From NCBI GenBank assembly GCA_003194525.1, contig NBIV01000001.1:930001-994000 (forward strand): a stretch of DNA of 64,000 nucleotides. The letters are read 5' to 3'. The position numbers and the translations under genes are program-made. The DNA is from Gracilariopsis chorda (lineage: Eukaryota; Rhodophyta; Florideophyceae; Gracilariales; Gracilariaceae). Positions 1-64,000 of this stretch are shown in pieces (the first letter of the stretch is position 1; each line of letters opens with the position of its first letter). The notes beneath the pieces are model-generated. The model searched no databases. It saw nothing but the letters and a program-made list of their open reading frames with translations, and was not told the DNA's origin.

Positions 1-1984
1 ATAAATAAAACGAACTAAAATACTCCATATTTTGTGGCAACGTCCACTACTGTGGCCAACCGCCAATTGACCCAAAATCGTGTCCCACGTGTCCATATCC
101 ACCATTTTGGGGCGTAGTTCATATACACACTACACAACCGATAATATCGGGAAAGCATTCAAGTACCAAGAATCCCCCCTTGAGGGCGTTGAAATTAGAA
201 AAAAGGAGTGTTATTGATTATTTTGCACCTCAACAGGCTGCTGGAAGCCAATGAAGTAACCTAGACGCACACATGAGTACGTAGAAAGTGGTAATGCGTT
301 CCTGAGTTGTTTCAAGTTTTTTTAGACACTACAAAAGTGCAGGTTGAGGCCCAAAAGTCAATCTGCACTCAGTTAAACATCACACTCATACACAACACTC
401 ACCCCCCAACCTTTGCAACTCTTTTAATTCACCATTAAAACATCATTTGCATGTAATGAGGCGTTTGCCGCTACGTGCATACTTGGGTTAAGAAACTGCC
501 GTCGAGAAGATCGGTCGAAGCATTTCAAGCATGTAAGGGAGACGGGCAGTGTGTATTGAAGGTAGTGTTGTCGTCTCTGAGCCTCATCGTAGCTTTGCTT
601 GGATAACGATGTCAGTCGAAATACCTGGCGATTTACGGATGAAAGTGCTACGGGAAGTTGTTGGCAGGCGACCTGCTGTGCCACCGTTCTTGCAAAGGGC
701 CAGATTGGGTACAGATTGAAAGCAAATCTTGCTGTTAGTAGCTCTTCTTTGGAAGACCTGTAAGGATTATACGCGCTTGTCTTTGTTAGCATAAAAACAG
801 ATAAACTGCATAAATTGCTACACATCTAGAGTGTCTGACCGGAAGCCGAGAGTCTGATTTTTAGTGGCTATGTACATAAGTCTTTGGTCTCGTGCCGTTT
901 GAAGAAGTTTTGAAGAAGTTTTCTGGGATTGAGACTCTTGCTCTCGATTCTGTTTTCATATTTGCTTAGCAGTTTGAGTCTTTTTGCTTCCTGCATTTCC
1001 ATTCGTTCACTCTTTTTGTTTATCTTTTCATCTCTACGGGGCTTTCAGCTACAAGGACACCCTTTTTAGCCTATATTATTGCTTATTTTAGCCCCCCTGC
1101 GTCAGCGTTTTGTGATGGCGCCCACAGTATGCACTATGCACAGTACCTATGAAAAGTGCCAAGAGTCGGTTTTAAATCATCACTGGCAACCAAACTTTTT
1201 CATGTTAGCCCATCCTTCACTTTAAGTCTTTAGTTTAGTTGTTTGTCTATATGTAGAGTTTAGGTTCTATCCGATGTTTGAAAACTAACTTGTTGTTGCC
1301 ATTAGATCAATTGTCGGCTTTTTAACCTTGCAACCACTAAGAAAGCTTTACCCTTTTTTGCGGGTATTTTGATACTATTCTGTTGCTATGATCTTGATTT
1401 TACTTGTTTGATTCCTTTCCGCATTTGAATCAACAGTGATTGGGAAAAGTTGTTTTTGTTTGGTTCTATTTTCTGTTTGAATCCCTTTTTTATGGAGCTT
1501 AGACTGAGCTCTTTCTTTGGTTGTCCGTGTTTTAATTTCCCGAGTTTTGTGAGGATCTAGACGACTATTACTGGTGTGACGTGTTTGACGGGCAGCTGCC
1601 TTGCTTCGGTTTTTATTGTTCTATTGTTATTTTGGGTTGGATTGGGGACGAAAACTGGTTGTTTTTTGGGTTGCTAATTACTTTTTGTGCAATTGGTGGT
1701 TTGAAGGCCCGCGGTTGGTCATTCTTAGTGGCTAGTGCTTTACATTGGGTTAAGAAGCAAGTGTGATCTTTTATTTAATTTTGGCTTGATATCGCCGCAT
1801 TGTTCTCCGCCACCGGAATGGCGTCTTCATTACTCTTTTAGGTACGACGTATGAACAGGTATTTAAGGCAGCATAACAGAGCAAGCGGAAGTATGTACAG
1901 GAAGAAGTTGATGATCATGGCATGGAGGAGCTAAGTTACTGAAGATGAAAGGAAGAGCAAGATGGAAGGGAGTGGAATAAGGAA
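1..1984. other. Left-edge region without a recognised gene
   Basis: The only ATG-started ORF of note is a 133-codon frame on the minus strand (424-825), listed separately. From about 840 to 1770 the plus strand is strikingly T-rich with short T runs, and no frame there looks like a protein. The last bases before 1985 are the 3' flank of the cyclophilin gene on the minus strand. No tRNA or repeat boundary was recognised. Confidence 0.5.
424..825 (-). CDS. Hypothetical protein, doubtful
   Basis: This is a 133-residue ATG-started frame that I do not recognise. It has no signal peptide, no clear membrane segment and no motif. The composition is mixed (several Cys, Arg and Ser) and not low-complexity, which is the only reason to list it. 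The surrounding DNA is AT-rich and carries no other gene, so a chance ORF is about as likely as a real gene. Confidence 0.15.
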   Translation of the reverse strand: MCSNLCSLSVFMLTKTSAYNPYRSSKEELLTARFAFNLYPIWPFARTVAQQVACQQLPVALSSVNRQVFRLTSLSKQSYDEAQRRQHYLQYTLPVSLTCLKCFDRSSRRQFLNPSMHVAANASLHANDVLMVN

Positions 1985-2878
1985 TCACAAAACACCACAC
2001 TCTGTGATTTGACAGGTGCTGACGATTCGAGCCCTCTGTTTGCCCCCACGCTCAAACACCTCCGCACAGTGCTCAATGGCTTCAAGAACTGGGAAGGACT
2101 GTTTCGAAACCTTGCCGAACACGGTATGCTTACCATCTACTACAATTACACAAAGCCAAAGAACACAGGTCAGTACCGCAGCAAAAGAATGAAACACAAG
2201 CACGCGAAGAAGAGAGGAAAAGACGTACGCCAATCGGTACCACTGGGATCAACAACAATCATGAACTGGGAGTTATTTGTATGCGGTCCAGAGTTAGCCA
2301 TGCTAATAACGCCGTACTGATCGTGTGAAAGTTTGTGCAAGTTCTCATCAGCAAATGAACGTCCGTAGATAGAATGACCACCTCGACCTTCCTTCGGTTT
2401 AGTCTTGAGTTCAACGTCTCCCGACTGCAACACAAAGCCGGGAACAATGCGATGAAACTTGCAATGTTGATAGGAAAAGCCATGCTCGCCAGTACACAGT
2501 GCTCGGAAATTCTCGCAGGTGCGTGGCTGAATGTCCGGACGAAGGTGAATGATGATGCTGCCAATTGGTTTGCCATCTATTGCAACGTCCAGATAACATC
2601 TCAATCGCTTCGTAACCAATCGTGGACGGGCGACTTTGGAAGGCACGGCGGTACTTTGCATAACAACCTCTACAACGCAGCGGCATACAAACGCAAGCAT
2701 GTCAGCTCGGCACATTGAAATGAGGGACGCAGCTCCAAACAGGACGCAACAAGGGGTGGGAGGGAAACAACTTACGACCATGGTCCGGATCCCCCGGAAA
2801 GGTAGCAGTGATGCGTGGCAAAGGGTTTGACTTGGACTTTGTTTTCGAGGCGGACTGGCCCATGCTTGGGAGCGACAT
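1985..2878 (-). CDS. Cyclophilin-type peptidyl-prolyl isomerase, three exons
   Basis: This gene encodes a peptidyl-prolyl cis-trans isomerase of the cyclophilin family. I place exons at 2878-2776, 2669-2229 and 2139-1985. The introns are 2775-2670 (GTAAGT...TAG, 106 bp) and 2228-2140 (GTACGT...TAG, 89 bp). Splicing joins three different ORFs into one frame of 232 residues. Family landmarks are visible: ENFRALCTGE, FHRIVPGFVLQSGD, the SMANSGPHTNNSQF block with the usual second Phe replaced by Met, and, only after removal of intron 2, DWLDGKHTVFGKV. About 60 basic and Ser-rich residues precede the domain, without a clear signal peptide. The start ATG at 2878 keeps a plausible 34-residue first exon. 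Upstream in-frame extensions are low-complexity. Cytosolic or nuclear location is likely but inferred. Confidence 0.88.
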
Positions 2879-3782
2879 GCGAAGACGATCCGGGGCGTGT
2901 GGAGGGGATGAGGGATAAGTTGGGTGGGGGAATGGGTGCGCGGACGCGGAGAAGAGGGGGGCGGGAAGGGCGCCATCGTGGGTGGCGTCGAAGCTGCGTG
3001 GCTGAAATGTGCGTCTGAATGGAAAATGCGCAATGTGGCCGTTGCACGGCGCGTTGGCGACACGGCGCGTTGCGCTTCGTGCGCGCTGTTGGGCGCTCGC
3101 CGTTGTGCTCGCGCCACGTATTACGTGCGCTGCAGCCGCGGTTTCGCTTCGAGCGCTTGCACGTTGCGTTTCACCGCAGCCGCGCTGAATTATGAAGTAT
3201 ATCTACTGTACGCATGCCACCCTCGGCGACACCGTCTCCGTGCCTGCGCTCACTCACTCCTCAGTCATCTCCATTCCCGCATTCTACGCGCCCTCCCCAC
3301 CAACACCTCCTCCGCTCCCGCACCTCCCCTCCCACCCGTCCTCATCACCCTCTAGACCTCCGGGCCCCAACTTCTTCCAACTCCTGCCCAGTCACGTACG
3401 CCATGCGCGCTGCCAATGCCCACCCCTTCCCTCCAACACGCCATCCCCCCCTCCCTTCCCAGCGCATTCCCCGGGCCTCCCACCCCCCACAATTCCCGCC
3501 CCAATTCCCGTCTTCAACCTCCCACCCCGCTTTGCGTCACCCCCCTGTCTTTATTGCAATCACCCCACAAGCTCCTTGTCCCGATCGCAAACAACCATTT
3601 GCCCGCTATCTCGCAAACGTTCCTCACAACTCTCCTACATAGCACCCTTGCATCATGAACGCCGCAACCAACTTCTTCAACCTCAACCACCGCCCGTTTG
3701 CACCCTTCCCTATCCCCTTTGCAGCTAACACCGTGCCGCTGCACGATCACTGCTTGGCGGTGGCCTGCGCTCTCTTTTTAAC
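2879..3782. promoter_or_regulatory. Divergent intergenic region, C-rich on the plus strand
   Basis: The 0.9-kb stretch separates the start codons of the divergent cyclophilin and tyrosinase genes, so it should hold both promoters. From about 3210 to 3720 the plus strand is dominated by C and T. This produces long Pro/Ser-rich frames in two registers (3192-3728 and 3214-3642) that read as composition rather than protein. No convincing TATA box was fixed. Confidence 0.4.
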
Positions 3783-5192
3783 ATGAATCTTTTTCGTCTT
3801 CTAGCACTTGTGACACTTGCTGCCACATCCGTTCACGTCGCCGTCGCGCAATGCTCCACAAGCGCTAGTGGAGCTGTGTGCTGTCCCCAACGCTTTTCGT
3901 GCCGTAGTACCAGATGCGTCATTGACCGAGGGTAAGTTACTTTCTCCCTAGTAACACCGTCACCATTCAAAGCGTACACTAACCGCCACATCTGCCGCCT
4001 GTTCTAAAGCTGCTTGCGAGGTGCTTCCTTCTGTGTTTCAACCGTGTGCACACGACCAGGACAACAACCCCCAGCTCCGGCTCCGGCTCCAGCTCCAGCT
4101 CCAGCTCCGGCACCGACACCAGCCCCCGCTCCGGCCCCCGCCCCAGAGCAGAACAACGACCCCAACGCTCGACCAGCGCTCCGTCTAGAAGATGCTGTAC
4201 CAACCGTGTACGACAGATATCTCAACTGCGGCCCCCCGCGAACTCGTAGGGAGATACGCGACCTCAGCGAAGAAGAGTGGAACGCCTTTGTCAACGCCAT
4301 GAACCAACTCCGTAATAGACCCAGTCTGGCCGATCCCAACCGCAATCAGTTTGAAGACATGGCCAGAATCCATCAAGAGTTCGTTAGAGAGGCTCATGGC
4401 GGTTCATATTTCTTGCCGTGGCACCGTTTGTTCGTGCTGCTGTTGGAGAACTTGCTTCGCGAAGTGGATCCAAATGTCTCCATTCCGTACTGGAACTGGG
4501 CGATTGACGCTGAGGACCCGGCTATGTCCGTAATATGGCAGAGAACTGGTGGCTCTGCTCGTGACCCTAACGGTCAGCCCACGTGCATTCCGAACATGCC
4601 CTGGCAGAACTTGGACACGAATCATGGCGGCTACCACTGCGTGAGACGAGGATTCGTGTCAAATGGATCTGGCTCCATGATTCAGTTCGACAACTGGTTG
4701 ACGATTCAAGCGCTGATGGATAGTAACGTACCCTTCTCCAATTTCGCAACCGCCCTGGAAGCGACACACGGTCGTCCTCACGTCGGAGTTGGTGGAGATA
4801 TGAGTGTACTAGGAACGGCTCCCAACGACCCAATGTTCTTCCTTCATCACTGTTTTGTGGACTACATCTATCGCAGGTGGGAGCACAACGGCAATGGGGA
4901 CCCCCAGAGATTCAACGGCGTGAATCCTGGCATTGCCGGAAACGTTCGACGAGGAGATTTGTTCGGCGCTTTCCAAAGGACGGTTCGCCACGCTCAGAAT
5001 CTTGGATGCATTGAGTATGCGGAGTTCTCCGGTAACTTTACGTTCACGACGGATAGTGGCGCTTTGAACACTACTGTGGACGACCTGCCTGAAGACTTTG
5101 TGGAGAAGAATCATCTCAACAAGACTAGACTCAACGAGGGTCGCGCTATTTTGCAGCAGATAGTGGATGACGCTATGAGCGGCCATTCCTAA
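3783..5192 (+). CDS. Secreted tyrosinase (type-3 copper oxidase) with Cys-rich N-terminus
   Basis: This is a phenol-oxidising type-3 copper enzyme, expected to act outside the cell. Exon 1 is 3783-3931, intron 3932-4009 (GTAAGT...AAG, 78 bp) and exon 2 4010-5192, giving 443 residues. The first exon supplies a hydrophobic signal peptide of about 22 residues ending VAVA. A short Cys-rich module (about ten Cys in 45 residues) follows, interrupted by the intron, and then a Pro-Ala repeat linker encoded by CCAGCT-like repeats at about 4070-4150. The catalytic part has the CuA site (histidines in RIHQE, EAHGG and LPWHRLF) and the CuB site (HGRPHVGVGG, then FFLHHCFVDYIYRRW). The copper ligands appear complete. 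Natural roles such as phenolic cross-linking or defence are inference. It faces the MGH-like gene tail to tail. Confidence 0.9.
4070..4150 (+). repeat. Hexanucleotide-like repeat coding a Pro-Ala linker
   Basis: Degenerate CCAGCT/CCGGCT/CCCGCT units encode alternating Pro and Ala between the Cys-rich N-terminus and the catalytic domain of the tyrosinase. The repeat length is likely to vary between individuals. Confidence 0.85.
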
Positions 5193-6700
5193 AGCAGTTT
5201 CTCGGCTAGACGGTGTCGCACACCTAGTAGGACATTGAAGCAGAACGATAAAAACAAACGACGCAGAAGTGTACAAAACTGTGATGGAGTGACAAACGTA
5301 TAGATGTTGTTTCCGAGTGTGATAACTATGCGTAATGAGTGTAAAGTGGTGTACATTTGACGTGCTTATTGGCGATGGCGGTTGCCCCACGCCAGTGAAG
5401 GGGTTTTCGACGGTTGAATTTGATGGGAAAGAGCTGGATCGCGGCCCGCACAAGAGCGTTTCTCGCCATTGCTCCCTAGTGGATGATGGATTCACTTTGT
5501 GTGTGCCGCAGTGCTAAATGGTGAGAGCTCGTTCGCTTCTGCACAGAAGTATTTGGGGTGAGGATAAAGGGAAGAGATAAAGAAGGCGAGTAAAGATAAC
5601 TTTGTGCGGCTGTAGCGCTTGTAGGCAACTTGCGAAACGAAAACGCAGACTCTTGTGCCAAGAAGGACTAGGCTTGCTTCTTGAACTTCAAAAGGCCAAC
5701 TGGGGGATAAAGCTTAGGAAGGCTACTCTCAAGCAGGGCTGTATCCCCTTGCAGACTAGCCGTTGCAAGACATCAGTACCATATCAAGAACTGATACGGT
5801 TTTCAGTTCGCCACAAGAAAAGGAGGGAGTTCGAGCGGCAGCGACACTCGCGCAGAGCAATTTGCACTCCACTTATTCACATGTTCGTGGTCTGCGCTGC
5901 CTCCAGTCTGTCACTGGCCGGGGGCACCTTCCGTTTTGTGAGGATGGGGCTTTTGGTGGACCTCAGCAAAGAGGTCACATTTTGTCAGCTCTAACAAGAA
6001 CGTTACCGGCCATGTTCGCCCTCCTTCCACCCCGGCCGCTTGATTCAAGACGCAACCACACGCGCTTTCTGTAAGCCACGCCAGGGAATCTTCGCCGACA
6101 AAAGCTTTTGTGCGTTTCCAGCGCCGCAGCATTTGCACACCGCACGCGCTCCTTTCTGCCGCGCTGATCAAAAAATTTGCCTATTCACAGCGTAGAAAAA
6201 CGCTGCTGACACTGCCCAAACTGATGTGAATTCCAACACGCGCGCACATCCTCCACCGCAGATCATAATCCTAACAGGCGAGCACAATCTCGAGACCACA
6301 GATCACTCATCCGTGTTCAAGCTCAACTTTCTTCAAAAATTCCCCCCCCTCACCCTTCTCCAACGCCACGCAACGCTCTTCTCATGTCGAGAAAGAAAAA
6401 GTAGAACAAACTTTATACTGCCGCAGCAAAACACCACCTCTTGCGTTCGTGTGCTGTCCACGCAGGAGGCAAGCGCACAAAACTAAGCGGGCTACTAGAA
6501 TACTGCCAGTTTCCACAACACAGAAAGCTACCCGACATCAGAACGAACCACATACACACAAGCAAGCGCGTGTGCCGCCGATTCGTTACCATCAGACATT
6601 GCTTCTTCATGTGAAAACGCAGTATCGCAGTCCAGAACAACTGCAACAGGCCAAAAGGTTCAAGCAAAACAAAAACAACCTAGCAAACGTGGAAAGCATT
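5193..6700. other. Convergent intergenic region, no gene recognised
   Basis: The 1.5 kb between the 3' ends of the tyrosinase and the MGH-like gene contains only short frames. The longest, 5602-5994 on the plus strand, has no ATG at its start (TTG) and no recognisable motif. No tRNA-like or repeat structure was seen. Confidence 0.4.
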
Positions 6701-8443
6701 CTAGTCTGCACGCGAGGGGTGCATCGACGTGCTACGTCTCCTATGGCGCAGATGCGCAGCTAAAGTTGCTGCACGTCTGGAGTCGGTGTGATCGCGCGCC
6801 TTATCGGAACCATTTTCGCCATTACCATTAGAGAAGCTATCCAAGGCACACGTTTTCGCCTTTCCGGATATCCACGTATAATAGTAGGCTGCAGAGGCCA
6901 TGCCAAACAGCAGCACAGCAGCTAGTACATAGCCCCATTCGCTGATTCGAATTCGTACCATGTTGGTTATCAGAGAGGACACAAAGCCAATAGGTGAAGT
7001 TTCGGAGGATGTGCTACACATCCAGTCAATGGTCAGAGCTGCCGACCAACTGAATTGGTGACCGCCGTGCGGCGAGCCAGAGATGGGGTTAAAGTATTCG
7101 TAAAAGCCGGCCGCTCCGAGCATGCTCATGCTGCGGGTCTTCAAGAACTTAGCGATCTTCACTGCGTCCTCGTTGCCGTTTCCATTGCGCAGCAGTCCGT
7201 CGCGAACCAGGTAGTTGATGTTGATCCATGCAGGGCCCTTCCAGTACGTCGTGTTCGTGTAGCCAGGATCGTCACGAGCAACGGACGGAATGGTGTAAGA
7301 CGACAGATCCGGACCGAGGAACGCCGGGTCATACAAGTGGTTCACAATTGAATTCAAGTGAGTGGAGTCCACTTTGGCACCGTACAGTGCAACCAGACCA
7401 CCGGAGATCTTGGTGCGAATCAGCTTCTTCGCCACCATATCGTAGTCGTAATAGAAGCCATCCTCGGCGTGATACAGCTTCGAAGAGATGGCAGCTGCCG
7501 TTTTGGCGGACTGTTCACGGTGATGCACGGCTGCCTGCTTCTTGCCCAGAATGTGAGCAATGTCAGCCAATGCCTCACCGGCACGGGCTAGAATGGAGTT
7601 GAACAGCACGTCCTGGATGAGGAAAGGCGAGCTTTTGAATATAGCCTGTTCGTCATACGAGTTGTCGTAAAACACTTTGATTAGGTACACGGCACGGTCA
7701 TAAAAGTGCGAGTTGGGACGTTCATGATGACTTCCCACCTTGCCCTTATCGACACGGGTGTACTGCGGAATCTGATCCGGGGTGAGCTGAATGGCATTGA
7801 GAGCATCATCCCATGCCGGAGAATTATCCATACCACTTTCCCACATGTGGCGAATGTACACGAGGTTTTCCTTGAGGGGATCGCGCTCGTTGTACAGATA
7901 GTTGTGCCAGTTGACGAGCTTGGGGTAGACGGATTGCAGATGGTGCATGGCAAGCTTCTTCTGCTGGGCGGATTTGGCATTGTTGTAAATTGCAAGCGAG
8001 GCAATGGCATGAACGGGGGGCTGGACAATTCCGGAGGTTTGGGAGTTGAGCGGATGGGCAGGTGAGGTGTGGATTTTCCAGAATGCCGGTCCCGGAAAAT
8101 AAGATTCATCGGCATTGGGGTTGAAGACGATATGGGGCAGAAGACCATTACGCCACTGGGCTCTGAAGAGGGCATCGGTCTCAGCGATGGCCTTGTGAGT
8201 GTCATAATGACTGTAGCCAAGGGCGATGAAGGCGGAATCCCAGGACCATTGATGCGGGTACAGGTTCGGTGACGGGAGGGTGGAGTTCATAGAAGTGACC
8301 CAGTTGCCATCTAGGACAGCCTTGGCAGAGGTGACGAAGGCTTGTTGGGTTGGATCAGTGACAGCAGGGCACAGGCTGGCCAGCGAGGCTGAGACGGAGA
8401 GCGCCACAGTTAAGAGAAAGAGGTGTGTTGTTGACTTGGGCAT
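6701..8443 (-). CDS. Mannosylglycerate hydrolase-like GH63 enzyme, secreted and membrane-anchored
   Basis: This is a 580-residue glycoside hydrolase of the mannosylglycerate hydrolase/GH63 (trehalase-like) type, which in characterised relatives splits 2-O-mannosylglycerate to mannose and glycerate. The family signature LYPHQWSWDSAFIALG is followed by QWRNGLLPHIVF, by a WESGMDNSPAWDDA block that in this family carries a catalytic acid, and by YWKGPAWININY near the end of the (a/a)6 barrel. The chosen ATG opens with a hydrophobic signal peptide of about 22 residues. The ORF continues upstream without an ATG start, as low-complexity sequence. Near the C-terminus a hydrophobic segment (GYVLAAVLLFGMASAAYYY) is followed by a basic tail of about 55 residues, suggesting a type I membrane anchor. 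Mannosylglycerate (digeneaside) is a known red-algal solute. The exact substrate is inferred. Confidence 0.82.
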   Translation of the reverse strand: MPKSTTHLFLLTVALSVSASLASLCPAVTDPTQQAFVTSAKAVLDGNWVTSMNSTLPSPNLYPHQWSWDSAFIALGYSHYDTHKAIAETDALFRAQWRNGLLPHIVFNPNADESYFPGPAFWKIHTSPAHPLNSQTSGIVQPPVHAIASLAIYNNAKSAQQKKLAMHHLQSVYPKLVNWHNYLYNERDPLKENLVYIRHMWESGMDNSPAWDDALNAIQLTPDQIPQYTRVDKGKVGSHHERPNSHFYDRAVYLIKVFYDNSYDEQAIFKSSPFLIQDVLFNSILARAGEALADIAHILGKKQAAVHHREQSAKTAAAISSKLYHAEDGFYYDYDMVAKKLIRTKISGGLVALYGAKVDSTHLNSIVNHLYDPAFLGPDLSSYTIPSVARDDPGYTNTTYWKGPAWININYLVRDGLLRNGNGNEDAVKIAKFLKTRSMSMLGAAGFYEYFNPISGSPHGGHQFSWSAALTIDWMCSTSSETSPIGFVSSLITNMVRIRISEWGYVLAAVLLFGMASAAYYYTWISGKAKTCALDSFSNGNGENGSDKARDHTDSRRAATLAAHLRHRRRSTSMHPSRAD

Positions 8444-9645
8444 GATACGGGAATGAGCCGTGGTGTTGGGAAGATTGTTGACGATGATAGGACTGGGAGA
8501 AAGGGTGTGTGTGTGTGGATTGGTCAGATGCGACACAGAGGAGGTTTGGAAAAGGTAAGGGTTTGTATGAGTCGCTGTTTCAACGACTGGGTGATAGAGA
8601 TGTTGTTGGCGTATTTTCCCATCCAAGATGGAGAGTGAGGGAAAGGGTTGGGTGAGCAAAAGCAGGGACTGGAGTGGTAGAGTTGAGGATGAGTGGGATG
8701 AAGAAGGCAGAGGAGCACACAGGCGGAAGAATCCAAGACAGGAGAGAAAGCAATAGGGCGGGGAAGGGGAGGGGTAGTGTTGGGTTTTTATAATGCTGAA
8801 TGCTCCTTTGACCGGGATGTAACCATGACACGCGGGAGTGGAAACTGAATGCGAAATGAAAGCAGCGTGACAGGGCAAAAAGGGGATGGGGGGTGGTGGT
8901 GAGTGGTTGTGCTCGTGCAACTCGTGTATATCTACTTTAGAAATACTTGGGGTGGGTGCGAAGATAAGCAGGAGAGCATCAAAATAAGAAACGTCAACGG
9001 GGAATGCGCACACGGCGTGTGGCCAGCACGAGCAGATGCGCTGCCGCCGCGCACCACACAACAGCGTGGAACAAAACGTTTTTGCGGCTGCGTCGCATTC
9101 CACTGCGGTCGAGCGCGGCACGAGCCGTGGGCGGTGGAGGATGTCTCTCAAAAGCGCGCATACGTGTGCGTCCGCCGGCGCCGCTGTCACAGAAATTCTC
9201 TTCAATTAGCGAGTGGCGCGTCGTAACGGGTGGTTCACGGCCCGCTCGCTGCACACGTGCGCGTCCATTCCGCCCCACACGCGCCCCAACAGCTGTCAGG
9301 CAGACCCCCCCCCCCCGCCACGCGCGCGCCCTTCGCTTGTCGTGCCATACGTACAGAAACAAGCGCGAGAAAATGTTTTTCAGACACCTCACACCATGCG
9401 TCCCGCTCCCACCGCCACCTGGCCACGTACAACACGCTCTGTCAAGATTCGTTCCGCCACGATTGGCCCACTTGGCGCCCTCTGCGCGCGATGCATCAAC
9501 CCTCCATGCAAACCACACGCCACAGCTGGCGCCCGTTGCACGAGCACCGTTGCTCCCGCCCTTGCCAACGCACAACCTCCACCTCACCCACCCCATGTCA
9601 GCTTCTTCTCCTCTCTCCCTCCCTCACCCAACCCCCCACACAGCC
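8444..9645. promoter_or_regulatory. Divergent intergenic region between the MGH-like and G-patch genes
   Basis: This region should contain both promoters. On the minus strand a TATAAAAA string lies at 8792-8785, about 340 bases upstream of the MGH-like ATG, and could be its TATA box with a long leader. A 12-base C run sits at about 9305-9316. The open frame running from 9004 into the G-patch gene is Pro/Thr/Arg-rich and has no protein-like motif, so I treat it as leader. Confidence 0.35.
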
Positions 9646-10386
9646 ATGGGCGGCGCCTCTTCCAATCGTCGTAACAGGCGTAACAACAACACCCGTCACA
9701 GACGCTCCTCATCTTCTCGCGCATCGCCCGTCCCTATTCCCCCCTCCACCACAACGCTAACCTTCAGCCACCACCAGATAACCTCCGGCCCCGGTTATGA
9801 CCTTCTCCGAAAGTCGGGATGGCTTCCAGGCGAGCCACTAGGCTCGCCCGCCACCCCCTCCTCCCCCGCAACATCCCATTCCGCCCCGCTACCGCTGGTT
9901 CTGAAGCGCGGTCGCGCCGGTTTAGGCGCCGCCTCCTCCGCCCCATCCACACCGTCCTCACCCGCTCCCATCAAACATCTCGCCAATTCGCACATCTTCG
10001 ACCCGCTCCGACCGCGCTGCCAGTACGACCCCCAGCACGTCGTCTCCAATCTCAAGGCGCTCAGAAAGCACCAACGTACTTGTCCGGCCAATCCGCATCG
10101 CAACTGCAACCCCGCTAATGCTCCCATTCACACCGCTTTTAGCGCCCCTTCTACGCACCTCGCTCACACTCTGCCCATCGCCCCGACCTTGACCAATCAG
10201 TTCAGTTCACTCGCAGACTCATCCGACGCCTCGTCGCACACTTCCCTCTCTTCACATTCCGACTCGTCTATGTCCTCTCTCTCCTCTTTGACCGCCCCAT
10301 CTTTAGAGGAACATCTCCTCCACCAATGTCCTCAAATCTTTGACCCTCTCGCCGATTGTGAATGCCCCAATCTCAACATGTCATAG
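9646..10386 (+). CDS. G-patch plus CHHC zinc-finger protein
   Basis: This is a 246-residue protein, probably nuclear and RNA-related. After an Arg/Asn/Ser-rich N-terminus, a G-patch-like motif spans about residues 48-95 (GYDLLRKSGWLPGEPLG, then a Ser/Pro insert, then PLPLVLKRGRAGLG). A second module at residues 125-146 fits C-x5-H-x10-H-x3-C (C125, H131, H142, C146). This is the CHHC zinc finger of the U11-48K/TRM13/GTSF1 type. The C-terminus is Ser-rich and ends in an acidic Cys-containing tail that echoes the FDPL...C pattern. G-patches usually bind DEAH helicases or RNA, and CHHC fingers bind RNA, so a splicing or small-RNA role is inference. An in-frame ATG at 9595 would add 17 residues. 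The gene ends 118 bases from the convergent ABC gene. Confidence 0.7.
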   Translation: MGGASSNRRNRRNNNTRHRRSSSSRASPVPIPPSTTTLTFSHHQITSGPGYDLLRKSGWLPGEPLGSPATPSSPATSHSAPLPLVLKRGRAGLGAASSAPSTPSSPAPIKHLANSHIFDPLRPRCQYDPQHVVSNLKALRKHQRTCPANPHRNCNPANAPIHTAFSAPSTHLAHTLPIAPTLTNQFSSLADSSDASSHTSLSSHSDSSMSSLSSLTAPSLEEHLLHQCPQIFDPLADCECPNLNMS

Positions 10387-10504
10387 CACCTCCTCCAGAA
10401 CCCAAACTCTTTACCCGTCACCAATCGCAATCACAACCGCCCCAGCTGCATACTATATATATACCAAACTTACTTGTATAAAACCGAATTCAAAAATACT
10501 TTTT

Positions 10505-12463
10505 TCATCTTCCTCGTTCCAACCTTTGCCGATACTCCCCGACAGTCTCAACAGTCCACCCACCCTCCTCTTCGATGCATAACACCGTGTCATGAAAGTC
10601 CACCAACGATGGACGATTTCCAACACTCACACAGCTCATCCCCATATCCCTCACAATCCTGTACATGTCCCTTTCATTCTCCAAGTCGAGCGCCGAAGTC
10701 GACTCATCTAGAATCACAAACTTGGGCTTAGATATTAATACTCGCGCGAAAGCCAATCGCTGTTGCTCACCCAGACTCATACTGCGACTCAAATCTTCGC
10801 CAGTCACCCTTAAGCCCCCGTTGTTCCTCACTACGTACCCTAGATTCACTTGCTTCAGCGCTTCCATCACTTCTTCGTCACTCACGTCCTTCCGTTTGCT
10901 AGGGTAAATCACGTTCTCGCGAAGCGTTCCCAGCATTACAAAAGGTCGTTGAGGTAGGAATAGCGTGTTACTGACCGCTGGTTTCGTGATACTTCCTTCC
11001 CCACAACTCCATAACCCGCAAATCGCTCTCATCAACGAGCTCTTCCCAACCCCAGATCGTCCGACCACCAATAGCTTTTCCCCAGTACTCACTGTGAATC
11101 CAATTTTGTCCACAAGCCTTCTGAACGGTGCAGTCGGCGTGTGAACCGAAACATCTCGTACGTCAAGTTGCACCTTCCCTCCACTCTCATTCTCATTCTT
11201 CTCAACCTCTTGCATAGTCACTACAGACTGAGTTAAACTCTCCTCTGATTCCAAAGCGTCAGCCAGTCCCTTCAATCGTCGAGTGCCCGCCCCAAATTCA
11301 GCAATCGCCGCAAACTCCGAAACAATCAGCCCAAGCGACGACAAAACATGGTTGAACGAGAAGTAAACTTGACTCAGCACACCCAGTTGCACATGCCCCG
11401 CAAAATACCGCGGCGCAATCACAGCAGTGGGAACCACTTGCGCCCAATACCTGAACGACGACGACAAGTACTCCACTGTGCGCGTTAGCCCCAGGAGATT
11501 GATCTTATTGCGAACAAGTGCCGCGAATCGTTTTGAAAGCTCTGCGTTCTCCGACTCTTCGCCTCCGTAAAACGCAATGCTCTCTGTTGCATCTCGCACT
11601 CGCACAAGCCCAAATCGAAAATTTCCTTCTCGTACAGCCTGTTGTCTGTTAAGCGTCAGCAGTTGCTTTCCCACTCGCGCAATTACAACTGTGCCGACAA
11701 GGGAGTACCCTATGAGCAAGAACAATAGAGGCTTGTAAACGCGGTATAAGATCACAGAAAACACCAATAGGTCGAATGTTCCAACGCCGATCACTGTGAT
11801 GAATCGCACAGCTCGGGAAGTAAAGTTGTAAACGTCGTCGGAAATCCTCTGATCCGGGTTGTCAACATCGGCAATACCAAGCGACAGTTTGTAGTAATTG
11901 ACGTTCTCAAAATACCGTTTCAGGAGGTGGTTCGTCAGAGTACGTCTCCACATGAGTGCAAGTCGTTCTTTAACCCAGTTGAAAAGTGATAGAACAAAAG
12001 GGCCGATCACTACTGCAATTGAGTACAACAACAACAGCTTGCCAAACTTGGATACATCTTTGGCATTCAAACTGTTCCAAAAGAATTTTTGGATCATGCT
12101 TATCATTACTGCGTAGAGAGTGGCCATAAGAGCAAGTACTAATGTGGCCGCTGTCCACAAGTATGCTACGAAACGATGATCCCCCGAGTATAATGGCGCC
12201 GCTAGTTGACGTAATCCCAACAGTATTTCTTGCACTAGTTTGCGGTACTGAGGAAGGGCGTTGGAGTCCGAAAGGGTTGAAGGTACGCTTTGCTCAGTTT
12301 CTGTGGTCTGGTAGCCTATCTGTGGCGCAGAAGCTGTGACATGACGGGAACGTGCTAGTTTTGTGTTGCGTATTCGGTGCCGAGTGTTGAAGCGTGAGAC
12401 GCGGCGTACGCATGTGCGTGTGATTGACGGATTGAAGGAGACTGTTGAGATAAATGCCGACAT
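10505..12463 (-). CDS. ABC half-transporter of the ABCD/SbmA-BacA type, probably plastid-targeted
   Basis: This 652-residue protein has one membrane domain and one nucleotide-binding domain, the layout of ABCD and bacterial YddA/SbmA-like exporters. The first 60 residues are basic and Ser/Thr-rich without acidic residues, as in a plastid or mitochondrial transit peptide. Hydrophobic segments fill residues 95-420, including the family-typical NPDQRISDDV stretch. The ATPase part is complete: Walker A GRSGVGKSS at about 468-476, the SMSLGEQQRLAF signature near 561-572 and Walker B KFVILDEST just after. ABCD members carry fatty acyl-CoA in peroxisomes, while the plastid and cyanobacterial branch has uncertain cargo. 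Substrate and organelle are therefore inference. The gene is single-exon. Confidence 0.88.
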   Translation of the reverse strand: MSAFISTVSFNPSITRTCVRRVSRFNTRHRIRNTKLARSRHVTASAPQIGYQTTETEQSVPSTLSDSNALPQYRKLVQEILLGLRQLAAPLYSGDHRFVAYLWTAATLVLALMATLYAVMISMIQKFFWNSLNAKDVSKFGKLLLLYSIAVVIGPFVLSLFNWVKERLALMWRRTLTNHLLKRYFENVNYYKLSLGIADVDNPDQRISDDVYNFTSRAVRFITVIGVGTFDLLVFSVILYRVYKPLLFLLIGYSLVGTVVIARVGKQLLTLNRQQAVREGNFRFGLVRVRDATESIAFYGGEESENAELSKRFAALVRNKINLLGLTRTVEYLSSSFRYWAQVVPTAVIAPRYFAGHVQLGVLSQVYFSFNHVLSSLGLIVSEFAAIAEFGAGTRRLKGLADALESEESLTQSVVTMQEVEKNENESGGKVQLDVRDVSVHTPTAPFRRLVDKIGFTVSTGEKLLVVGRSGVGKSSLMRAICGLWSCGEGSITKPAVSNTLFLPQRPFVMLGTLRENVIYPSKRKDVSDEEVMEALKQVNLGYVVRNNGGLRVTGEDLSRSMSLGEQQRLAFARVLISKPKFVILDESTSALDLENERDMYRIVRDMGMSCVSVGNRPSLVDFHDTVLCIEEEGGWTVETVGEYRQRLERGR

Positions 12464-13797
12464 TGTGATACAGGGAGCAAGGTGAACGCAGATTGGGATG
12501 GAGGTACAGCTAGTGTGCAGAATTCTTCAAAAAGTACAAAGTCGGAGCTTTCACAGCGCTGGTCTTTTGTTCATGACCACTTTTCGCGTTGGTATTACGT
12601 CCCGGCGGTAGTGTTATTATACCGCCGTGCATGCTTCGCGGATTGTGATCGAAAGTCCAGATTTTGCGGCGTAGACCAGAAGCTGAGGTGGTGGCGGCAG
12701 CAATCTGAAAATGGGATACAGCTGTGTACAGCTGTAAGATGCAGCACTTCGGCTCCAAGCCCGCAGAGACCGGCCTTCATCGATTGGCCTTGATGGAGTA
12801 AATAGCGTTCCGTCGTAGCTACCCAATATGCCAAGCATCACAACAAATTCGAATACCAAAGGTACCGTTGGTAAGGGTTACCGCACGGTGTCCTATCAAC
12901 CTGCAAGGTCCCACAGTCGTACCGTTGCAGAGGAAGATTCCGGTTCTCTGCCAGGAGAAAACCTGAATGTGGTCGAAGAGAAACATCAAATCCACCTGGG
13001 TTGCAAAGTTGTGCACTGCTGTGTTCTCCCTTACAAGGGTATTGCATTACTGAAATCTCTCAAGCAATACAGTAAATAGCATTTGTATCTTTTGGGGGTC
13101 AAGTGCAATAACCATGTAAAAATGGTGCCTTCATCGTAAAGCATATTCAGGAGCAGCATGAGTGCATGGCAAGCAGCTGAGCTGCATCAATTTCCGGTAT
13201 TGGCTCTACACAAGGGCCGCCTTTGTATAAATACATATCATGTATACGGAGCAAGACACAAATTTTGCCACCGATACGTACTCGAGCTTCCTAAATGTCA
13301 ACGAGGACGTACCTGCGTGGCATGGTGAAGCATCCCCATTTTGCCCTATCTTCCATCCGGCTTGCGGAGTACGCGAGCAGCGTACGCCGGTCAAATCCAG
13401 GGACGGAGTACCACACCATCCTCCCGCGCGTGGAAAGGACGGTCCTGCAACTGACAGCAGCCGCAGTGAACCGACGTCGCCTTAGCTCCCCCAGGGGGTC
13501 ACCGGAACCCCTGCTCACCCCGTGTAGCGGCCACCCCAAAATCATAAACAAAGGCTTTCGTTCGTTCGTTCCATCCAACATTCCGTGGGCTCCGCTTCCA
13601 TGCGGATAACACAGCAATAACAGAACGACGCTAGAAGGTCCGACATATCACCAATCCCGCCTCTTTCTTCACGAACCAATCAGAACACCAAAACCTCCCC
13701 GGCAAACCAGATATAACCGTTCAAAGTCTAGAACCCCCAAGAAGAATAGAACGGAAATAAGGCAATATACAATGTAGTCAAGCCGTACAAAACCATC
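12464..13797. other. Intergenic region, no gene recognised
   Basis: The 1.3 kb between the start of the ABC gene and the 3' end of the next minus-strand gene holds only short overlapping frames on both strands. Examples are 13295-13609 plus and 13291-13617 minus, neither with a recognisable motif. A CAG/GTACGT donor-like site occurs on the minus strand near 13315, but I could not join it to a coherent protein. The string GGTACCGTTGGTAA at about 12860 recalls motifs near 26150 and 45205. Confidence 0.35.
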
Positions 13798-15873
13798 TCA
13801 TTTAGGGCGTCCAAAATGAACCCCAGCCAGAAGCACTTTCACCTTGCCAGATAGTCGAACAGCCCCCTCAGTGAACGAACTCCAGTTACTCCCAAGAAGC
13901 GTTGGAACTTTGGACAATAACACAATATCTGCAAGTGCCAATTTAGCACACTCAACATCGCGAGTCACACAGTCCTCCTCTCTAGCAATGCTAAAGATCC
14001 GGTGCGACCCAAACTTGCGTTCAAGTTCCAAGATCGCAGCTCTGGTATCAGCGGCCACGAAAAACTTATACCGCACGTTCAGGCGCATGATCTTCGCTTC
14101 AAACGTCTTGAGGCCTGTCACCCGCCTCCAGTGATCCGTCACGCGCGAACTGTTTCCATAAAACTCTTCGCTCACGCCCTTAATGTCGTTCTCAATTGTT
14201 CGCGAGCGGATGTGCACCCCGACCATGCGCCTGATATTGGTGAACGACGGGTCCTGCACCAGATACATGATTTCGGCATTCGGCACAAGAGTTTCACGCA
14301 TCGTCTTCCAGTATTTTGACGTGGTGGAAATGATCCTGGGTGTGAAACTAGAGCGTACCACGTATGCAGTCTTTGCATATACATGCCGTCCAGTGCGAGG
14401 GTTGACCAGTTCAGTCAGCGGATTATGAATATGCTTACCATTGAAGCGCATGAAGTTGTAAAAGTCGACGGTTCGCATGGCGTGGTCCTTGGTGCTAGCG
14501 TCGCCGGGCGGCCAGTTCATGTTGAGCTTCTCCACAAGCACAATGTCATTAGCAAACAAATCAGAGAAGCGACAGTTCAAGTGAACATCGGCCTCCCAAA
14601 CCAAAACAAGTACCCGGCCGGTGATTTTAGCAATGGCCATAGCAGAACCCAAGGCCCTCAATCGATTGCCCAATCCGTATTGGGCATGGATGAAAAACGC
14701 TCGTTTCGAAGTTGATCGATCCAACTCACGCAGCAGTTTTCGGCACGAGAAATCCGACATGCCTTCGATAAAAATGTGCGGAACGGCGTACACGCGGTTC
14801 AGCACGTCTCGAATCTCGGAGGTAGTCAAGGATGGAAAAGTCCAGTCCTCGAGGTAATGCTGCCATGCTGACTTGAAAGCGGGATTCGGCTTGAATAATG
14901 AGGGTATGAGCATTACCCCGGGGGATACCGATGCGTAGCGTCCCTCTACGGGTTGGTGCGCCCTGTAAAAAATATGCCTGTCCACTAGTGCTGCGACATT
15001 GTCAAGCGGATAGCCTCCAGCGCCGTAGTTGGTGTAGTAGTTGATTTGAAACTCACTCCAGTCTGACGAATTAGGGGTGAGCTGCAGATTGCTAAGATAT
15101 ATAAGCATGACGTTATGGTGATGGTATGGGGGCAACAATGCGAGGGGTTCGGTTCCGAACGGCTCGCCGCCCCGCTGAAGATCCCACAAGACGAGCAAAA
15201 AGCGGTTGGTATTCTTGGCATAGGAAATAGCCGAAGCAATGGCTTCAAGTCTAGAGGAGGGATCTTTACCGACGACGTGTAGAATGAAAAGACGACGTGG
15301 TGCTGTGTGACTGTCACTCTGGGTGGTTTGCAGCTTGGTCAACAATAAAAACCTCTCATTGGGCGGTATTTTGTTGGTGAGACTCGGTGGAAGATCGAAC
15401 GCATTAGCGAGAGAAGTTGTGACAGATGTGTGGTGATGCGGATTGAAGAGGTCATGAGACGAAGAGGGATAGGAGTTAGGTTGTGCAATGTCGATTGAGG
15501 GTACGATTTGAGAAGGTATAAGAGAGGTGTATGGCGATGAGTTTTGATGGATGATAAGCAAGCATGTTAGCAGAGTTAGCGAGAGAGTGCAAAAAGCACC
15601 GACGACGAACGAAATGCATGGCGGGAAGGCAAGCTTGCGATGGACGGACCCTCGGTGCAAGAAGAGGACAAAAGTATACGGAAACCGAAGAAGACGCCGC
15701 GCCAGACGAGCAAGGATTGCAGGCTTTCTCGAGGAGGACTTTCGAGTTAAAGGGGGGTTGAAGACGGGTTGCTTGGAGCGACGAGAGTCGACCGTGGTGG
15801 CGTTAGTGGAGGTGGAAGAGGTGGTGCATATGGTATCCGAAACGGCGTCATTGCGCTCCGAGTGGGGTCCCAT
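13798..15873 (-). CDS. NodZ/O-FucT-like glycosyltransferase with internal domain duplication
   Basis: This is a 691-residue type II membrane protein. A basic cytosolic N-terminus is followed by one hydrophobic anchor (FVVGAFCTLSLTLLTCLLII, about residue 120), consistent with the Golgi. The C-terminal half shows the fucosyltransferase fold signs YGLGNRLRALGSAMAIAK (from about residue 400) and VGVHIRSRT (about 550), resembling GT23/NodZ/O-FucT enzymes. A second, degenerate copy of the same block lies about 200 residues earlier (SSRLEAIASAISYAKNTNR, then LLVLWDL) and lacks the GxGNR motif. The last domain ends with LLSKVPTLLGSNWSSFTEGA, as expected for the sugar-nucleotide site. The ATG at 15873 was chosen because upstream frame sequence is Cys/Pro-rich and unlike protein. 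A role in cell-wall galactan or glycoprotein decoration is inference. Confidence 0.72.
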   Translation of the reverse strand: MGPHSERNDAVSDTICTTSSTSTNATTVDSRRSKQPVFNPPLTRKSSSRKPAILARLARRLLRFPYTFVLFLHRGSVHRKLAFPPCISFVVGAFCTLSLTLLTCLLIIHQNSSPYTSLIPSQIVPSIDIAQPNSYPSSSHDLFNPHHHTSVTTSLANAFDLPPSLTNKIPPNERFLLLTKLQTTQSDSHTAPRRLFILHVVGKDPSSRLEAIASAISYAKNTNRFLLVLWDLQRGGEPFGTEPLALLPPYHHHNVMLIYLSNLQLTPNSSDWSEFQINYYTNYGAGGYPLDNVAALVDRHIFYRAHQPVEGRYASVSPGVMLIPSLFKPNPAFKSAWQHYLEDWTFPSLTTSEIRDVLNRVYAVPHIFIEGMSDFSCRKLLRELDRSTSKRAFFIHAQYGLGNRLRALGSAMAIAKITGRVLVLVWEADVHLNCRFSDLFANDIVLVEKLNMNWPPGDASTKDHAMRTVDFYNFMRFNGKHIHNPLTELVNPRTGRHVYAKTAYVVRSSFTPRIISTTSKYWKTMRETLVPNAEIMYLVQDPSFTNIRRMVGVHIRSRTIENDIKGVSEEFYGNSSRVTDHWRRVTGLKTFEAKIMRLNVRYKFFVAADTRAAILELERKFGSHRIFSIAREEDCVTRDVECAKLALADIVLLSKVPTLLGSNWSSFTEGAVRLSGKVKVLLAGVHFGRPK

Positions 15874-16876
15874 CTGCGCACGAAAAGCGAGACACAGCGG
15901 GTTAGAACGAAACGGGGCACCGAGAACGCAGCAGACGGGTGTACAGATGAAGTGAAACGGGCGCAGAATACGGCATTCAAGAGACAGGGCACAGCGCGGA
16001 GGCTGTTGAGCGCAGGTATTCAGGCGACTCGCGCTGCTCAGGGTGGGCACTTGCGTTTGGCGCTGGGCGGCGGAGCACCCTTGAATTGGCTGCGCCACGC
16101 GGCGTGAATTGTTGTCTTTTCTGGCCTGTTCATGAGCGACGCGCGCATCCCTGTATCTACACAGTCCGTATTACTGTACAAGGGTTATTCTCACGGAGTA
16201 TATGCCCTGCTGTGCTGGGGCCCGTTCTGTCAGGCGCGGCGCCTCGCCGTGGTGCATTGCGCTTTTTCGAGATTTTAACATTAAAATGCGCTACCGCTGG
16301 TACTAGGGTTACCAACTTGGTAGCCGTGATGGCCTTTTGTATGCGCGGCTTCCTTGTTGGGCAAAGAAAGGTACTATGTACAGTTATGCATGCTGTGCGC
16401 GTCGCACATCTTGCCGCCTGCATCCAGAGTTACCGTTGGTGGTCTACCTGCGTATCTATCTATTGCAAGGGATAGAGTGTGTCGCTCGCTCGGCTTCGGG
16501 GAGTTTTATCCTACACTTCAGAATCTGAAATTCAGATACAGTAAAGTTATCTAACAGTTGTCCTATGCTGCCGTTGCATCGCTCCTCTTCGCGCAAAGAT
16601 CATCGGCTGCTGCCGTATGTGGCAAACGCGCCCCCCTGACAACAATGCGTACTTACAAGGTCCGCCTAAATTCCCCAAACCTCTGCCATCGCTGTCAGCA
16701 CCTTACTGCGGTTACTGCGGAGGGTGTACCCTTCGGGGGAACCCCAAGTAACCCTTTTCTCCGCCGCATTGCCACCAGCATGATGATGCCCTGAAGATGT
16801 CATCGACCCTCGTACCTGCAAATACCTCTGCTTCCAAACCCACCTCTTCGTATCGCTCACCACCTGAAAACGTTCA
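15874..16876. promoter_or_regulatory. Divergent intergenic region between two glycosyltransferases
   Basis: One kb between the opposite-facing starts of the NodZ-like and GT77-like genes. It includes short frames only. Near 16290-16325 there is an imperfect inverted repeat (GCTACC...GGTAGC) with GTTACCAACTTGGTAGC. A 70-codon ATG frame at 16797-17009 overlaps the GT77 start in another register and could be an upstream ORF. Confidence 0.35.
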
Positions 16877-18070
16877 ATGGACCACCACCGCTCTCATCGA
16901 CCCGCACGCCAAACTCCGTCATCCCCGTCCAAACAAACTCTCCCCCGAGCAAGGAGAACCACAGCCAAGAAGCTTCGACGTCTCTGTCAAACCCACTCAG
17001 CCGTCATAGCTTTTGTTTCTTTATTGCTAACCATATGCATTATCTTCGCTGCACTGGACTATTTAACCTCTGCGGCAAGCCAACCAGACGCAAAAGTCCC
17101 CCAAGCACGTACATCGCTCTCGCCCACTCATAACCATCACGACACAGGCTCACTTCAACAGTTAGACGCCCTACTACAACCGCTAGCCCTTACATCACCC
17201 AAATACAACACCTCAAAATTGATCATCATCACAGCAGTCAATTACGCTTATCGTCAACTCGCCCTTAACTTCATCTGCAACTTACAACAACTCCAAATCT
17301 CAAACTATCTAATCCTCGCAATGGACAAATCAGTATACAACTATCTTCTCAATCACCGCGCCAACGTCTTTTTCCACCAGCAAACAACACCCACTCTCCA
17401 CAGACGTCCCCAATCCCTTTCCTCCCTTTCAGAATCCCACTTCGGTACTGCCCTCTTCATAGAAACCTCAAGACGAAAGTCGCAACTCGTTTTAAGCATT
17501 CTCCGACTCGGATACAACGTCATTTTCTCTGACGTCGACGTCGCACTTCTCCAAAACCCCATCCCACACCTCCTTTCCTACAACTCCGACATCGTAATCC
17601 AATCCGATCGCCCGCACTTTCTACAAGACGCCCCGCTCAACTACAATATCAACTCCGGTTTCTATCTAGTTCGTCCCAGTGCGCGTACAACCACAGCCTT
17701 TCGAGCCATTCTCAAGTACTCGCAAGCCATACGCCGTTCCGAACAAAAAGCCTTCAACTACGTTTTATGCGGCGCTTTCAAGACCGACCACGCCGGCCCA
17801 GGTCTGCGCATTGGCACCGACCGATGCACGTACTCGCGTACGGACGCTACTGTGTGTGTGCTTCCATTGGAAGCCTTTCCCAACGGCAGTGACCAGTCTC
17901 TCTGGTCCAATGCAACAACGCGTTTCACAGAACAGCACCCCAATGTAGTAGCCGTTCACGCCAACTACGTCAATGGTCTCGCAGCAAAGATAGATAGATT
18001 ACGCACCATCGGGTATTGGTTCCTGCCTTCACAAAGCACACAAACAGCGCAATGCATTTTCCCATCCTGA
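16877..18070 (+). CDS. GT77-like nucleotide-diphospho-sugar transferase, type II membrane protein
   Basis: This is a 397-residue single-exon Golgi-type glycosyltransferase. A basic N-terminus of 40 residues precedes one transmembrane anchor at residues 41-62. The luminal part shows the Nucleotid_trans pattern of the GT77 family: a strand block KLIIITAVNYAYRQLALNF, the metal-binding DVD in NVIFSDVDVALLQNP (residues 219-221), NSGFYLVRPS, and a later AVHANYVNG block. In plants and Chlamydomonas, GT77 members add arabinose, xylose or galactose to wall and hydroxyproline glycans. The sugar used here cannot be told from sequence. It lies between two other sugar-transfer genes and ends 129 bases from the convergent NDUFA9 gene. 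Confidence 0.8.
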   Translation: MDHHRSHRPARQTPSSPSKQTLPRARRTTAKKLRRLCQTHSAVIAFVSLLLTICIIFAALDYLTSAASQPDAKVPQARTSLSPTHNHHDTGSLQQLDALLQPLALTSPKYNTSKLIIITAVNYAYRQLALNFICNLQQLQISNYLILAMDKSVYNYLLNHRANVFFHQQTTPTLHRRPQSLSSLSESHFGTALFIETSRRKSQLVLSILRLGYNVIFSDVDVALLQNPIPHLLSYNSDIVIQSDRPHFLQDAPLNYNINSGFYLVRPSARTTTAFRAILKYSQAIRRSEQKAFNYVLCGAFKTDHAGPGLRIGTDRCTYSRTDATVCVLPLEAFPNGSDQSLWSNATTRFTEQHPNVVAVHANYVNGLAAKIDRLRTIGYWFLPSQSTQTAQCIFPS

Positions 18071-18199
18071 ACGAATGCATTCTCACTAAAAAACACAAGC
18101 TGCCGTCACTTTCGCGAAACAAGATGCAAAATGTTGCAGAAACAAGACAAAAGAGAAGAGATGGTGCATGCTTTTATGCTGCGTGGAGGCGCGCGATGA

Positions 18200-19252
18200 C
18201 TAGTCTACGTAGAAGAGGCTGCTGCGATCTCCTCCACGTCGGAATCGCCGCAAGATCTCTTGACTAATATCGGAATGCACACTAAGCGCAACAGCATCAA
18301 GATCTTCAAAGCGAAGTACATCTTGTTTTGAGGTATCCAAAACGACTTGTGCACTCTCCACGCTGACCTGGTCGGACGTATACTCAGGGTGCGGATTGAG
18401 CACCGGCAATCTAGCGCCCGCGAATTTGAAGATGAATTGCATAAGCTTGGCCGGCACAGGCAGGAAGCGTGCATCGCGCTTAATGGATGTTGAGACGAAG
18501 TCGTACAGTTCCCGAACTGTGAGTACATCTGGCCCTCCCAGTTCTAAAGTCTTGCCTGCAAATCTGTCCGGATCTCTGGCAGCGGCTGCGACAACGCTTG
18601 CAACATCGTTGACCCACACGGGTTGAATTGTGGATTCGCCGTCATTCGCCAAGGGAACAAATGGTAAGCGCATAATGTTGTTGGCCATTCGCGTTAACAA
18701 GCGATCCTCGGAGCCGAACATATCCGTAGGACGAACAATGGTGGCATCGGGAAATACATCTCGTATTACGGTTTCGCCCTCTTTTTTGGTGCGCAGCCAT
18801 TCACTCGAACAGTCTGCAAGCGGGGCGGCGGTGGATACGTGGACGAAATGAGATACTCCCTCCTCGCGAGCAATTTCGGCAAGCGCCTTCGTAGAATGTA
18901 CATGAACGTCTGCAAACTTGTAATTGAGCGTTTCGTAATGCTTTCCGATAAGGTTGATGACGACGGAGGACCCGCGCACACTCTCTCGTATCGATTGTTC
19001 ATCACGCAGTTCAAAAGGAAGAGGAACAATCTGACCGAGATCGCCCATGACTTTGAGGTGACGCGAGTAGAGCTCATCGCCGCGATAGGGGACGGTGAGC
19101 TGGGACCCGATACGTCCAAGATGGTTGACGACATATCGACCGAGAAAGCCGGTGGATCCGAAGACGGTGGCGGCAATTCCGCTAACAGAGGATCTGCCAC
19201 CGCTTCCGCGCGCTGCGAGGGTGGCGGCGGCCACCAAGGTCGTGGAAGCCAT
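18200..19252 (-). CDS. NDUFA9: NDUFA9-like subunit of mitochondrial complex I (atypical SDR)
   Basis: This 350-residue protein matches the 39-kDa accessory subunit of NADH:ubiquinone oxidoreductase, an inactive-type short-chain dehydrogenase fold that binds NADPH in the matrix arm. The nucleotide-binding loop reads ATVFGSTGFLGRYVVNHLG (residues 29-47). VINLIGKHYET and HVSTAAP follow, then IVRPTDMFGSEDRLL, a hallmark of this subunit, and TIQPVWVNDVA. The first 25 residues (Ala, Arg, Ser and Thr, no acid) look like a mitochondrial presequence. The longer frame to 19273 begins with TTG, so the ATG at 19252 is used. The gene is single-exon and divergent from the GT14-like gene. Confidence 0.9.
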   Translation of the reverse strand: MASTTLVAAATLAARGSGGRSSVSGIAATVFGSTGFLGRYVVNHLGRIGSQLTVPYRGDELYSRHLKVMGDLGQIVPLPFELRDEQSIRESVRGSSVVINLIGKHYETLNYKFADVHVHSTKALAEIAREEGVSHFVHVSTAAPLADCSSEWLRTKKEGETVIRDVFPDATIVRPTDMFGSEDRLLTRMANNIMRLPFVPLANDGESTIQPVWVNDVASVVAAAARDPDRFAGKTLELGGPDVLTVRELYDFVSTSIKRDARFLPVPAKLMQFIFKFAGARLPVLNPHPEYTSDQVSVESAQVVLDTSKQDVLRFEDLDAVALSVHSDISQEILRRFRRGGDRSSLFYVD

Positions 19253-19764
19253 CGCTGACGAAGCGGGAAGCAAGCAACGCCAAGCAGCAGGCGGAGACGC
19301 CTGTGGTCACAGTGTGGTGGTGCTGCGAGCACGGCACAGCAACGAGATGGCGCACACACGAGGACACAGCGCCCCGTGTCCACGCGTCCGTGTATGACAC
19401 GTGGATGGGCCACGAAGGTGCCGGCAATGGTGCCATCAGTGCATGTGGCGAGTGCAGCGGGACGCACAAGTGGCCCAATGGGGTGGCGACGGCGTGCTGC
19501 GTGGCAGCGAACGTGTAGCGCAGCAGCCAGCATGGCGCGCGGTGCAGCGTAACTTATGTTTCGAGTGCTCTGCTCGGTTTACAGTGTGTGCGCCGCGTTT
19601 AACGCCCGACTGCCCGTGTTTCCAACAAGCGAACACCCCCTTCTTGGGTCAGACACGTTCGGGCGCTGCCCGTCCAATCCCATCCACATCCGTCCCTCTC
19701 CCCGTCGCGCCCAGTCCATGCCGCTCAGCTCCGACCGCCTCGCAGTACCTCTCACTCTGCCATC
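19253..19764. promoter_or_regulatory. Divergent promoter region NDUFA9 / GT14
   Basis: About 0.5 kb of GC-rich DNA separates the two start codons. Frames run through it on both strands without motifs. No unmistakable TATA box was seen. Confidence 0.35.
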
Positions 19765-21306
19765 ATGGCGCGCATACCGTACCCGCATCAGGAAGTAGAG
19801 CAAATGCCATCCATTCGCCGACTGCGACCAGCACCATCGCCGCATTCAAAGCGCCTTCGCAAACGCTTCAAACGACCTCGTCCGCAGGTCGTCACCATAA
19901 TCGCCTCCATTGTAATTCTCTTCGTCTTTCTCGTCCTCTCCCGTGCCACTCTCTTCACCTCCCAATACACTTTGCTTCCAGAAAGCTCCGACGCTTCCAA
20001 CCCGCTTAACCGCCGTAACTCCAAGTCCGCATCGTCCAACTCGCCTGCGTCGCTCGTTCTGCCTCTGTCGCAACGGCAGCCTGACACGAAGAAGCCCTCC
20101 GAACACACTGTAATTTCCGCAGATGGCTCCGTCTTCTACGTCGACCATCAAGCCTTCACCATTGTGCCATCACAGCGAACACAACCGCTCGCCGTCACAC
20201 GCATGTCGCACATAGTAGGCGATACCGACGCCAAGATAGCCTTCTTCCTTCAGATATCCGACGCAAACATGCCGTTTCTCCCCCGCCTGCTAACAGTTCT
20301 GTGGCACCCTTCAAACGTGTACCTCATCCATTTCGACTATAAAATGGCGCGCGAAAAGACGCACAGCTTTCGACAAAGCGTTGCTCAAAACGGCAAGTTT
20401 TCCAACGTGCATTTTATGCAATCAGAGCATATCACGTATATGGGCGTTTCCATGCTGCTCAACACGCTTTCGGCCATAGAACAACTGCTCAGTATGGACG
20501 ACAGCTGGGACTATTTCATCAACCTGTCCGGGTCAGACTACCCGTTGGTGAACGTGGCCAACATGCGACGCATCCTGGGACAAGCGCACATTGTGGGCAG
20601 GAATGTGACGTTTCTGCAGGTTGCACCCAACAAACAGTTTTGGGTGCGTACCAAGGAAACGCGCTTCAACTACGTGTTCTACGACCCCGCGCTCGGCATG
20701 CAGGACACGCCGTCATCCGAGCTGGTGAGAACGAAGAAAGAGCATCCATCACGCGGCGAAATTGGCATACAGTTTCTTCAGTCCGAGGCATGGGTGATCC
20801 TTCACCGTTCGTTTGCGCGCTTTTCTGTGCGAAGCGCAGTGGCAAGAAAGTTACTGATGCTGCTTTCCATGATGAAAGACCCCGAAGAACACTTCTTCGT
20901 GATGCTAGCGTGGAACGATGCGCACTTCAACAGCACGCTTGCGCACCACGCTTTGCGGGGTATTTACTGGAAGCTGGACGGGAAGAGAAGTGGTCAACAT
21001 CCATATTACATTGACGATGACGTTGAAAACGGCTCTCTGCCGTTTTGGGACCCTGGGGTGGTGCACTCTCGTTGTTTCTTTGCGCGTAAATTCCGGCACG
21101 CGGAGAGCGCGCTGTTGGATCGCATCGATCGAATGATGAGCGGCACGCACGCGGAAGCGGACATGAAAGCGGTGGAAGACTCTCTGATAGCAGTGAAGGA
21201 ATTTGTGGGTTGTTTGGCGAAACGCGATCCGGCATGGGCGGACATTCTTTGGCACCCGCCCTGCAACTACACTGAATATGCGCCGGGGCACAAGCGACAG
21301 CGATGA
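19765..21306 (+). CDS. GT14-family (xylosyltransferase / core-2-I-branching-like) glycosyltransferase
   Basis: This is a 513-residue type II membrane enzyme: a basic tail, one anchor at about residues 42-64, then a Ser/Pro stem. The catalytic domain follows the Branch/xylosyltransferase pattern. It starts AKIAFFLQISDANMPFLPRLL, continues VYLIHFDYKM, contains WDYFINLSGSDYPL, QSEAWVILHR, EEHFFVMLAWN and ends PWDP-like LPFWDPGVVHSRCFFARKF. Family members add xylose, GlcNAc or glucuronic acid to proteins or glycans. The donor is not determinable here. Together with the two preceding transferases it suggests a local group of cell-wall or glycoprotein enzymes, although genomic clustering may be chance. 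Confidence 0.82.
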   Translation: MARIPYPHQEVEQMPSIRRLRPAPSPHSKRLRKRFKRPRPQVVTIIASIVILFVFLVLSRATLFTSQYTLLPESSDASNPLNRRNSKSASSNSPASLVLPLSQRQPDTKKPSEHTVISADGSVFYVDHQAFTIVPSQRTQPLAVTRMSHIVGDTDAKIAFFLQISDANMPFLPRLLTVLWHPSNVYLIHFDYKMAREKTHSFRQSVAQNGKFSNVHFMQSEHITYMGVSMLLNTLSAIEQLLSMDDSWDYFINLSGSDYPLVNVANMRRILGQAHIVGRNVTFLQVAPNKQFWVRTKETRFNYVFYDPALGMQDTPSSELVRTKKEHPSRGEIGIQFLQSEAWVILHRSFARFSVRSAVARKLLMLLSMMKDPEEHFFVMLAWNDAHFNSTLAHHALRGIYWKLDGKRSGQHPYYIDDDVENGSLPFWDPGVVHSRCFFARKFRHAESALLDRIDRMMSGTHAEADMKAVEDSLIAVKEFVGCLAKRDPAWADILWHPPCNYTEYAPGHKRQR

Positions 21307-22065
21307 CAGTGCCGTTGGTGCGTTTGACTTGTCTCTTTTTCTATTTTTGAGTTGTTGGCGAGTGGTGACGCGCCGCTGCTCTCGAGCATTGTGCGGAAAG
21401 CATTTTGCTCTTGCAGCGAAACGGCCACGAGAGCAAAAAACGGCGCAACAACAAAAGAATGCACAAGAACAAACTGCAGAACAAACTGCAGAACAAACAC
21501 GCCAGCACTCGAGCTTTGTCGCATGCTCGACCAAACGATCATAAACAACTGTCCATTTGTGCAGCTCTTTGAGCGTCGGGTACGTGTTTGGTAACAGCCG
21601 CACTATTGGAAGGAAGGTAAGGGTGTGATAAATTTTAGATATGATAATGCAAGCCATCTGAAGATGGAGCTTGTTGGCGCGACGGAGCGTCTATGGGGCG
21701 CGCCTGCGGGGTCGCAACGGCGCCAGTCTCGAGCGCAGATAATACGTCGCCGATAATACGTCAGTGACGGGGCACGACCACGCGGCAAGGCCACTGTGGA
21801 TAGCAAACATGGTGGCACACTACAGTGCACCTGCACGGTCCCATGCGCGCAGCATGCGTTGCGATACCGCCCGATATTTGAAAGGCACCCCAAACGCAAA
21901 AAGCACAGCTCTACGCTACGTATGTGGCACGTTTGATAACTACACGTAACTCTGCCTCCTCCACCACACTCCTGTAACGCAGTCGAGAACCCGAACCCAT
22001 CATAGTAAATGCGCTCGCCAATGCATAACAAAAAAAAAGAGGAGCACACCAAAAACACGTAACGC
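21307..22065. other. Convergent intergenic region with short direct repeats
   Basis: The 0.76 kb between two gene 3' ends carries a 12-base tandem repeat (GAACAAACTGCA) at 21467-21499 and an 11-base direct repeat (GATAATACGTC) twice at about 21738-21763. No coding frame is recognised. Confidence 0.45.
21467..21499 (+). repeat. 12-bp tandem repeat, 2.7 copies
   Basis: GAACAAACTGCA is present twice in full (21467-21478, 21479-21490) plus a partial third copy. It lies 3' of the GT14-like gene. Confidence 0.85.
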
Positions 22066-23553
22066 TCATTTATTGACAACGGGCAAAGTCTCCGGAGCTG
22101 CAACAACTTGCATTGCGCCACTCGTATGCGGCGGTTTGTTATGACCGAGCTCATGAACGGCGCCCGCAGCCTCACTATTGGCATTCGATGAAGACGCCCG
22201 TCTTTCAAATATCGGATTTGCCTCTCTTCTCCTCTTTCCCGGCGGTAAAGCCGCCCGACAAGACACGCACACCGAACGTCTGATGTGATTCTCGGTGGCG
22301 CACTGCTTGCACTCGCGAAACACTCGTGCGCGACCTTTCTTCGGATTGCGCAGATGCACGGGGATGGGCGGACCGTTGCTGCTTTTTCGACGCCTCTTTG
22401 ATCGCCCTACGTTCGACACCGACTTGGGAGAAACGTACGCACCCGCAGCGGCGCTAGTGGCGATTGCACCAGTAGAGCTTGCAATTGGAGGGGAAGGTGA
22501 TGCATGCCACATGATGGAATTGGCAAGTGTCGGCTTGACAGCTGACACGGCTGATGCATTCGGCGGCGAAATATCCTCAGCACTACGCACGTTGGGCTTG
22601 AAGATGGCGGCTGCCTCTGCAGCTTGAGGCGTGCACAGTGCAGAACACTTGAGATTGGGTAGCGTGGCTGTGCTGACTGGTGAGGTGAGAGGGGCTGTTG
22701 GAGCGCTGCATGCTTTTGCGTTGAAACGATGGCGATAAGTGTTGTTATTGGTGCTGCCATAGTTGGTGCCGAATCTGGTCGTGTGGCTGCTGGTGGGCGT
22801 GGTGCTAGTAGCGGTGGTGGTGGCCGTCACAGTGACAGTGGCTGCGCTTGTTACGGGCGTGTGCGCGGGTGCAGCTGCAGCTGCAAGCGGCGCTCTTGGC
22901 TTCTTCAGCGGGTTGGACGCATGCGACAGCGGATGCTGCACGGTGAAGGCAGGGTTGTTGATCCTGGAGGCAAGCAGCGCGTTGGAAGAGTTGACCATGC
23001 CGGTGACCAGGTTGGGATGCATGGACGTGGGCAGCGGCGTGAGCGCGGACGACGCATTGAGAGCATGAGCAAAAGGCGGTTGCAGCGGGGCGGACGGGTG
23101 GTTGGCGGACGTAAAGTGGGTGTGCATGGGCATGACGTGCTGATGCGGGTGCGGGTGGTGCGGGTTGGGCGCGTGTGCGGCCACGGGGTTGGAGGAGGGA
23201 GTAGTCTCCCACGGGTAGGGGGTGGAATTGAGAGGGTGGTTGGAGTGGGAGTTTACAAACGTGCTTGGGGAGTGCGGTTGGGGGTGTTGGTCGACGACGT
23301 TGGCGGGGATGATTGCGGAGGACATGGTTTGGGTGAAGTGTTGTTGGTGGGCGTTTGGGTGTTGGGCTGCGGCTGCGGCGGCGGCGGCGGCTGTTGCTGT
23401 GGCGAGTAGCGGTTGGGCTGAGGGAGTGCTTGCGTTGCTGTTGTTGTTGGTGGGGGTGGTGTTGTTGGTGGTGTTTGTGTTTGTGTTTATGTTGGTGTTG
23501 GTGTTGGGGGGGGGTTGGTGGGGGGAGACTAGGGAGTGGATGTTGAATTGCAT
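22066..23553 (-). CDS. Low-complexity protein with C-terminal CxxC...CxxC zinc ribbon
   Basis: This is a 495-residue protein made largely of Asn, Thr, Ser, Pro, Ala and His runs, suggesting a disordered nuclear or RNA-associated factor. The only folded element visible is near the C-terminus: a basic stretch RSKRRRKSSNGPP, then CKQC-x10-CVSC at residues 415-432 with C415, C418, C429 and C432, and the trailing LPPGKRR. This arrangement resembles zinc ribbons in RanBP2-like and small DNA-binding proteins. The Arg/Lys clusters on both sides could act as nuclear localisation signals. The start is the ATG at 23553. The open frame extends to 23970 but is Pro-rich and unlike protein. Function is unknown. 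Confidence 0.6.
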   Translation of the reverse strand: MQFNIHSLVSPHQPPPNTNTNINTNTNTTNNTTPTNNNSNASTPSAQPLLATATAAAAAAAAAQHPNAHQQHFTQTMSSAIIPANVVDQHPQPHSPSTFVNSHSNHPLNSTPYPWETTPSSNPVAAHAPNPHHPHPHQHVMPMHTHFTSANHPSAPLQPPFAHALNASSALTPLPTSMHPNLVTGMVNSSNALLASRINNPAFTVQHPLSHASNPLKKPRAPLAAAAAPAHTPVTSAATVTVTATTTATSTTPTSSHTTRFGTNYGSTNNNTYRHRFNAKACSAPTAPLTSPVSTATLPNLKCSALCTPQAAEAAAIFKPNVRSAEDISPPNASAVSAVKPTLANSIMWHASPSPPIASSTGAIATSAAAGAYVSPKSVSNVGRSKRRRKSSNGPPIPVHLRNPKKGRARVFRECKQCATENHIRRSVCVSCRAALPPGKRRREANPIFERRASSSNANSEAAGAVHELGHNKPPHTSGAMQVVAAPETLPVVNK

Positions 23554-24001
23554 GGTGTGTCTGGAGAGGGGGTGGAGAAGATGCGATGGGGGATGGTGCG
23601 GATTGGAGTTTGTGGGGGGTTGGACGTATTGGGGTTTGCGTGGGGATGGCGGAGGAGGGGTGGCTGGTGGTCGAGGAAGGAGAAGGCGCGATCCATGGGG
23701 AAGACGACGGCTGCAGGTGATGGTGGAAGGTTGTTCGATGGTGGTGGTGGTGGTGGTGGTGGGGCTTGGCGCTTGTGAGGGGGCGGGGGAGGCGGGTTTA
23801 GGGGGGCGGTGCGGGGGTGATATGGCGGGGGGCGTATTGAGTGGATGAGCTGCGCGCGCGCGCGGCTGGCGACTGCCACGCGCGCGCGCCACGCGCTGGT
23901 GTGCGCTAGAAGGCTCCTCATTCCGGGATGGGCACTTGCGCTTCTTTTTTTTTTTGGCAGCGCGCGCCACTGCGCCATGGCGCCTCTTGCGCTCAGCGGC
24001 A
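23554..24001. promoter_or_regulatory. Divergent promoter region, zinc-ribbon gene / FPPS
   Basis: The 0.45-kb region between divergent starts contains a GT-rich tract and CG alternations (CGCGCGCG at about 23850-23890) and a T run at 23943-23955. It is expected to hold both promoters. Confidence 0.35.
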
Positions 24002-25180
24002 ATGTGGCGCGTGCGCTTTGCGTTTGGAGCCGCCTGTCGTCGCGCTGCGCTTTCGCTTCGTGTCGCTCCGCCGTCTCGCTGCCATCACCGCGCGCTGCGT
24101 CCAACGCCCGTTCCCCGCGCTATGGGCCTTGACGCCAACGCCGCCGCTCCCTCCTCCGCCTTCAAGCTCCTCTTCCCGGAGATCGTCGACCACCTCTTGG
24201 CCGATCTCCGTCAACACTATGACCTCCCTTCCGAAGCCATCCACTATATCCGCCATAACCTCACGTACAACGTGCCGCACGGCAAGCTCAACCGCGGGCT
24301 CGCCGTGCATGAATGTTACCTCGCGTTTTGCGCCCGTGAGCACAAACCCACCGCCGCGCAGCTGCGGCAGGCGCATGTGCTCGGATGGTGCGTGGAGTTA
24401 TTGCAGGCGTTTTTCCTCGTTGCCGATGACATTATGGACGATAGCCACACCCGTCGTGGACGTCCGTGTTTCTTCCGTCTTCCCAACATCGCCATGAACG
24501 CCATCAACGACGCCATGATTCTTGAAATGATGATATACCGCCTTCTGCGCTCTCATTTCGCCCATCATGCGGCGTACCCGCACCTCGTGGAGCTGTTTCA
24601 TTCCATAACGTACACCACTGAACTGGGCCAGTTGCTCGACCTGACCACCTCTCAACCGGCCGATCACGTGCTTCTGCACAAGTTCAGCGAGGATGCGTTA
24701 CGCCGAATCTACCGCTACAAAACGTCGCACTACACTTTTTACCTGCCCGTGGCGCTCGGTATGCGTCTGGCGGGCGTGTGCGAGGCGCACAAATACGACA
24801 CCGCAAAGGACATGTGCATGCACATCGGCTACTACTTCCAGGCTCAGGACGATTTCTTGGACGCGTTTGGAGATCCGCAAGTGACGGGCAAGATCGGCAC
24901 GGACATTGAGGACAACACGTGCACGTGGCTCATTGTGCGCGCGCTGGAACGCTGCTCCGCCGACGATCGGAAGCTTCTGGAGCGCCATTACGGAAAGAAG
25001 CACAAGGAAAGCTCGGATCGGGTGAAACAGCTTTACCGAAAACTGCAGCTGCCGTCGTTATTTGCGCAGTTTGAACAAAGCAGTTATGAAAGGCTGTCGG
25101 CTCGGATTGGTGCCATCGATGACATGCCTACCGCCGCGTTTGAGTTGCTGCTTTCCAAGTTGTACAAGCGGAACAGATGA
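24002..25180 (+). CDS. FPS: Farnesyl diphosphate synthase, possibly two start sites
   Basis: This enzyme condenses IPP with DMAPP and GPP to farnesyl diphosphate for sterols, quinones and prenylation. Counting from the ATG at 24122 (352 residues), VPHGKLNRGL is followed by the first Asp-rich motif DDIMDD at 102-107 and the second DDFLD at 243-247. The two Phe just before the first motif (QAFFLVADD) are those that stop chain growth at C15 in eukaryotic type I FPPS. An in-frame ATG at 24002 adds 40 residues rich in Arg and Ala with no acidic residue, typical of a mitochondrial presequence. Short and long isoforms from one gene are known in Arabidopsis FPS1, so dual targeting is plausible but inferred. 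The gene is single-exon. Confidence 0.9.
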   Translation: MWRVRFAFGAACRRAALSLRVAPPSRCHHRALRPTPVPRAMGLDANAAAPSSAFKLLFPEIVDHLLADLRQHYDLPSEAIHYIRHNLTYNVPHGKLNRGLAVHECYLAFCAREHKPTAAQLRQAHVLGWCVELLQAFFLVADDIMDDSHTRRGRPCFFRLPNIAMNAINDAMILEMMIYRLLRSHFAHHAAYPHLVELFHSITYTTELGQLLDLTTSQPADHVLLHKFSEDALRRIYRYKTSHYTFYLPVALGMRLAGVCEAHKYDTAKDMCMHIGYYFQAQDDFLDAFGDPQVTGKIGTDIEDNTCTWLIVRALERCSADDRKLLERHYGKKHKESSDRVKQLYRKLQLPSLFAQFEQSSYERLSARIGAIDDMPTAAFELLLSKLYKRNR

Positions 25181-26251
25181 GTATGTTATGTTTGCACTTT
25201 TTACAAGTAAACGAGCTGGCGTCATTTGGTGTTGTTGTTAACAGCCACCCAATGCGGACAACGGCAACAGCGCACGTGGGCAGTGTCGTGACCATTCACC
25301 CGTCACCAGATGTGAGCACATCACCAAACTGACGGTCATAGCGCAGGTGATGAACGCTCGCCAGAAAAGGCGTAACCGTTTTCCATTGTGTCAACCGGCC
25401 CTCATTTGTGATTCACATGGCGAAGCGACTCATTTGTGCACACGGCTCGCTTGCATATCGACAAGTGGAGTTGTTTTTTTTTTACCTGCCTTTTTTAAAA
25501 CAAACACTCGCTGAAGGTAATAACAATGCCAGCTCAGCGGGCGCGCACCTCGGCGCCGGTGGATGACGGCTGGGCGGAGGGGAAGAACGCGTAACGCTGC
25601 GCTGGAGGGGGTGGTTACAAAGATTAGAGGCGGGCGCTATTCCGCGGGTGGCAAGCGTTCAACGCGCGCAGCTGTGCAGGATTTGTTATCACGTTTGGGG
25701 CCGCACACCGGCGCGCCACCCGAACATGAGGTCGGTATGAAAAAAACACTTGGATGGAGCTCACCGCCGCGCACAGCGCGTGTATGTATGAGCGTATTTT
25801 TAACCACTGCGCACGCCACAGCGCCGCCGTTCCGCACATTCTAAAAATCTACAAATGCGCGCTGCCACCAATTCAACCGCCGTATCCACTAAAACTGTTG
25901 TGCGCCCCTGTCATACGTTGCTGCCTGTATGAGAGCGCGTTGTACCTCCTGTAACCTTAATCTGCGCGCTTCTTTTTGGTTGGAGCAAACAACGCTGCCC
26001 CATTTCGTCTCCCGTTTGAAACAAAATATCATAGCAACGCACGTCCAGCACCACGCATCTCCAGCGCCAGCGCTGATTTAAGCTTCTCGAACAATAACAG
26101 CTTGCTCTCGCACTCAATAGGCTACATACTCGTGAGCAACAGTTACCGTTGTACCAACGGTACAACACCTCGCCGATTGTTAAACAAACCGCAATCCTAC
26201 TTACGAGCACCTGCTTTCTTTCTCTCCCTATTCCCCTTCGCACAGTCGGCA
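25181..26251. other. Intergenic region, no gene recognised
   Basis: About 1.1 kb after FPPS. A T run lies at 25474-25483 and a GC-rich patch with short frames at 25540-25720. A compact palindrome cluster at 26144-26165 combines ACCGTTG-TAC-CAACGGT with GTTGTACC-AAC-GGTACAAC. None of the frames is protein-like. Confidence 0.35.
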
Positions 26252-26471
26252 GCTACTGCAACAACTGCCATACACCTTTATAAGCACTGTTCTTCTGTAC
26301 GCTCCATAGTCTCCCCTCCTTCTGCACCTAACTCGTCACACTTGTTGGTAAAGCGAACGAATGGTGGCAAGTCCACCCAACGGACGCAACGGCGCACATC
26401 CAACCCGCATCCAACCGATTCAAAATGCAGTACACGCCACCTTCACCCCAGCGGTCGCCATGTCTGTTTCA
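26252..26471 (+). repeat. Direct repeat copy A flanking the Uma2-like segment
   Basis: About 220 bases closely similar to 28466-28687 in the same orientation. Alignment by eye starts at GCTAC...TGCAACAACTG and ends at TGTCTGTTTCA. Copy A lacks about 10 bases and carries about 13 extra bases relative to copy B. Fourteen of roughly 23 substitutions are C here and G in copy B. Confidence 0.85.
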
Positions 26472-26764
26472 CCATTGCCTTCTCCCACTGTTCAACGTCC
26501 TCGTTGAATCCTTTCACTTTTCACCCCACATCGTATAGCATAAACCATGTACAGCACAAATTGTTTCACGTTATCGCCATCATCACACCTCATTCGCTCA
26601 TAAAACGATGATAATTGCATACCACCAAATGCACTCAAAACATCATCAACTTCTTGCACCGCCTCCGGCCCCCTCTAGCAACACATTGTATTCCTTCTCA
26701 TAAAGTTGAACAATGTCTCCGCATGAACACACACGCTTGAGCGCCCACAAATTTTTCTTCGGTA

Positions 26765-27490
26765 CAAAACATGGCTCCCTCCTTCGAAACCTCTGCTACA
26801 CTTAATGCATCGCACCACCTCCTGTGCCCTGTCCACGAACGTAAACAGCCCCAAAGAGCAACGTGCAAGTCTTCGCTGCGCCTCTGCGCATTCAGCCACG
26901 CTTCATTACGAGCCTTCTCGCAACGCTCAAACTTGCCTCCGCAGCACATCACAGCGCCCCTGCTTCACATCAACACACCCTGCAGCGCCACAACGCCTTC
27001 CCCGGAAGACAACACAGCTCCCTCTCTCGGAGCCTCAGTTCCACTCAATTCATCGCAGCACGTCCCGTGCCCTGGCCACGAATTGAAACACCCTCACGGG
27101 ATACAAACAAGTCTTCGCAGCGCCTCTGCGCCTTCGCCGATACACCACCAGCCTTCTCACAAGGCCGAAACATACTTCTTTTCGCAGGATTCATAGAGCT
27201 GCTGATTCCCATGAACAGGCCCTGTTGTGACGTCATGACGCCATCCCCGGCAGACAAAAAGGCTCCCTATCTCGAAACCGCACGTATACTAAATACATCG
27301 CTGCACAACAGACACATGCCCAACAAGAGACCCAGTTCGCTGTCAGTCCACAAATTCCCAATTTCCAGCAGTTGGCGTCTGCATACAGATGAGTATGCCG
27401 CCAAACGGCCAGTTCGCCACCTTCCACAAGTGCACATGCCAAACGTGGCTCTCTTTAAATTGCAGACTCTGTCCTTTATCACTGCGTCGT
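26765..27490. repeat. Degenerate tandem array, three units of about 240 bp
   Basis: Three units begin near 26765, 27005 and 27247, each opening with a variant of ACA-GGCTCCCT-TCTCGAAACC. They share CTTCG-GCGCCTCTGCGC about 110 bases further on, and unit 3 decays after about 120 bases. The 240-bp period equals 80 codons. On the minus strand units read FERCEKARNEAWLNAQRRSE and FRPCEKAGGVSAKAQRRCED in corresponding places, suggesting remains of a repeat protein, but stops interrupt that reading. Plus-strand frames are open but low in motif content. The source family is not recognised. Confidence 0.6.
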
Positions 27491-28321
27491 AGCCCCATGA
27501 TTCGCTCAGCCCTGTTCACAGGGGCACCTCGCCCTTTCATGTTCAAGAGCAGCAGTACATCTCACACCTCTGGACTGAGGCCCGGGCCAAACAACGGGCA
27601 AGCCGCCATTGCAATTGCGCGTAATGTCCTTCGCGAAGTACAGTCTTCCGTAAATCATCAAGGCATGGAAAAGACGCTCTCTCCAGTGGCCTCCTCGGGT
27701 GCGCTGGGTTGCGTTCTTGCCAACGGGCGTTCACCCGTGATGAACACTCTTAAAAACTTTCATCTTGAGCCTCATAAGTGTGAAGGTTTGACTGTGGATG
27801 AATACCATGAGCTTATCGAGAGCGGATTTTTGGACCATGTTCGTGGCGAGCTAATCGACGGCTTTTTCATTCAGATGCATCCTCAATGCGTTGAGCATGT
27901 CGCCACGTTGTCTTTTCTCTTTAGGACACTGTTCAAAGATCTCGAAAATCGTGCAGTCATTCGCGACTCAAAACCAATTACGCTCATGAAATTGAAGTCG
28001 GAACCAGAACCTGATATTGTCATTGCATCGGGAGTCGACGACGATTATAACACTCGTAATCCTTCACCGAGTGACGTTTTGTTGGTTGCCAAAGTGTCAA
28101 ATTCCACCCTCAAGAAAGACAGCACCATCAAACTTGAGGAGTATGCATTGACTGGTATACCCGAGTACTGGATAGTCGACATCAAAGCCCGCAACGTTCA
28201 AGTCCTCCGGAAGCCTCAAGGAAACTGTTACGAGTCTAAAGTAACGGTTTCGAGTGGCTTCATAGCCCCTGCTGCCTTCCCGGACGTCAGCATAAGAGTT
28301 CAAACCTTGTTTCGCTCTTGA
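27389..28321 (+). CDS. Uma2/DUF820 family PD-(D/E)xK nuclease-like protein
   Basis: This 310-residue frame carries, in its last 180 residues, a domain of the Uma2 (DUF820) type, a restriction-endonuclease-like fold very abundant in cyanobacteria. Visible marks are LTVDEYHELIESG, RGELIDGFFIQM, SEPEPDIVIASG (the Asp of the PD motif, codon 28013-28015) and KLEEYALTGIPEYWIVDI. The strand that normally carries the catalytic Glu (E-V-S/D-S) reads AKVSNS, with Lys encoded at 28091-28093, so catalysis may be lost. About 130 residues precede the domain. ATGs at 27389, 27497, 27539 and 27666 are all possible starts, and the segment after 27497 could be an organelle targeting peptide. The gene lies between two direct repeats. 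Transfer from a bacterium or the plastid ancestor is inferred. Biological role is unknown. Confidence 0.78.
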   Translation: MSMPPNGQFATFHKCTCQTWLSLNCRLCPLSLRRSPMIRSALFTGAPRPFMFKSSSTSHTSGLRPGPNNGQAAIAIARNVLREVQSSVNHQGMEKTLSPVASSGALGCVLANGRSPVMNTLKNFHLEPHKCEGLTVDEYHELIESGFLDHVRGELIDGFFIQMHPQCVEHVATLSFLFRTLFKDLENRAVIRDSKPITLMKLKSEPEPDIVIASGVDDDYNTRNPSPSDVLLVAKVSNSTLKKDSTIKLEEYALTGIPEYWIVDIKARNVQVLRKPQGNCYESKVTVSSGFIAPAAFPDVSIRVQTLFRS

Positions 28322-28390
28322 ACAAGCGTGAGCTCATCGCTATTTGATACTGCAGTACGCGGCTGGCTTTCTCTCGGTGCGGCCAAGCCC

Positions 28391-28453
28391 TCCTGGCTGT
28401 CGCTAGGCTTTTCTCCATAGCCTCCACGACCTTGCACGACCGAGCAGCCAGGA
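28391..28453. repeat. Inverted repeat 3' of the Uma2-like gene
   Basis: Nine-base perfect arms TCCTGGCTG (28391-28399) and CAGCCAGGA (28445-28453) enclose 45 bases that contain a further small AGGCT/AGCCT pair. It lies between the Uma2-like stop codon and repeat copy B, and could be a transcript 3' hairpin or an element end. Confidence 0.55.
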
Positions 28454-28465
28454 GAAAATTAAGCG

Positions 28466-28687
28466 ATGCTACAAGTGCAACAACTGGGATCTACCTTTAT
28501 AAAGACTGTTCTTCTGTACGGTCGATAGTCTCCCCTCCTTCTGCAGCTAACCCTTTAACGCGTCACAGTTGTTGATAAAGCGAACGAATGGTGGAAAGTG
28601 GACCCAACGGATGCAACGGCGGAGATCCAAGCAATTCAAAAGGCAGTACACGGCACCTTGACGCCAGCGGTCGCCATGTCTGTTTCA
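28466..28687 (+). repeat. Direct repeat copy B flanking the Uma2-like segment
   Basis: Partner of 26252-26471, about 2.2 kb downstream in the same orientation. In copy B a frame of about 50 codons stays open across the repeat (including NEWWKVDPTDATAEIQAIQ) until a stop near 28740. In copy A the extra bases shift this frame. I do not recognise the peptide. It may be a relic of a gene or element end. Confidence 0.8.
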
Positions 28688-30236
28688 GTTACGTACCGTT
28701 GCACAATATGTATGCTCATTCTTTTTTTAATATCATAAACGATTACCTGGCTGTTTGTAAATTACATGTTGTTCTACCCTTAGCACGAATTGGATACACA
28801 TTACGGACCGTTTAAACATATCAATTACCCATAAAGCTGTACCCATTACCAACAAAACTGCTCCACGCTCATACCTCCTGATAAGGGTTAGCAATCTAAC
28901 CCTTGAAGCATTAGAATACAGGTAAGGATAACCATCTGTGCACACTTGTGCAAAAGCTCCTGTAATTTCACGTCTTTCCGCCACCCACATAAATTTGAGA
29001 GAGCTTATCTGCTACGCATGCATTCGTTTCGTGTCAATGCCCGCCATGCAGAAACACGTTCATAGAGTTTTTTTCTCTGCAGCCAGTATTGGAAACAATG
29101 TATCTCAGCAGTATCTATCATATCCTACTCATAGATGAGTTTGGGCTAGGCGTACCCAACATCAGATTTCGTGTGAGCTGTCTAACTTTTAAAGGATAAC
29201 CGTTTAACCCTATTATGATACCGTGCTCGTGTTCTTCTTTCAATAACGCGATCGCTTTTCAAGTGCAAAACAAAGATACATGACCCAACGTGTCATCCAC
29301 TCCCAAAGATAATGTATCAAACTTTTTTGCAGCAACAGCCGTCACACCAACCCTGTATCTTTGAGGGTGATTCCGACCCACATTTGTTTGTTTGTTTAGC
29401 GCGCTTTGTGTCGCTCGGCAACCGAACAATACGCTCGTTGAAAACGGCATGGCACTCACCGTCAAGGGGGTTTGCTGGCAGACTGTAGTCCGACACCTCC
29501 AGTGCCACGGTTCCACGCTGCTGCCTCACCATAGTGACAACGATGACGCTTTCAAATCGACAAGAAAGCATCTGTCGTCAAGATTAAATCTTGTGGCCCT
29601 GAAGGGCGCAATCAATCTCGATGATCCACGAGATTCCAACCAAGCACAACACACATCCCAAAAATGTTTTAAAAAAAACTAAGTTTTAGATCCGTTCCGT
29701 ATCCGGTGCACCATCGAATACAGTCACAAAATAAAACAAACCATCTAAACGGCTAACGTCTATCCTACACCGTACAAAGAAAAGACCAACACATGCTCCT
29801 GTAATCTCCCAAGCTTCTCCCAGCCTTCAAAAGTAGTGTGATCCGACACGACTATCACGGCATTGGCCCATGTTTTAGAAAAAGAACCACCTTGCAGATA
29901 GATGAGGTACAGCGGAAATGCTATGAAGATACAGGGGCATCCACTTCACTTGCCCTCGAAAAGGTCATGGGAACATACATGTACGATACAAGAACACAGC
30001 AAATTGACCTAAAAAGTCATTCAACCCGCTCATACATCTATGCCGCTATACGCACATTCGTATTGGGCTCCACAACAGCTCTAGACGTTGCGTCCCGATT
30101 TCAGAATGCATCCTAGTCCAAATGCATGAAGGCAGGCGTGAAAAGGACATGAAACGACGGATGACTTGTAGCCGACTGACAAAACATATAAAAGCAGAAG
30201 CAGAAAGCCCAAAAGAAGAAAAGAGGACAGTGAACA
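28688..30236. other. AT-rich convergent intergenic region
   Basis: About 1.5 kb between repeat copy B and the 3' end of the sigma-factor gene. Base composition is clearly more AT-rich than in the flanking genes. Only short unremarkable frames are present. Confidence 0.4.
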
Positions 30237-31281
30237 TCATATCAGCTCAGCCCAGTTAGACACATCTTCAGTGACAACCTCACGCAACTTATTGAGAGCG
30301 CGGAGTTCAGCACGTTTGACTGTGTGCACACGAACGTCAAGAATGCGGCTCACTTCAGCACGCACTCGTTCAATACCATCACCAAGTCCATACTTCAACC
30401 ACAACACGTTTCGTTCGAGCTCCTCCAGTTCGGTACTTTGCACAAGTTCAGCAACAGCCTCCCTTGTACACATGCTCTCAACATGACGGGACACATCGAC
30501 AGAATGATCAACAAGAAAGTCGCGCAAAGGTGGTGCATCACGTTGGGAGTGGCGATGTATAGGTGTATCAATACTCCACAAGGAGCGACTTCTCTGGATG
30601 TAGAGCTTGGCAGCTTCTCTATCCACTTGAGCTAACTGCGCTACTTGGGAGAGACTGACGGGTTTACCATTCGCAATTTGCAACTGGTGGCGGACGGTTC
30701 GGATCTTGGAGAGTTTATTCAGCACGTGGACAGGCAAACGAATTGGCCTAGCCTGGTTCTGAATGGCTCTGAGGATGGCGTACTTGATAGAATAAAAAGC
30801 GTACGAATCGAAAGGCTGGCCCCTTGAGGCATCAAAACGCTCGACGGCTGTGATCAAGCCGCAGACTCCCTCCTGAACGAGGTCGGACATGGAGAGAGCG
30901 GGCGCGGCCTCGGGAAAGGCGGATAGGAAAATCTGGTGGGTCTTGCGGGCGACGGCGTACACAAGCCAGAGCCATTTGACGACGAGCTGGTTTCTTTGTC
31001 GAAGAATGAGATGCCAGTCGTGTGGGGGGAGGGGGTTGGTTCGACTTGCATGCAGCATTACGGCATGGGCGTTGGGCTCTCGCCGGGTCTTCCGACGCAG
31101 ATGCTTGCGCGCGGCGTAGAGGTGGTGCAGGTTTGCGGTGAGCAAGGCGGGGGGGAGGGCGGAGCGGGATGCGAGGGGGAGGGAGCGGATCGCAGACGGC
31201 GCGATGTGGATTGTTTGGCAGTGCGCCGGCGCGGCGGGTCTGCCACGGCGACGGGGGGGGGAAGGAGAAGGCCAAAGCCAT
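30237..31281 (-). CDS. Sigma-70 factor, presumably nuclear-encoded plastid sigma, with apparent frame break
   Basis: This protein directs the bacterial-type plastid RNA polymerase to promoters. Region 2 is clear: SDLVQEGVCGLITAVERFD, then the RGQPFDSYAFYSIKYAILRAIQ stretch. Region 3 (LPVHVLNKLSKIRTVRHQL... PVSLSQVAQLAQV) and region 4 (ERNVLWLKYGLG, TVKRAELRALNKLREVV) follow to the C-terminus. The sigma frame runs upstream to 31367 but its first codon there is TTG, and the first in-frame ATG lies inside the protein (about 31060). An ATG at 31281 opens a peptide MALAFSF, Phe-containing and acid-free, in another frame. The two frames meet at a run of nine C (minus strand, 31261-31253), where one base fewer would join them. 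So either the homopolymer is mis-sequenced, or the start is unusual, or the allele is broken. Confidence 0.82.
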
Positions 31282-31805
31282 GGGTAGCAGAAGAGAGAAA
31301 CGGAGGTGGGGAGGGGCCAGGTGGGGTGGAAGGGCGGAGGCGGGGAGATATGGAGGAGGAGGCTCAAAGGAACGGAGATGGAGAGTTAAAGGGCGGAGAA
31401 CGGGAAAAAGACGAAAGCGCTGTGTGGGGCCGACCGGCGTCTGAACAAGACGCACGTGCGCGCGGCCAGCGTGGCGCTTATTGTGCGCGGCGGTTCCGCC
31501 GCCACTGCGCCAAATGCATCCACGTGGCAGACACGGCGCGTATCGGCCAATGGGCGTGCAGCGCGGCGGCGGGACAGGTGCGGCCATCCGCCGCCGCACG
31601 CGCGTCAGATTTGCGCTTGCGCACCACCATGTCCGAAACGCAACTTTCTCGCCATTGCTGCGCACTGCGGCGCCTAACGCCTCCAGCGCCACCAATCCGT
31701 GCCAACCGTTCATGCAGTTCGAAGAGAAGAGCTCCTCCTTAACTTTACGTCTAGTCTACGGCATCCTACTCAAAATCATAAGACTGCTACCGTTGTCTAC
31801 CATCA
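31282..31805. promoter_or_regulatory. Upstream region of the sigma gene / 3' flank of the helicase gene
   Basis: About 0.5 kb of GC-rich DNA between the sigma start region and the helicase stop codon at 31806. Long frames on both strands are Arg/Ala/Pro-rich composition effects with no motif. Confidence 0.35.
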
Positions 31806-34800
31806 TTAGCGCCGTAGCTCCTCCAGAGTTACCTCAATGCCCAAGTGCTCAAGCTCGGTGCCCAGGCACTCCAACGCCCGCTTCTGCACATCACGCTCCT
31901 CCTTCTGAAGCCTCTTAACGATCAGATTCTTCTTCCGTACGGCGTGATACTCCGCAAACCTTTTCCACGTCGTGTACGCCTCTCTCCCATATGGATTGCA
32001 CTTTATAACATGTGTATGCACGTCGCCACGACTGTGGTGTTCCACGCACCACGCACAGAAATTCACAAAGCATTCTCTATTTGCACATGGCAACGCACAA
32101 CATCCATCAAAGTCAATAAACGCCACATCGCACTTCGGACAACGAAGCGTCAGAATCCTTTCAATCACATGCAGTCGCAGCTGTTCCGCCCTCCGTTGCG
32201 TCCGATCTGCAATATTTTGAATGCGATCAAATTCCGCTTTCAGTTGCTTCTTCTGTGCATCCAACGCCCTGTGCATTTCCTGGTCCGCATACCGCTGCAT
32301 GCGTAACTCCTGTAGCGACTGGAACATCGCCTTCAGTTCATCCTCGTTAGCGTCGTGCTTCTGCTGTAGAAGCAGAAGAGGTTCATACCTAGAATCGCAC
32401 TTGTCTTCCGGGCATCGCACATATCCTTCTGCATCAACGCTACGTTTCAGAGAGCCGGGCGCCTTCGCAGCCTCCACTAGATGAATAAAGCATTCTCGAC
32501 ACACAAAGTGCTCCTTTGCACAGCACCATCCCTTCGCAGCCACCGTGTCATCCAGGCATATTCCGCAAGCTCGGTGCAGCTCTACCTCAATCTTCATTAG
32601 CGGGATAACCGCCCCTGGTTTCCAGTACACCCGTTCGGAGTTGTCATCTGTCTCAGACCGGTAAACATGGTCATAGCCTTGACATTCGTAATGCAATTTC
32701 AACAGTCTCACACGCTTCATCATGCTGGCCTTTGCCTCTCTGTTCAGCCCCTCCTGCCGAATTTCTTCTGCCGACAGCCTGAATGGCGGTACTCCACACA
32801 AAGCCTTGCTTCTTAGCGCTGCACCAACGTAAACGGTAAGTAATCCATCTTCTTCGCGTTCTTGCCACCGAGCAATTAGCTCTTTTGTACAAAACGGATG
32901 GCCAACCACCCCCGATCCGTGCGACGTCCCCACCACACTAAAGTTCTGCGCCACGGTTTCCTCATGCATCTTGGTCGAAGAGCAAATAATATCGTAGCAG
33001 TTGTCCGCGTCAGTCACATCAAGTACCTTTTCAGGTACTGTTACCTCTTCACATCCATCTTTTATTGCCTTCGACACCATATCTAGTTGCCGCTGCAGTA
33101 CATCTATGTATGCACGTAGAAGAGACGCATCATCAGATAGCTCGACATAGGACGCTGATTTCACGCTTCCCTCACGCAGCACGCTTGTTGCCCGACTAAT
33201 CAGATTCGCCTTCAACACGTCACCATCAAAAACTCTTCCCGGTTCTTTAGAGTCGTACTTCTCAGAGCATTCATTCAACATAGTCCGAGCGCGGTTAAGT
33301 GCCTCTTTGTATCTTTCTCGTATACAGGACAAGCATGACTCAGTTTCCAGCTTAGTCTTAGCCTTCTCTTCGCCACAAGTCCAACTGATACCATGCCCAC
33401 AAGGAAGTTGGGCAGAAACTTGCCGTCCACAGACAATTACCTCCTTGAAGCACTCGACCTTAACAATGTTGATATCACAGAAAGTGCACTTTTTCTCTAC
33501 TACATTCTCACACACGAAAGGAGGAGACTCATCACCAAGTCTATTGCAGGGAACAGAAGCATTGCGTCCACAGTCGTTGCACGTGATTGTTACGCTCTGG
33601 TCGCAACCCGATTCCAATGCGGTAAAAATCGCTCCACATTTGACATCTTCTTCATGGCCACATGACCGACGCAGGCGCGTGGTTTGTCCGCACTCCAGTA
33701 AATCGAGCTCGGAAGACCAAACAGGAAGCCGTCCATCCTGAACCACGACTGGGGATGTAATTGGTGCTTCACCATCAGCATCTATGGTAATACGCTGTGG
33801 AGGCAACTCATTCCATGGATGCAGAGAATCGATGGTTTTTCGCAGATTGCAAGCAATCTTCACAATATGTTGGCAGAGAGGTGATCTCACTTGTATCTCT
33901 GTGCGACATAGGGGTGTTGTGTCCGGCGATGCAGCCCACTTGAAGGCAAGGTTGCATGGAATATTACTTTCCTCATGGCCACACAGCCGTCTGTATGATA
34001 CTCGTTCATTGCAGGTCGTAACTCCTGGTGCGGACTCACTATATCCGCCACTTGCCTCCACAACAAGCGGGTCTCCTTTAGCGTGAAGCCTACGCCCAGC
34101 TAGCTCTCTTGTCACATTCGGCTCCAGATGACATGGTACTTCCACGGTGTGCGAGCAGCGAGCACGGACACAAGTTAAGATAGCCTTACACTCGGAGTAT
34201 TCCAGACCGCGCAACTGTTTAAGTTCATCGCATGTTCGTGGTCGAACAGAGTGACCATACTTGCACGACGGGTATACATACATATCTTCGTTTGGCTCAT
34301 CGCACTTAGGAGCAGGATCTCCCTGTTTATGACATTCAATTTTGTATACATGACCGCAAGGCCTTTTCAGATTCACGATTGTCTCACATAGAGGGAATAC
34401 CTTCGAATTCAACATTGAATACAGCTGCTTGCAAGGAATCCTTCCTGTACGATGCCCACAGATCCTGAGAACGGAAAAAGTACCATTACACGCACGGCTT
34501 ACTTTTTTCAGCTTTGGCTGTAGTTCGGGTGCGTCCTTGAACGTCCTTTCATACCCAATCCTCTCTACATATCCAGTTTCGTCGTCAAACGAATCAAATA
34601 GCACAGAGGAGGAGAAATCCTCAATCATTTGCCTAAAGTGACATGGAACTTTGATCCGATGTCCGCATAACGAACTGCGTAATTCTATTTCCTCAGTGCA
34701 AGAACTTTCATCCTTCGCACATTTTGCCTGTAGAAACGCAGTTGCGCAAGGAATCATGGTGGTGTGACCACACGACCTTCTATATTCTGTCTTCACGAGA

Positions 34801-37800
34801 CAGCTAGGAAAGTTCTTGTCCAATCGCTCTGGTATCCTCATGCCAAGATCTGTTTCTGAAGGCCCGTAATCTGTACCATAGACGACAGTAGACGTTTCTG
34901 CAAGACCTGCTCCATCCTGTTCGATCCAAAGACTTCGAAGTACGGCAGATTCAAAACAGCGAGACGACAGTGGATGCGAGCATCGTGGCCGTGGTTTAAG
35001 TACAGCTGCTTGGCACAAAGGTGGTGGAACCAAAGAGTGCTCTTCAACACTTTGATGGCATTGCATACGCATTTTGCATCCACAAGGTCTCACATGATCA
35101 ACCATCTGGCGACAAAGCGGAGGAGTTTTCTCCCAAGCACGTCGAACGTGACAAACAGGTGTCTGTCGGATATGTCCACATGATGGATGCACATAATCAT
35201 CTACGATTTCCTTACATTCTGGCAGCCGTAGGTTCCCAGAGAGTGTTTGTTCGTGATCATAACAGCTGAGTTCAACCGGATGAGAACACTCAGGACGGAA
35301 GTATCGGACCTTAACTTCGCAGCGAAACTCCTCAAGGGCATTTGTCAAGGACGTAGCTGCAGATTTGTCAGAATGCTTAACTTGGTGGCAATGTAAAGGA
35401 ATATCTGCATGGGAAACACAAGGCCTCTCCACGAGAACAGAGCACTTTGAGGTATGCGGCGTATCCTCAGAAGAGTGACACAATTGCTGACAGATGTGAC
35501 CACACCACGAGAGTTTGAATGGACAACCGTTGGTGCAGAATGCCTTAAACTTATCTTTCGTAGACGGAAAGTCGCCGATATCGCTAATGTCTCTAGCCAC
35601 ATTTGGATGGCGTGGGCATGATATCGGTAGCTTACTTCCAATGCGAGGCGAATGCTCATTGAGGCCGTCGTGGTCGCATTTTTTGTCTCCACCTCCACAA
35701 GCTTCAAGTTCTTTCAAACACCGGCGCCAATGTGAGGGACCAGGGCTGCCTTTAGTATTCGTAGATACAGCCTTTGAAGACCCAACAATGTAGAAGCCAA
35801 TGCGTGCACGAGAAGCGCACACTACGAAGCGATTGCGTAAGGCAACGAATCGATTACCAGGCCTAGTCGACACCAATGACAGAACAACGATGTCATTTTC
35901 ATCTCCTTGATATCGGTCGACAGTAGATACGTTAATGTTCATGATTCTATTCACTTTCCCGTGCACTGCGCGCAGCTTCTTCAGTATTGTCAACCTTTGT
36001 CCCTTGTATGGAGTAATAACCGAGATACAATTTGGAGGTACACCGCAGTACACAAGCCATTGGCAAAGAGAAACGCAGGCCGCTGCTTCTTCTAGATTAC
36101 ATCGGGAAAGTCCTACTGCAGCTCGTCCTTCTTGCGTTTGAAGATCCCAGAAGAAAATAGGAGACCTGAGACCAGGAACGTTGCTCCCCTCCCCAGCCCA
36201 TAGGGTTCTCTCTCGAGAAAATGCTGGCGGGGCATCTGCCAATCGGTCTCCGATTCGTTGAGAAATAGTACAGTCATGGTCTTCAATTGCAATTAAATCA
36301 TGATACTCAACCCGAGTCAAGTCGCAGATGGTTGGACGCATTCGCCGTTGAATATCTAAGATGGAGCAGACAGAGGAATCGTTCTTGACGAGCCGTTCAA
36401 AGAGCGACACCTTAATCGATGGGTCTGTGGTTTCCATTGGGAACCAACAAGGCTGCACAAAAGCTGGTAGTTGGCGATGGTCACCAATCAGTTCGAGCTT
36501 GCAAAGGGAGCGCACTGCTAAGACGGATATAAGGGTTGGCTCGAGGACTTCACAGGCTTCCTCTACCACCATAGCGAACGGTTCTGAAGCACGTAAGGCA
36601 TTGAGACGACGGGCAGCTCCTACTACTGTTGCTCCGATTACCCTAGCCCGCTTGAATGAATACGCTGCTGTCTCTGATAGTTCACGCCTTGCGCACTCAA
36701 CATGGGCGTCCGCAATTGCTGCGTACTTACAAATAGTGGCGCACATCATGCCCAGAAAGTTTGAAACATGAAGCCATCGCTCCCATTTTGAGTGATCCCA
36801 GCTCCAATCAATAGACGCATCGAAAATGTTGTCCCCATTCTCTTCGGTACGTAAGACACCAAGTTCGATGTAAGACTCATCTGAATCAGAGGCACTAGCT
36901 GAGCCGCCATCAAATATGTCACGAAGGTGTTGCATTTGATCCGCTATCTCATCCTCATTTGATCCTGATGAACTTGACATGGCATCAAGTTCATCCTGAT
37001 CTATGCCAAACGCAAGGCGTTCATCTCCAGCATTGAAATCATCGGAACTCTCTGATTGTTCAAATGAGCAATCTCCATGCAATGATTCTCCAAAGTCTGA
37101 ATTAGAATCGTTTCTTTCATCTTCTCCACCTTTAGCCAATCCTTGCGTTCTCTGATTGAGAGACATTTTTCTTGAGTCCTTCTGAAGAGTGTCATCTACT
37201 ACAGATACGTTTTGCGGGACATCAACGGTCCTGCAGTCTTCGATATTCAGCACAACATCTAATCCAGTACTAGACTTAACCTTTGAGCCAGAAATGCCCT
37301 CACTCCCTGAGTCAGTATGCGGTGCTGAGTCAGTATGCGGTGCTGAGTCAGTATGCGGTGCCATGGAAACTTCTACTTCACAAGTAATTGGATCTTCCTC
37401 GTCCAATTTTGTCGTAGAAGCAACCTCTTCTGTTTTCTGAGAATCCTTTTTCTCTCCAGTTCTCATCCATTCTGTGCTCTCCCAGAATAAGTGCTCCATG
37501 CCTTTCATATCGTCTTTGGGTTCTTTGTCTTCTGAAACGGCCTCATGCATTTGACCTATATGGGCAAGACAGTAAAAAACAGGTTGGAAGGAAATCTCTT
37601 TTGTTCTGCATCTTCTTCCTTTAGTTGTCAAACCCTCGCATTGCATTCTTATTCCTTCTCTTCCGAGAGTAATGTTATGCTGATTGAGTTGATTAAAGTG
37701 TTGGTCGCAGAAGTTAGAGCTGAAAGAGCAGACACGCTCATTACAGGTGCTACCATCTGGAGAAACACTGCTGCAAAGAGGATGAAGCGAGCAAACGTTT

Positions 37801-40800
37801 CTTGGTTCATCGTCAACCACTGCTTTGTCCAAGGGCAACCCCGCAGCACGACAAAACCGGCAGGTATGTGTGTTGCAAAACAACGAACCACTTTCTTTGC
37901 ACTCATGGCACAACTCTCCGTTCAAGTCAACGTTCGAACAGCGATGCTCGACACACAGAAACGATCTAGGTGCAGCAGCGTCAACCAACTTGCGTACTTC
38001 GGGGCAAGCGATACACCCGTGATTTCTGCAATAAGCTTGTGGTCTATTATCTTGTAACCGGTACTCTAGACAGCCTTGTACTGAACAATTATGATCAACA
38101 CAAAATCGGGATCCTTCAATACGACGGACAGACTTCACAGCCTCAGGGTTTCTTCTAGCGTAGTGCTTGCAAATCTCACAGCAGTGTATCCTGCAGAACG
38201 GTAAAGAAAGGTCGAGAAAGGCATCCGGACAAAAATCCTCACCGCATGTATGTTGTTCGCAGGCATCTCCGACCCTTTGCAGAACCGGATAACTTTCGTT
38301 CTTCACACAGTAAATGCAGGCATGACCTTTGCATACATCGCCATTTGTCAATCGAGGCCGAACACAGTCGACGCATATACAACGATGATTTTGGCAGAAC
38401 GAGCACCCATCCAATCGTGAGTACTCACAAGGAATCACGTACTGACACTTGTGAAGAAGCTCGCAATAAGCCCCATGTCGCGCACTGATCTGCACGCAAC
38501 CCGTTGTTGCAGCAGCAGCACAGCGAGGGGGAGGCTTCAGACCCCGCAAAAACATGCTTGTTAGGAATATAGCTCTATTCTGATCGCCGCTAATCCAGTG
38601 CTCCATTCCCTGGTTCAAGCCTAGTGCCTTTAGTATAAGCCACGTTTGGTCTGCTTGCGTCAAGAAATCTCGTGATTGAAGCGCCTGTTGCAATAGAGCG
38701 TACGCTTGTGCGCTGGTTGGCTGCCCACCTACTTGCTTTATGTTGCAGAAAAGTGCTAAAGCTTGTAAGAGCCTCAAAGTCGCCATTTCAGGCCCTTCGG
38801 CTTTTCGACTGGAAACCCAGGATTCGAATGCAATACCCGTTTTATCCTCGAACGCTGAGCGCAATGTGCGCATGTCTTTCAGGATACGACGAACACCGCG
38901 TAAGCATGCAACTCTTTTGTTCAGAACCCCCCGTGCCCTTATCTCTTCTCTGGAACTCTGTTCCATACATTCCTTTAGCCTAAAGTCTTCGGTTTTGCCA
39001 CAACGAATAATGGATCCAGTCCATTCTTGGCTATTCACAAGATCACTCAAAATCTCGTCCAGAGCATGGTTCTTGTATGATAACACTACAATGGGCCCTA
39101 GCGCATACCCAGAGCTCATCGCAGCAGTTCTTATCAAGTCCAATGCGCGGACAAGTGTAACTCCCAAGTAGCTCTTTCCTGTGCCAGGTGGCCCTTGGGT
39201 GCAATGAAGCCCGTTTGCAAGTGCTTCCGAGTATGCAGTGAGTTGAGTTCCAGTGAGGCTGGATGTGGCTGCCAAAGTAACGAGCTTGTGACGCAGTTCT
39301 CGCTTTCTGTGAGAAGGTAGTCTTTCGATCAGCTCTGGTATACTGATTCCCGTTTCGGGCTCATGTACTGCCTCATCTTCTTGATTAGAACGGTGTACGG
39401 TGTCATCCGAACAGTCTTGTCCGATCAGTCTTGGCCAAAACGGAATGTGCTTCAAATGATCGACTAGACTTGGGTCACTCAACACAGAAAGCACGGAAAC
39501 AACCTCAGGTACAAATACCTGCAGGTCTATAATAGCGATACGCATCCCGGTAGGTATTGCATCTACTTCTCCAGGGAATGTGGACAAATCTGATCGCGTT
39601 AGAAGGCGCAGAGCAATTCGACCTTCGGCTCGCTCCTTAAAGTCATCTTTAAACCCGCTCTGCGGATGGACCGGCACAACTTCCGCCCATTCGATTCGTT
39701 TTCGTGCGGCGAGTGGTTCATAGGAGGCCCCGAGGCGCACGACGCCGACTAATGCTGAGCAGCTGAGCCGGTAAGTTGTCCTCCAGTTTGGACCAATAGA
39801 TGGAGGCTTTCTTGATTCGAGGTGGGAAGCAATGTAGACAACACCTTCTTTCCGTGTGGTTTCACGTTCTACAACTGCATCGTAAATATCTGTGGAGGCG
39901 CGGGACCCAGGTTCACCAACGAGCTTCGACTGTACAGCACGAAAACAACGCCCGCAAAGAGCATCGTGACCACCCCTCGAACAACGCCAGAGAGCTTTCG
40001 ATGTGCAACTTCGGCCTTTTGATAACTTTCCGCAGCACACTAACTTGCTGTGAGGAGAAGCGCTCACATATAACGGTTGGTTGCATGGGTTACTCTCGTT
40101 TCTCTGCACGCGGCATTTTGGAAACAGAGCTCCCGCACCCCAGAAAAAAGTAAGCTTCGTCACCAGCTGACACAAAGTGTCTGTGTATTGCTCAACGCTG
40201 TCATAGCGCTGCTGAAGTTGTTGGGTATTAATCCATTTGCCGCGTTGTAGCCATCCCACTGTTGCATTCTGCCATCCAGCCCATGGAAGTTGTTCTTCCT
40301 CTTCTGCATCCGTATCCTTCACGGGGAAGAGGCGTTCTAGGTTTTCAACATAGCGATCCAGCAATGCCAGAGACCTGCACAGTATCTTTGATGCTCGCTG
40401 TGCGTTCCTTTGGTTTCCTATCGCACCCATCAACCCGCTGTGAACGGAAGAGCGAATACTGTTGACAAGTTCCACGTAATCCGCTTTGCTATGAGTGAAA
40501 GCATCGGTGGAGCGACAAAGCAGGCGAGATTCAACGACATCAGCTATCGCTTCAAATGTGTTGAGTAATCTGCCATCGTGTTTCTCTGTCTTGAGATGGT
40601 TTCCTAGATTTACGGCAGCTCTGAGAATATCTGTTGTTGGGGGCATACACGCAGTTGACGCCGGCAACCGCATGAGCATGCGAAATAGTGCAAGGCCAGA
40701 CGTCACCTCGGCACCCGTACTAAGTGCGGCCCACGACTGAAACCAGAGGGTGCGGTCCTCCGCATTGTTAAGCCTAACAGTTGCAGTGTGAGTCTTTGCG

Positions 40801-41249
40801 AGTTGCTGAACTCTCTCAAGGAAGTATGTAACGTCGTGAGAAGCCTTGGATGAGGACGGGCGCATCTGCTTTGTTTCAGTGACCTTAGTAGCATTCTTGT
40901 GTGAGTATCGACATCGGCTGCCAAATTTGCATGTGCCAGAGTTCATGAACGAGAAGCACAAGGGCGGGGCTTTTGATTCAGAAGGCTTGGCGCTCTTTTT
41001 GCTAATGTTGTGAGAGTATCTACATCGGGCGCCAAACTTACATGTGCCGGTCTTCTGAAACGACCAACATAAGTCTTCCTGATCACGGGGCTTCTTACTT
41101 GGGGTTTGTTTGGTATTCTGTGCCTTTCCGTCTTGCTCAGAAGTACGCTCGTTTCGCGGTTTCGTCGATCGCTTTTGCTGACTTGAGGTAGCTTTTACTG
41201 GTTTGTTTCGCACTGGTTGAGAACCAGACGAAGATGTATCGCGGTCCAT
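31806..41249 (-). CDS. Giant ZNFX1-like SF1 helicase with CCCH, NF-X1 and RING/IBR-like zinc domains
   Basis: This single uninterrupted 3147-residue frame encodes an UPF1-like superfamily 1 RNA helicase related to ZNFX1. Two CCCH fingers lie at residues 61-80 and 98-117. The helicase has motif I GPPGTGKS at 686-693, motif II VVEEACE near 1563, motif III IGDHRQLP near 1588, DRYQGDEND near 1777 and VVCASRAR near 1810. A Cys/His-rich insert (about 910-1200) and an acidic, Ser-rich linker (about 1290-1500, with three PHTDSA repeats at 37307-37360) separate motifs I and II by almost 900 residues. Residues about 1860-2640 hold many NF-X1-type CGH...C-x3-CH units. The C-terminus has a RING/IBR-like array: CGICLDD near 2892, then CPKCDVAFIDFDGCC and FCAWC near 3040-3070. 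ZNFX1 proteins act in small-RNA inheritance and antiviral sensing in animals. A ubiquitin-ligase activity here is inference. Confidence 0.9.
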   Translation of the reverse strand: MDRDTSSSGSQPVRNKPVKATSSQQKRSTKPRNERTSEQDGKAQNTKQTPSKKPRDQEDLCWSFQKTGTCKFGARCRYSHNISKKSAKPSESKAPPLCFSFMNSGTCKFGSRCRYSHKNATKVTETKQMRPSSSKASHDVTYFLERVQQLAKTHTATVRLNNAEDRTLWFQSWAALSTGAEVTSGLALFRMLMRLPASTACMPPTTDILRAAVNLGNHLKTEKHDGRLLNTFEAIADVVESRLLCRSTDAFTHSKADYVELVNSIRSSVHSGLMGAIGNQRNAQRASKILCRSLALLDRYVENLERLFPVKDTDAEEEEQLPWAGWQNATVGWLQRGKWINTQQLQQRYDSVEQYTDTLCQLVTKLTFFWGAGALFPKCRVQRNESNPCNQPLYVSASPHSKLVCCGKLSKGRSCTSKALWRCSRGGHDALCGRCFRAVQSKLVGEPGSRASTDIYDAVVERETTRKEGVVYIASHLESRKPPSIGPNWRTTYRLSCSALVGVVRLGASYEPLAARKRIEWAEVVPVHPQSGFKDDFKERAEGRIALRLLTRSDLSTFPGEVDAIPTGMRIAIIDLQVFVPEVVSVLSVLSDPSLVDHLKHIPFWPRLIGQDCSDDTVHRSNQEDEAVHEPETGISIPELIERLPSHRKRELRHKLVTLAATSSLTGTQLTAYSEALANGLHCTQGPPGTGKSYLGVTLVRALDLIRTAAMSSGYALGPIVVLSYKNHALDEILSDLVNSQEWTGSIIRCGKTEDFRLKECMEQSSREEIRARGVLNKRVACLRGVRRILKDMRTLRSAFEDKTGIAFESWVSSRKAEGPEMATLRLLQALALFCNIKQVGGQPTSAQAYALLQQALQSRDFLTQADQTWLILKALGLNQGMEHWISGDQNRAIFLTSMFLRGLKPPPRCAAAATTGCVQISARHGAYCELLHKCQYVIPCEYSRLDGCSFCQNHRCICVDCVRPRLTNGDVCKGHACIYCVKNESYPVLQRVGDACEQHTCGEDFCPDAFLDLSLPFCRIHCCEICKHYARRNPEAVKSVRRIEGSRFCVDHNCSVQGCLEYRLQDNRPQAYCRNHGCIACPEVRKLVDAAAPRSFLCVEHRCSNVDLNGELCHECKESGSLFCNTHTCRFCRAAGLPLDKAVVDDEPRNVCSLHPLCSSVSPDGSTCNERVCSFSSNFCDQHFNQLNQHNITLGREGIRMQCEGLTTKGRRCRTKEISFQPVFYCLAHIGQMHEAVSEDKEPKDDMKGMEHLFWESTEWMRTGEKKDSQKTEEVASTTKLDEEDPITCEVEVSMAPHTDSAPHTDSAPHTDSGSEGISGSKVKSSTGLDVVLNIEDCRTVDVPQNVSVVDDTLQKDSRKMSLNQRTQGLAKGGEDERNDSNSDFGESLHGDCSFEQSESSDDFNAGDERLAFGIDQDELDAMSSSSGSNEDEIADQMQHLRDIFDGGSASASDSDESYIELGVLRTEENGDNIFDASIDWSWDHSKWERWLHVSNFLGMMCATICKYAAIADAHVECARRELSETAAYSFKRARVIGATVVGAARRLNALRASEPFAMVVEEACEVLEPTLISVLAVRSLCKLELIGDHRQLPAFVQPCWFPMETTDPSIKVSLFERLVKNDSSVCSILDIQRRMRPTICDLTRVEYHDLIAIEDHDCTISQRIGDRLADAPPAFSRERTLWAGEGSNVPGLRSPIFFWDLQTQEGRAAVGLSRCNLEEAAACVSLCQWLVYCGVPPNCISVITPYKGQRLTILKKLRAVHGKVNRIMNINVSTVDRYQGDENDIVVLSLVSTRPGNRFVALRNRFVVCASRARIGFYIVGSSKAVSTNTKGSPGPSHWRRCLKELEACGGGDKKCDHDGLNEHSPRIGSKLPISCPRHPNVARDISDIGDFPSTKDKFKAFCTNGCPFKLSWCGHICQQLCHSSEDTPHTSKCSVLVERPCVSHADIPLHCHQVKHSDKSAATSLTNALEEFRCEVKVRYFRPECSHPVELSCYDHEQTLSGNLRLPECKEIVDDYVHPSCGHIRQTPVCHVRRAWEKTPPLCRQMVDHVRPCGCKMRMQCHQSVEEHSLVPPPLCQAAVLKPRPRCSHPLSSRCFESAVLRSLWIEQDGAGLAETSTVVYGTDYGPSETDLGMRIPERLDKNFPSCLVKTEYRRSCGHTTMIPCATAFLQAKCAKDESSCTEEIELRSSLCGHRIKVPCHFRQMIEDFSSSVLFDSFDDETGYVERIGYERTFKDAPELQPKLKKVSRACNGTFSVLRICGHRTGRIPCKQLYSMLNSKVFPLCETIVNLKRPCGHVYKIECHKQGDPAPKCDEPNEDMYVYPSCKYGHSVRPRTCDELKQLRGLEYSECKAILTCVRARCSHTVEVPCHLEPNVTRELAGRRLHAKGDPLVVEASGGYSESAPGVTTCNERVSYRRLCGHEESNIPCNLAFKWAASPDTTPLCRTEIQVRSPLCQHIVKIACNLRKTIDSLHPWNELPPQRITIDADGEAPITSPVVVQDGRLPVWSSELDLLECGQTTRLRRSCGHEEDVKCGAIFTALESGCDQSVTITCNDCGRNASVPCNRLGDESPPFVCENVVEKKCTFCDINIVKVECFKEVIVCGRQVSAQLPCGHGISWTCGEEKAKTKLETESCLSCIRERYKEALNRARTMLNECSEKYDSKEPGRVFDGDVLKANLISRATSVLREGSVKSASYVELSDDASLLRAYIDVLQRQLDMVSKAIKDGCEEVTVPEKVLDVTDADNCYDIICSSTKMHEETVAQNFSVVGTSHGSGVVGHPFCTKELIARWQEREEDGLLTVYVGAALRSKALCGVPPFRLSAEEIRQEGLNREAKASMMKRVRLLKLHYECQGYDHVYRSETDDNSERVYWKPGAVIPLMKIEVELHRACGICLDDTVAAKGWCCAKEHFVCRECFIHLVEAAKAPGSLKRSVDAEGYVRCPEDKCDSRYEPLLLLQQKHDANEDELKAMFQSLQELRMQRYADQEMHRALDAQKKQLKAEFDRIQNIADRTQRRAEQLRLHVIERILTLRCPKCDVAFIDFDGCCALPCANRECFVNFCAWCVEHHSRGDVHTHVIKCNPYGREAYTTWKRFAEYHAVRKKNLIVKRLQKEERDVQKRALECLGTELEHLGIEVTLEELRR

Positions 41250-41651
41250 CGAAGTACCTAACTGCTGTTCAAAATGCTTGTTTCGGGAAGAATAAGTGTG
41301 ATACCCTAGGGCGATCCGAACTTGCAGTTGCGGACTAAACGCTTCTTCAACTCGTGTGCCGGCCAGTACATTCTTATGCTTCCAGCACAGAGGACACCCA
41401 AGGGGGGTTCACCGCTAACAAATATTTTTTTATCGATCTGTTACAGATCACCTGAAACACCGGTGCAAAGGGTCGCCGCCAAGTATACGTTAGAGTACTG
41501 TCCACTTCCGTTTACCTCCGTACTACGGTTGAACCCTGTCGATGGACGTGAAATAGGTCGTGGAAAGATCAAAGATGAGCTTCATCAACGTTGATACGTG
41601 TCAGTGCTGCATAGGCAGTACCCAAGGGGTGAACTTCAGGCCATCCGTGCG

Positions 41652-41666
41652 CTGTGTGCTACACAG
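41652..41666. repeat. Small hairpin next to the large palindrome
   Basis: Arms CTGTGT and ACACAG with a GCT loop, immediately upstream of the 43-bp palindrome and sharing its TACACA-like core. Confidence 0.7.
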
Positions 41667-41667
41667 T

Positions 41668-41710
41668 GTTGCGCCAGCGCGCTACACACTGTGTAGCGCG
41701 CTGGCGCAAC
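41668..41710. repeat. 43-bp palindrome upstream of nitrate reductase
   Basis: Two perfect 21-base arms, 41668-41688 and 41690-41710, flank a single central C at 41689. The left arm begins GTTGCGCCAGCGCGC and ends TACACA. It would form a very stable cruciform or RNA hairpin. It sits about 330 bases before the nitrate reductase ATG and about 240 before its TATA box. Confidence 0.95.
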
Positions 41711-41739
41711 AGCAGCAGCTAGCGCAACAGCAGCAGCTA
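41704..41739 (+). repeat. 18-bp tandem repeat, two perfect copies
   Basis: The unit GCGCAACAGCAGCAGCTA occurs at 41704-41721 and 41722-41739. The first copy begins inside the right arm of the palindrome, so the two structures share the GCGCAAC string. Confidence 0.95.
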
Positions 41740-41946
41740 GCGCGCCGCTTTTTGCACCTCCATGGCACTGCCTCGCGCACCTGCTCGTCCCACTTACGAA
41801 CGCAGTCACGCACGCAGGGCTCTTCGCGCCTGCTGCCCTGTCATCCACACAGTACGCCACATGCCTTGCACCGGCAACGCCACCGCACAAGCCGTCTTGT
41901 TCCGCCGCCCTCTCCAACTCATCTTTCCCCCCCCCCCGCTGTAGAC

Positions 41947-41954
41947 TATATAAA
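41947..41954 (+). promoter_or_regulatory. TATA box of nitrate reductase
   Basis: TATATAAA lies 92 bases before the nitrate reductase ATG, following a C run. A transcription start near 41980 would give a leader of about 60 bases. Confidence 0.6.
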
Positions 41955-42038
41955 CCTCCCACCTTTCCAGCCTCACCGCCCCTCCGTTAGTGGGTTCACC
42001 CCCGTCTTCGTTACCACGTCGCCCATATTGCAGCAGCT

Positions 42039-44729
42039 ATGACTTTCTCTACGCTCGCGTCGTGGGATCCGAACAAAAAGCCGGCCCAGTCCTCCCTAAA
42101 GAACACGCCGGAGGCCACACCGGAGTCATCTTTGCGCGGCGGACAGGCCTACAAAAGTAAGAACATTCTGTGGACCAACCATGTGGAACAGAGTCTCAAA
42201 ATGGCCCATTCGCAGGTCGACGCCTTACCAAAAGACCATCAGTGCACCGAAATCGACCCGCGTGACAAGAACAGTCCAGATGAGTGGATCCCGCGTCATC
42301 CAGATCTTGTTCGTCTCACAGGCAAACACCCCTTCAACTGTGAGCCACCAATCTCCCAGCTTCTAGACCAGGGCTTCTTCACCCCAATTTCACTCCACTA
42401 TGTTCGCAATCACGGCAAGGCGCCCAACCTCGACTGGAATACGCATAGAATTACCATTTCCGGCTTGGTTAAAAATCCTATTACCATTACAATGGATGAA
42501 TTGGTTGCTCTGCCTAGCGTTACCTTGCCGGTCACCCTGGTTTGTGCTGGAAATCGAAGGAAGGAGGAAAACATGATCAAACAGACTATTGGCTTTAGCT
42601 GGGGCTGTGCTGCTCATGCGTGTAATCTGTGGACAGGTGTCCGATTAAGCGATCTCCTTGAACTCGCCCAGATTGACAAGTCCAAGGCAGCGCATGTCTG
42701 CTTTGCCGGCGTAGAGAAGGAGGGCTTGCCGAATGGCACTTACGGAACCTCGATCGATATTGCAACCGCCCTTGATCCCTATGGAGAGGTACTCATTGCC
42801 TATGAACAGAACCACACCCGCTTGCATCCGGACCACGGTTTCCCCGTTCGCGTCGTCATTCCGGGATGGATTGGAGGGCGTATGGTCAAGTGGCTTGACT
42901 CCATTGTTGTCACAGACAAGCCTTCGGAGAACTATTACCACTTCTTTGACAACCGCATTATGCCACCCCATGTAGACGCTGAACTTGCCAAGTCAGAGGG
43001 ATGGTGGTACAAACCGGAATATCTTTTCAATCAACTTAATATCAATTCTGCAATCGTTTATCCCGCTAATGGGGAGCGTCTTCAGCTTACAGGCGCCGGT
43101 GTGTATACTATTCGTGGCTATGCGTATTCTGGTGGCGGACGTAAGGTCACTCGTGTTGAGGTTTCTATCGATGGCGGAATAACCTGGGAGTTGTGCAAAC
43201 TCGATTATCCAGAAGAGCGTTTCAGCCATGCTCCCAAGTTTGGAAAGTATTATTGCTGGATGTTCTGGGAGTACACTATTGATAACTTTAAGCTCTTCAG
43301 TATTGCTGCTGGCTCTGGTGAGATTCGCTGTCGCGCTTGGGATGAAGCTAACAATACTCAACCAAAGGATATCACTTGGAACTTGATGGGTATGGGTAAT
43401 AACTGTCATTTCACCGTCAAGGTCATTCCCAAACAGATTTCTGGAGACTTTGCACTTGAGTTTTTGCATCCTACTGTACCTGGACCTGCTAGTGGGGGAT
43501 GGATGCCTCCTCCATCTAAACCGGTTGCAAATGGTGTAGCGAAGGGTCCGGCACCGCCGAAGTCGGGAAGCGCGCCTTCTTTATCTACTATGGTTAAGTC
43601 GTATTCCATGAGGGAGGTTGAGAAACACAACTCGGAAGACTCGGCTTGGATTGTCGTCGATGGGAAGGTGTACGATGCTACCCCGTACCTGGATGATCAT
43701 CCAGGTGGAAAGGCTTCCATTTTGATGAACGCCGGCCAGGACTCGACGGAAGAGTTTATGGCTATTCATTCGGACGCTGCAAAGACGTTGCTCGAGAACT
43801 ATTATATTGGCGAACTCAACGATGAACACGATGGTGGTCAAACTACCTCATTGCATCTGTCGAAGTCTTCTGTGCAACTCATGAAGGACGACCTTCCGAA
43901 TCAAGATCTTACCGCCTTAGATATGGCCGCTAACAGTGAAAGTCCCGTGGCTCTCAACCCGAAGAAATGGTTGGAGTTTGAGCTTATTGAGAAGATTGAG
44001 CTCACGCATGACACTCGCTTATTCAAGTTCAAGTTGCCTACCCCTGAACATCGCCTCGGTCTACCTGTTGGGTACCACATGTTCATCAAGTCTATTATCG
44101 ATAACAATCTTGTCATGCGTGCGTATACGCCAGTCTCTTCTGATGACGACCTTGGCACGTTCACTCTTTGCATCAAGGTGTACTTTGCTGGTGTGCATCC
44201 CAAATTCCCTGAGGGAGGAAAGATGTCGCAGTACATGGAGCGTATGGACATTGGAGACATGCTCAAAGTTAAGGGCCCTCTTGGTCACTTTGACTACAAG
44301 GGCAAGGGTCGCTTCATTGTGAAGGGACAGATGAGAACGGCTTCTAAGATTGGCCTCATCTGCGGTGGTACTGGTCTCACGCCGGCCTACCAGGTGATGA
44401 AGGCTGTTTACAAGGACCTGGACGATGACACCGAAATCTTTTTGTTGTACGGCAATCGCACGGAAAAAGACATCTTGATGCGAGAAGATCTTGAGAGAAT
44501 GGCTAAGGAACGGGACAACATTCACGTGTGGTACACGCTTGACAAGCCGAGCGATGACTGGGAGTACAGCGGAGGGTTCATTACGGAACAGATGATCCGG
44601 GATCATATTCCTGCTCCGGGTAACGACTCGTTTGTCGGTATGTGTGGACCGCCACCAATGATTAACTTCGCTTGTATCCCGAATCTTGAGAAGATTGGTT
44701 TTGACGAAAACGACTACATGCAGTTCTAG
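42039..44729 (+). CDS. NR: Assimilatory nitrate reductase
   Basis: This 896-residue single-exon enzyme reduces nitrate to nitrite in the cytosol with NAD(P)H. The domains are in the usual order. The molybdopterin domain has its ligand Cys169 in TLVCAGNRRKEE. The dimerisation domain lies at about 330-480. A hinge with PPPSKP and Pro/Ala/Gly-rich sequence leads to a cytochrome b5 domain with haem histidines H554 (DDHPGG) and H577 (AIHSD), spaced 23 apart as expected. An FAD domain has RAYTPVSS and GGKMSQYME. An NAD(P)H domain has ICGGTGLTPAYQV and the catalytic Cys869 in MCGPPPMI, ending in Phe. All key residues are present, so it should be functional. A single-exon structure is unusual for plants but fits an intron-poor red alga. 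Nitrogen-source control through the upstream palindrome is conjecture. Confidence 0.97.
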   Translation: MTFSTLASWDPNKKPAQSSLKNTPEATPESSLRGGQAYKSKNILWTNHVEQSLKMAHSQVDALPKDHQCTEIDPRDKNSPDEWIPRHPDLVRLTGKHPFNCEPPISQLLDQGFFTPISLHYVRNHGKAPNLDWNTHRITISGLVKNPITITMDELVALPSVTLPVTLVCAGNRRKEENMIKQTIGFSWGCAAHACNLWTGVRLSDLLELAQIDKSKAAHVCFAGVEKEGLPNGTYGTSIDIATALDPYGEVLIAYEQNHTRLHPDHGFPVRVVIPGWIGGRMVKWLDSIVVTDKPSENYYHFFDNRIMPPHVDAELAKSEGWWYKPEYLFNQLNINSAIVYPANGERLQLTGAGVYTIRGYAYSGGGRKVTRVEVSIDGGITWELCKLDYPEERFSHAPKFGKYYCWMFWEYTIDNFKLFSIAAGSGEIRCRAWDEANNTQPKDITWNLMGMGNNCHFTVKVIPKQISGDFALEFLHPTVPGPASGGWMPPPSKPVANGVAKGPAPPKSGSAPSLSTMVKSYSMREVEKHNSEDSAWIVVDGKVYDATPYLDDHPGGKASILMNAGQDSTEEFMAIHSDAAKTLLENYYIGELNDEHDGGQTTSLHLSKSSVQLMKDDLPNQDLTALDMAANSESPVALNPKKWLEFELIEKIELTHDTRLFKFKLPTPEHRLGLPVGYHMFIKSIIDNNLVMRAYTPVSSDDDLGTFTLCIKVYFAGVHPKFPEGGKMSQYMERMDIGDMLKVKGPLGHFDYKGKGRFIVKGQMRTASKIGLICGGTGLTPAYQVMKAVYKDLDDDTEIFLLYGNRTEKDILMREDLERMAKERDNIHVWYTLDKPSDDWEYSGGFITEQMIRDHIPAPGNDSFVGMCGPPPMINFACIPNLEKIGFDENDYMQF

Positions 44730-45893
44730 GTCAAGGCGTGTGCAGAGTCTTGGTTTCCTGGTTTTTGTCGTTGGTTTACTCACGTTCCCTTCTTGACCTT
44801 CGTTTATGAAGTAATACGCCGATGGACTTTCGCAGGTTTTTCGTTTCGTTTCTTTTTGTGAAGTTTTGAACTTAGTTGGAGATTGTTATCTCATTGTGTT
44901 GTACAGTAAATATTTCTTCTCGAAGTTGGTAACGCTGTTATCTGTGGAGAACAATAGGTTTGTGAGGATTTATGCCCGGGCAAAGTGTGCAAAGCTCTCT
45001 CGACTGATCCAGAGTGCGGATACGGTTGTACGTAATTTGCTGTAATATGACGTAATCTTTCGTGCAGGTGTTTGCTCTTATAACAACACGTGAGGAGTTG
45101 GCCACAGGATCTCTGTCAATTAGTTCTCAAAAGAAGTGCGAATATGATTGCTTTGAGGCCTTCAAACTATGTCATGCCCGCATGACATTGTGAACCCCGG
45201 CACCGTTACCAACGGTACCAAGGATATCACATTATTCTTTGCCATGAGTACGACGGACTGCCGAAATGAAGAACTTTTTGTCTTGCGGATGCTTTTCATG
45301 TAAAGATTTGTGAGAGAGCACAGATTAGTGAGCCGGCTTTCAGGACGACGCGCTTCAGCATATCGATCTCTGCGTTACAGAAAGTATAGTTCATGACCTT
45401 TTCGCAACCACGCGTATCGGATTCGTTCGAAAACACCTGAGCTCTAAAATCAAAGAGCAACAGAAAGCATTATACCAAATGAGTCAAAGAGCATGCGCTG
45501 TTTAATCTTTAGTCAATCTCGGCAATTCTACCGCAGATCCCCTGCGAGGGACCGGCACACGCTGTGAGGAAGTCTAGTCTATTCCTGGCAAAAACGACCA
45601 TCACAGATCAGTCAAAGTGTCACATATTTCAGAATACCGGTGAGCAACCAGCGGAGAGTGGTTTTGAAGATCTCTGTGTGTGAAGGAGGACTTGACTCTG
45701 ATGATTGGGTCGGGGCGAAAAGAAAGCATTTGCTTGTCCTTCCAAGGTTTTGTACGTTCCCAACAACGTGCTATTAGTCTTCTGTATTCGTTTTCCCTTC
45801 TACTTCCCACTTTCACGAGACATGGTATACACTGCGCAATCGCACGACCATTGTGAGGACGAAGAGATACGGAGATATGTTTCAGGCTAGAGT
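44730..45893. other. Convergent intergenic region, no gene recognised
   Basis: The 1.16 kb between the 3' ends of nitrate reductase and the R-SNARE gene holds only short frames. Near 45208-45222 there is a small palindrome ACCGTT-ACC-AACGGT, similar to one at about 26150. Confidence 0.4.
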
Positions 45894-46785
45894 TCATGCC
45901 TCTTGTTGACGCTTTCGGCGTACAATAAAAGATCCGGCCACAACTCCCACAATCAGAAGCAAGAGTAATAAGATGAGAATCTTCATTTTAAGATTCTTCC
46001 ACTGCATTCGTTTCTTGACGTCTTGTGTAGAACGATTGAATGACGAAGCTTCATTCTTCATGTTGTCGCTAATATCAAGCAGTGTTTCAAGATTCTCCGT
46101 ATTCTGCGTGCACATCAAAAAAGATGCATTGAAATGTAAGGCTCAAGCTTCATTTCTCGATACCGCGCCAAAATGGGCATGAACAGAAGAGAATGGTTGT
46201 ACGTACCTTGAGAGCTGCCTCAATATTGTCCCTCATCATACCTTTTACTTGGTCAACTTGTTGTTCGACGTTTGCAATCTTGTCAAATTGTGCGGGGTCC
46301 TGATATTTATCAGCGAATTCGGCAAACAACGGTCTCGCAGTCTTGGAGAGCTCGGATGTTTTCGCATGACTGATTTGGCGGCTGTACGACTTGTCGAACT
46401 GAGCTCGCACATCAGCAAGCAAACGAAACGCAGTTCGCTGAGGATAATCCGCAGCAGTGACCACTACTCAAAATCACAGCACAATGTTGAACGAAGAGGT
46501 GTCAGCAATATATACATTCTGGAAGATGTCTTGTTTCAAAGAATGAAGCAAAGGTGAAGACGTACCCAGATAGATGAAAGCCGGGTCGGCTTCATAGTGA
46601 ATGTGACCAATGTCGTCGGTGATGGTTAGTCTGGTGTTATTCTTCAAATGAGAGCTGACAAGCACCTTGTCTAGTTTTTCGTCAAAAACAGCGCGGGGGA
46701 TTTCTCTCGACTCCAGCAGAGTGAACTCTGCGAAACGACAGCGGTCTGGAATGCGTGCTGCCGCAATGTACTTTATGGTGGTCAT
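45894..46785 (-). CDS. VAMP7: VAMP7-like longin R-SNARE, three exons
   Basis: This 228-residue vesicle SNARE is for fusion with endosomal, vacuolar or plasma membranes. Exons are 46785-46566, 46463-46207 and 46103-45894. The introns are 46565-46464 (GTACGT...TAG, 102 bp) and 46206-46104 (GTACGT...CAG, 103 bp). Splicing restores one frame: an N-terminal longin domain (from TTIKYIAAARIPDR to FAEFADKY), the R-SNARE helix from NVEQQVDQVKGMMRDNI through LLDISDNMKNEASSF, WKNLKMK, and a C-terminal anchor LILLLLLLIVGVVAGSF with a short basic tail. Length and order match VAMP7. The zero-layer Arg is in GMMRDNI. An alternative GAG acceptor three bases upstream of exon 2 would add one Val. Confidence 0.9.
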
Positions 46786-47464
46786 GATTGCTTGCGCAAA
46801 CCGTCAACCAAAGGCGAAGACAAAAAAATTGGCGGCGACAAAAGACAAAAAGCGGCTGCAAGTTTGAGTGAGATGTACAAAAAAGCACGATAATCAACAA
46901 AAGGTTTCTGCTTTTGAAGAGGCGTTGAAGAAGCTGTTGCGTTTCGTAGTTGAGAAGTTAATAGCAACTAATTCAAACGACAAGCATCGTTAACAAGCAC
47001 ACAAGCACAACGACAGATACAAAATGAGCGGTACACAGCAAAAAGACGGGTGGTTGGAAAGCTGAACGCGGAGAAGTAGTTGAAACGAAAGCGTTGCGGC
47101 TGGAATTGGAAAACACAAAAGAAGTGTGAAACGTTGCTGCGGATTTGAAAAGAGCAAAAGCAAAGCCGCCAAGTCGCGTATTTTAATTCGAGCGCGCAGC
47201 TTGTGATGCGCTACTAGTAGTAGCGCTTGCGCGCCCGTGCTAAAAAAGAAAAAAAACGGGTGGGAACGCCGTTTCTGGAATCGTTGATGAAATGATCTTG
47301 AGAGCGAAGGCGGGTATTCGCCTAGTGGGCGTGACCATGCCAGCGTTTGGGGCGCGTTGATTTTCGGAGCGTGTGGCGGTCGGAACGGCGGGCACTATAG
47401 TGCGATTTGAATCAAGAGCGAACGAGAGTTGAAACGTTTTGCGCGTGAAACGTGCGTTTGCGGC
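46786..47464. promoter_or_regulatory. Region between TOM6 and the R-SNARE gene
   Basis: About 0.7 kb, likely containing the R-SNARE promoter (minus strand). A perfect short palindrome, arms GCGCTACTA and TAGTAGCGC around one G, lies at about 47209-47227, followed by an A-rich run. Confidence 0.4.
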
Positions 47465-47696
47465 TTATTTGGAGTAGTGCTTATAGGCGGCGTAACCGAA
47501 ATCCAGAAGCTGCGGAAGAATAGATGCGCATTAGAAGGGTGGGTTGGAGGCGATAAGGCGCATGGGAGGGGGCGTCGTGCATACTTACCCATGGGGTTAC
47601 GCGAATTAGTCCGAAGTAGACGGTGAGCACGGCGGTGTTTGCCTTTAACATGGCCATCATCTCCTTCCTATCTGGCTGACGGAAAGGGCTGTTCAT
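47465..47696 (-). CDS. TOM6: TOM6-like subunit of the mitochondrial outer-membrane translocase, two exons
   Basis: This 50-residue tail-anchored protein is visible only after splicing. Exon 1 is 47696-47589 (36 codons), intron 47588-47510 (GTAAGT...CAG, 79 bp) and exon 2 47509-47465 (14 codons and TAA). The sequence begins MNSPFRQPDRKEMM, continues through a hydrophobic helix (TAVLTVYFGLIRVTPWLL) and ends AAYKHYSK. This follows the plant TOM6 layout of R-x-PD-K near the start, a single membrane helix with an internal Arg, and a Pro-aromatic pair. TOM6 stabilises the TOM40 pore complex. The homology call is from memory of the plant proteins and the match is short, so TOM5 or another tiny TOM subunit is the main alternative. 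Confidence 0.72.
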
Positions 47697-49043
47697 CGCG
47701 GATTCGGGGATAGTGAAAGGGAGCGCTATGCGTAGTGGTTGTGATGTCGCGCTTGGTCGCTGTCACGGAAGTACAATCGGTGAACAGCAGATGGCTGGTA
47801 CATACGCAGCTGATAACGTGAGGACGAAGGCTTGAGTTGCGACTACAAGAGTGTATCTATCTTCAGTGCAGAGGTGAGCTCTGCGAACGCGCAACCCACG
47901 GTCCAGACGCACGGCGGTGGTCTCCGACTGTGCACTGCACCACCAAAGATAAGTCCGAAAATGTTTGCCAAATATTTAGGTATTGGTGGTGTGCTACGTG
48001 TACCAGCTGGTCAATTGTGTGTAGCTACACACAGGGTGTACATTCCAAGTGTTGTGCTTTTCGACGCAGCAAGCGAGGGGGAGAAGCGACGCAAAGCGCG
48101 CTGCCTCGTCGTTTCATTTTATCAGCAGTCATCAGAGTCATCAGAACAGCTTGCTTGTTCACGTGACAGCGCGTGCGGCAGCATGCGCGTTGACAGCGCC
48201 GACTAAGATGCAAGCGCAGACCTTTCTACGAGGGGCAGCCTACAAGCGACGCATGCAGCATCGACGGGGAAGCGTCGCCGCCGGTGCCGCGTGCCAGTGG
48301 CTACCAGCGCTCCGCTAAAACGGCCGCCGCAAGCAGTGAACGGCTACAACCATGCGCGCCCCGCAGCACCGGTGAACGACGTGTAGCAGGCCACCCAACG
48401 AGCACGCCCCACCTACGCACGTGTCCACGTGCGCTCGCCAGCGCCAACCACAACGGCGCAATAGATCGCAACGGCCCCATTTCCACCGAGAAGCACCCGT
48501 TTCAAAACGCTCACCCCATTGCTTACACCCAGACCACCCTGCGTCGGCGCCGCTTTTCGAGCGGCGTGCCCGTTGATGACGACGCAACACCGGTGGCCGG
48601 TCGCTTGGCGCGGCACTTCTGTAAGCGAGACACTGCGTCCACGTTGCGAAAGCTCAACGCTCGCGCGTTGTGCGCCCCCTTTTTTAGTTCGTTCCGTGTG
48701 TGGTCTTCTCTACCACCGCCCACGTTGCCGCTTCTTGAGCCGTTTCCCTTCGTGCAGCGCACCTTCGTTTCGTCCGCCGTCTGTCACCTCCGTCCCACCT
48801 ACCGTTCAACACAATCCGTCCCCCTGTCGCTGATCCCCCTCCGAAAAGCCTCTACCCCCTTGCTCTCCGTTTTCCGCACCTTGTCTTCCCTCCCGCTACG
48901 CATCGTCCCTCCCAAACCACAGTCTTGACCGTTCGACCTGCACACTAGCCGCTCTCGCTGGAACGCACCGCCGATATTCGTATACAATCCACCCCCCCGT
49001 GTGCCGGATATCCTCCGCATCACCCCACCTACCCCTCTTCGCC
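47697..49043. promoter_or_regulatory. Divergent intergenic region TOM6 / secreted protein
   Basis: This 1.35-kb region is GC-rich from about 48170 onwards. Several overlapping frames exist (for example 48284-48928 and 47832-48206), Arg/Pro/Ser-rich and without motif or homology that I recognise. Promoters for both neighbours are expected here. Confidence 0.35.
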
Positions 49044-50189
49044 ATGCGTTCCATAGCTCCTCTCTTCATCGCACTCGTGCTCCTGTTCCTTCGCCAAGCC
49101 AGCGCCCAACAGTTCCGAAGCATTCCAACCACCCCTGAAAACCAGCAGTTCTTCGCGCTTTCTCAGTCACTTCTCGACCAAGGTGATTTCTCCCAATCTT
49201 CCTGTGGACCGCAACGACCCGATCTTATCGAGTGCATCCAAAGATGCAACGCACCCGGTCCCAAGGAGCGCGAAGGATGCTGTTGTATCGTCGCTGACAA
49301 CAGCTTCTTCGTCGGTATTCGCGGCGGGTGTCGCTACAATCAAACCATTCTTCGCTTCAGCAGCAATGATAATTTCATATATCAGAGTACTACTATCAAT
49401 TCGGATAAGCCTAACTTCGACAAGACCTCATGCGCTTTCACTGAAGAGAATGCGAACCGCGAGAGCTGCACTTGCACTCTGCAATGGGAGGCCACTGCTG
49501 ATAGGCTTGCTGCTGTCTCGCCTCTGCCTACCCCGTCTAATTCTCCGTCGCCTGTGCTTTCTGCCGTCATGAGCATTCCCCCGGTCCGCCCTCCCGAGCC
49601 TTCTCCTGATCCCACCAAACAGCCTTCTGTCGAACCTACAACCACTCCGACTGTCATCGCTCCCCCTACCTCTGTCACTACTGCGCCTCCAGCCGCCTCT
49701 CCCACTGCCTCTCCCACCATCACACCGGGCCCTACTGATGACCAGACTGTCGTAGATATGGATGGTTCGGTTGAGCCTTCCATTTCGCCGGGTGATGACG
49801 ATGACGATGACGATGACGATGACACAGTGTGTGTGGACCATCAGTACCTGATCAACGCTGGGTATCCTACGGAGCACCTTATTCATGGAGATGGAGTAAT
49901 GTCTCCTGTTCTTTGCCCTCGCAACACTCAGCTTCCATGTGGATCAGCTAACCACATGATTCGGGCGAACGGTGTCAGTATGAGCTACCTTCAGCTCTGT
50001 GACTCTCCAGCTGTTGAGTGTGAAAGTGACCACATTAAGGTCAACTCCGTGTACACTCATTTGTGGAACGAAGTAGCACATGGTGATCACGTGCTCACCA
50101 TGTATGATATTCGTTATCCGGAGAGGGCGCAGAGAGCATTGCATAGTGTCATGCATAAGATGCGTACTGTGAGAAAGCGATTTGCTTGA
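49044..50189 (+). CDS. Secreted Cys-rich protein with Pro/Thr linker and poly-Asp tract
   Basis: This is a 381-residue extracellular or wall protein of unknown function. It opens with a signal peptide (MRSIAPLFIALVLLFLRQASA). An N-terminal Cys-rich domain follows (SSCGPQRPDLIECIQRC, REGCCCIVADN, ESCTCTLQW), then a Pro/Ser/Thr linker likely to carry O-glycans, ten consecutive Asp (codons 49794-49823), and a C-terminal domain of about 110 residues with DHQYLINAGYPTEHLIHGDG, LPCGSANHMIRANG and a basic end. The LPC-x5-H-x-I-x3-G pattern of that domain is distinctive but I cannot name the family. The Asp tract suggests calcium binding. The ATG at 49044 is preferred over the longer frame because it starts the signal peptide exactly. 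Confidence 0.75.
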   Translation: MRSIAPLFIALVLLFLRQASAQQFRSIPTTPENQQFFALSQSLLDQGDFSQSSCGPQRPDLIECIQRCNAPGPKEREGCCCIVADNSFFVGIRGGCRYNQTILRFSSNDNFIYQSTTINSDKPNFDKTSCAFTEENANRESCTCTLQWEATADRLAAVSPLPTPSNSPSPVLSAVMSIPPVRPPEPSPDPTKQPSVEPTTTPTVIAPPTSVTTAPPAASPTASPTITPGPTDDQTVVDMDGSVEPSISPGDDDDDDDDDDTVCVDHQYLINAGYPTEHLIHGDGVMSPVLCPRNTQLPCGSANHMIRANGVSMSYLQLCDSPAVECESDHIKVNSVYTHLWNEVAHGDHVLTMYDIRYPERAQRALHSVMHKMRTVRKRFA

Positions 50190-51147
50190 AGTATTGCTTC
50201 AACATTATGTGGTTTTATGACGTAGCATATGTTCAAGTTTGTCGGAACACACCCCTTTTATCACCTACCATTACCGGTGGGTGTGATGAGTAGTGTTGAA
50301 AAGATGCGAATGCTATGGTTTTGCGTGTTGTATGCATGTTGTGCGGATATGGTTTGCGAAACACCCGTGCCCCAATGTCTCGTGCTCTTGTGTCTATGTG
50401 CTGTGTGTCTGTGCTCTCCTCTCTTTTTCTCTTTTTTCGCGTATCGTTTGATTGTCTAACTAGTGCGCGCTTGCGTGCGTAACTCACATATGCTTCAAGA
50501 TGAGAAGCGTATCGCACCCAAAAAGTTTTGCGTGTTTAGTGATGCGTACGTTGCATTTTTTTGGTAGCTTTTGCAGTGATTGTTTTTTGTCGTGTTGCTG
50601 CATAGCGGTTGTCGCCTGTATCTCTCTCTTCCTCTTGTTCGCGCTGTTCCCTTTCTTTCTACTGACAGAGTAAACGTTCTGTGATATGCACGAAGAAAAT
50701 CTTTTCGAGTTTTGTTGCGCATTGAGCAATACTTATAGCCTTCTGACACGCGTGGGCCTTGTTTGCTGTGGGCCCGTGAATGGTCTTGTGAACTGCGCAG
50801 TTCTGCGTCCCATGAACTTGTTGCCGAGGATGTGGTTTTTTAAATCCTTAAAAAGGAGTCTAATTCTTGTCTCGGGGAACATCCAGGTGTTCTACGATTT
50901 GGCAGTTGTCCCTGTGGTCTGTCCTGTCGCATCCCGTCTAGGAGTGGCGCTCTGAAACGGCTGGGCACGCAAAACTCTATGTGAAGCAATCAGTACTTGT
51001 GTCGCTGGAAGTCCCACCGAGCTTGACCATAAATGTGAAGCACAAGCATAGCGAAAACGTGGAGAGTGGTATCATTCCGAACATTTTTATCTCAACAAGA
51101 ACAGTTGGAACTCGTTTTGACAGCAATTTTGGAAAGGCAACTTGGCT
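50190..51147. other. Intergenic region, no gene recognised
   Basis: About 0.95 kb between two plus-strand genes. The plus strand is T/G-rich up to about 50680. No frame carries a motif. It presumably holds the 3' end of the secreted-protein gene and the promoter of the oxygenase gene. Confidence 0.4.
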
Positions 51148-52125
51148 ATGAGCAGTAGCGAAGATAAAACCGGATCCAGCGAAGGGGTTATGCAGGAGAA
51201 TGTAAACGTAAAGGGGACACGGGTGTGGATTACTAGTTTCATAACATGGGCGCTGCATGGATTGGTACTGGCAATGGCAGTGATAGCGTCATACAAAGCC
51301 GGAGAGCGCAACCTACAGCTGTCTGTCAGGAAGACCGTGGATAGACAGGCAGCAACAAGTATGGTGATACAAGCTCTTTGGTGCACGCCTATTGCAAGGA
51401 CACATCTGCGCACGCACCCTTTGGTAAAGAACATAAGTGCTTTCAATGAACGTCTGAGCGCAGCGATCATACAGGATCATGCACAATTCTTGCGAGAGGA
51501 GACGAATGGCGAGGAAGACTTAGTAGCACTGAATGATCGTTTCTTCGAGTTTCAAAGCGGCACTGGTGAAGTGTACGACAATTCTGACAATGCAACGCAA
51601 GGCCGTTTGAACCGACTACAATTCAGGCACACACGAGAATTCGCAATTGTGGCAAATGCAGCTGCGCGTATGGCAGAAGCAATGTTACGGAAGTGGGGCG
51701 CAACTGCCCGACGGAGCGCGAGGAAGAGAAGGCTACAGGCATGGGCCACAGTACATGAACATGGGAGTCGACATCCTCTGCATGTGCATGACATGGCTAT
51801 CATCTCAATAGTGTACTACGTGAAGTCGGGGGAGAACTCTGGTGCGCTGCGGCTGTTGGATGCACGGGGGCCACGGCCGCCGTTTGAGGGTAGCGTGGAG
51901 GTGAGCCCGGTTGAGGGCGAAATGGTGGCGTTTCCCGGATGGCTGGCGCACGAGGTGGAGAGTGGGAGCGGGGAGGGCGTGCGCGTCAGCTTGGTGCTTA
52001 ATGTGAGAGGCTCATGGCACGGTACGGATGAACTGGATGCCGCTAACATTCCATTAGGATCATGGAGTGGAGATGGTGAGGCATGCACATGGCTCCTTGA
52101 CTGGGGTGGCGACATCACGTGCTGA
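51148..52125 (+). CDS. Membrane-anchored 2OG-Fe(II) oxygenase-like protein
   Basis: This 325-residue protein has one N-terminal membrane anchor (about residues 27-48) and a C-terminal double-stranded beta-helix of the putative 2OG-Fe(II) oxygenase family (TIGR02466-like). The core reads HPLHVHDMAIISIVYYVKSG (iron ligand candidates H212 and H214), then SGALRLLDAR, PVEGEMVAFPGWLAHEVES (H268) and VRVSLVLNVRG with R279 as the likely 2-oxoglutarate contact. Type II topology would place the enzyme in the ER or Golgi lumen, where protein or glycan hydroxylation is possible. The substrate is unknown. The longer frame begins with TTG at 51142, so ATG 51148 is used. Confidence 0.72.
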   Translation: MSSSEDKTGSSEGVMQENVNVKGTRVWITSFITWALHGLVLAMAVIASYKAGERNLQLSVRKTVDRQAATSMVIQALWCTPIARTHLRTHPLVKNISAFNERLSAAIIQDHAQFLREETNGEEDLVALNDRFFEFQSGTGEVYDNSDNATQGRLNRLQFRHTREFAIVANAAARMAEAMLRKWGATARRSARKRRLQAWATVHEHGSRHPLHVHDMAIISIVYYVKSGENSGALRLLDARGPRPPFEGSVEVSPVEGEMVAFPGWLAHEVESGSGEGVRVSLVLNVRGSWHGTDELDAANIPLGSWSGDGEACTWLLDWGGDITC

Positions 52126-52811
52126 GCTACGGAGATGTGTCCATGGCTCAGGAAGACTTCATCTCTGAGGTTCTGCGACGCCCGCCACCACAAAGCCTTA
52201 AGTTCAGGCAATTGTGCGCAATAACTACCCTCGTTCCTCATCTTTTGCGACAACGATCTTGTTGTTAAAGTAGGAACAACAGAAGCAGAGGCGGGAGCCT
52301 CTAAACAACAATAACGACAGAAGCTGTGACTCGCAATCGCTCTGCAATGTGCATATGTGAATCCTCTAATACGGGAATGTAAGTGAGACGTTTGGAAGCG
52401 TCGAACGTGGAAGGATAACGGATCAAAAGAATGCCTTCAAACTCTGGTACAATCCTTTCTCGTGTACGAAAGCTTCTTTACCTTTCCTCTGCTACAGTTT
52501 ATATCTACGGATACACAGCCGAATCGTGTATACATGTTTTAGTGTTACATGTTGAGGTGCAGTAGGCATGTTCCGCGAGTAGTTCACGACTTTTCCAGGA
52601 AGAACCGGTTCAGAGATAGAAGAGGAAGAAGAAGGTCGCCAAACATCGGTGTGGGAGCAACCTTGCAAGAATGCAAACCAAAATTTATGAGTGCAGATAA
52701 ACTGTTGAAAAAGCGAATGATGAGTAATGGTGCATGTTAGAAGGCACATGTGAAATGCACGACAGCAACGGACCATGATGCTCATGATTATGATGACAGT
52801 GTGGTTTCAAG

Positions 52812-52842
52812 TTTCTTCTTCTTCCTCTTCTTCTTCTTCTTT
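52812..52842 (+). repeat. TTC-rich microsatellite
   Basis: About ten TTC or TCC triplets in a row, GAA on the minus strand, in intergenic DNA. Confidence 0.85.
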
Positions 52843-53411
52843 ATGGGCGCACATTGTCTAAGTGCGACGCTGTGGTAGAGCTTATCATAATTCCTTCTCA
52901 ATCTCTCAACAACTAAGGTTAACCGCTAGCTACTCCTCGTGAATGACAAGTTCTCTCTACCCCGTTACACCAGTCTTAACTTCCGACTCAAGATATTGTT
53001 GATGGCTGTTGCTTGCTCCCACCCTGCAGCAGCCGTGTCAGGCTCACCAACTGGTATTCCAAGACGTAGTAGAATGGTACAAAACTTCTGCGGGGAGACC
53101 CGAATGAATAATCCATTTCGTTCTGGCGCGTTTCGCCTCTTCCAGACTTTGCTCTGCTAATCCTTCCTCAACTCGAGAGAACGCCAGGTAAGGGGTACAC
53201 CACGACAAGGCGGATTCCATGTACCACGTTTGCGCCACCCACAAGATCTGCTGACATCTTACCCTCCCTTTTCTCTTTACCCTTGGCGATAAAGGGCGGT
53301 AAGATCGGGTTGGGGCCCGTGTGTGCTGTAGATCTCAGCGTAAGTCCAGAAAAACCCTGTAAAACCATTCAGATCCTTGTACAGGCGGTGTTGTCGCTTC
53401 CTAAAAGCCCT

Positions 53412-53694
53412 GGTCTCCGTTGGAGACCCACCGCGATCCCGCCAGAGTTTCCGTGGGAACCTCCATGATCCTTCTGGGAAAAGTTAGGGGAATGTAGGTA
53501 AGATCCGCAGTGTCGCACGTGCCTCGTCCCTTCTGTTTCGCACAGATAAGCGGGGGTCTTTTTTCGACGCTACCGCCCAGGTCTTCAGGCTGTCGGTGCG
53601 GCGACTGCCGGGGCGATTTTATGGACATCCTGGGTCCGTGGAGGCGATCAGTCCGCCGATCGCCTGGACGAGTTTAACGACCTCCCGGGTCGTT
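53412..53694. repeat. Cluster of short perfect hairpins
   Basis: Examples are GGTCTCC/GGAGACC with a 3-base loop (53412-53428), AGGCGATC/GATCGCCT with an 8-base loop (53642-53665) and AACGACC/GGTCGTT with a 5-base loop (53676-53694). These lie in a GC-richer stretch of the otherwise AT-balanced intergenic region. Confidence 0.6.
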
Positions 53695-54483
53695 TCAAGT
53701 TTTATTGTTTGGAACAGGTTTCCCGACACAAAACTTCAAAGCCGAGCAAGAGAAGGGTAACTTCGTCTGAAAAGGGCTAGCGGACCACTATCCCGGGACA
53801 GCCATATCCCTAACCCATGGTCAAAGGTTATGTGAACCCATGAAATTGCTGATACGTGCAGACTGTAGGTGTAAAAGAAATAAGGATTAGCCTGCTAGCG
53901 GTACCAAAAGTAGCCCCGGTCACGGGCACCTTCCGTTACAGTAAAGTGACATTCAAGAAGAACAATCTCCGTAGCCCTGCTTCTCTTTCCTCGATATGAT
54001 GTGAGAAGGCAGCCAGCCTTCCTGCGATTGCCCGTAGAATCCGAAGAGAAGTAGCAATAGTTACACATACACATCACGAGAAGCAGGCTCCGTTTTACAC
54101 AATTGTAGACTGGGTTCTAACTCCAAATTTACTGATACGTCTTAGATTATAAGACTTATTCTAGCTGTCAAAGGTCTGGCTATGTGTCCTAAGCGCTAGA
54201 AGCTTCCTTGTTACCATCAATGAAAACACTGACGAGGAACAGAACATCAAAAAGTGAGATAGGTGACCTTCTCATGCTCGGAACTCAAAATATTATTCTT
54301 TGTGTGACACACAGAAAGCCCGTCTCTGTATAAAAATTGAAGCCCTCGCTAAAGAGAAAAACGGGCCCTTCCGCAAACACCTTTGATAGAGAAACGTCTG
54401 CTCCATTAGCCTTCAATTCCAACGAGGAGGTCCGGAAGCCAGGGATTCTTTAAGAAGGTTAGGGGATAAACATCATCCGACAG

Positions 54484-55443
54484 TCATACGCCAATGGTCT
54501 CGAGGAGCACTTGAGCCGAAAGACTTCCGCCAAGCATAGAAAGCAGGAACATGAGAACCGATACACCCGGAAACCTGCCTCCGTACACCAGAGCGGGCCC
54601 AGGGCACACGCCAATCATACCCCAGCCAGCTCCAAACATAGAACTCCCCAGAAGCAGCCTTGCATCGATATTAGTCACAGTGGGAAAAGAATGCTTTTCC
54701 GCCAGCAAAGGTTTAATTCCTCGGAGTATGGGTTGGAAACCCGCAAAAGCAACGGGCAGGGCCCCGACAAACACAAAGAGAAGACTTGGATCCCATGCTT
54801 GTGTCTTTTCGAAAGGAGCGGGAAGTGGTACAGGAAGTCGAAGAAATCCAAGAGTCTTAGTGGGATGCCACATCCCTGAAATGATTAAGCCTGCTCCAAA
54901 TATTATTCCAAGAGAAAACCTTACAGCTACTGAAGCTCTTAGTAATGCGAAGAGTGGTGGCACTGCCAGGGAAAGAGTCAACAGGACTGCCAAACGAGGT
55001 ACTGAAAGTTCAGGGGGCATTTCCTTCTGAACAAAGTTTGCAGGTGGATACAGAGTAGCGACAATCATGGCCACCACAATAAATGTCAGAACCGCAACGA
55101 AAGATCGGAAGCTAAGTCGGGCAAGACCACAGACACCATGTCCGGAAGTGCAACCGTTCCCGATTCTTGTCCCAGCACCCACAAGAATTGCAGAGAGAAT
55201 TAATCGATTCGGAGATACTAGGGAAAGAACATCTTCATCTGGAAACGCATCCACGAGTTGCTGCAAGAGATATGTAGATGATATCAAACCAGCTACAAAG
55301 GACATTGCGTACTGATTCAGAGTGAGGCAGCTGTTAAGGGTACCAGCCACACCTGTCACAAGTCCATTAAGTCTTGCGTTCCAAAAGGCGGCGAGGCCGA
55401 TGAGGGCGCCGCCAAGTATTGCTCGAATTGGAGTGAAGGTCAT
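54484..55443 (-). CDS. YeeE/YedE (TsuA-like) sulfur-compound transporter
   Basis: This 319-residue polytopic membrane protein of the Sulf_transp family is expected to move thiosulfate or a related sulfur species. Two family signatures with conserved Cys are intact: GAGTRIGNGCTSGHGVCGL (residues 89-107, Cys98 and Cys105) and GAGWGMIGVCPGPALVYGG near the C-terminus. In the bacterial transporter such Cys line the thiosulfate path. About eight to nine hydrophobic segments fill the rest. There is no clear targeting peptide, so the plasma membrane is likely. The family is mainly bacterial with scattered fungi and algae, so ancient transfer is plausible. A red alga that makes sulfated polysaccharides would have use for it, but that link is inference. 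Confidence 0.87.
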   Translation of the reverse strand: MTFTPIRAILGGALIGLAAFWNARLNGLVTGVAGTLNSCLTLNQYAMSFVAGLISSTYLLQQLVDAFPDEDVLSLVSPNRLILSAILVGAGTRIGNGCTSGHGVCGLARLSFRSFVAVLTFIVVAMIVATLYPPANFVQKEMPPELSVPRLAVLLTLSLAVPPLFALLRASVAVRFSLGIIFGAGLIISGMWHPTKTLGFLRLPVPLPAPFEKTQAWDPSLLFVFVGALPVAFAGFQPILRGIKPLLAEKHSFPTVTNIDARLLLGSSMFGAGWGMIGVCPGPALVYGGRFPGVSVLMFLLSMLGGSLSAQVLLETIGV

Positions 55444-56368
55444 CTTTGGGGGGCTAGATGGTTAGATAGCGGGAAGACGAGCGCAATGCAAGAAGACAAA
55501 GACGGCTGCAACTTAATAACGAGAACAAACAGAACAGCGTAGGAATTACGTTAGCGTCGTGAATCGTTGACTTCCGTCCAAACTTTGTCTTCAGCTACCC
55601 TTCGGCACCATAAGGATACGGCCGACCTCCTGTCTGTACCAATCTGTTGCAGACACATGGATGTCATTGCGAAGTAAGCTTTGTGCAGTAGCGCCCCTCC
55701 TGAATCAGGCATTCTGACCCCTCTTGAGCAGGGTCTACGAGGGTATGGTAAGGGTTACAACTCAGGAAGCAGTGTGGACTAGGAACACATACATCGCAGC
55801 ACGATTACACAAATGTTCCACGGGGCAGATTAGCACCACAAAAAATGTGCACGTATTTATCCCTTGGGGATATTTACGTCATCTGTCAGGGTTCTTGTGA
55901 CGAAGGTGGGTTAGGTGTTAGCAGTCTATTCCTAGCTTTGGAAAGATAAAGGCTGGCCTTCTCGACTACTTGTCCTTTCGTTAAAAGGCCAAGAGTACTA
56001 TCATCCCTAAACCGACAGCAAGACCAGCCGTCGCTGTAGAAGCTGAAATGGGCCACAGAGGACGGAAGTTAGCCCTTAGTTCCGTCCCCAGTTCCCACAT
56101 CATCTTGCAAGATACGATTAGGGGGTTTGGTAGATATGCTTAGCGTCATGTGAGGGGAAAGGCAGACTAGACCGGGGCCCGTATTCGACATAAGCGTTAT
56201 ACTCTCACGAATGGGCCGCTCTATTCTGCGGAAGCTCAGTTCTGGCCATTACCGGGCATTTTCGCACTTCAAGCTCATGTCCAGGTTTTGCAGTTTCGGT
56301 AGCAGTTTAGTAAGAATGCCAAATGTACCTTGTAACTCGAAGCCCAACCGCAAACACCAAAAGATCAC
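55444..56368. other. Intergenic region, no gene recognised
   Basis: About 0.9 kb between the YeeE-type start and the CBS-PB1-TPR 3' end. It should hold the promoter of the YeeE-type gene. No frame or repeat stands out. Confidence 0.4.
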
Positions 56369-58855
56369 TTACTTGCGTGGCTTACCGGGCAGATTCATTC
56401 CACCCAACAGAGCTCCTAGTTTAGCAATTTCTGCTTTCTTTCCCTCCATTGGATCAGGAAGAAGATTTTTGAGTAAAGAGATTTCCTTGTTCACTTCGTC
56501 ATCTGCAGGATCAAGCTTCTGGGCCACACTATATGCTTCCAACGCTTTTTCGAGCTGTTCAAGCTCTGCTAAGCACTTTCCACAGCCTTTGTGACCTGCA
56601 ACGCTCTCAGGTTCCAATTCAATAGTCGTCTCGTAGTCTTCCAAAGCCATATCGTAATCTTCTAGTGCTTTATAGCACTTCGCCCTCCCAAGACGAAGAG
56701 AAGCCCGCGGAGCGTCGCTTGGCACCAGTTTCAGATACGCATTTTCTACTCGAATGGCATTGGAGTAGCAGTTCATTGCGTCCCCGTACTCACTTGCTTC
56801 AAGGGCTTCTCGTGCCGCATTACTGGCGGAATCAAGCTCTTCACGGAAAGCATCCGTGCATTCAGTATTTCCACAGTCTGGATCGATCCTCGACGCAGCA
56901 GATACGGCTTCTTCGTATCTCCTTTGATCAATTAAGGACTCAACAAGTCCAACAATGCACATCTGAAACGTCAAATCGCCTGCAACTCCACCTTTTCCCT
57001 CTTCAAGCATTTGTATAGCTGCTCGGTAGTCTTCTTCGGCTCCGACCGAATTTCCGCAGAATAATCGCGCAGCCCCCCGCCCTCCTTGCGCTCTGGCGTT
57101 GGTTTTGTCCAATGTCAACGCTTCTTCATACAATGCGATTGCTTCATCATGCTTTCCGTCCAGCATTCTTTGGTGTGCTTCTGCAGCCTTCGCTTGGGAA
57201 GGGGTTCGTATTATTGGACGAGAGAGCCTCCTCTTCATTTCGTTCGCGGAGGTAGTAGTATCATTTGATGCTTCTGCGACTGACCTTGTCCTCCTTGTGG
57301 AATACTCTTTTCTACCACTGGAAGCGCTTTGACGGGGGCTACCAATCACTGAGCTCGGCGTTGAGGACACAGGAGATTGAATGTGACTGGTATTCGCATG
57401 TTCCGCTTCGTAAACTCTCAGATGTATCGTCTTATTCCTCGACTCAACATAATCTTCGAAACACGACTCCAAGTCTTCGTCGTTCGAGATTAGAATTTCA
57501 TCCTTATCCTCGTCTAGATACTTAATCTTTATGGCACCAACGCTGCATGATCCAGCGAAACGGCGACGGATATCCAGAACAAATTGATCAAAAGTCCCCG
57601 TACCAACATTCATGGGAAACTTAATCCTTCGATATTCATTGTTTATATCCCTGAACTTGAACGAGGCAATTGGAGTATCTGGAGGAATCAGCCGATTGCG
57701 AGACGCGGAGGAGAGCGTGCTAGATATGTCTGCGGGTCGATAGTTGTAATGTCTTCTTGTGGTGGAAGAGAGGGTCGGATGAGAGTAGTAGCTTGGTATA
57801 CTACGGGAGGGCGGAGAGAAATGCGATACTCGTTGATAATGGTCTTCTGGGACAAATTCACTTTGGGTATAGGAATTCGAAAACAGGTTGCTGAAAATGC
57901 TGGTTAGTCCACCACGACCACGTAGGGTTGATTGTGTGTATGCTACTTCTGGTTTGTGTGAGAGATGCGGTGGAGTATTATCCGCGACAGATTGAATTCC
58001 AAGCAATGTTTCACTCGCCAGCTGGAGAACATCCACAAGTCCAATAACCGCACGGGTGTTGTCTTCCACCACAGGTAAATGACGAAACCCACAAGCTTGC
58101 ATACGCTGAAGAGATTCTAGGACGGTGTAGTCTGGGCTAGCAGAGTCAGGGTGTTTCGTCATCACTTGTCCAAGCTGAGTCGAGTACGGATTCAGTCCTT
58201 TTGCAACAACCCTGCTCGCGACATCGCGACAGGTAAAGATACCATCAAGAATGTTGTTTTTGTCAACGATGACAACGGCTGCGAGTCGTTCCCGGACAAG
58301 GGTTTCGCAAGCATCCACGACACTATGATCACAACTAACAGTGGCAACATGAGAACGTTCAACGATTGGCCGTAGAGTTGGTTTCTCAATTCGCTCCCGC
58401 GCTGCGCGCATGAATTCAAATCCTCTGCGTGAAGGAATCATAGAATACGTTACCTGTAGTCTAGTTATTGCATCATAGGCCAGATTGAGAACATCCACAA
58501 TACCGAGGACGGAAGCAGTTTCGGGATGAACAATCGGTATATGTCGGAAACCCCCTTCGCGCATAAGACCGAGAGCATTGGCAGGAGATTCGGATGGGGG
58601 AAGCGTAATGGGTCTTACTGTCATAATCTCGGAAACTTTTGTGCTTTCCAAGTTTTCGCCCCTTGCGATGCACTTCGCAACATCGCGGCTCGTTGCGATT
58701 CCGATTAAGGCGCTGTTCGTAATAGAAAGCACCGCAACCGCATCTACTCTTCCATCGGCAATGTTTTTCGCAAGTGTTACGACAGATGCATCCTCACGGA
58801 TAGATACGAATGGGGAAGAGCGTGATACAACATCGCCTAATGAACGAATCGACAT
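56369..58855 (-). CDS. CBS-PB1-TPR protein
   Basis: This is an 828-residue single-exon protein. Four CBS motifs form two Bateman modules in the first 300 residues (DAVAVLSITNSALIGIATSRDV, FRHIPIVHPETASVLGIVDV, AAVVIVDKNNILDGIFTCRDV, FRHLPVVEDNTRAVIGLVDV), likely binding an adenine nucleotide. A Ser/Tyr-rich linker leads to a PB1 domain at about 400-490 with the acidic KYLDEDKDEILISNDEDLESCF loop. The last 260 residues are TPR helices (HQRMLDGKHDEAIALYEEAL, YDMALEDYETTIELEPES, EKALEAYSVAQKLDP). CBS-PB1 proteins are known in plants and fungi, and the fused TPR block suggests a scaffold sensing energy state. The frame extends to a TTG at 58879, so ATG 58855 is chosen. Confidence 0.88.
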   Translation of the reverse strand: MSIRSLGDVVSRSSPFVSIREDASVVTLAKNIADGRVDAVAVLSITNSALIGIATSRDVAKCIARGENLESTKVSEIMTVRPITLPPSESPANALGLMREGGFRHIPIVHPETASVLGIVDVLNLAYDAITRLQVTYSMIPSRRGFEFMRAARERIEKPTLRPIVERSHVATVSCDHSVVDACETLVRERLAAVVIVDKNNILDGIFTCRDVASRVVAKGLNPYSTQLGQVMTKHPDSASPDYTVLESLQRMQACGFRHLPVVEDNTRAVIGLVDVLQLASETLLGIQSVADNTPPHLSHKPEVAYTQSTLRGRGGLTSIFSNLFSNSYTQSEFVPEDHYQRVSHFSPPSRSIPSYYSHPTLSSTTRRHYNYRPADISSTLSSASRNRLIPPDTPIASFKFRDINNEYRRIKFPMNVGTGTFDQFVLDIRRRFAGSCSVGAIKIKYLDEDKDEILISNDEDLESCFEDYVESRNKTIHLRVYEAEHANTSHIQSPVSSTPSSVIGSPRQSASSGRKEYSTRRTRSVAEASNDTTTSANEMKRRLSRPIIRTPSQAKAAEAHQRMLDGKHDEAIALYEEALTLDKTNARAQGGRGAARLFCGNSVGAEEDYRAAIQMLEEGKGGVAGDLTFQMCIVGLVESLIDQRRYEEAVSAASRIDPDCGNTECTDAFREELDSASNAAREALEASEYGDAMNCYSNAIRVENAYLKLVPSDAPRASLRLGRAKCYKALEDYDMALEDYETTIELEPESVAGHKGCGKCLAELEQLEKALEAYSVAQKLDPADDEVNKEISLLKNLLPDPMEGKKAEIAKLGALLGGMNLPGKPRK

Positions 58856-60118
58856 ACTGATGAGAACGAAGACACTCAAGTGTCACTTCTGTCTCATCTA
58901 AGAACTTCAAAAATGCCGTTTCCGAGGCCAAGAGCGCCCGTGCCCGCGTCTGGAAGAGCTTCGAACGCTACTTGACAAAGAAAATGCGGCCAGAGGAGGG
59001 AGTTCGAAAACTTGAACGAATTGAGGGGTTGAGGTTGCTCCGAAGTAATGAAGAGCAAGCGTAACTCAAAGTACTGAAGAACACAAAGAATGAACGTCCC
59101 TTGCCGCTGGTAGTGCGTCAAACCGACAGCTATCTAGTGCAGATTGGTGCTCAGTTTGCACCCGAACGAGGAAGCGTGGCGGATTTCACAGCGCCCTGCC
59201 GTCAGAACCCAGAGCTGTCTTTGTTTCAAAAAACCCGTTTTTATGCGTTTTCAGCTCTGCCCGCGACCTCCGCAAATACGAAAATCGGAATCGCGGTGTT
59301 GCGGAAATATAGGTCCGGTACAGCCTCCCCACAAGAGTCAAGCGCTATTACCCGTCAAGGGACGTAGCTTGTGATCATATCACTGTTGGCGCTAATGGGA
59401 GGGAGAGGGGAGCAAGCACTGGGCATCGGCTACGAAATTATGATGGAAGAGAGGACCGGTTTAGCAAATATATGGTCTTATTGTGCCCGAACCGGGCTCT
59501 TGTAAGATATTCACATGCCGAACCAAGATCTAAGCTAGGTATGATGTAGATAACTGAGTATCACACGAAGCCTTGACTAGAAAATCAAAACAACAAGAAC
59601 GATGCTTCTAAATCCTCCTGCTTTTTCACTGAAAGCTTTCCACTCGCTTTTTTGTACGTATCTGCTCCCTTCTTGGTAAGAAGTTCTTATCAGTACGACC
59701 GCAATCTGAACAAACTCACAATACTGTACAATCACCCAAGATGGATATCTTGCTGAAATCACGAATTTTGGAAGAAACGGTGGTACTTTTACAAACTCTA
59801 TCGAGCTTCTGCATTGTGAACCAGATAACTTTCGGGGTACTCGAACAACCTATCAACTTAAGAGCAATCGTGACAAGGTGACCTTCATAGTTCATTTTTG
59901 CCATGATACCGTATTGAGTAAACGGTTCATATTAGATCGGTCAGATTGAGGAAGAGAGCACCTTGAGAGGGTCCAAAAATTAGCTTATGAAACCATACTA
60001 AAAGCGCAGAGCTCTTGAAACAGTTCAGTCGAGCAGTACTGGTCCCTTCGTCCGTGCATCGTACTTGCAGTACTTCGCTCCTTCCACTTCTGTGGTCTGT
60101 AGTACAACAGCATCATTG
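58856..60118. other. Intergenic region, no gene recognised
   Basis: About 1.26 kb between the CBS-PB1-TPR start and the GT90 3' end. It presumably includes the promoter of the former. Frames such as 59101-59367 show no motif. Confidence 0.4.
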
Positions 60119-62061
60119 TCAAACTTGCTTGTTTGTCACGTCCACTGCCCCGTTCTCAAGCTTAATTTCAGGTTCAACGAGCAGGGCAGTGTATTCTTCG
60201 AGTAAGACTTCAACATAAGTTTCGATTCCTTTCAAGGACAAGAAGTTCTTTCCAAATTCATTGGCATTGCGTACTATTTCACGCACCTTCTCATCATTTT
60301 GACGTGCCCATGTGATTTGATCAATAGTATCACCGAAGAAGAAATTTGTGGGAACGTAGTGGGTGTGTGGTCGGAGAAGTGGTTCAAAGAACTGTCCGCA
60401 CGGAGTTTCCTGTTTGATCAATAGGGAGGGTCCAAACAATTGGTGCCTGGAACGATCAGCCCACATACAGTTCCCTTCAGCATACAATATGTATTTGTAG
60501 TTGTGGTGTTCTTTTGGTTCAAGGCGTTGCAGTTGAGTGTGCACTCCCGCACATGTCCCACCGATAGAAACATCAAGAACATCGGGCTGTTGTTGTGATA
60601 AATACAACAGTCTTGTTCTACCAACGTCGTGACAATGTTGATCGGCATCCGTTTTGTTTCGAAAGTACATACTTGGTCTATTTCCACCTCTGAACACGGC
60701 TCGTTCTTGCTTCTTTTCCCAAGGAACATCATCTTCGGCATACCGTTTTATAGTGTCATCCCATCCAGAGAAGCCCCCATCGCGATGCTTGCTCCCTTCC
60801 CACATAGGAAAGGGGATGTTGTCTGAAAAATTGCATGAAACAATCGTGAATGCAGGATTACTTTCGGAGAAATGTGCTCCCCTGTAACTGTGGTCTTTGT
60901 TGACGGTTTGAACGCAGTCATGTATAGCTATGAGAAACTCTGTATCCTTAATGCGCCCCTCTCCAGCAAGCTGGGAAAGCAGCCAGATGACTTCGTTAAT
61001 TCTGGTCCTGTAAAAGGGTTTTGAGTTTCTTGGAACTTCGTAAGGATCCATCATATACACCCTCTTGTCAATGATCTGGAATAAAATTGTCTGGACACCT
61101 TTGTTCGCTCCGGGCGGAGTAAGCGAGTAGGTTCTTCTTCGTAAGATATCGAAGAACATTTGGCGATGGATACCGCTATTGAATGTTTCCAAGTACGCCT
61201 TTGCAAGCTTTCTATAGTATTGCTTCACAGTGTCCAGAGAAAGGAGCCCAGTGCGTCCAGGAGCCTGCAGTTCAATCATGTTCCGATTCATGGGATGTTT
61301 TGGAAGTTCACCGCTTGACTCAGCGTTAAACTTGGCCGAGGCATCTTGGTCTGCCTGAGATGTTTGTCCATGTTCTTCGTTCCCAACGACCAAAACATGG
61401 CCTTCTTCCTGACCAGAATATGTTTTCCTTTCGTTATGGGATTGATCCATGGCGTGATACGCATCAGATCTTGGAACAGACGCGGAAGCATTGAGAGACT
61501 TTCCCGCAGAAACAAAGCCCAGTGAAGGCTGTCCAGTTGAATGATGCAAACGAACAGATTCTGGGGATGCGGAAGTTGTTCGCGAAGTTTTCCAAACCAG
61601 CAAACTAAAGAAGTCTGCCAGGTATACAATTAGCAAGACTCCAAGAAAAACCTGTGCGTTGAGGTCACGAGAAAAGCGAAAAGGCGGTTAGTACAAGTAT
61701 TAACTACACGGGCTGTGATTTCGGTTGATTCATGCGTGCTGAAGCCAAGGATTTCAGGTGGTCTTAAACTTACCATGCCACAACTTTGAGAAAAGTATGT
61801 TGGACATATGCCACCTCTCAGTTTAGACTTCCTGTTCTGCTTTCTGCTTCGTCGACGGGCGTGGGAAGATGAGTTGGCGAAATCAAGTAAACGTCCGATC
61901 AAGGAATATGAGTTTCTTGAGGCGGTGCCTCGCCTGGAATTCTTGACCCGAGTCGGGCGTCGGTGAGAAGAACGTGTCCATGTACCTTCTTCGACATCAG
62001 AATATTCCGAGACATCAGAATCAGATGAACAATACTCACGTGATGCTCCAGGCCAAAACAT
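60119..62061 (-). CDS. GT90 (CAP10-like) glycosyltransferase, two exons, type II membrane protein
   Basis: This is a CAP10-domain transferase, a family that adds xylose or glucose to glycans or proteins in the secretory pathway. Exon 1 is 62061-61774, intron 61773-61652 (GTAAGT...CAG, 122 bp) and exon 2 61651-60119, giving 606 residues. Splicing creates the membrane anchor exactly across the junction: residues 97-116 (VFLGVLLIVYLADFF...). The exon 1 part is a Ser/Arg-rich cytosolic tail. Family marks are FSGWDDTIKRY, KQERAVFRGGNRPS, TRLLYLSQQQPDVLD, YKYILYAEGNCMWADRSRHQL and LIKQETPCGQFFEPLL-RPHTHYVPT. An upstream in-frame ATG at 62205 would add 48 residues. The acceptor sugar is unknown. Red-algal relatives are likely in wall polysaccharide synthesis by inference. 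Confidence 0.85.
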
Positions 62062-63490
62062 GACGAAGAAGAAATGCAGACTGGTCTTTCTATGTTTTGC
62101 TGCAGCGCAATACAAAAGACGGTTAGCTCTTAAAATGGAAGCAGGTGTTCGATGAGCCCATGCACCATGTGTTTCTTCGAGTCGAACAAGCGGTGTAGTT
62201 TTCAAACGACTGCTCTCTGCAAAGCGAAGTTTGTGTCGACTCTCTCACGTAGAGAGAAGGAAAGGCTGACTGATAATGGCCGGAGTACGCAGAATTCGTG
62301 TGCTGATAAAATGTCGAGCCACACGCTACAGAGCAGTCGATTCTTTTTCAATCGCCGTGACACAGGACATGTGTTTTTAATGTAGATGCTTTTGAGCCGA
62401 CACAATGTAGGGTCAGCAGCTTGGCGGAGGACCTTTCAATTCGAGAAGAAACATGGGAAGTGGTTGAGCACGTATGAACGAACCAAAGTGACTGTGCGGT
62501 TCCTTACAATCCATGCACACAGTTTCAGTGTAGATGGCATAGGCTGCGTTTTTGTTGATTCTGAAGAGTTGTCCATTTTATATGTTATGATAGTATGATG
62601 CAGGCCCACTACGTCTCTTTGAAGAAAGAAATCTTCTGCAGCAAAGAAGGTCTGTGTCTTCGAAAAGGCCAGGACCTTCGGTGGTCGTTGAATTACATGT
62701 GCAGCTCGTTGCCCTTCCGCTCTCTTGAGGATTGCAAAACAAAGTGATCCAAGTCGTTTTCCAACTTTCGCAGCAATGGCAACGATTGCATCTATTCACT
62801 GTACAGATATTTCTCTTCGCCCAATGTGCGCTAGCATCTTCAGTTCTGTTGATTCGGCTTCTGACATCAGGACCTCTAGCTAGAAGTTCTGTGAGCAAGC
62901 TTGAAAGGTACTGTTCTGCATCAGAGTAAAGGGCTACCTTACCACCAGCAATGTGATTGGGAGCTCAACGCAGTTGCATGGTAGAAGGTTACATCTTCAG
63001 CTGCTGAGGTCCATATGAGAACAGACTGCGGTCTCTTTTTGGTATCAGCAATTTTTATGACGATGGGAGTCGGGCGTCATCATGAAGACGAGTTCAAGGA
63101 TATCAGGGTGGTTCTGTTTGGGTGTGAAGGGTGTAAGATGGTTGGAGGAGCGCTTTGAACGGAGTGGCCTGCACTGCGCTCGTTAGAGTGGGGTGAAACG
63201 CATCAGTTCATGTCAAAGAACAGTCGGAGTTCATCAGTGTGTTCCACGTGATGACAGCATTGGTCGACGCGGACGCGTAGAACAAGATGAGAAGAGAAAC
63301 TGTACAATGCATCGTAGCTCTACCGATGTTGCTGCAAGGTTTCGGAGGTTTGCAAAAATTTCGACACCCTATCTGTCAAAAGTACCGCCGCACCCTTGGG
63401 CAGTGCGCGCATGATGCACCGACAGGTTAATAACGCAGGGCGGGTAGATATGCTAATGACGAGTCGAGAAGCGTTGATGAAACGGGGAGA
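62062..63490. promoter_or_regulatory. Divergent intergenic region GT90 / phosphopantetheinyl transferase
   Basis: About 1.4 kb between divergent starts. Only short frames on both strands. Promoters of both genes are expected here. No repeat was noted. Confidence 0.35.
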
Positions 63491-64000
63491 ATGAAAATGA
63501 AAGCATCGGGATGGATACCGAGCACGGAAGTGTCAGTGGCGCTTGTGCGCAAACGTATTGATGTCTGGAAGACAAATCTATGTGATATCAGTTTAAAGCA
63601 GCTAAGCGCGACGGTGCTCTCCGAAGACGAAGAGCGGCGCGCGTCGCAGGCGAAATATAAGGCGGTAAGCTACTTGTACACAGCGGTCAAAGACGTTACG
63701 CGTGTTCTGACTGAATCCTACTGCGTTGAATGTCGCGCATGCTGCAGAGCGGAGAGAGGTTTCGGGCATGCAGAGCGTGCGTGCGCGACGTACTGGCGCG
63801 CTATCTACACAATGTGCACGCACATGAAATCGAGTTTCGCAGGGGTGAGCACGGAAAGCTGCTCCTGCGCGACAACGATGAGCTAAGTTTCAACGTATCG
63901 CACAGCGGCAACATGGGACTAATAGCGGTGACGACCGGCATGGACATTGGGGTAGACGTGGAAACGGCGGGGCGAACTATTGGACGAATGCATGCATTGG
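63491..64000 (+). CDS. Sfp-type 4'-phosphopantetheinyl transferase, 5' part, cut by window end
   Basis: This enzyme moves the phosphopantetheine arm of CoA onto acyl, peptidyl or aminoadipate carrier proteins. Exon 1 is 63491-63664, intron 63665-63747 (GTAAGC...CAG, 83 bp), and exon 2 runs from 63748 out of the window. Splicing joins VLSEDEERRASQAKYKA to SGERFRACRACVRDVLARY. HAHEIEFRRGEHGKLLL and the family core ELSFNVSHSGNMGLIAV follow, then GMDIGVDVETAGR with the Mg-binding Asp and Glu pattern. The remaining catalytic WxxKE motif must lie beyond 64000. ATGs at 63491 and 63497 are both possible, and an extra upstream exon cannot be excluded. Confidence 0.85.

Follow-up and report, generated by a model that had tools for sequence, protein, structure and literature searches.

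A retroelement in Gracilariopsis chorda records a regional, one-way process of G-to-C substitution

A small retroelement in the genome of Gracilariopsis chorda carries, toward one of its ends, the record of a real and regional process in which G has been replaced by C in one direction only. The element lies within a stretch of 64,000 nucleotides, here called the window (contig C1:930001-994000 of a 91.3-Mb assembly in 1081 contigs), which is eukaryotic in content. A sequence-only reading of the window had drawn attention to two direct repeats, copies A and B, whose differences are dominated by C/G transversions, and had proposed a specific, strand-oriented mutational process. Such a process is indeed supported well beyond chance (Fisher p=3.8e-18 over 26252-27286), but its scope is larger than had been supposed, as it spans a region of 1 to 1.7 kb and not the repeat alone.

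The two copies are the LTRs of a single non-autonomous LTR retroelement, 2.4 kb long, with the following features:

26252..26256: left target-site duplication GCTAC, 5 bp; its right counterpart differs by one mismatch
26257..26471, minus strand: copy A, the 3' LTR, bearing the one-way G-to-C changes
26722..27304: diverged tandem units within the element, offset by about 244 bp (self-match of 26973-27306 to 26729-27061, 71%)
27389..28321, plus strand, antisense to the element: 310-aa ORF with a Uma2 (PF05685) nuclease-like domain (Pfam E=5e-26)
28463..28474, minus strand: tRNA-Met primer-binding site adjoining copy B, 11 of 12 bases matching
28476..28687, minus strand: copy B, the 5' LTR, with no G-to-C excess (0/41)
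28688..28692: right target-site duplication GTTAC, 5 bp

With GCTAC just ahead of copy A and GTTAC just after copy B, the two are read as LTRs from a single insertion; the bounds of the sequence-only reading took in the 5-bp target duplication at A and the primer-binding site at B. The LTRs end in TG...CA, and in an oriented alignment of 28 rows the full copies mostly start with TGCAAC and finish with TTTCA. A search with the 220-bp repeat gave 38 matches genome-wide, and exact 5-bp duplications surround three solitary copies (ATTAC at L004, GGCAT at L002, and AATAC at L006). The primer site, compared with the 3' end of tRNA-Met with CCA added, matches at 12/12 positions in one other copy of the element (L059) and at 11/12 in the window; the tRNA-Met genes (L063-L065) were found by a pattern search and confirmed with ARAGORN, and are presumably of the initiator type, judging by their A1-U72 pair. 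The position of this minus-strand site beside copy B indicates that the element reads leftwards, making B its 5' LTR and A its 3' LTR. Judged by ORF length, no gag-pol reading frame is present on the strand of the element, where the sole ORF of at least 80 aa encodes 84 aa (26698-26952). Short LTRs and the lack of a long ORF on their own strand are typical of terminal-repeat retrotransposons in miniature and other non-autonomous LTR elements. The element resembles these in its short LTRs, tRNA-Met primer site, 5-bp duplication, and want of a long own-strand ORF, and differs from them in carrying an antisense gene with a Uma2 domain, which recurs in six other copies. The tandem units of about 244 bp also produce cross-matches to several of the other copies.

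The asymmetry between the two LTRs is robust to the way in which they are aligned. The sequence-only reading had counted about 23 substitutions, 14 of them C in A and G in B with none reversed, which is essentially right: a multiple alignment limited to the LTRs gives 24 substitutions, comprising 15 sites with C in A and G in B and 9 others, together with 19 gap columns. The figure varies with the alignment and the ends used, being 16:0 in a pairwise alignment over the earlier bounds, with their few flanking bases, and 14:0 in a BLAST comparison of the LTRs proper (p=1.2e-4). Among the 23 other rows of the alignment, G is more frequent than any other base at 12 of the 15 sites (at one of them by only 11 G to 10 A), and it is therefore copy A that has changed from G to C. 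At two further sites C is nearly fixed in the other rows, indicating a C-to-G change in copy B, and the last site is polymorphic (5 G, 15 C). Every other LTR copy has C at no more than one of the 12 G-to-C sites; the scattering of C/G states, polarized both ways among other copies, that might have undone the original observation was looked for and is absent.

Beyond the LTRs, substitutions were polarized by aligning 16 of the 62 loci (L047-L062) to the window and scoring those window bases that were covered by three or more other copies, with agreement among at least 80% of them. This delimits the following stretch, shown along with a broader one defined by composition:

26252..27286, plus strand: polarized stretch with G-to-C changes at 43/170 sites and C-to-G changes at 2/287
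25804..27568, plus strand: C-rich, G-poor tract in which C makes up 67.5% of G+C, against 49.9% outside it

Within the polarized stretch, the one-way excess is that of the Fisher test given above, and the other changes of G are rare, with G-to-A at 3/170 and G-to-T at 1/170. The remaining classes are ordinary (A to any other base 15/253, T to any other base 5/209, and C-to-T 7/287). The G-to-C rate is 10/41 in copy A and then 15/28, 5/30, 10/37, and 3/34 in consecutive segments of about 200 bp, dropping to 1/66 at 27301-27900 and, as listed for copy B, to nil. The excess hence reaches about 0.8 kb past copy A into the element and fades by 27.3 kb. As a control, each of 14 other copies was taken in turn as the focus, with the window excluded and a minimum of 150 usable sites (100 in the case of LTR B) required; their sum is G-to-C 21/1251 and C-to-G 29/2029, and the highest single G-to-C counts are 5/163 (L051) and 3/82 (L053). 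An all-against-all comparison of the window and 24 loci points the same way, in that among 102 comparisons scored all those with a C/G asymmetry at p<0.05 include part of 26252-27286, one of them extending to 27887. A strong G-to-C excess is found in one insertion only. Apart from a 45-bp self-match at 41667-41711, the sole other repeat between the window and the compared loci is 52825-53549, which matches L059 at 95%; considered as a second natural experiment, it was set aside because its C/G differences of 6:2 carry no information on the process.

These counts bear on several simple explanations. Chance is ruled out by the polarized counts and the control with other copies, and a property of the element family is rejected because the other copies examined lack the excess. 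Hypermutation during reverse transcription is disfavored, since LTR B is clean and the skew runs outside the element.

The bounds of the C-rich tract are those of the best-fitting interval in a two-level scan of 25200-28459. By composition, the head of the tract lies about 0.45 kb outside the element, which marks the process as regional. The skew changes sign at about 25.80 kb, from 47 C and 75 G at 25500-25699 to 66 C and 40 G at 25800-25999. The outer 0.45-kb flank is single-copy, so that G-to-C changes there are not polarizable; when sorted by the base that follows, its C/G ratios (A 3.8, C 0.9, G 7.0, and T 1.7) are similar to those inside the element (A 4.2, C 1.3, G 3.3, and T 2.3). The flank may share the history of the stretch next to it.

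A parallel is suggested by the beginnings of genes elsewhere in the window. From the 26 ORFs of at least 200 aa that start with ATG, 19 were picked by eye as predicted genes, with the ORF start serving as the gene start; those dropped as overlapping or antisense were 8994-9596, 18766-19533, 20905-21657, 22729-23409, 30832-31713, and 31011-31742, and the Uma2 ORF at 27389-28321 was also dropped from these tests. In the 19 ORFs, C/(C+G) at fourfold sites is 0.69 in the first 150 bp and 0.41 beyond 1.5 kb, and the mean (C-G)/(C+G) is about +0.20 from -250 to +500, about 0 by +750, and negative upstream of -250. The coding strand of these window ORFs thus carries an excess of C past the start that fades within about 1 kb. 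There are 53 further 200-bp windows with an absolute skew above 0.3; in 30 of these the C-rich strand is the strand of an ORF and in 5 it is the opposite one, where a match denotes an ORF start within -400 to +1000 and about 21% would be expected per strand; at an absolute skew above 0.4, 20 of 28 match and 3 are opposite. At least 18 of the 53 have no ORF start in range on either strand. Part of the 5' bias in C3/G3 could reflect codon selection. Judged by its composition, the tract at 25804-27568 looks like one more such gene-start zone, headed by a putative plus-strand start; no plus-strand gene near 25.8 kb is evident in the sequence.

Taking these observations together, we propose that a 5'-proximal, transcription-linked zone of G-to-C mutation crosses the element, with chemistry of the REV1 type, and we hold this proposal as a whole to be somewhat likelier true than false. 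The LTRs would have been identical at insertion, and the insertion would have placed the 3' LTR (A) within a zone of plus-strand G-to-C (minus-strand C-to-G) change, a few hundred bases from its edge. From then on, roughly one in four G of the first kilobase would have turned to C, perhaps gradually, with an effect fading with distance, and LTR B, 2.2 kb further on, would have lain outside the zone. The zone would most likely belong to a plus-strand transcription unit starting at about 25.8 kb and form its 5'-proximal part; we read it so because tracts with this sign and size of C-over-G skew tend, in the window, to coincide with ORF 5' ends on the coding strand. Cytosines of the transcribed strand, with a preference for TpC, would turn into abasic sites, and C would then be inserted opposite these by a REV1-like polymerase. 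The assignment of the stretch to gene-start mutation is probable, and the abasic-site/REV1 chemistry is a lead to be followed. Counting against the proposal is the lack of the C-to-T changes that usually accompany deamination, which would appear here as G-to-A.

The sequence context of the changes is what points to this chemistry. On strict polarization, G has changed to C in 25/49 cases before A and in 17/113 cases otherwise (p=4e-6), and in 27/71 cases after a purine as against 12/83 after a pyrimidine (p=0.001). Between two pyrimidines the change is nearly lacking (1/45), and G with a purine on either side is the hottest (17/29). Viewed from the minus strand, this is C-to-G change favoring TpC and pyrimidine neighbors, and the stretch at 26252-27286 accordingly shows one-strand C-to-G change in TpC of the kind known from the APOBEC-type signature SBS13. 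In GG, the 5' G has a low rate (4/27) relative to G before A (26/58), which counts against one-electron guanine oxidation. The WRC context of AID is not favored (G before C 7/64, G before T 6/38). The pattern fits the bypass of abasic sites by REV1 better than guanine oxidation, a preference based on the G-before-A bias and the near lack of G-to-A and G-to-T. Of the mechanisms named by the sequence-only reading, then, cytosine loss with REV1-like bypass is favored by the context, and guanine oxidation of the one-electron type is not. Its suggestion that a deaminase supplies the damage fares less well, as the near absence of G-to-A is odd for such an enzyme and the TpC context is not replicated in other tracts: the 53 other skewed windows show no such preference (Spearman -0.17, p=0.52, 16 trinucleotide contexts), and at fourfold sites the near/far effect, taken before A and compared with other sites, is nonsignificant (1.53, bootstrap interval 0.87-2.47). 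The other skewed zones may be near saturation, which would make this context test weak, yet it lends no support. Profiles of the AID/APOBEC families (PF08210 and PF18778) have no match in the genome, in searches whose controls likewise gave matches in 0 of 14 genomes, and PF00383 has 8 genome matches, with the deaminase class unassigned.

The confinement of the changes to one strand over about 1 to 1.7 kb, with a TpC context, would befit a single clustered event, in which single-stranded DNA exposed in break repair underwent deamination, on one strand, followed by bypass with C, transcription being uninvolved. Such an event, arising in resection or break-induced replication, would amount to a shower like kataegis or the human maternal C-to-G clusters, and the available part of a study of human start sites does liken their SBS39 C-to-G changes to maternal mutation clusters (PMC12658150). 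We nonetheless think this unlikely, given that C-to-T is almost lacking and that the position and sign of the tract follow the general 5' skew of ORFs, which a single event does not predict. Moreover, known strand-coordinated showers are far sparser than the density seen here, with 25% of G changed over 1 kb. The chances appear smaller again for oxidation of guanine on the nontranscribed plus strand, which would be single-stranded in the transcription bubble and outside the reach of transcription-coupled repair, with mispairing then converting G to C. The strand is correct for this if transcription runs rightward, and ionization potential partly predicts both the hot G flanked by purines and the near immunity of G flanked by pyrimidines; but in GG the 5' G should be the most oxidizable and is instead low, and G-to-T, the main product of 8-oxoguanine, is seen once in 170 sites.

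Minus-strand lesions at dipyrimidines, photodimers or others, would, if bypassed with C, account for the mutated minus-strand C nearly always having a pyrimidine neighbor (the 1/45 being the exception). We consider them very improbable, as UV mutations are mainly C-to-T, which would appear as the scarce G-to-A, and as coupled repair should spare the transcribed strand. Hardly any more credit can be given, and if anything slightly less, to gene conversion or a chimera with an unsampled C-rich copy of the element. Copies of the family do seem to swap modules, with Uma2 domains at about 50% protein identity set in flanking DNA at about 90%, but long matches to the tract within the genome reach only about 85%, short ones (33-135 bp) reach 86-97%, and, with the other LTR copies nearly devoid of C at the 12 sites, a C-rich donor was not found. 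The extension of the skew past the element already contradicts this explanation. An error of assembly or base calling is scarcely credible at all, since one-way, context-dependent, and graded changes running into unique DNA resemble no known sequencing error.

Two well-known systems offer instructive comparisons for the gene-start reading. The SBS13 signature of APOBEC enzymes, including kataegis, consists of strand-coordinated C-to-G change in TpC along with much C-to-T, and hypermutation by AID with UNG and REV1 decays over 1 to 2 kb from the promoter, likewise with much C-to-T, and prefers WRC. The stretch in the window shares with SBS13 its strand coordination and TpC context and with AID a decay from the proposed start; it differs from both in being almost free of C-to-T-type change, and the WRC preference is not seen. 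Plants and fungi have been known for two decades to favor C over G at gene starts, a strand bias whose cause was inferred from composition (PMC555766). In the portion of that paper available, Fujimori et al. (2005) report C over G on the coding strand at the gene starts of Arabidopsis and rice, with no significant AT skew, and the bias in plants and fungi and not in animals and protists; they speculate about raised G-to-C transversion at starts and call for studies of substitution patterns (PMC555766). Our ORFs show the same coding-strand bias as their plants; unlike their compositional inference, the substitutions here are polarized against paralogous copies, which gives direction, rate, and context (PMC555766). 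In unicellular fungi, fourfold sites are C-biased at the 5' and G-biased at the 3' ends of genes, and C-to-T has been argued against; that study, as far as its available text goes, leaves mutational and adaptive causes open with unpolarized substitutions, which are polarized here (PMC3315797). A human germline hotspot at start sites includes SBS39 C-to-G and has been tied to R-loops, polymerase stalling, and mitotic breaks (PMC12658150). It resembles the process proposed here in being start-proximal and germline and in including C-to-G, and differs in its mixed spectrum with C-to-T and T-to-C, SBS39 contributing about 10% near the start according to the available portion (PMC12658150). Among the open-licence papers surveyed, in part by title and abstract opening, none announces a polarized demonstration of the start-site G-to-C skew beyond the inference of Fujimori et al.

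A transposon with one LTR inside and the other outside a biased zone constitutes a natural mutation-accumulation experiment, and the present element records the G-to-C substitution itself, together with the direction it took, its rate, its reach, and its context. Should other insertions agree, any skewed genome with young repeats could be used to dissect the process, and low-complexity proteins rich in Pro, Thr, Ser, and His may partly be by-products of mutation. One bolder possibility, which we advance tentatively and regard as improbable, is a standing germline hypermutation at the 5' ends of genes, in which C of the transcribed strand, TpC first, becomes G almost without C-to-T via REV1-like bypass of abasic sites. 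If true, this would be a germline process with the geometry of somatic hypermutation, its abasic sites coming from a deaminase or DNA glycosylase. Acting on genes in their thousands, it would account for the C-over-G skew that plants, fungi, and algae show at gene starts.

Two genes in the neighborhood of the element could be assigned by Pfam:

23936..25180: polyprenyl synthetase
30237..31367: sigma-70-type factor, with region 2 above the cut-off and region 4 below it

The presence of the sigma-70-type factor suggests a plastid. Divergent from the polyprenyl synthetase ORF is a 634-aa ORF on the minus strand (22066-23970), which is of low complexity and rich in Pro, Thr, Ser, His, and Asn; its coding strand is very poor in G, with a skew in plus-strand terms of up to 0.75, and the same mutational bias may have given rise to its composition. 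A minus-strand ORF of 3147 aa (31806-41249), which by eye we take to encode a helicase-like protein with NF-X1-like cysteine-rich repeats, has a weak 5' bias in C3/G3 over its first 1200 codons. The coding strand of another minus-strand ORF (10505-12463) becomes G-rich toward its 3' end (C3/G3 15/44 and 12/38), matching the pattern reported for fungal genes in the available text of that study (PMC3315797).

Relatives of the Uma2 ORF were found at nine further loci, in seven of which the main match contains no stop (among them C20, whose match is split over two frames); the match on C37 has stops, and that on C29 is fragmented. The domain is flanked by two LTRs in the window copy, L052 (C20), L048 (C169), and L053 (C29), and lies beside one LTR match in L059 (C23), L062 (C69), and L051 (C37), keeping the same relative orientation in all these LTR-associated copies; the remaining relatives are on C46, C18, and C70. 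Differences between the Uma2 ORF and its C20 relative fall 14/7/24 over the three codon positions, hinting at some constraint. The domains of C1 and C20 share only about 50% protein identity with most other copies, against about 90% for the neighboring DNA, and two diverged versions of the domain hence occupy otherwise similar elements. Finally, nine copies of an LTR fragment lie on one contig (C266:34084-77605; L025-L030 and three more) at eight intervals, seven of about 4.8 kb and one of about double that length, which suggests a long tandem array that has captured the LTR.
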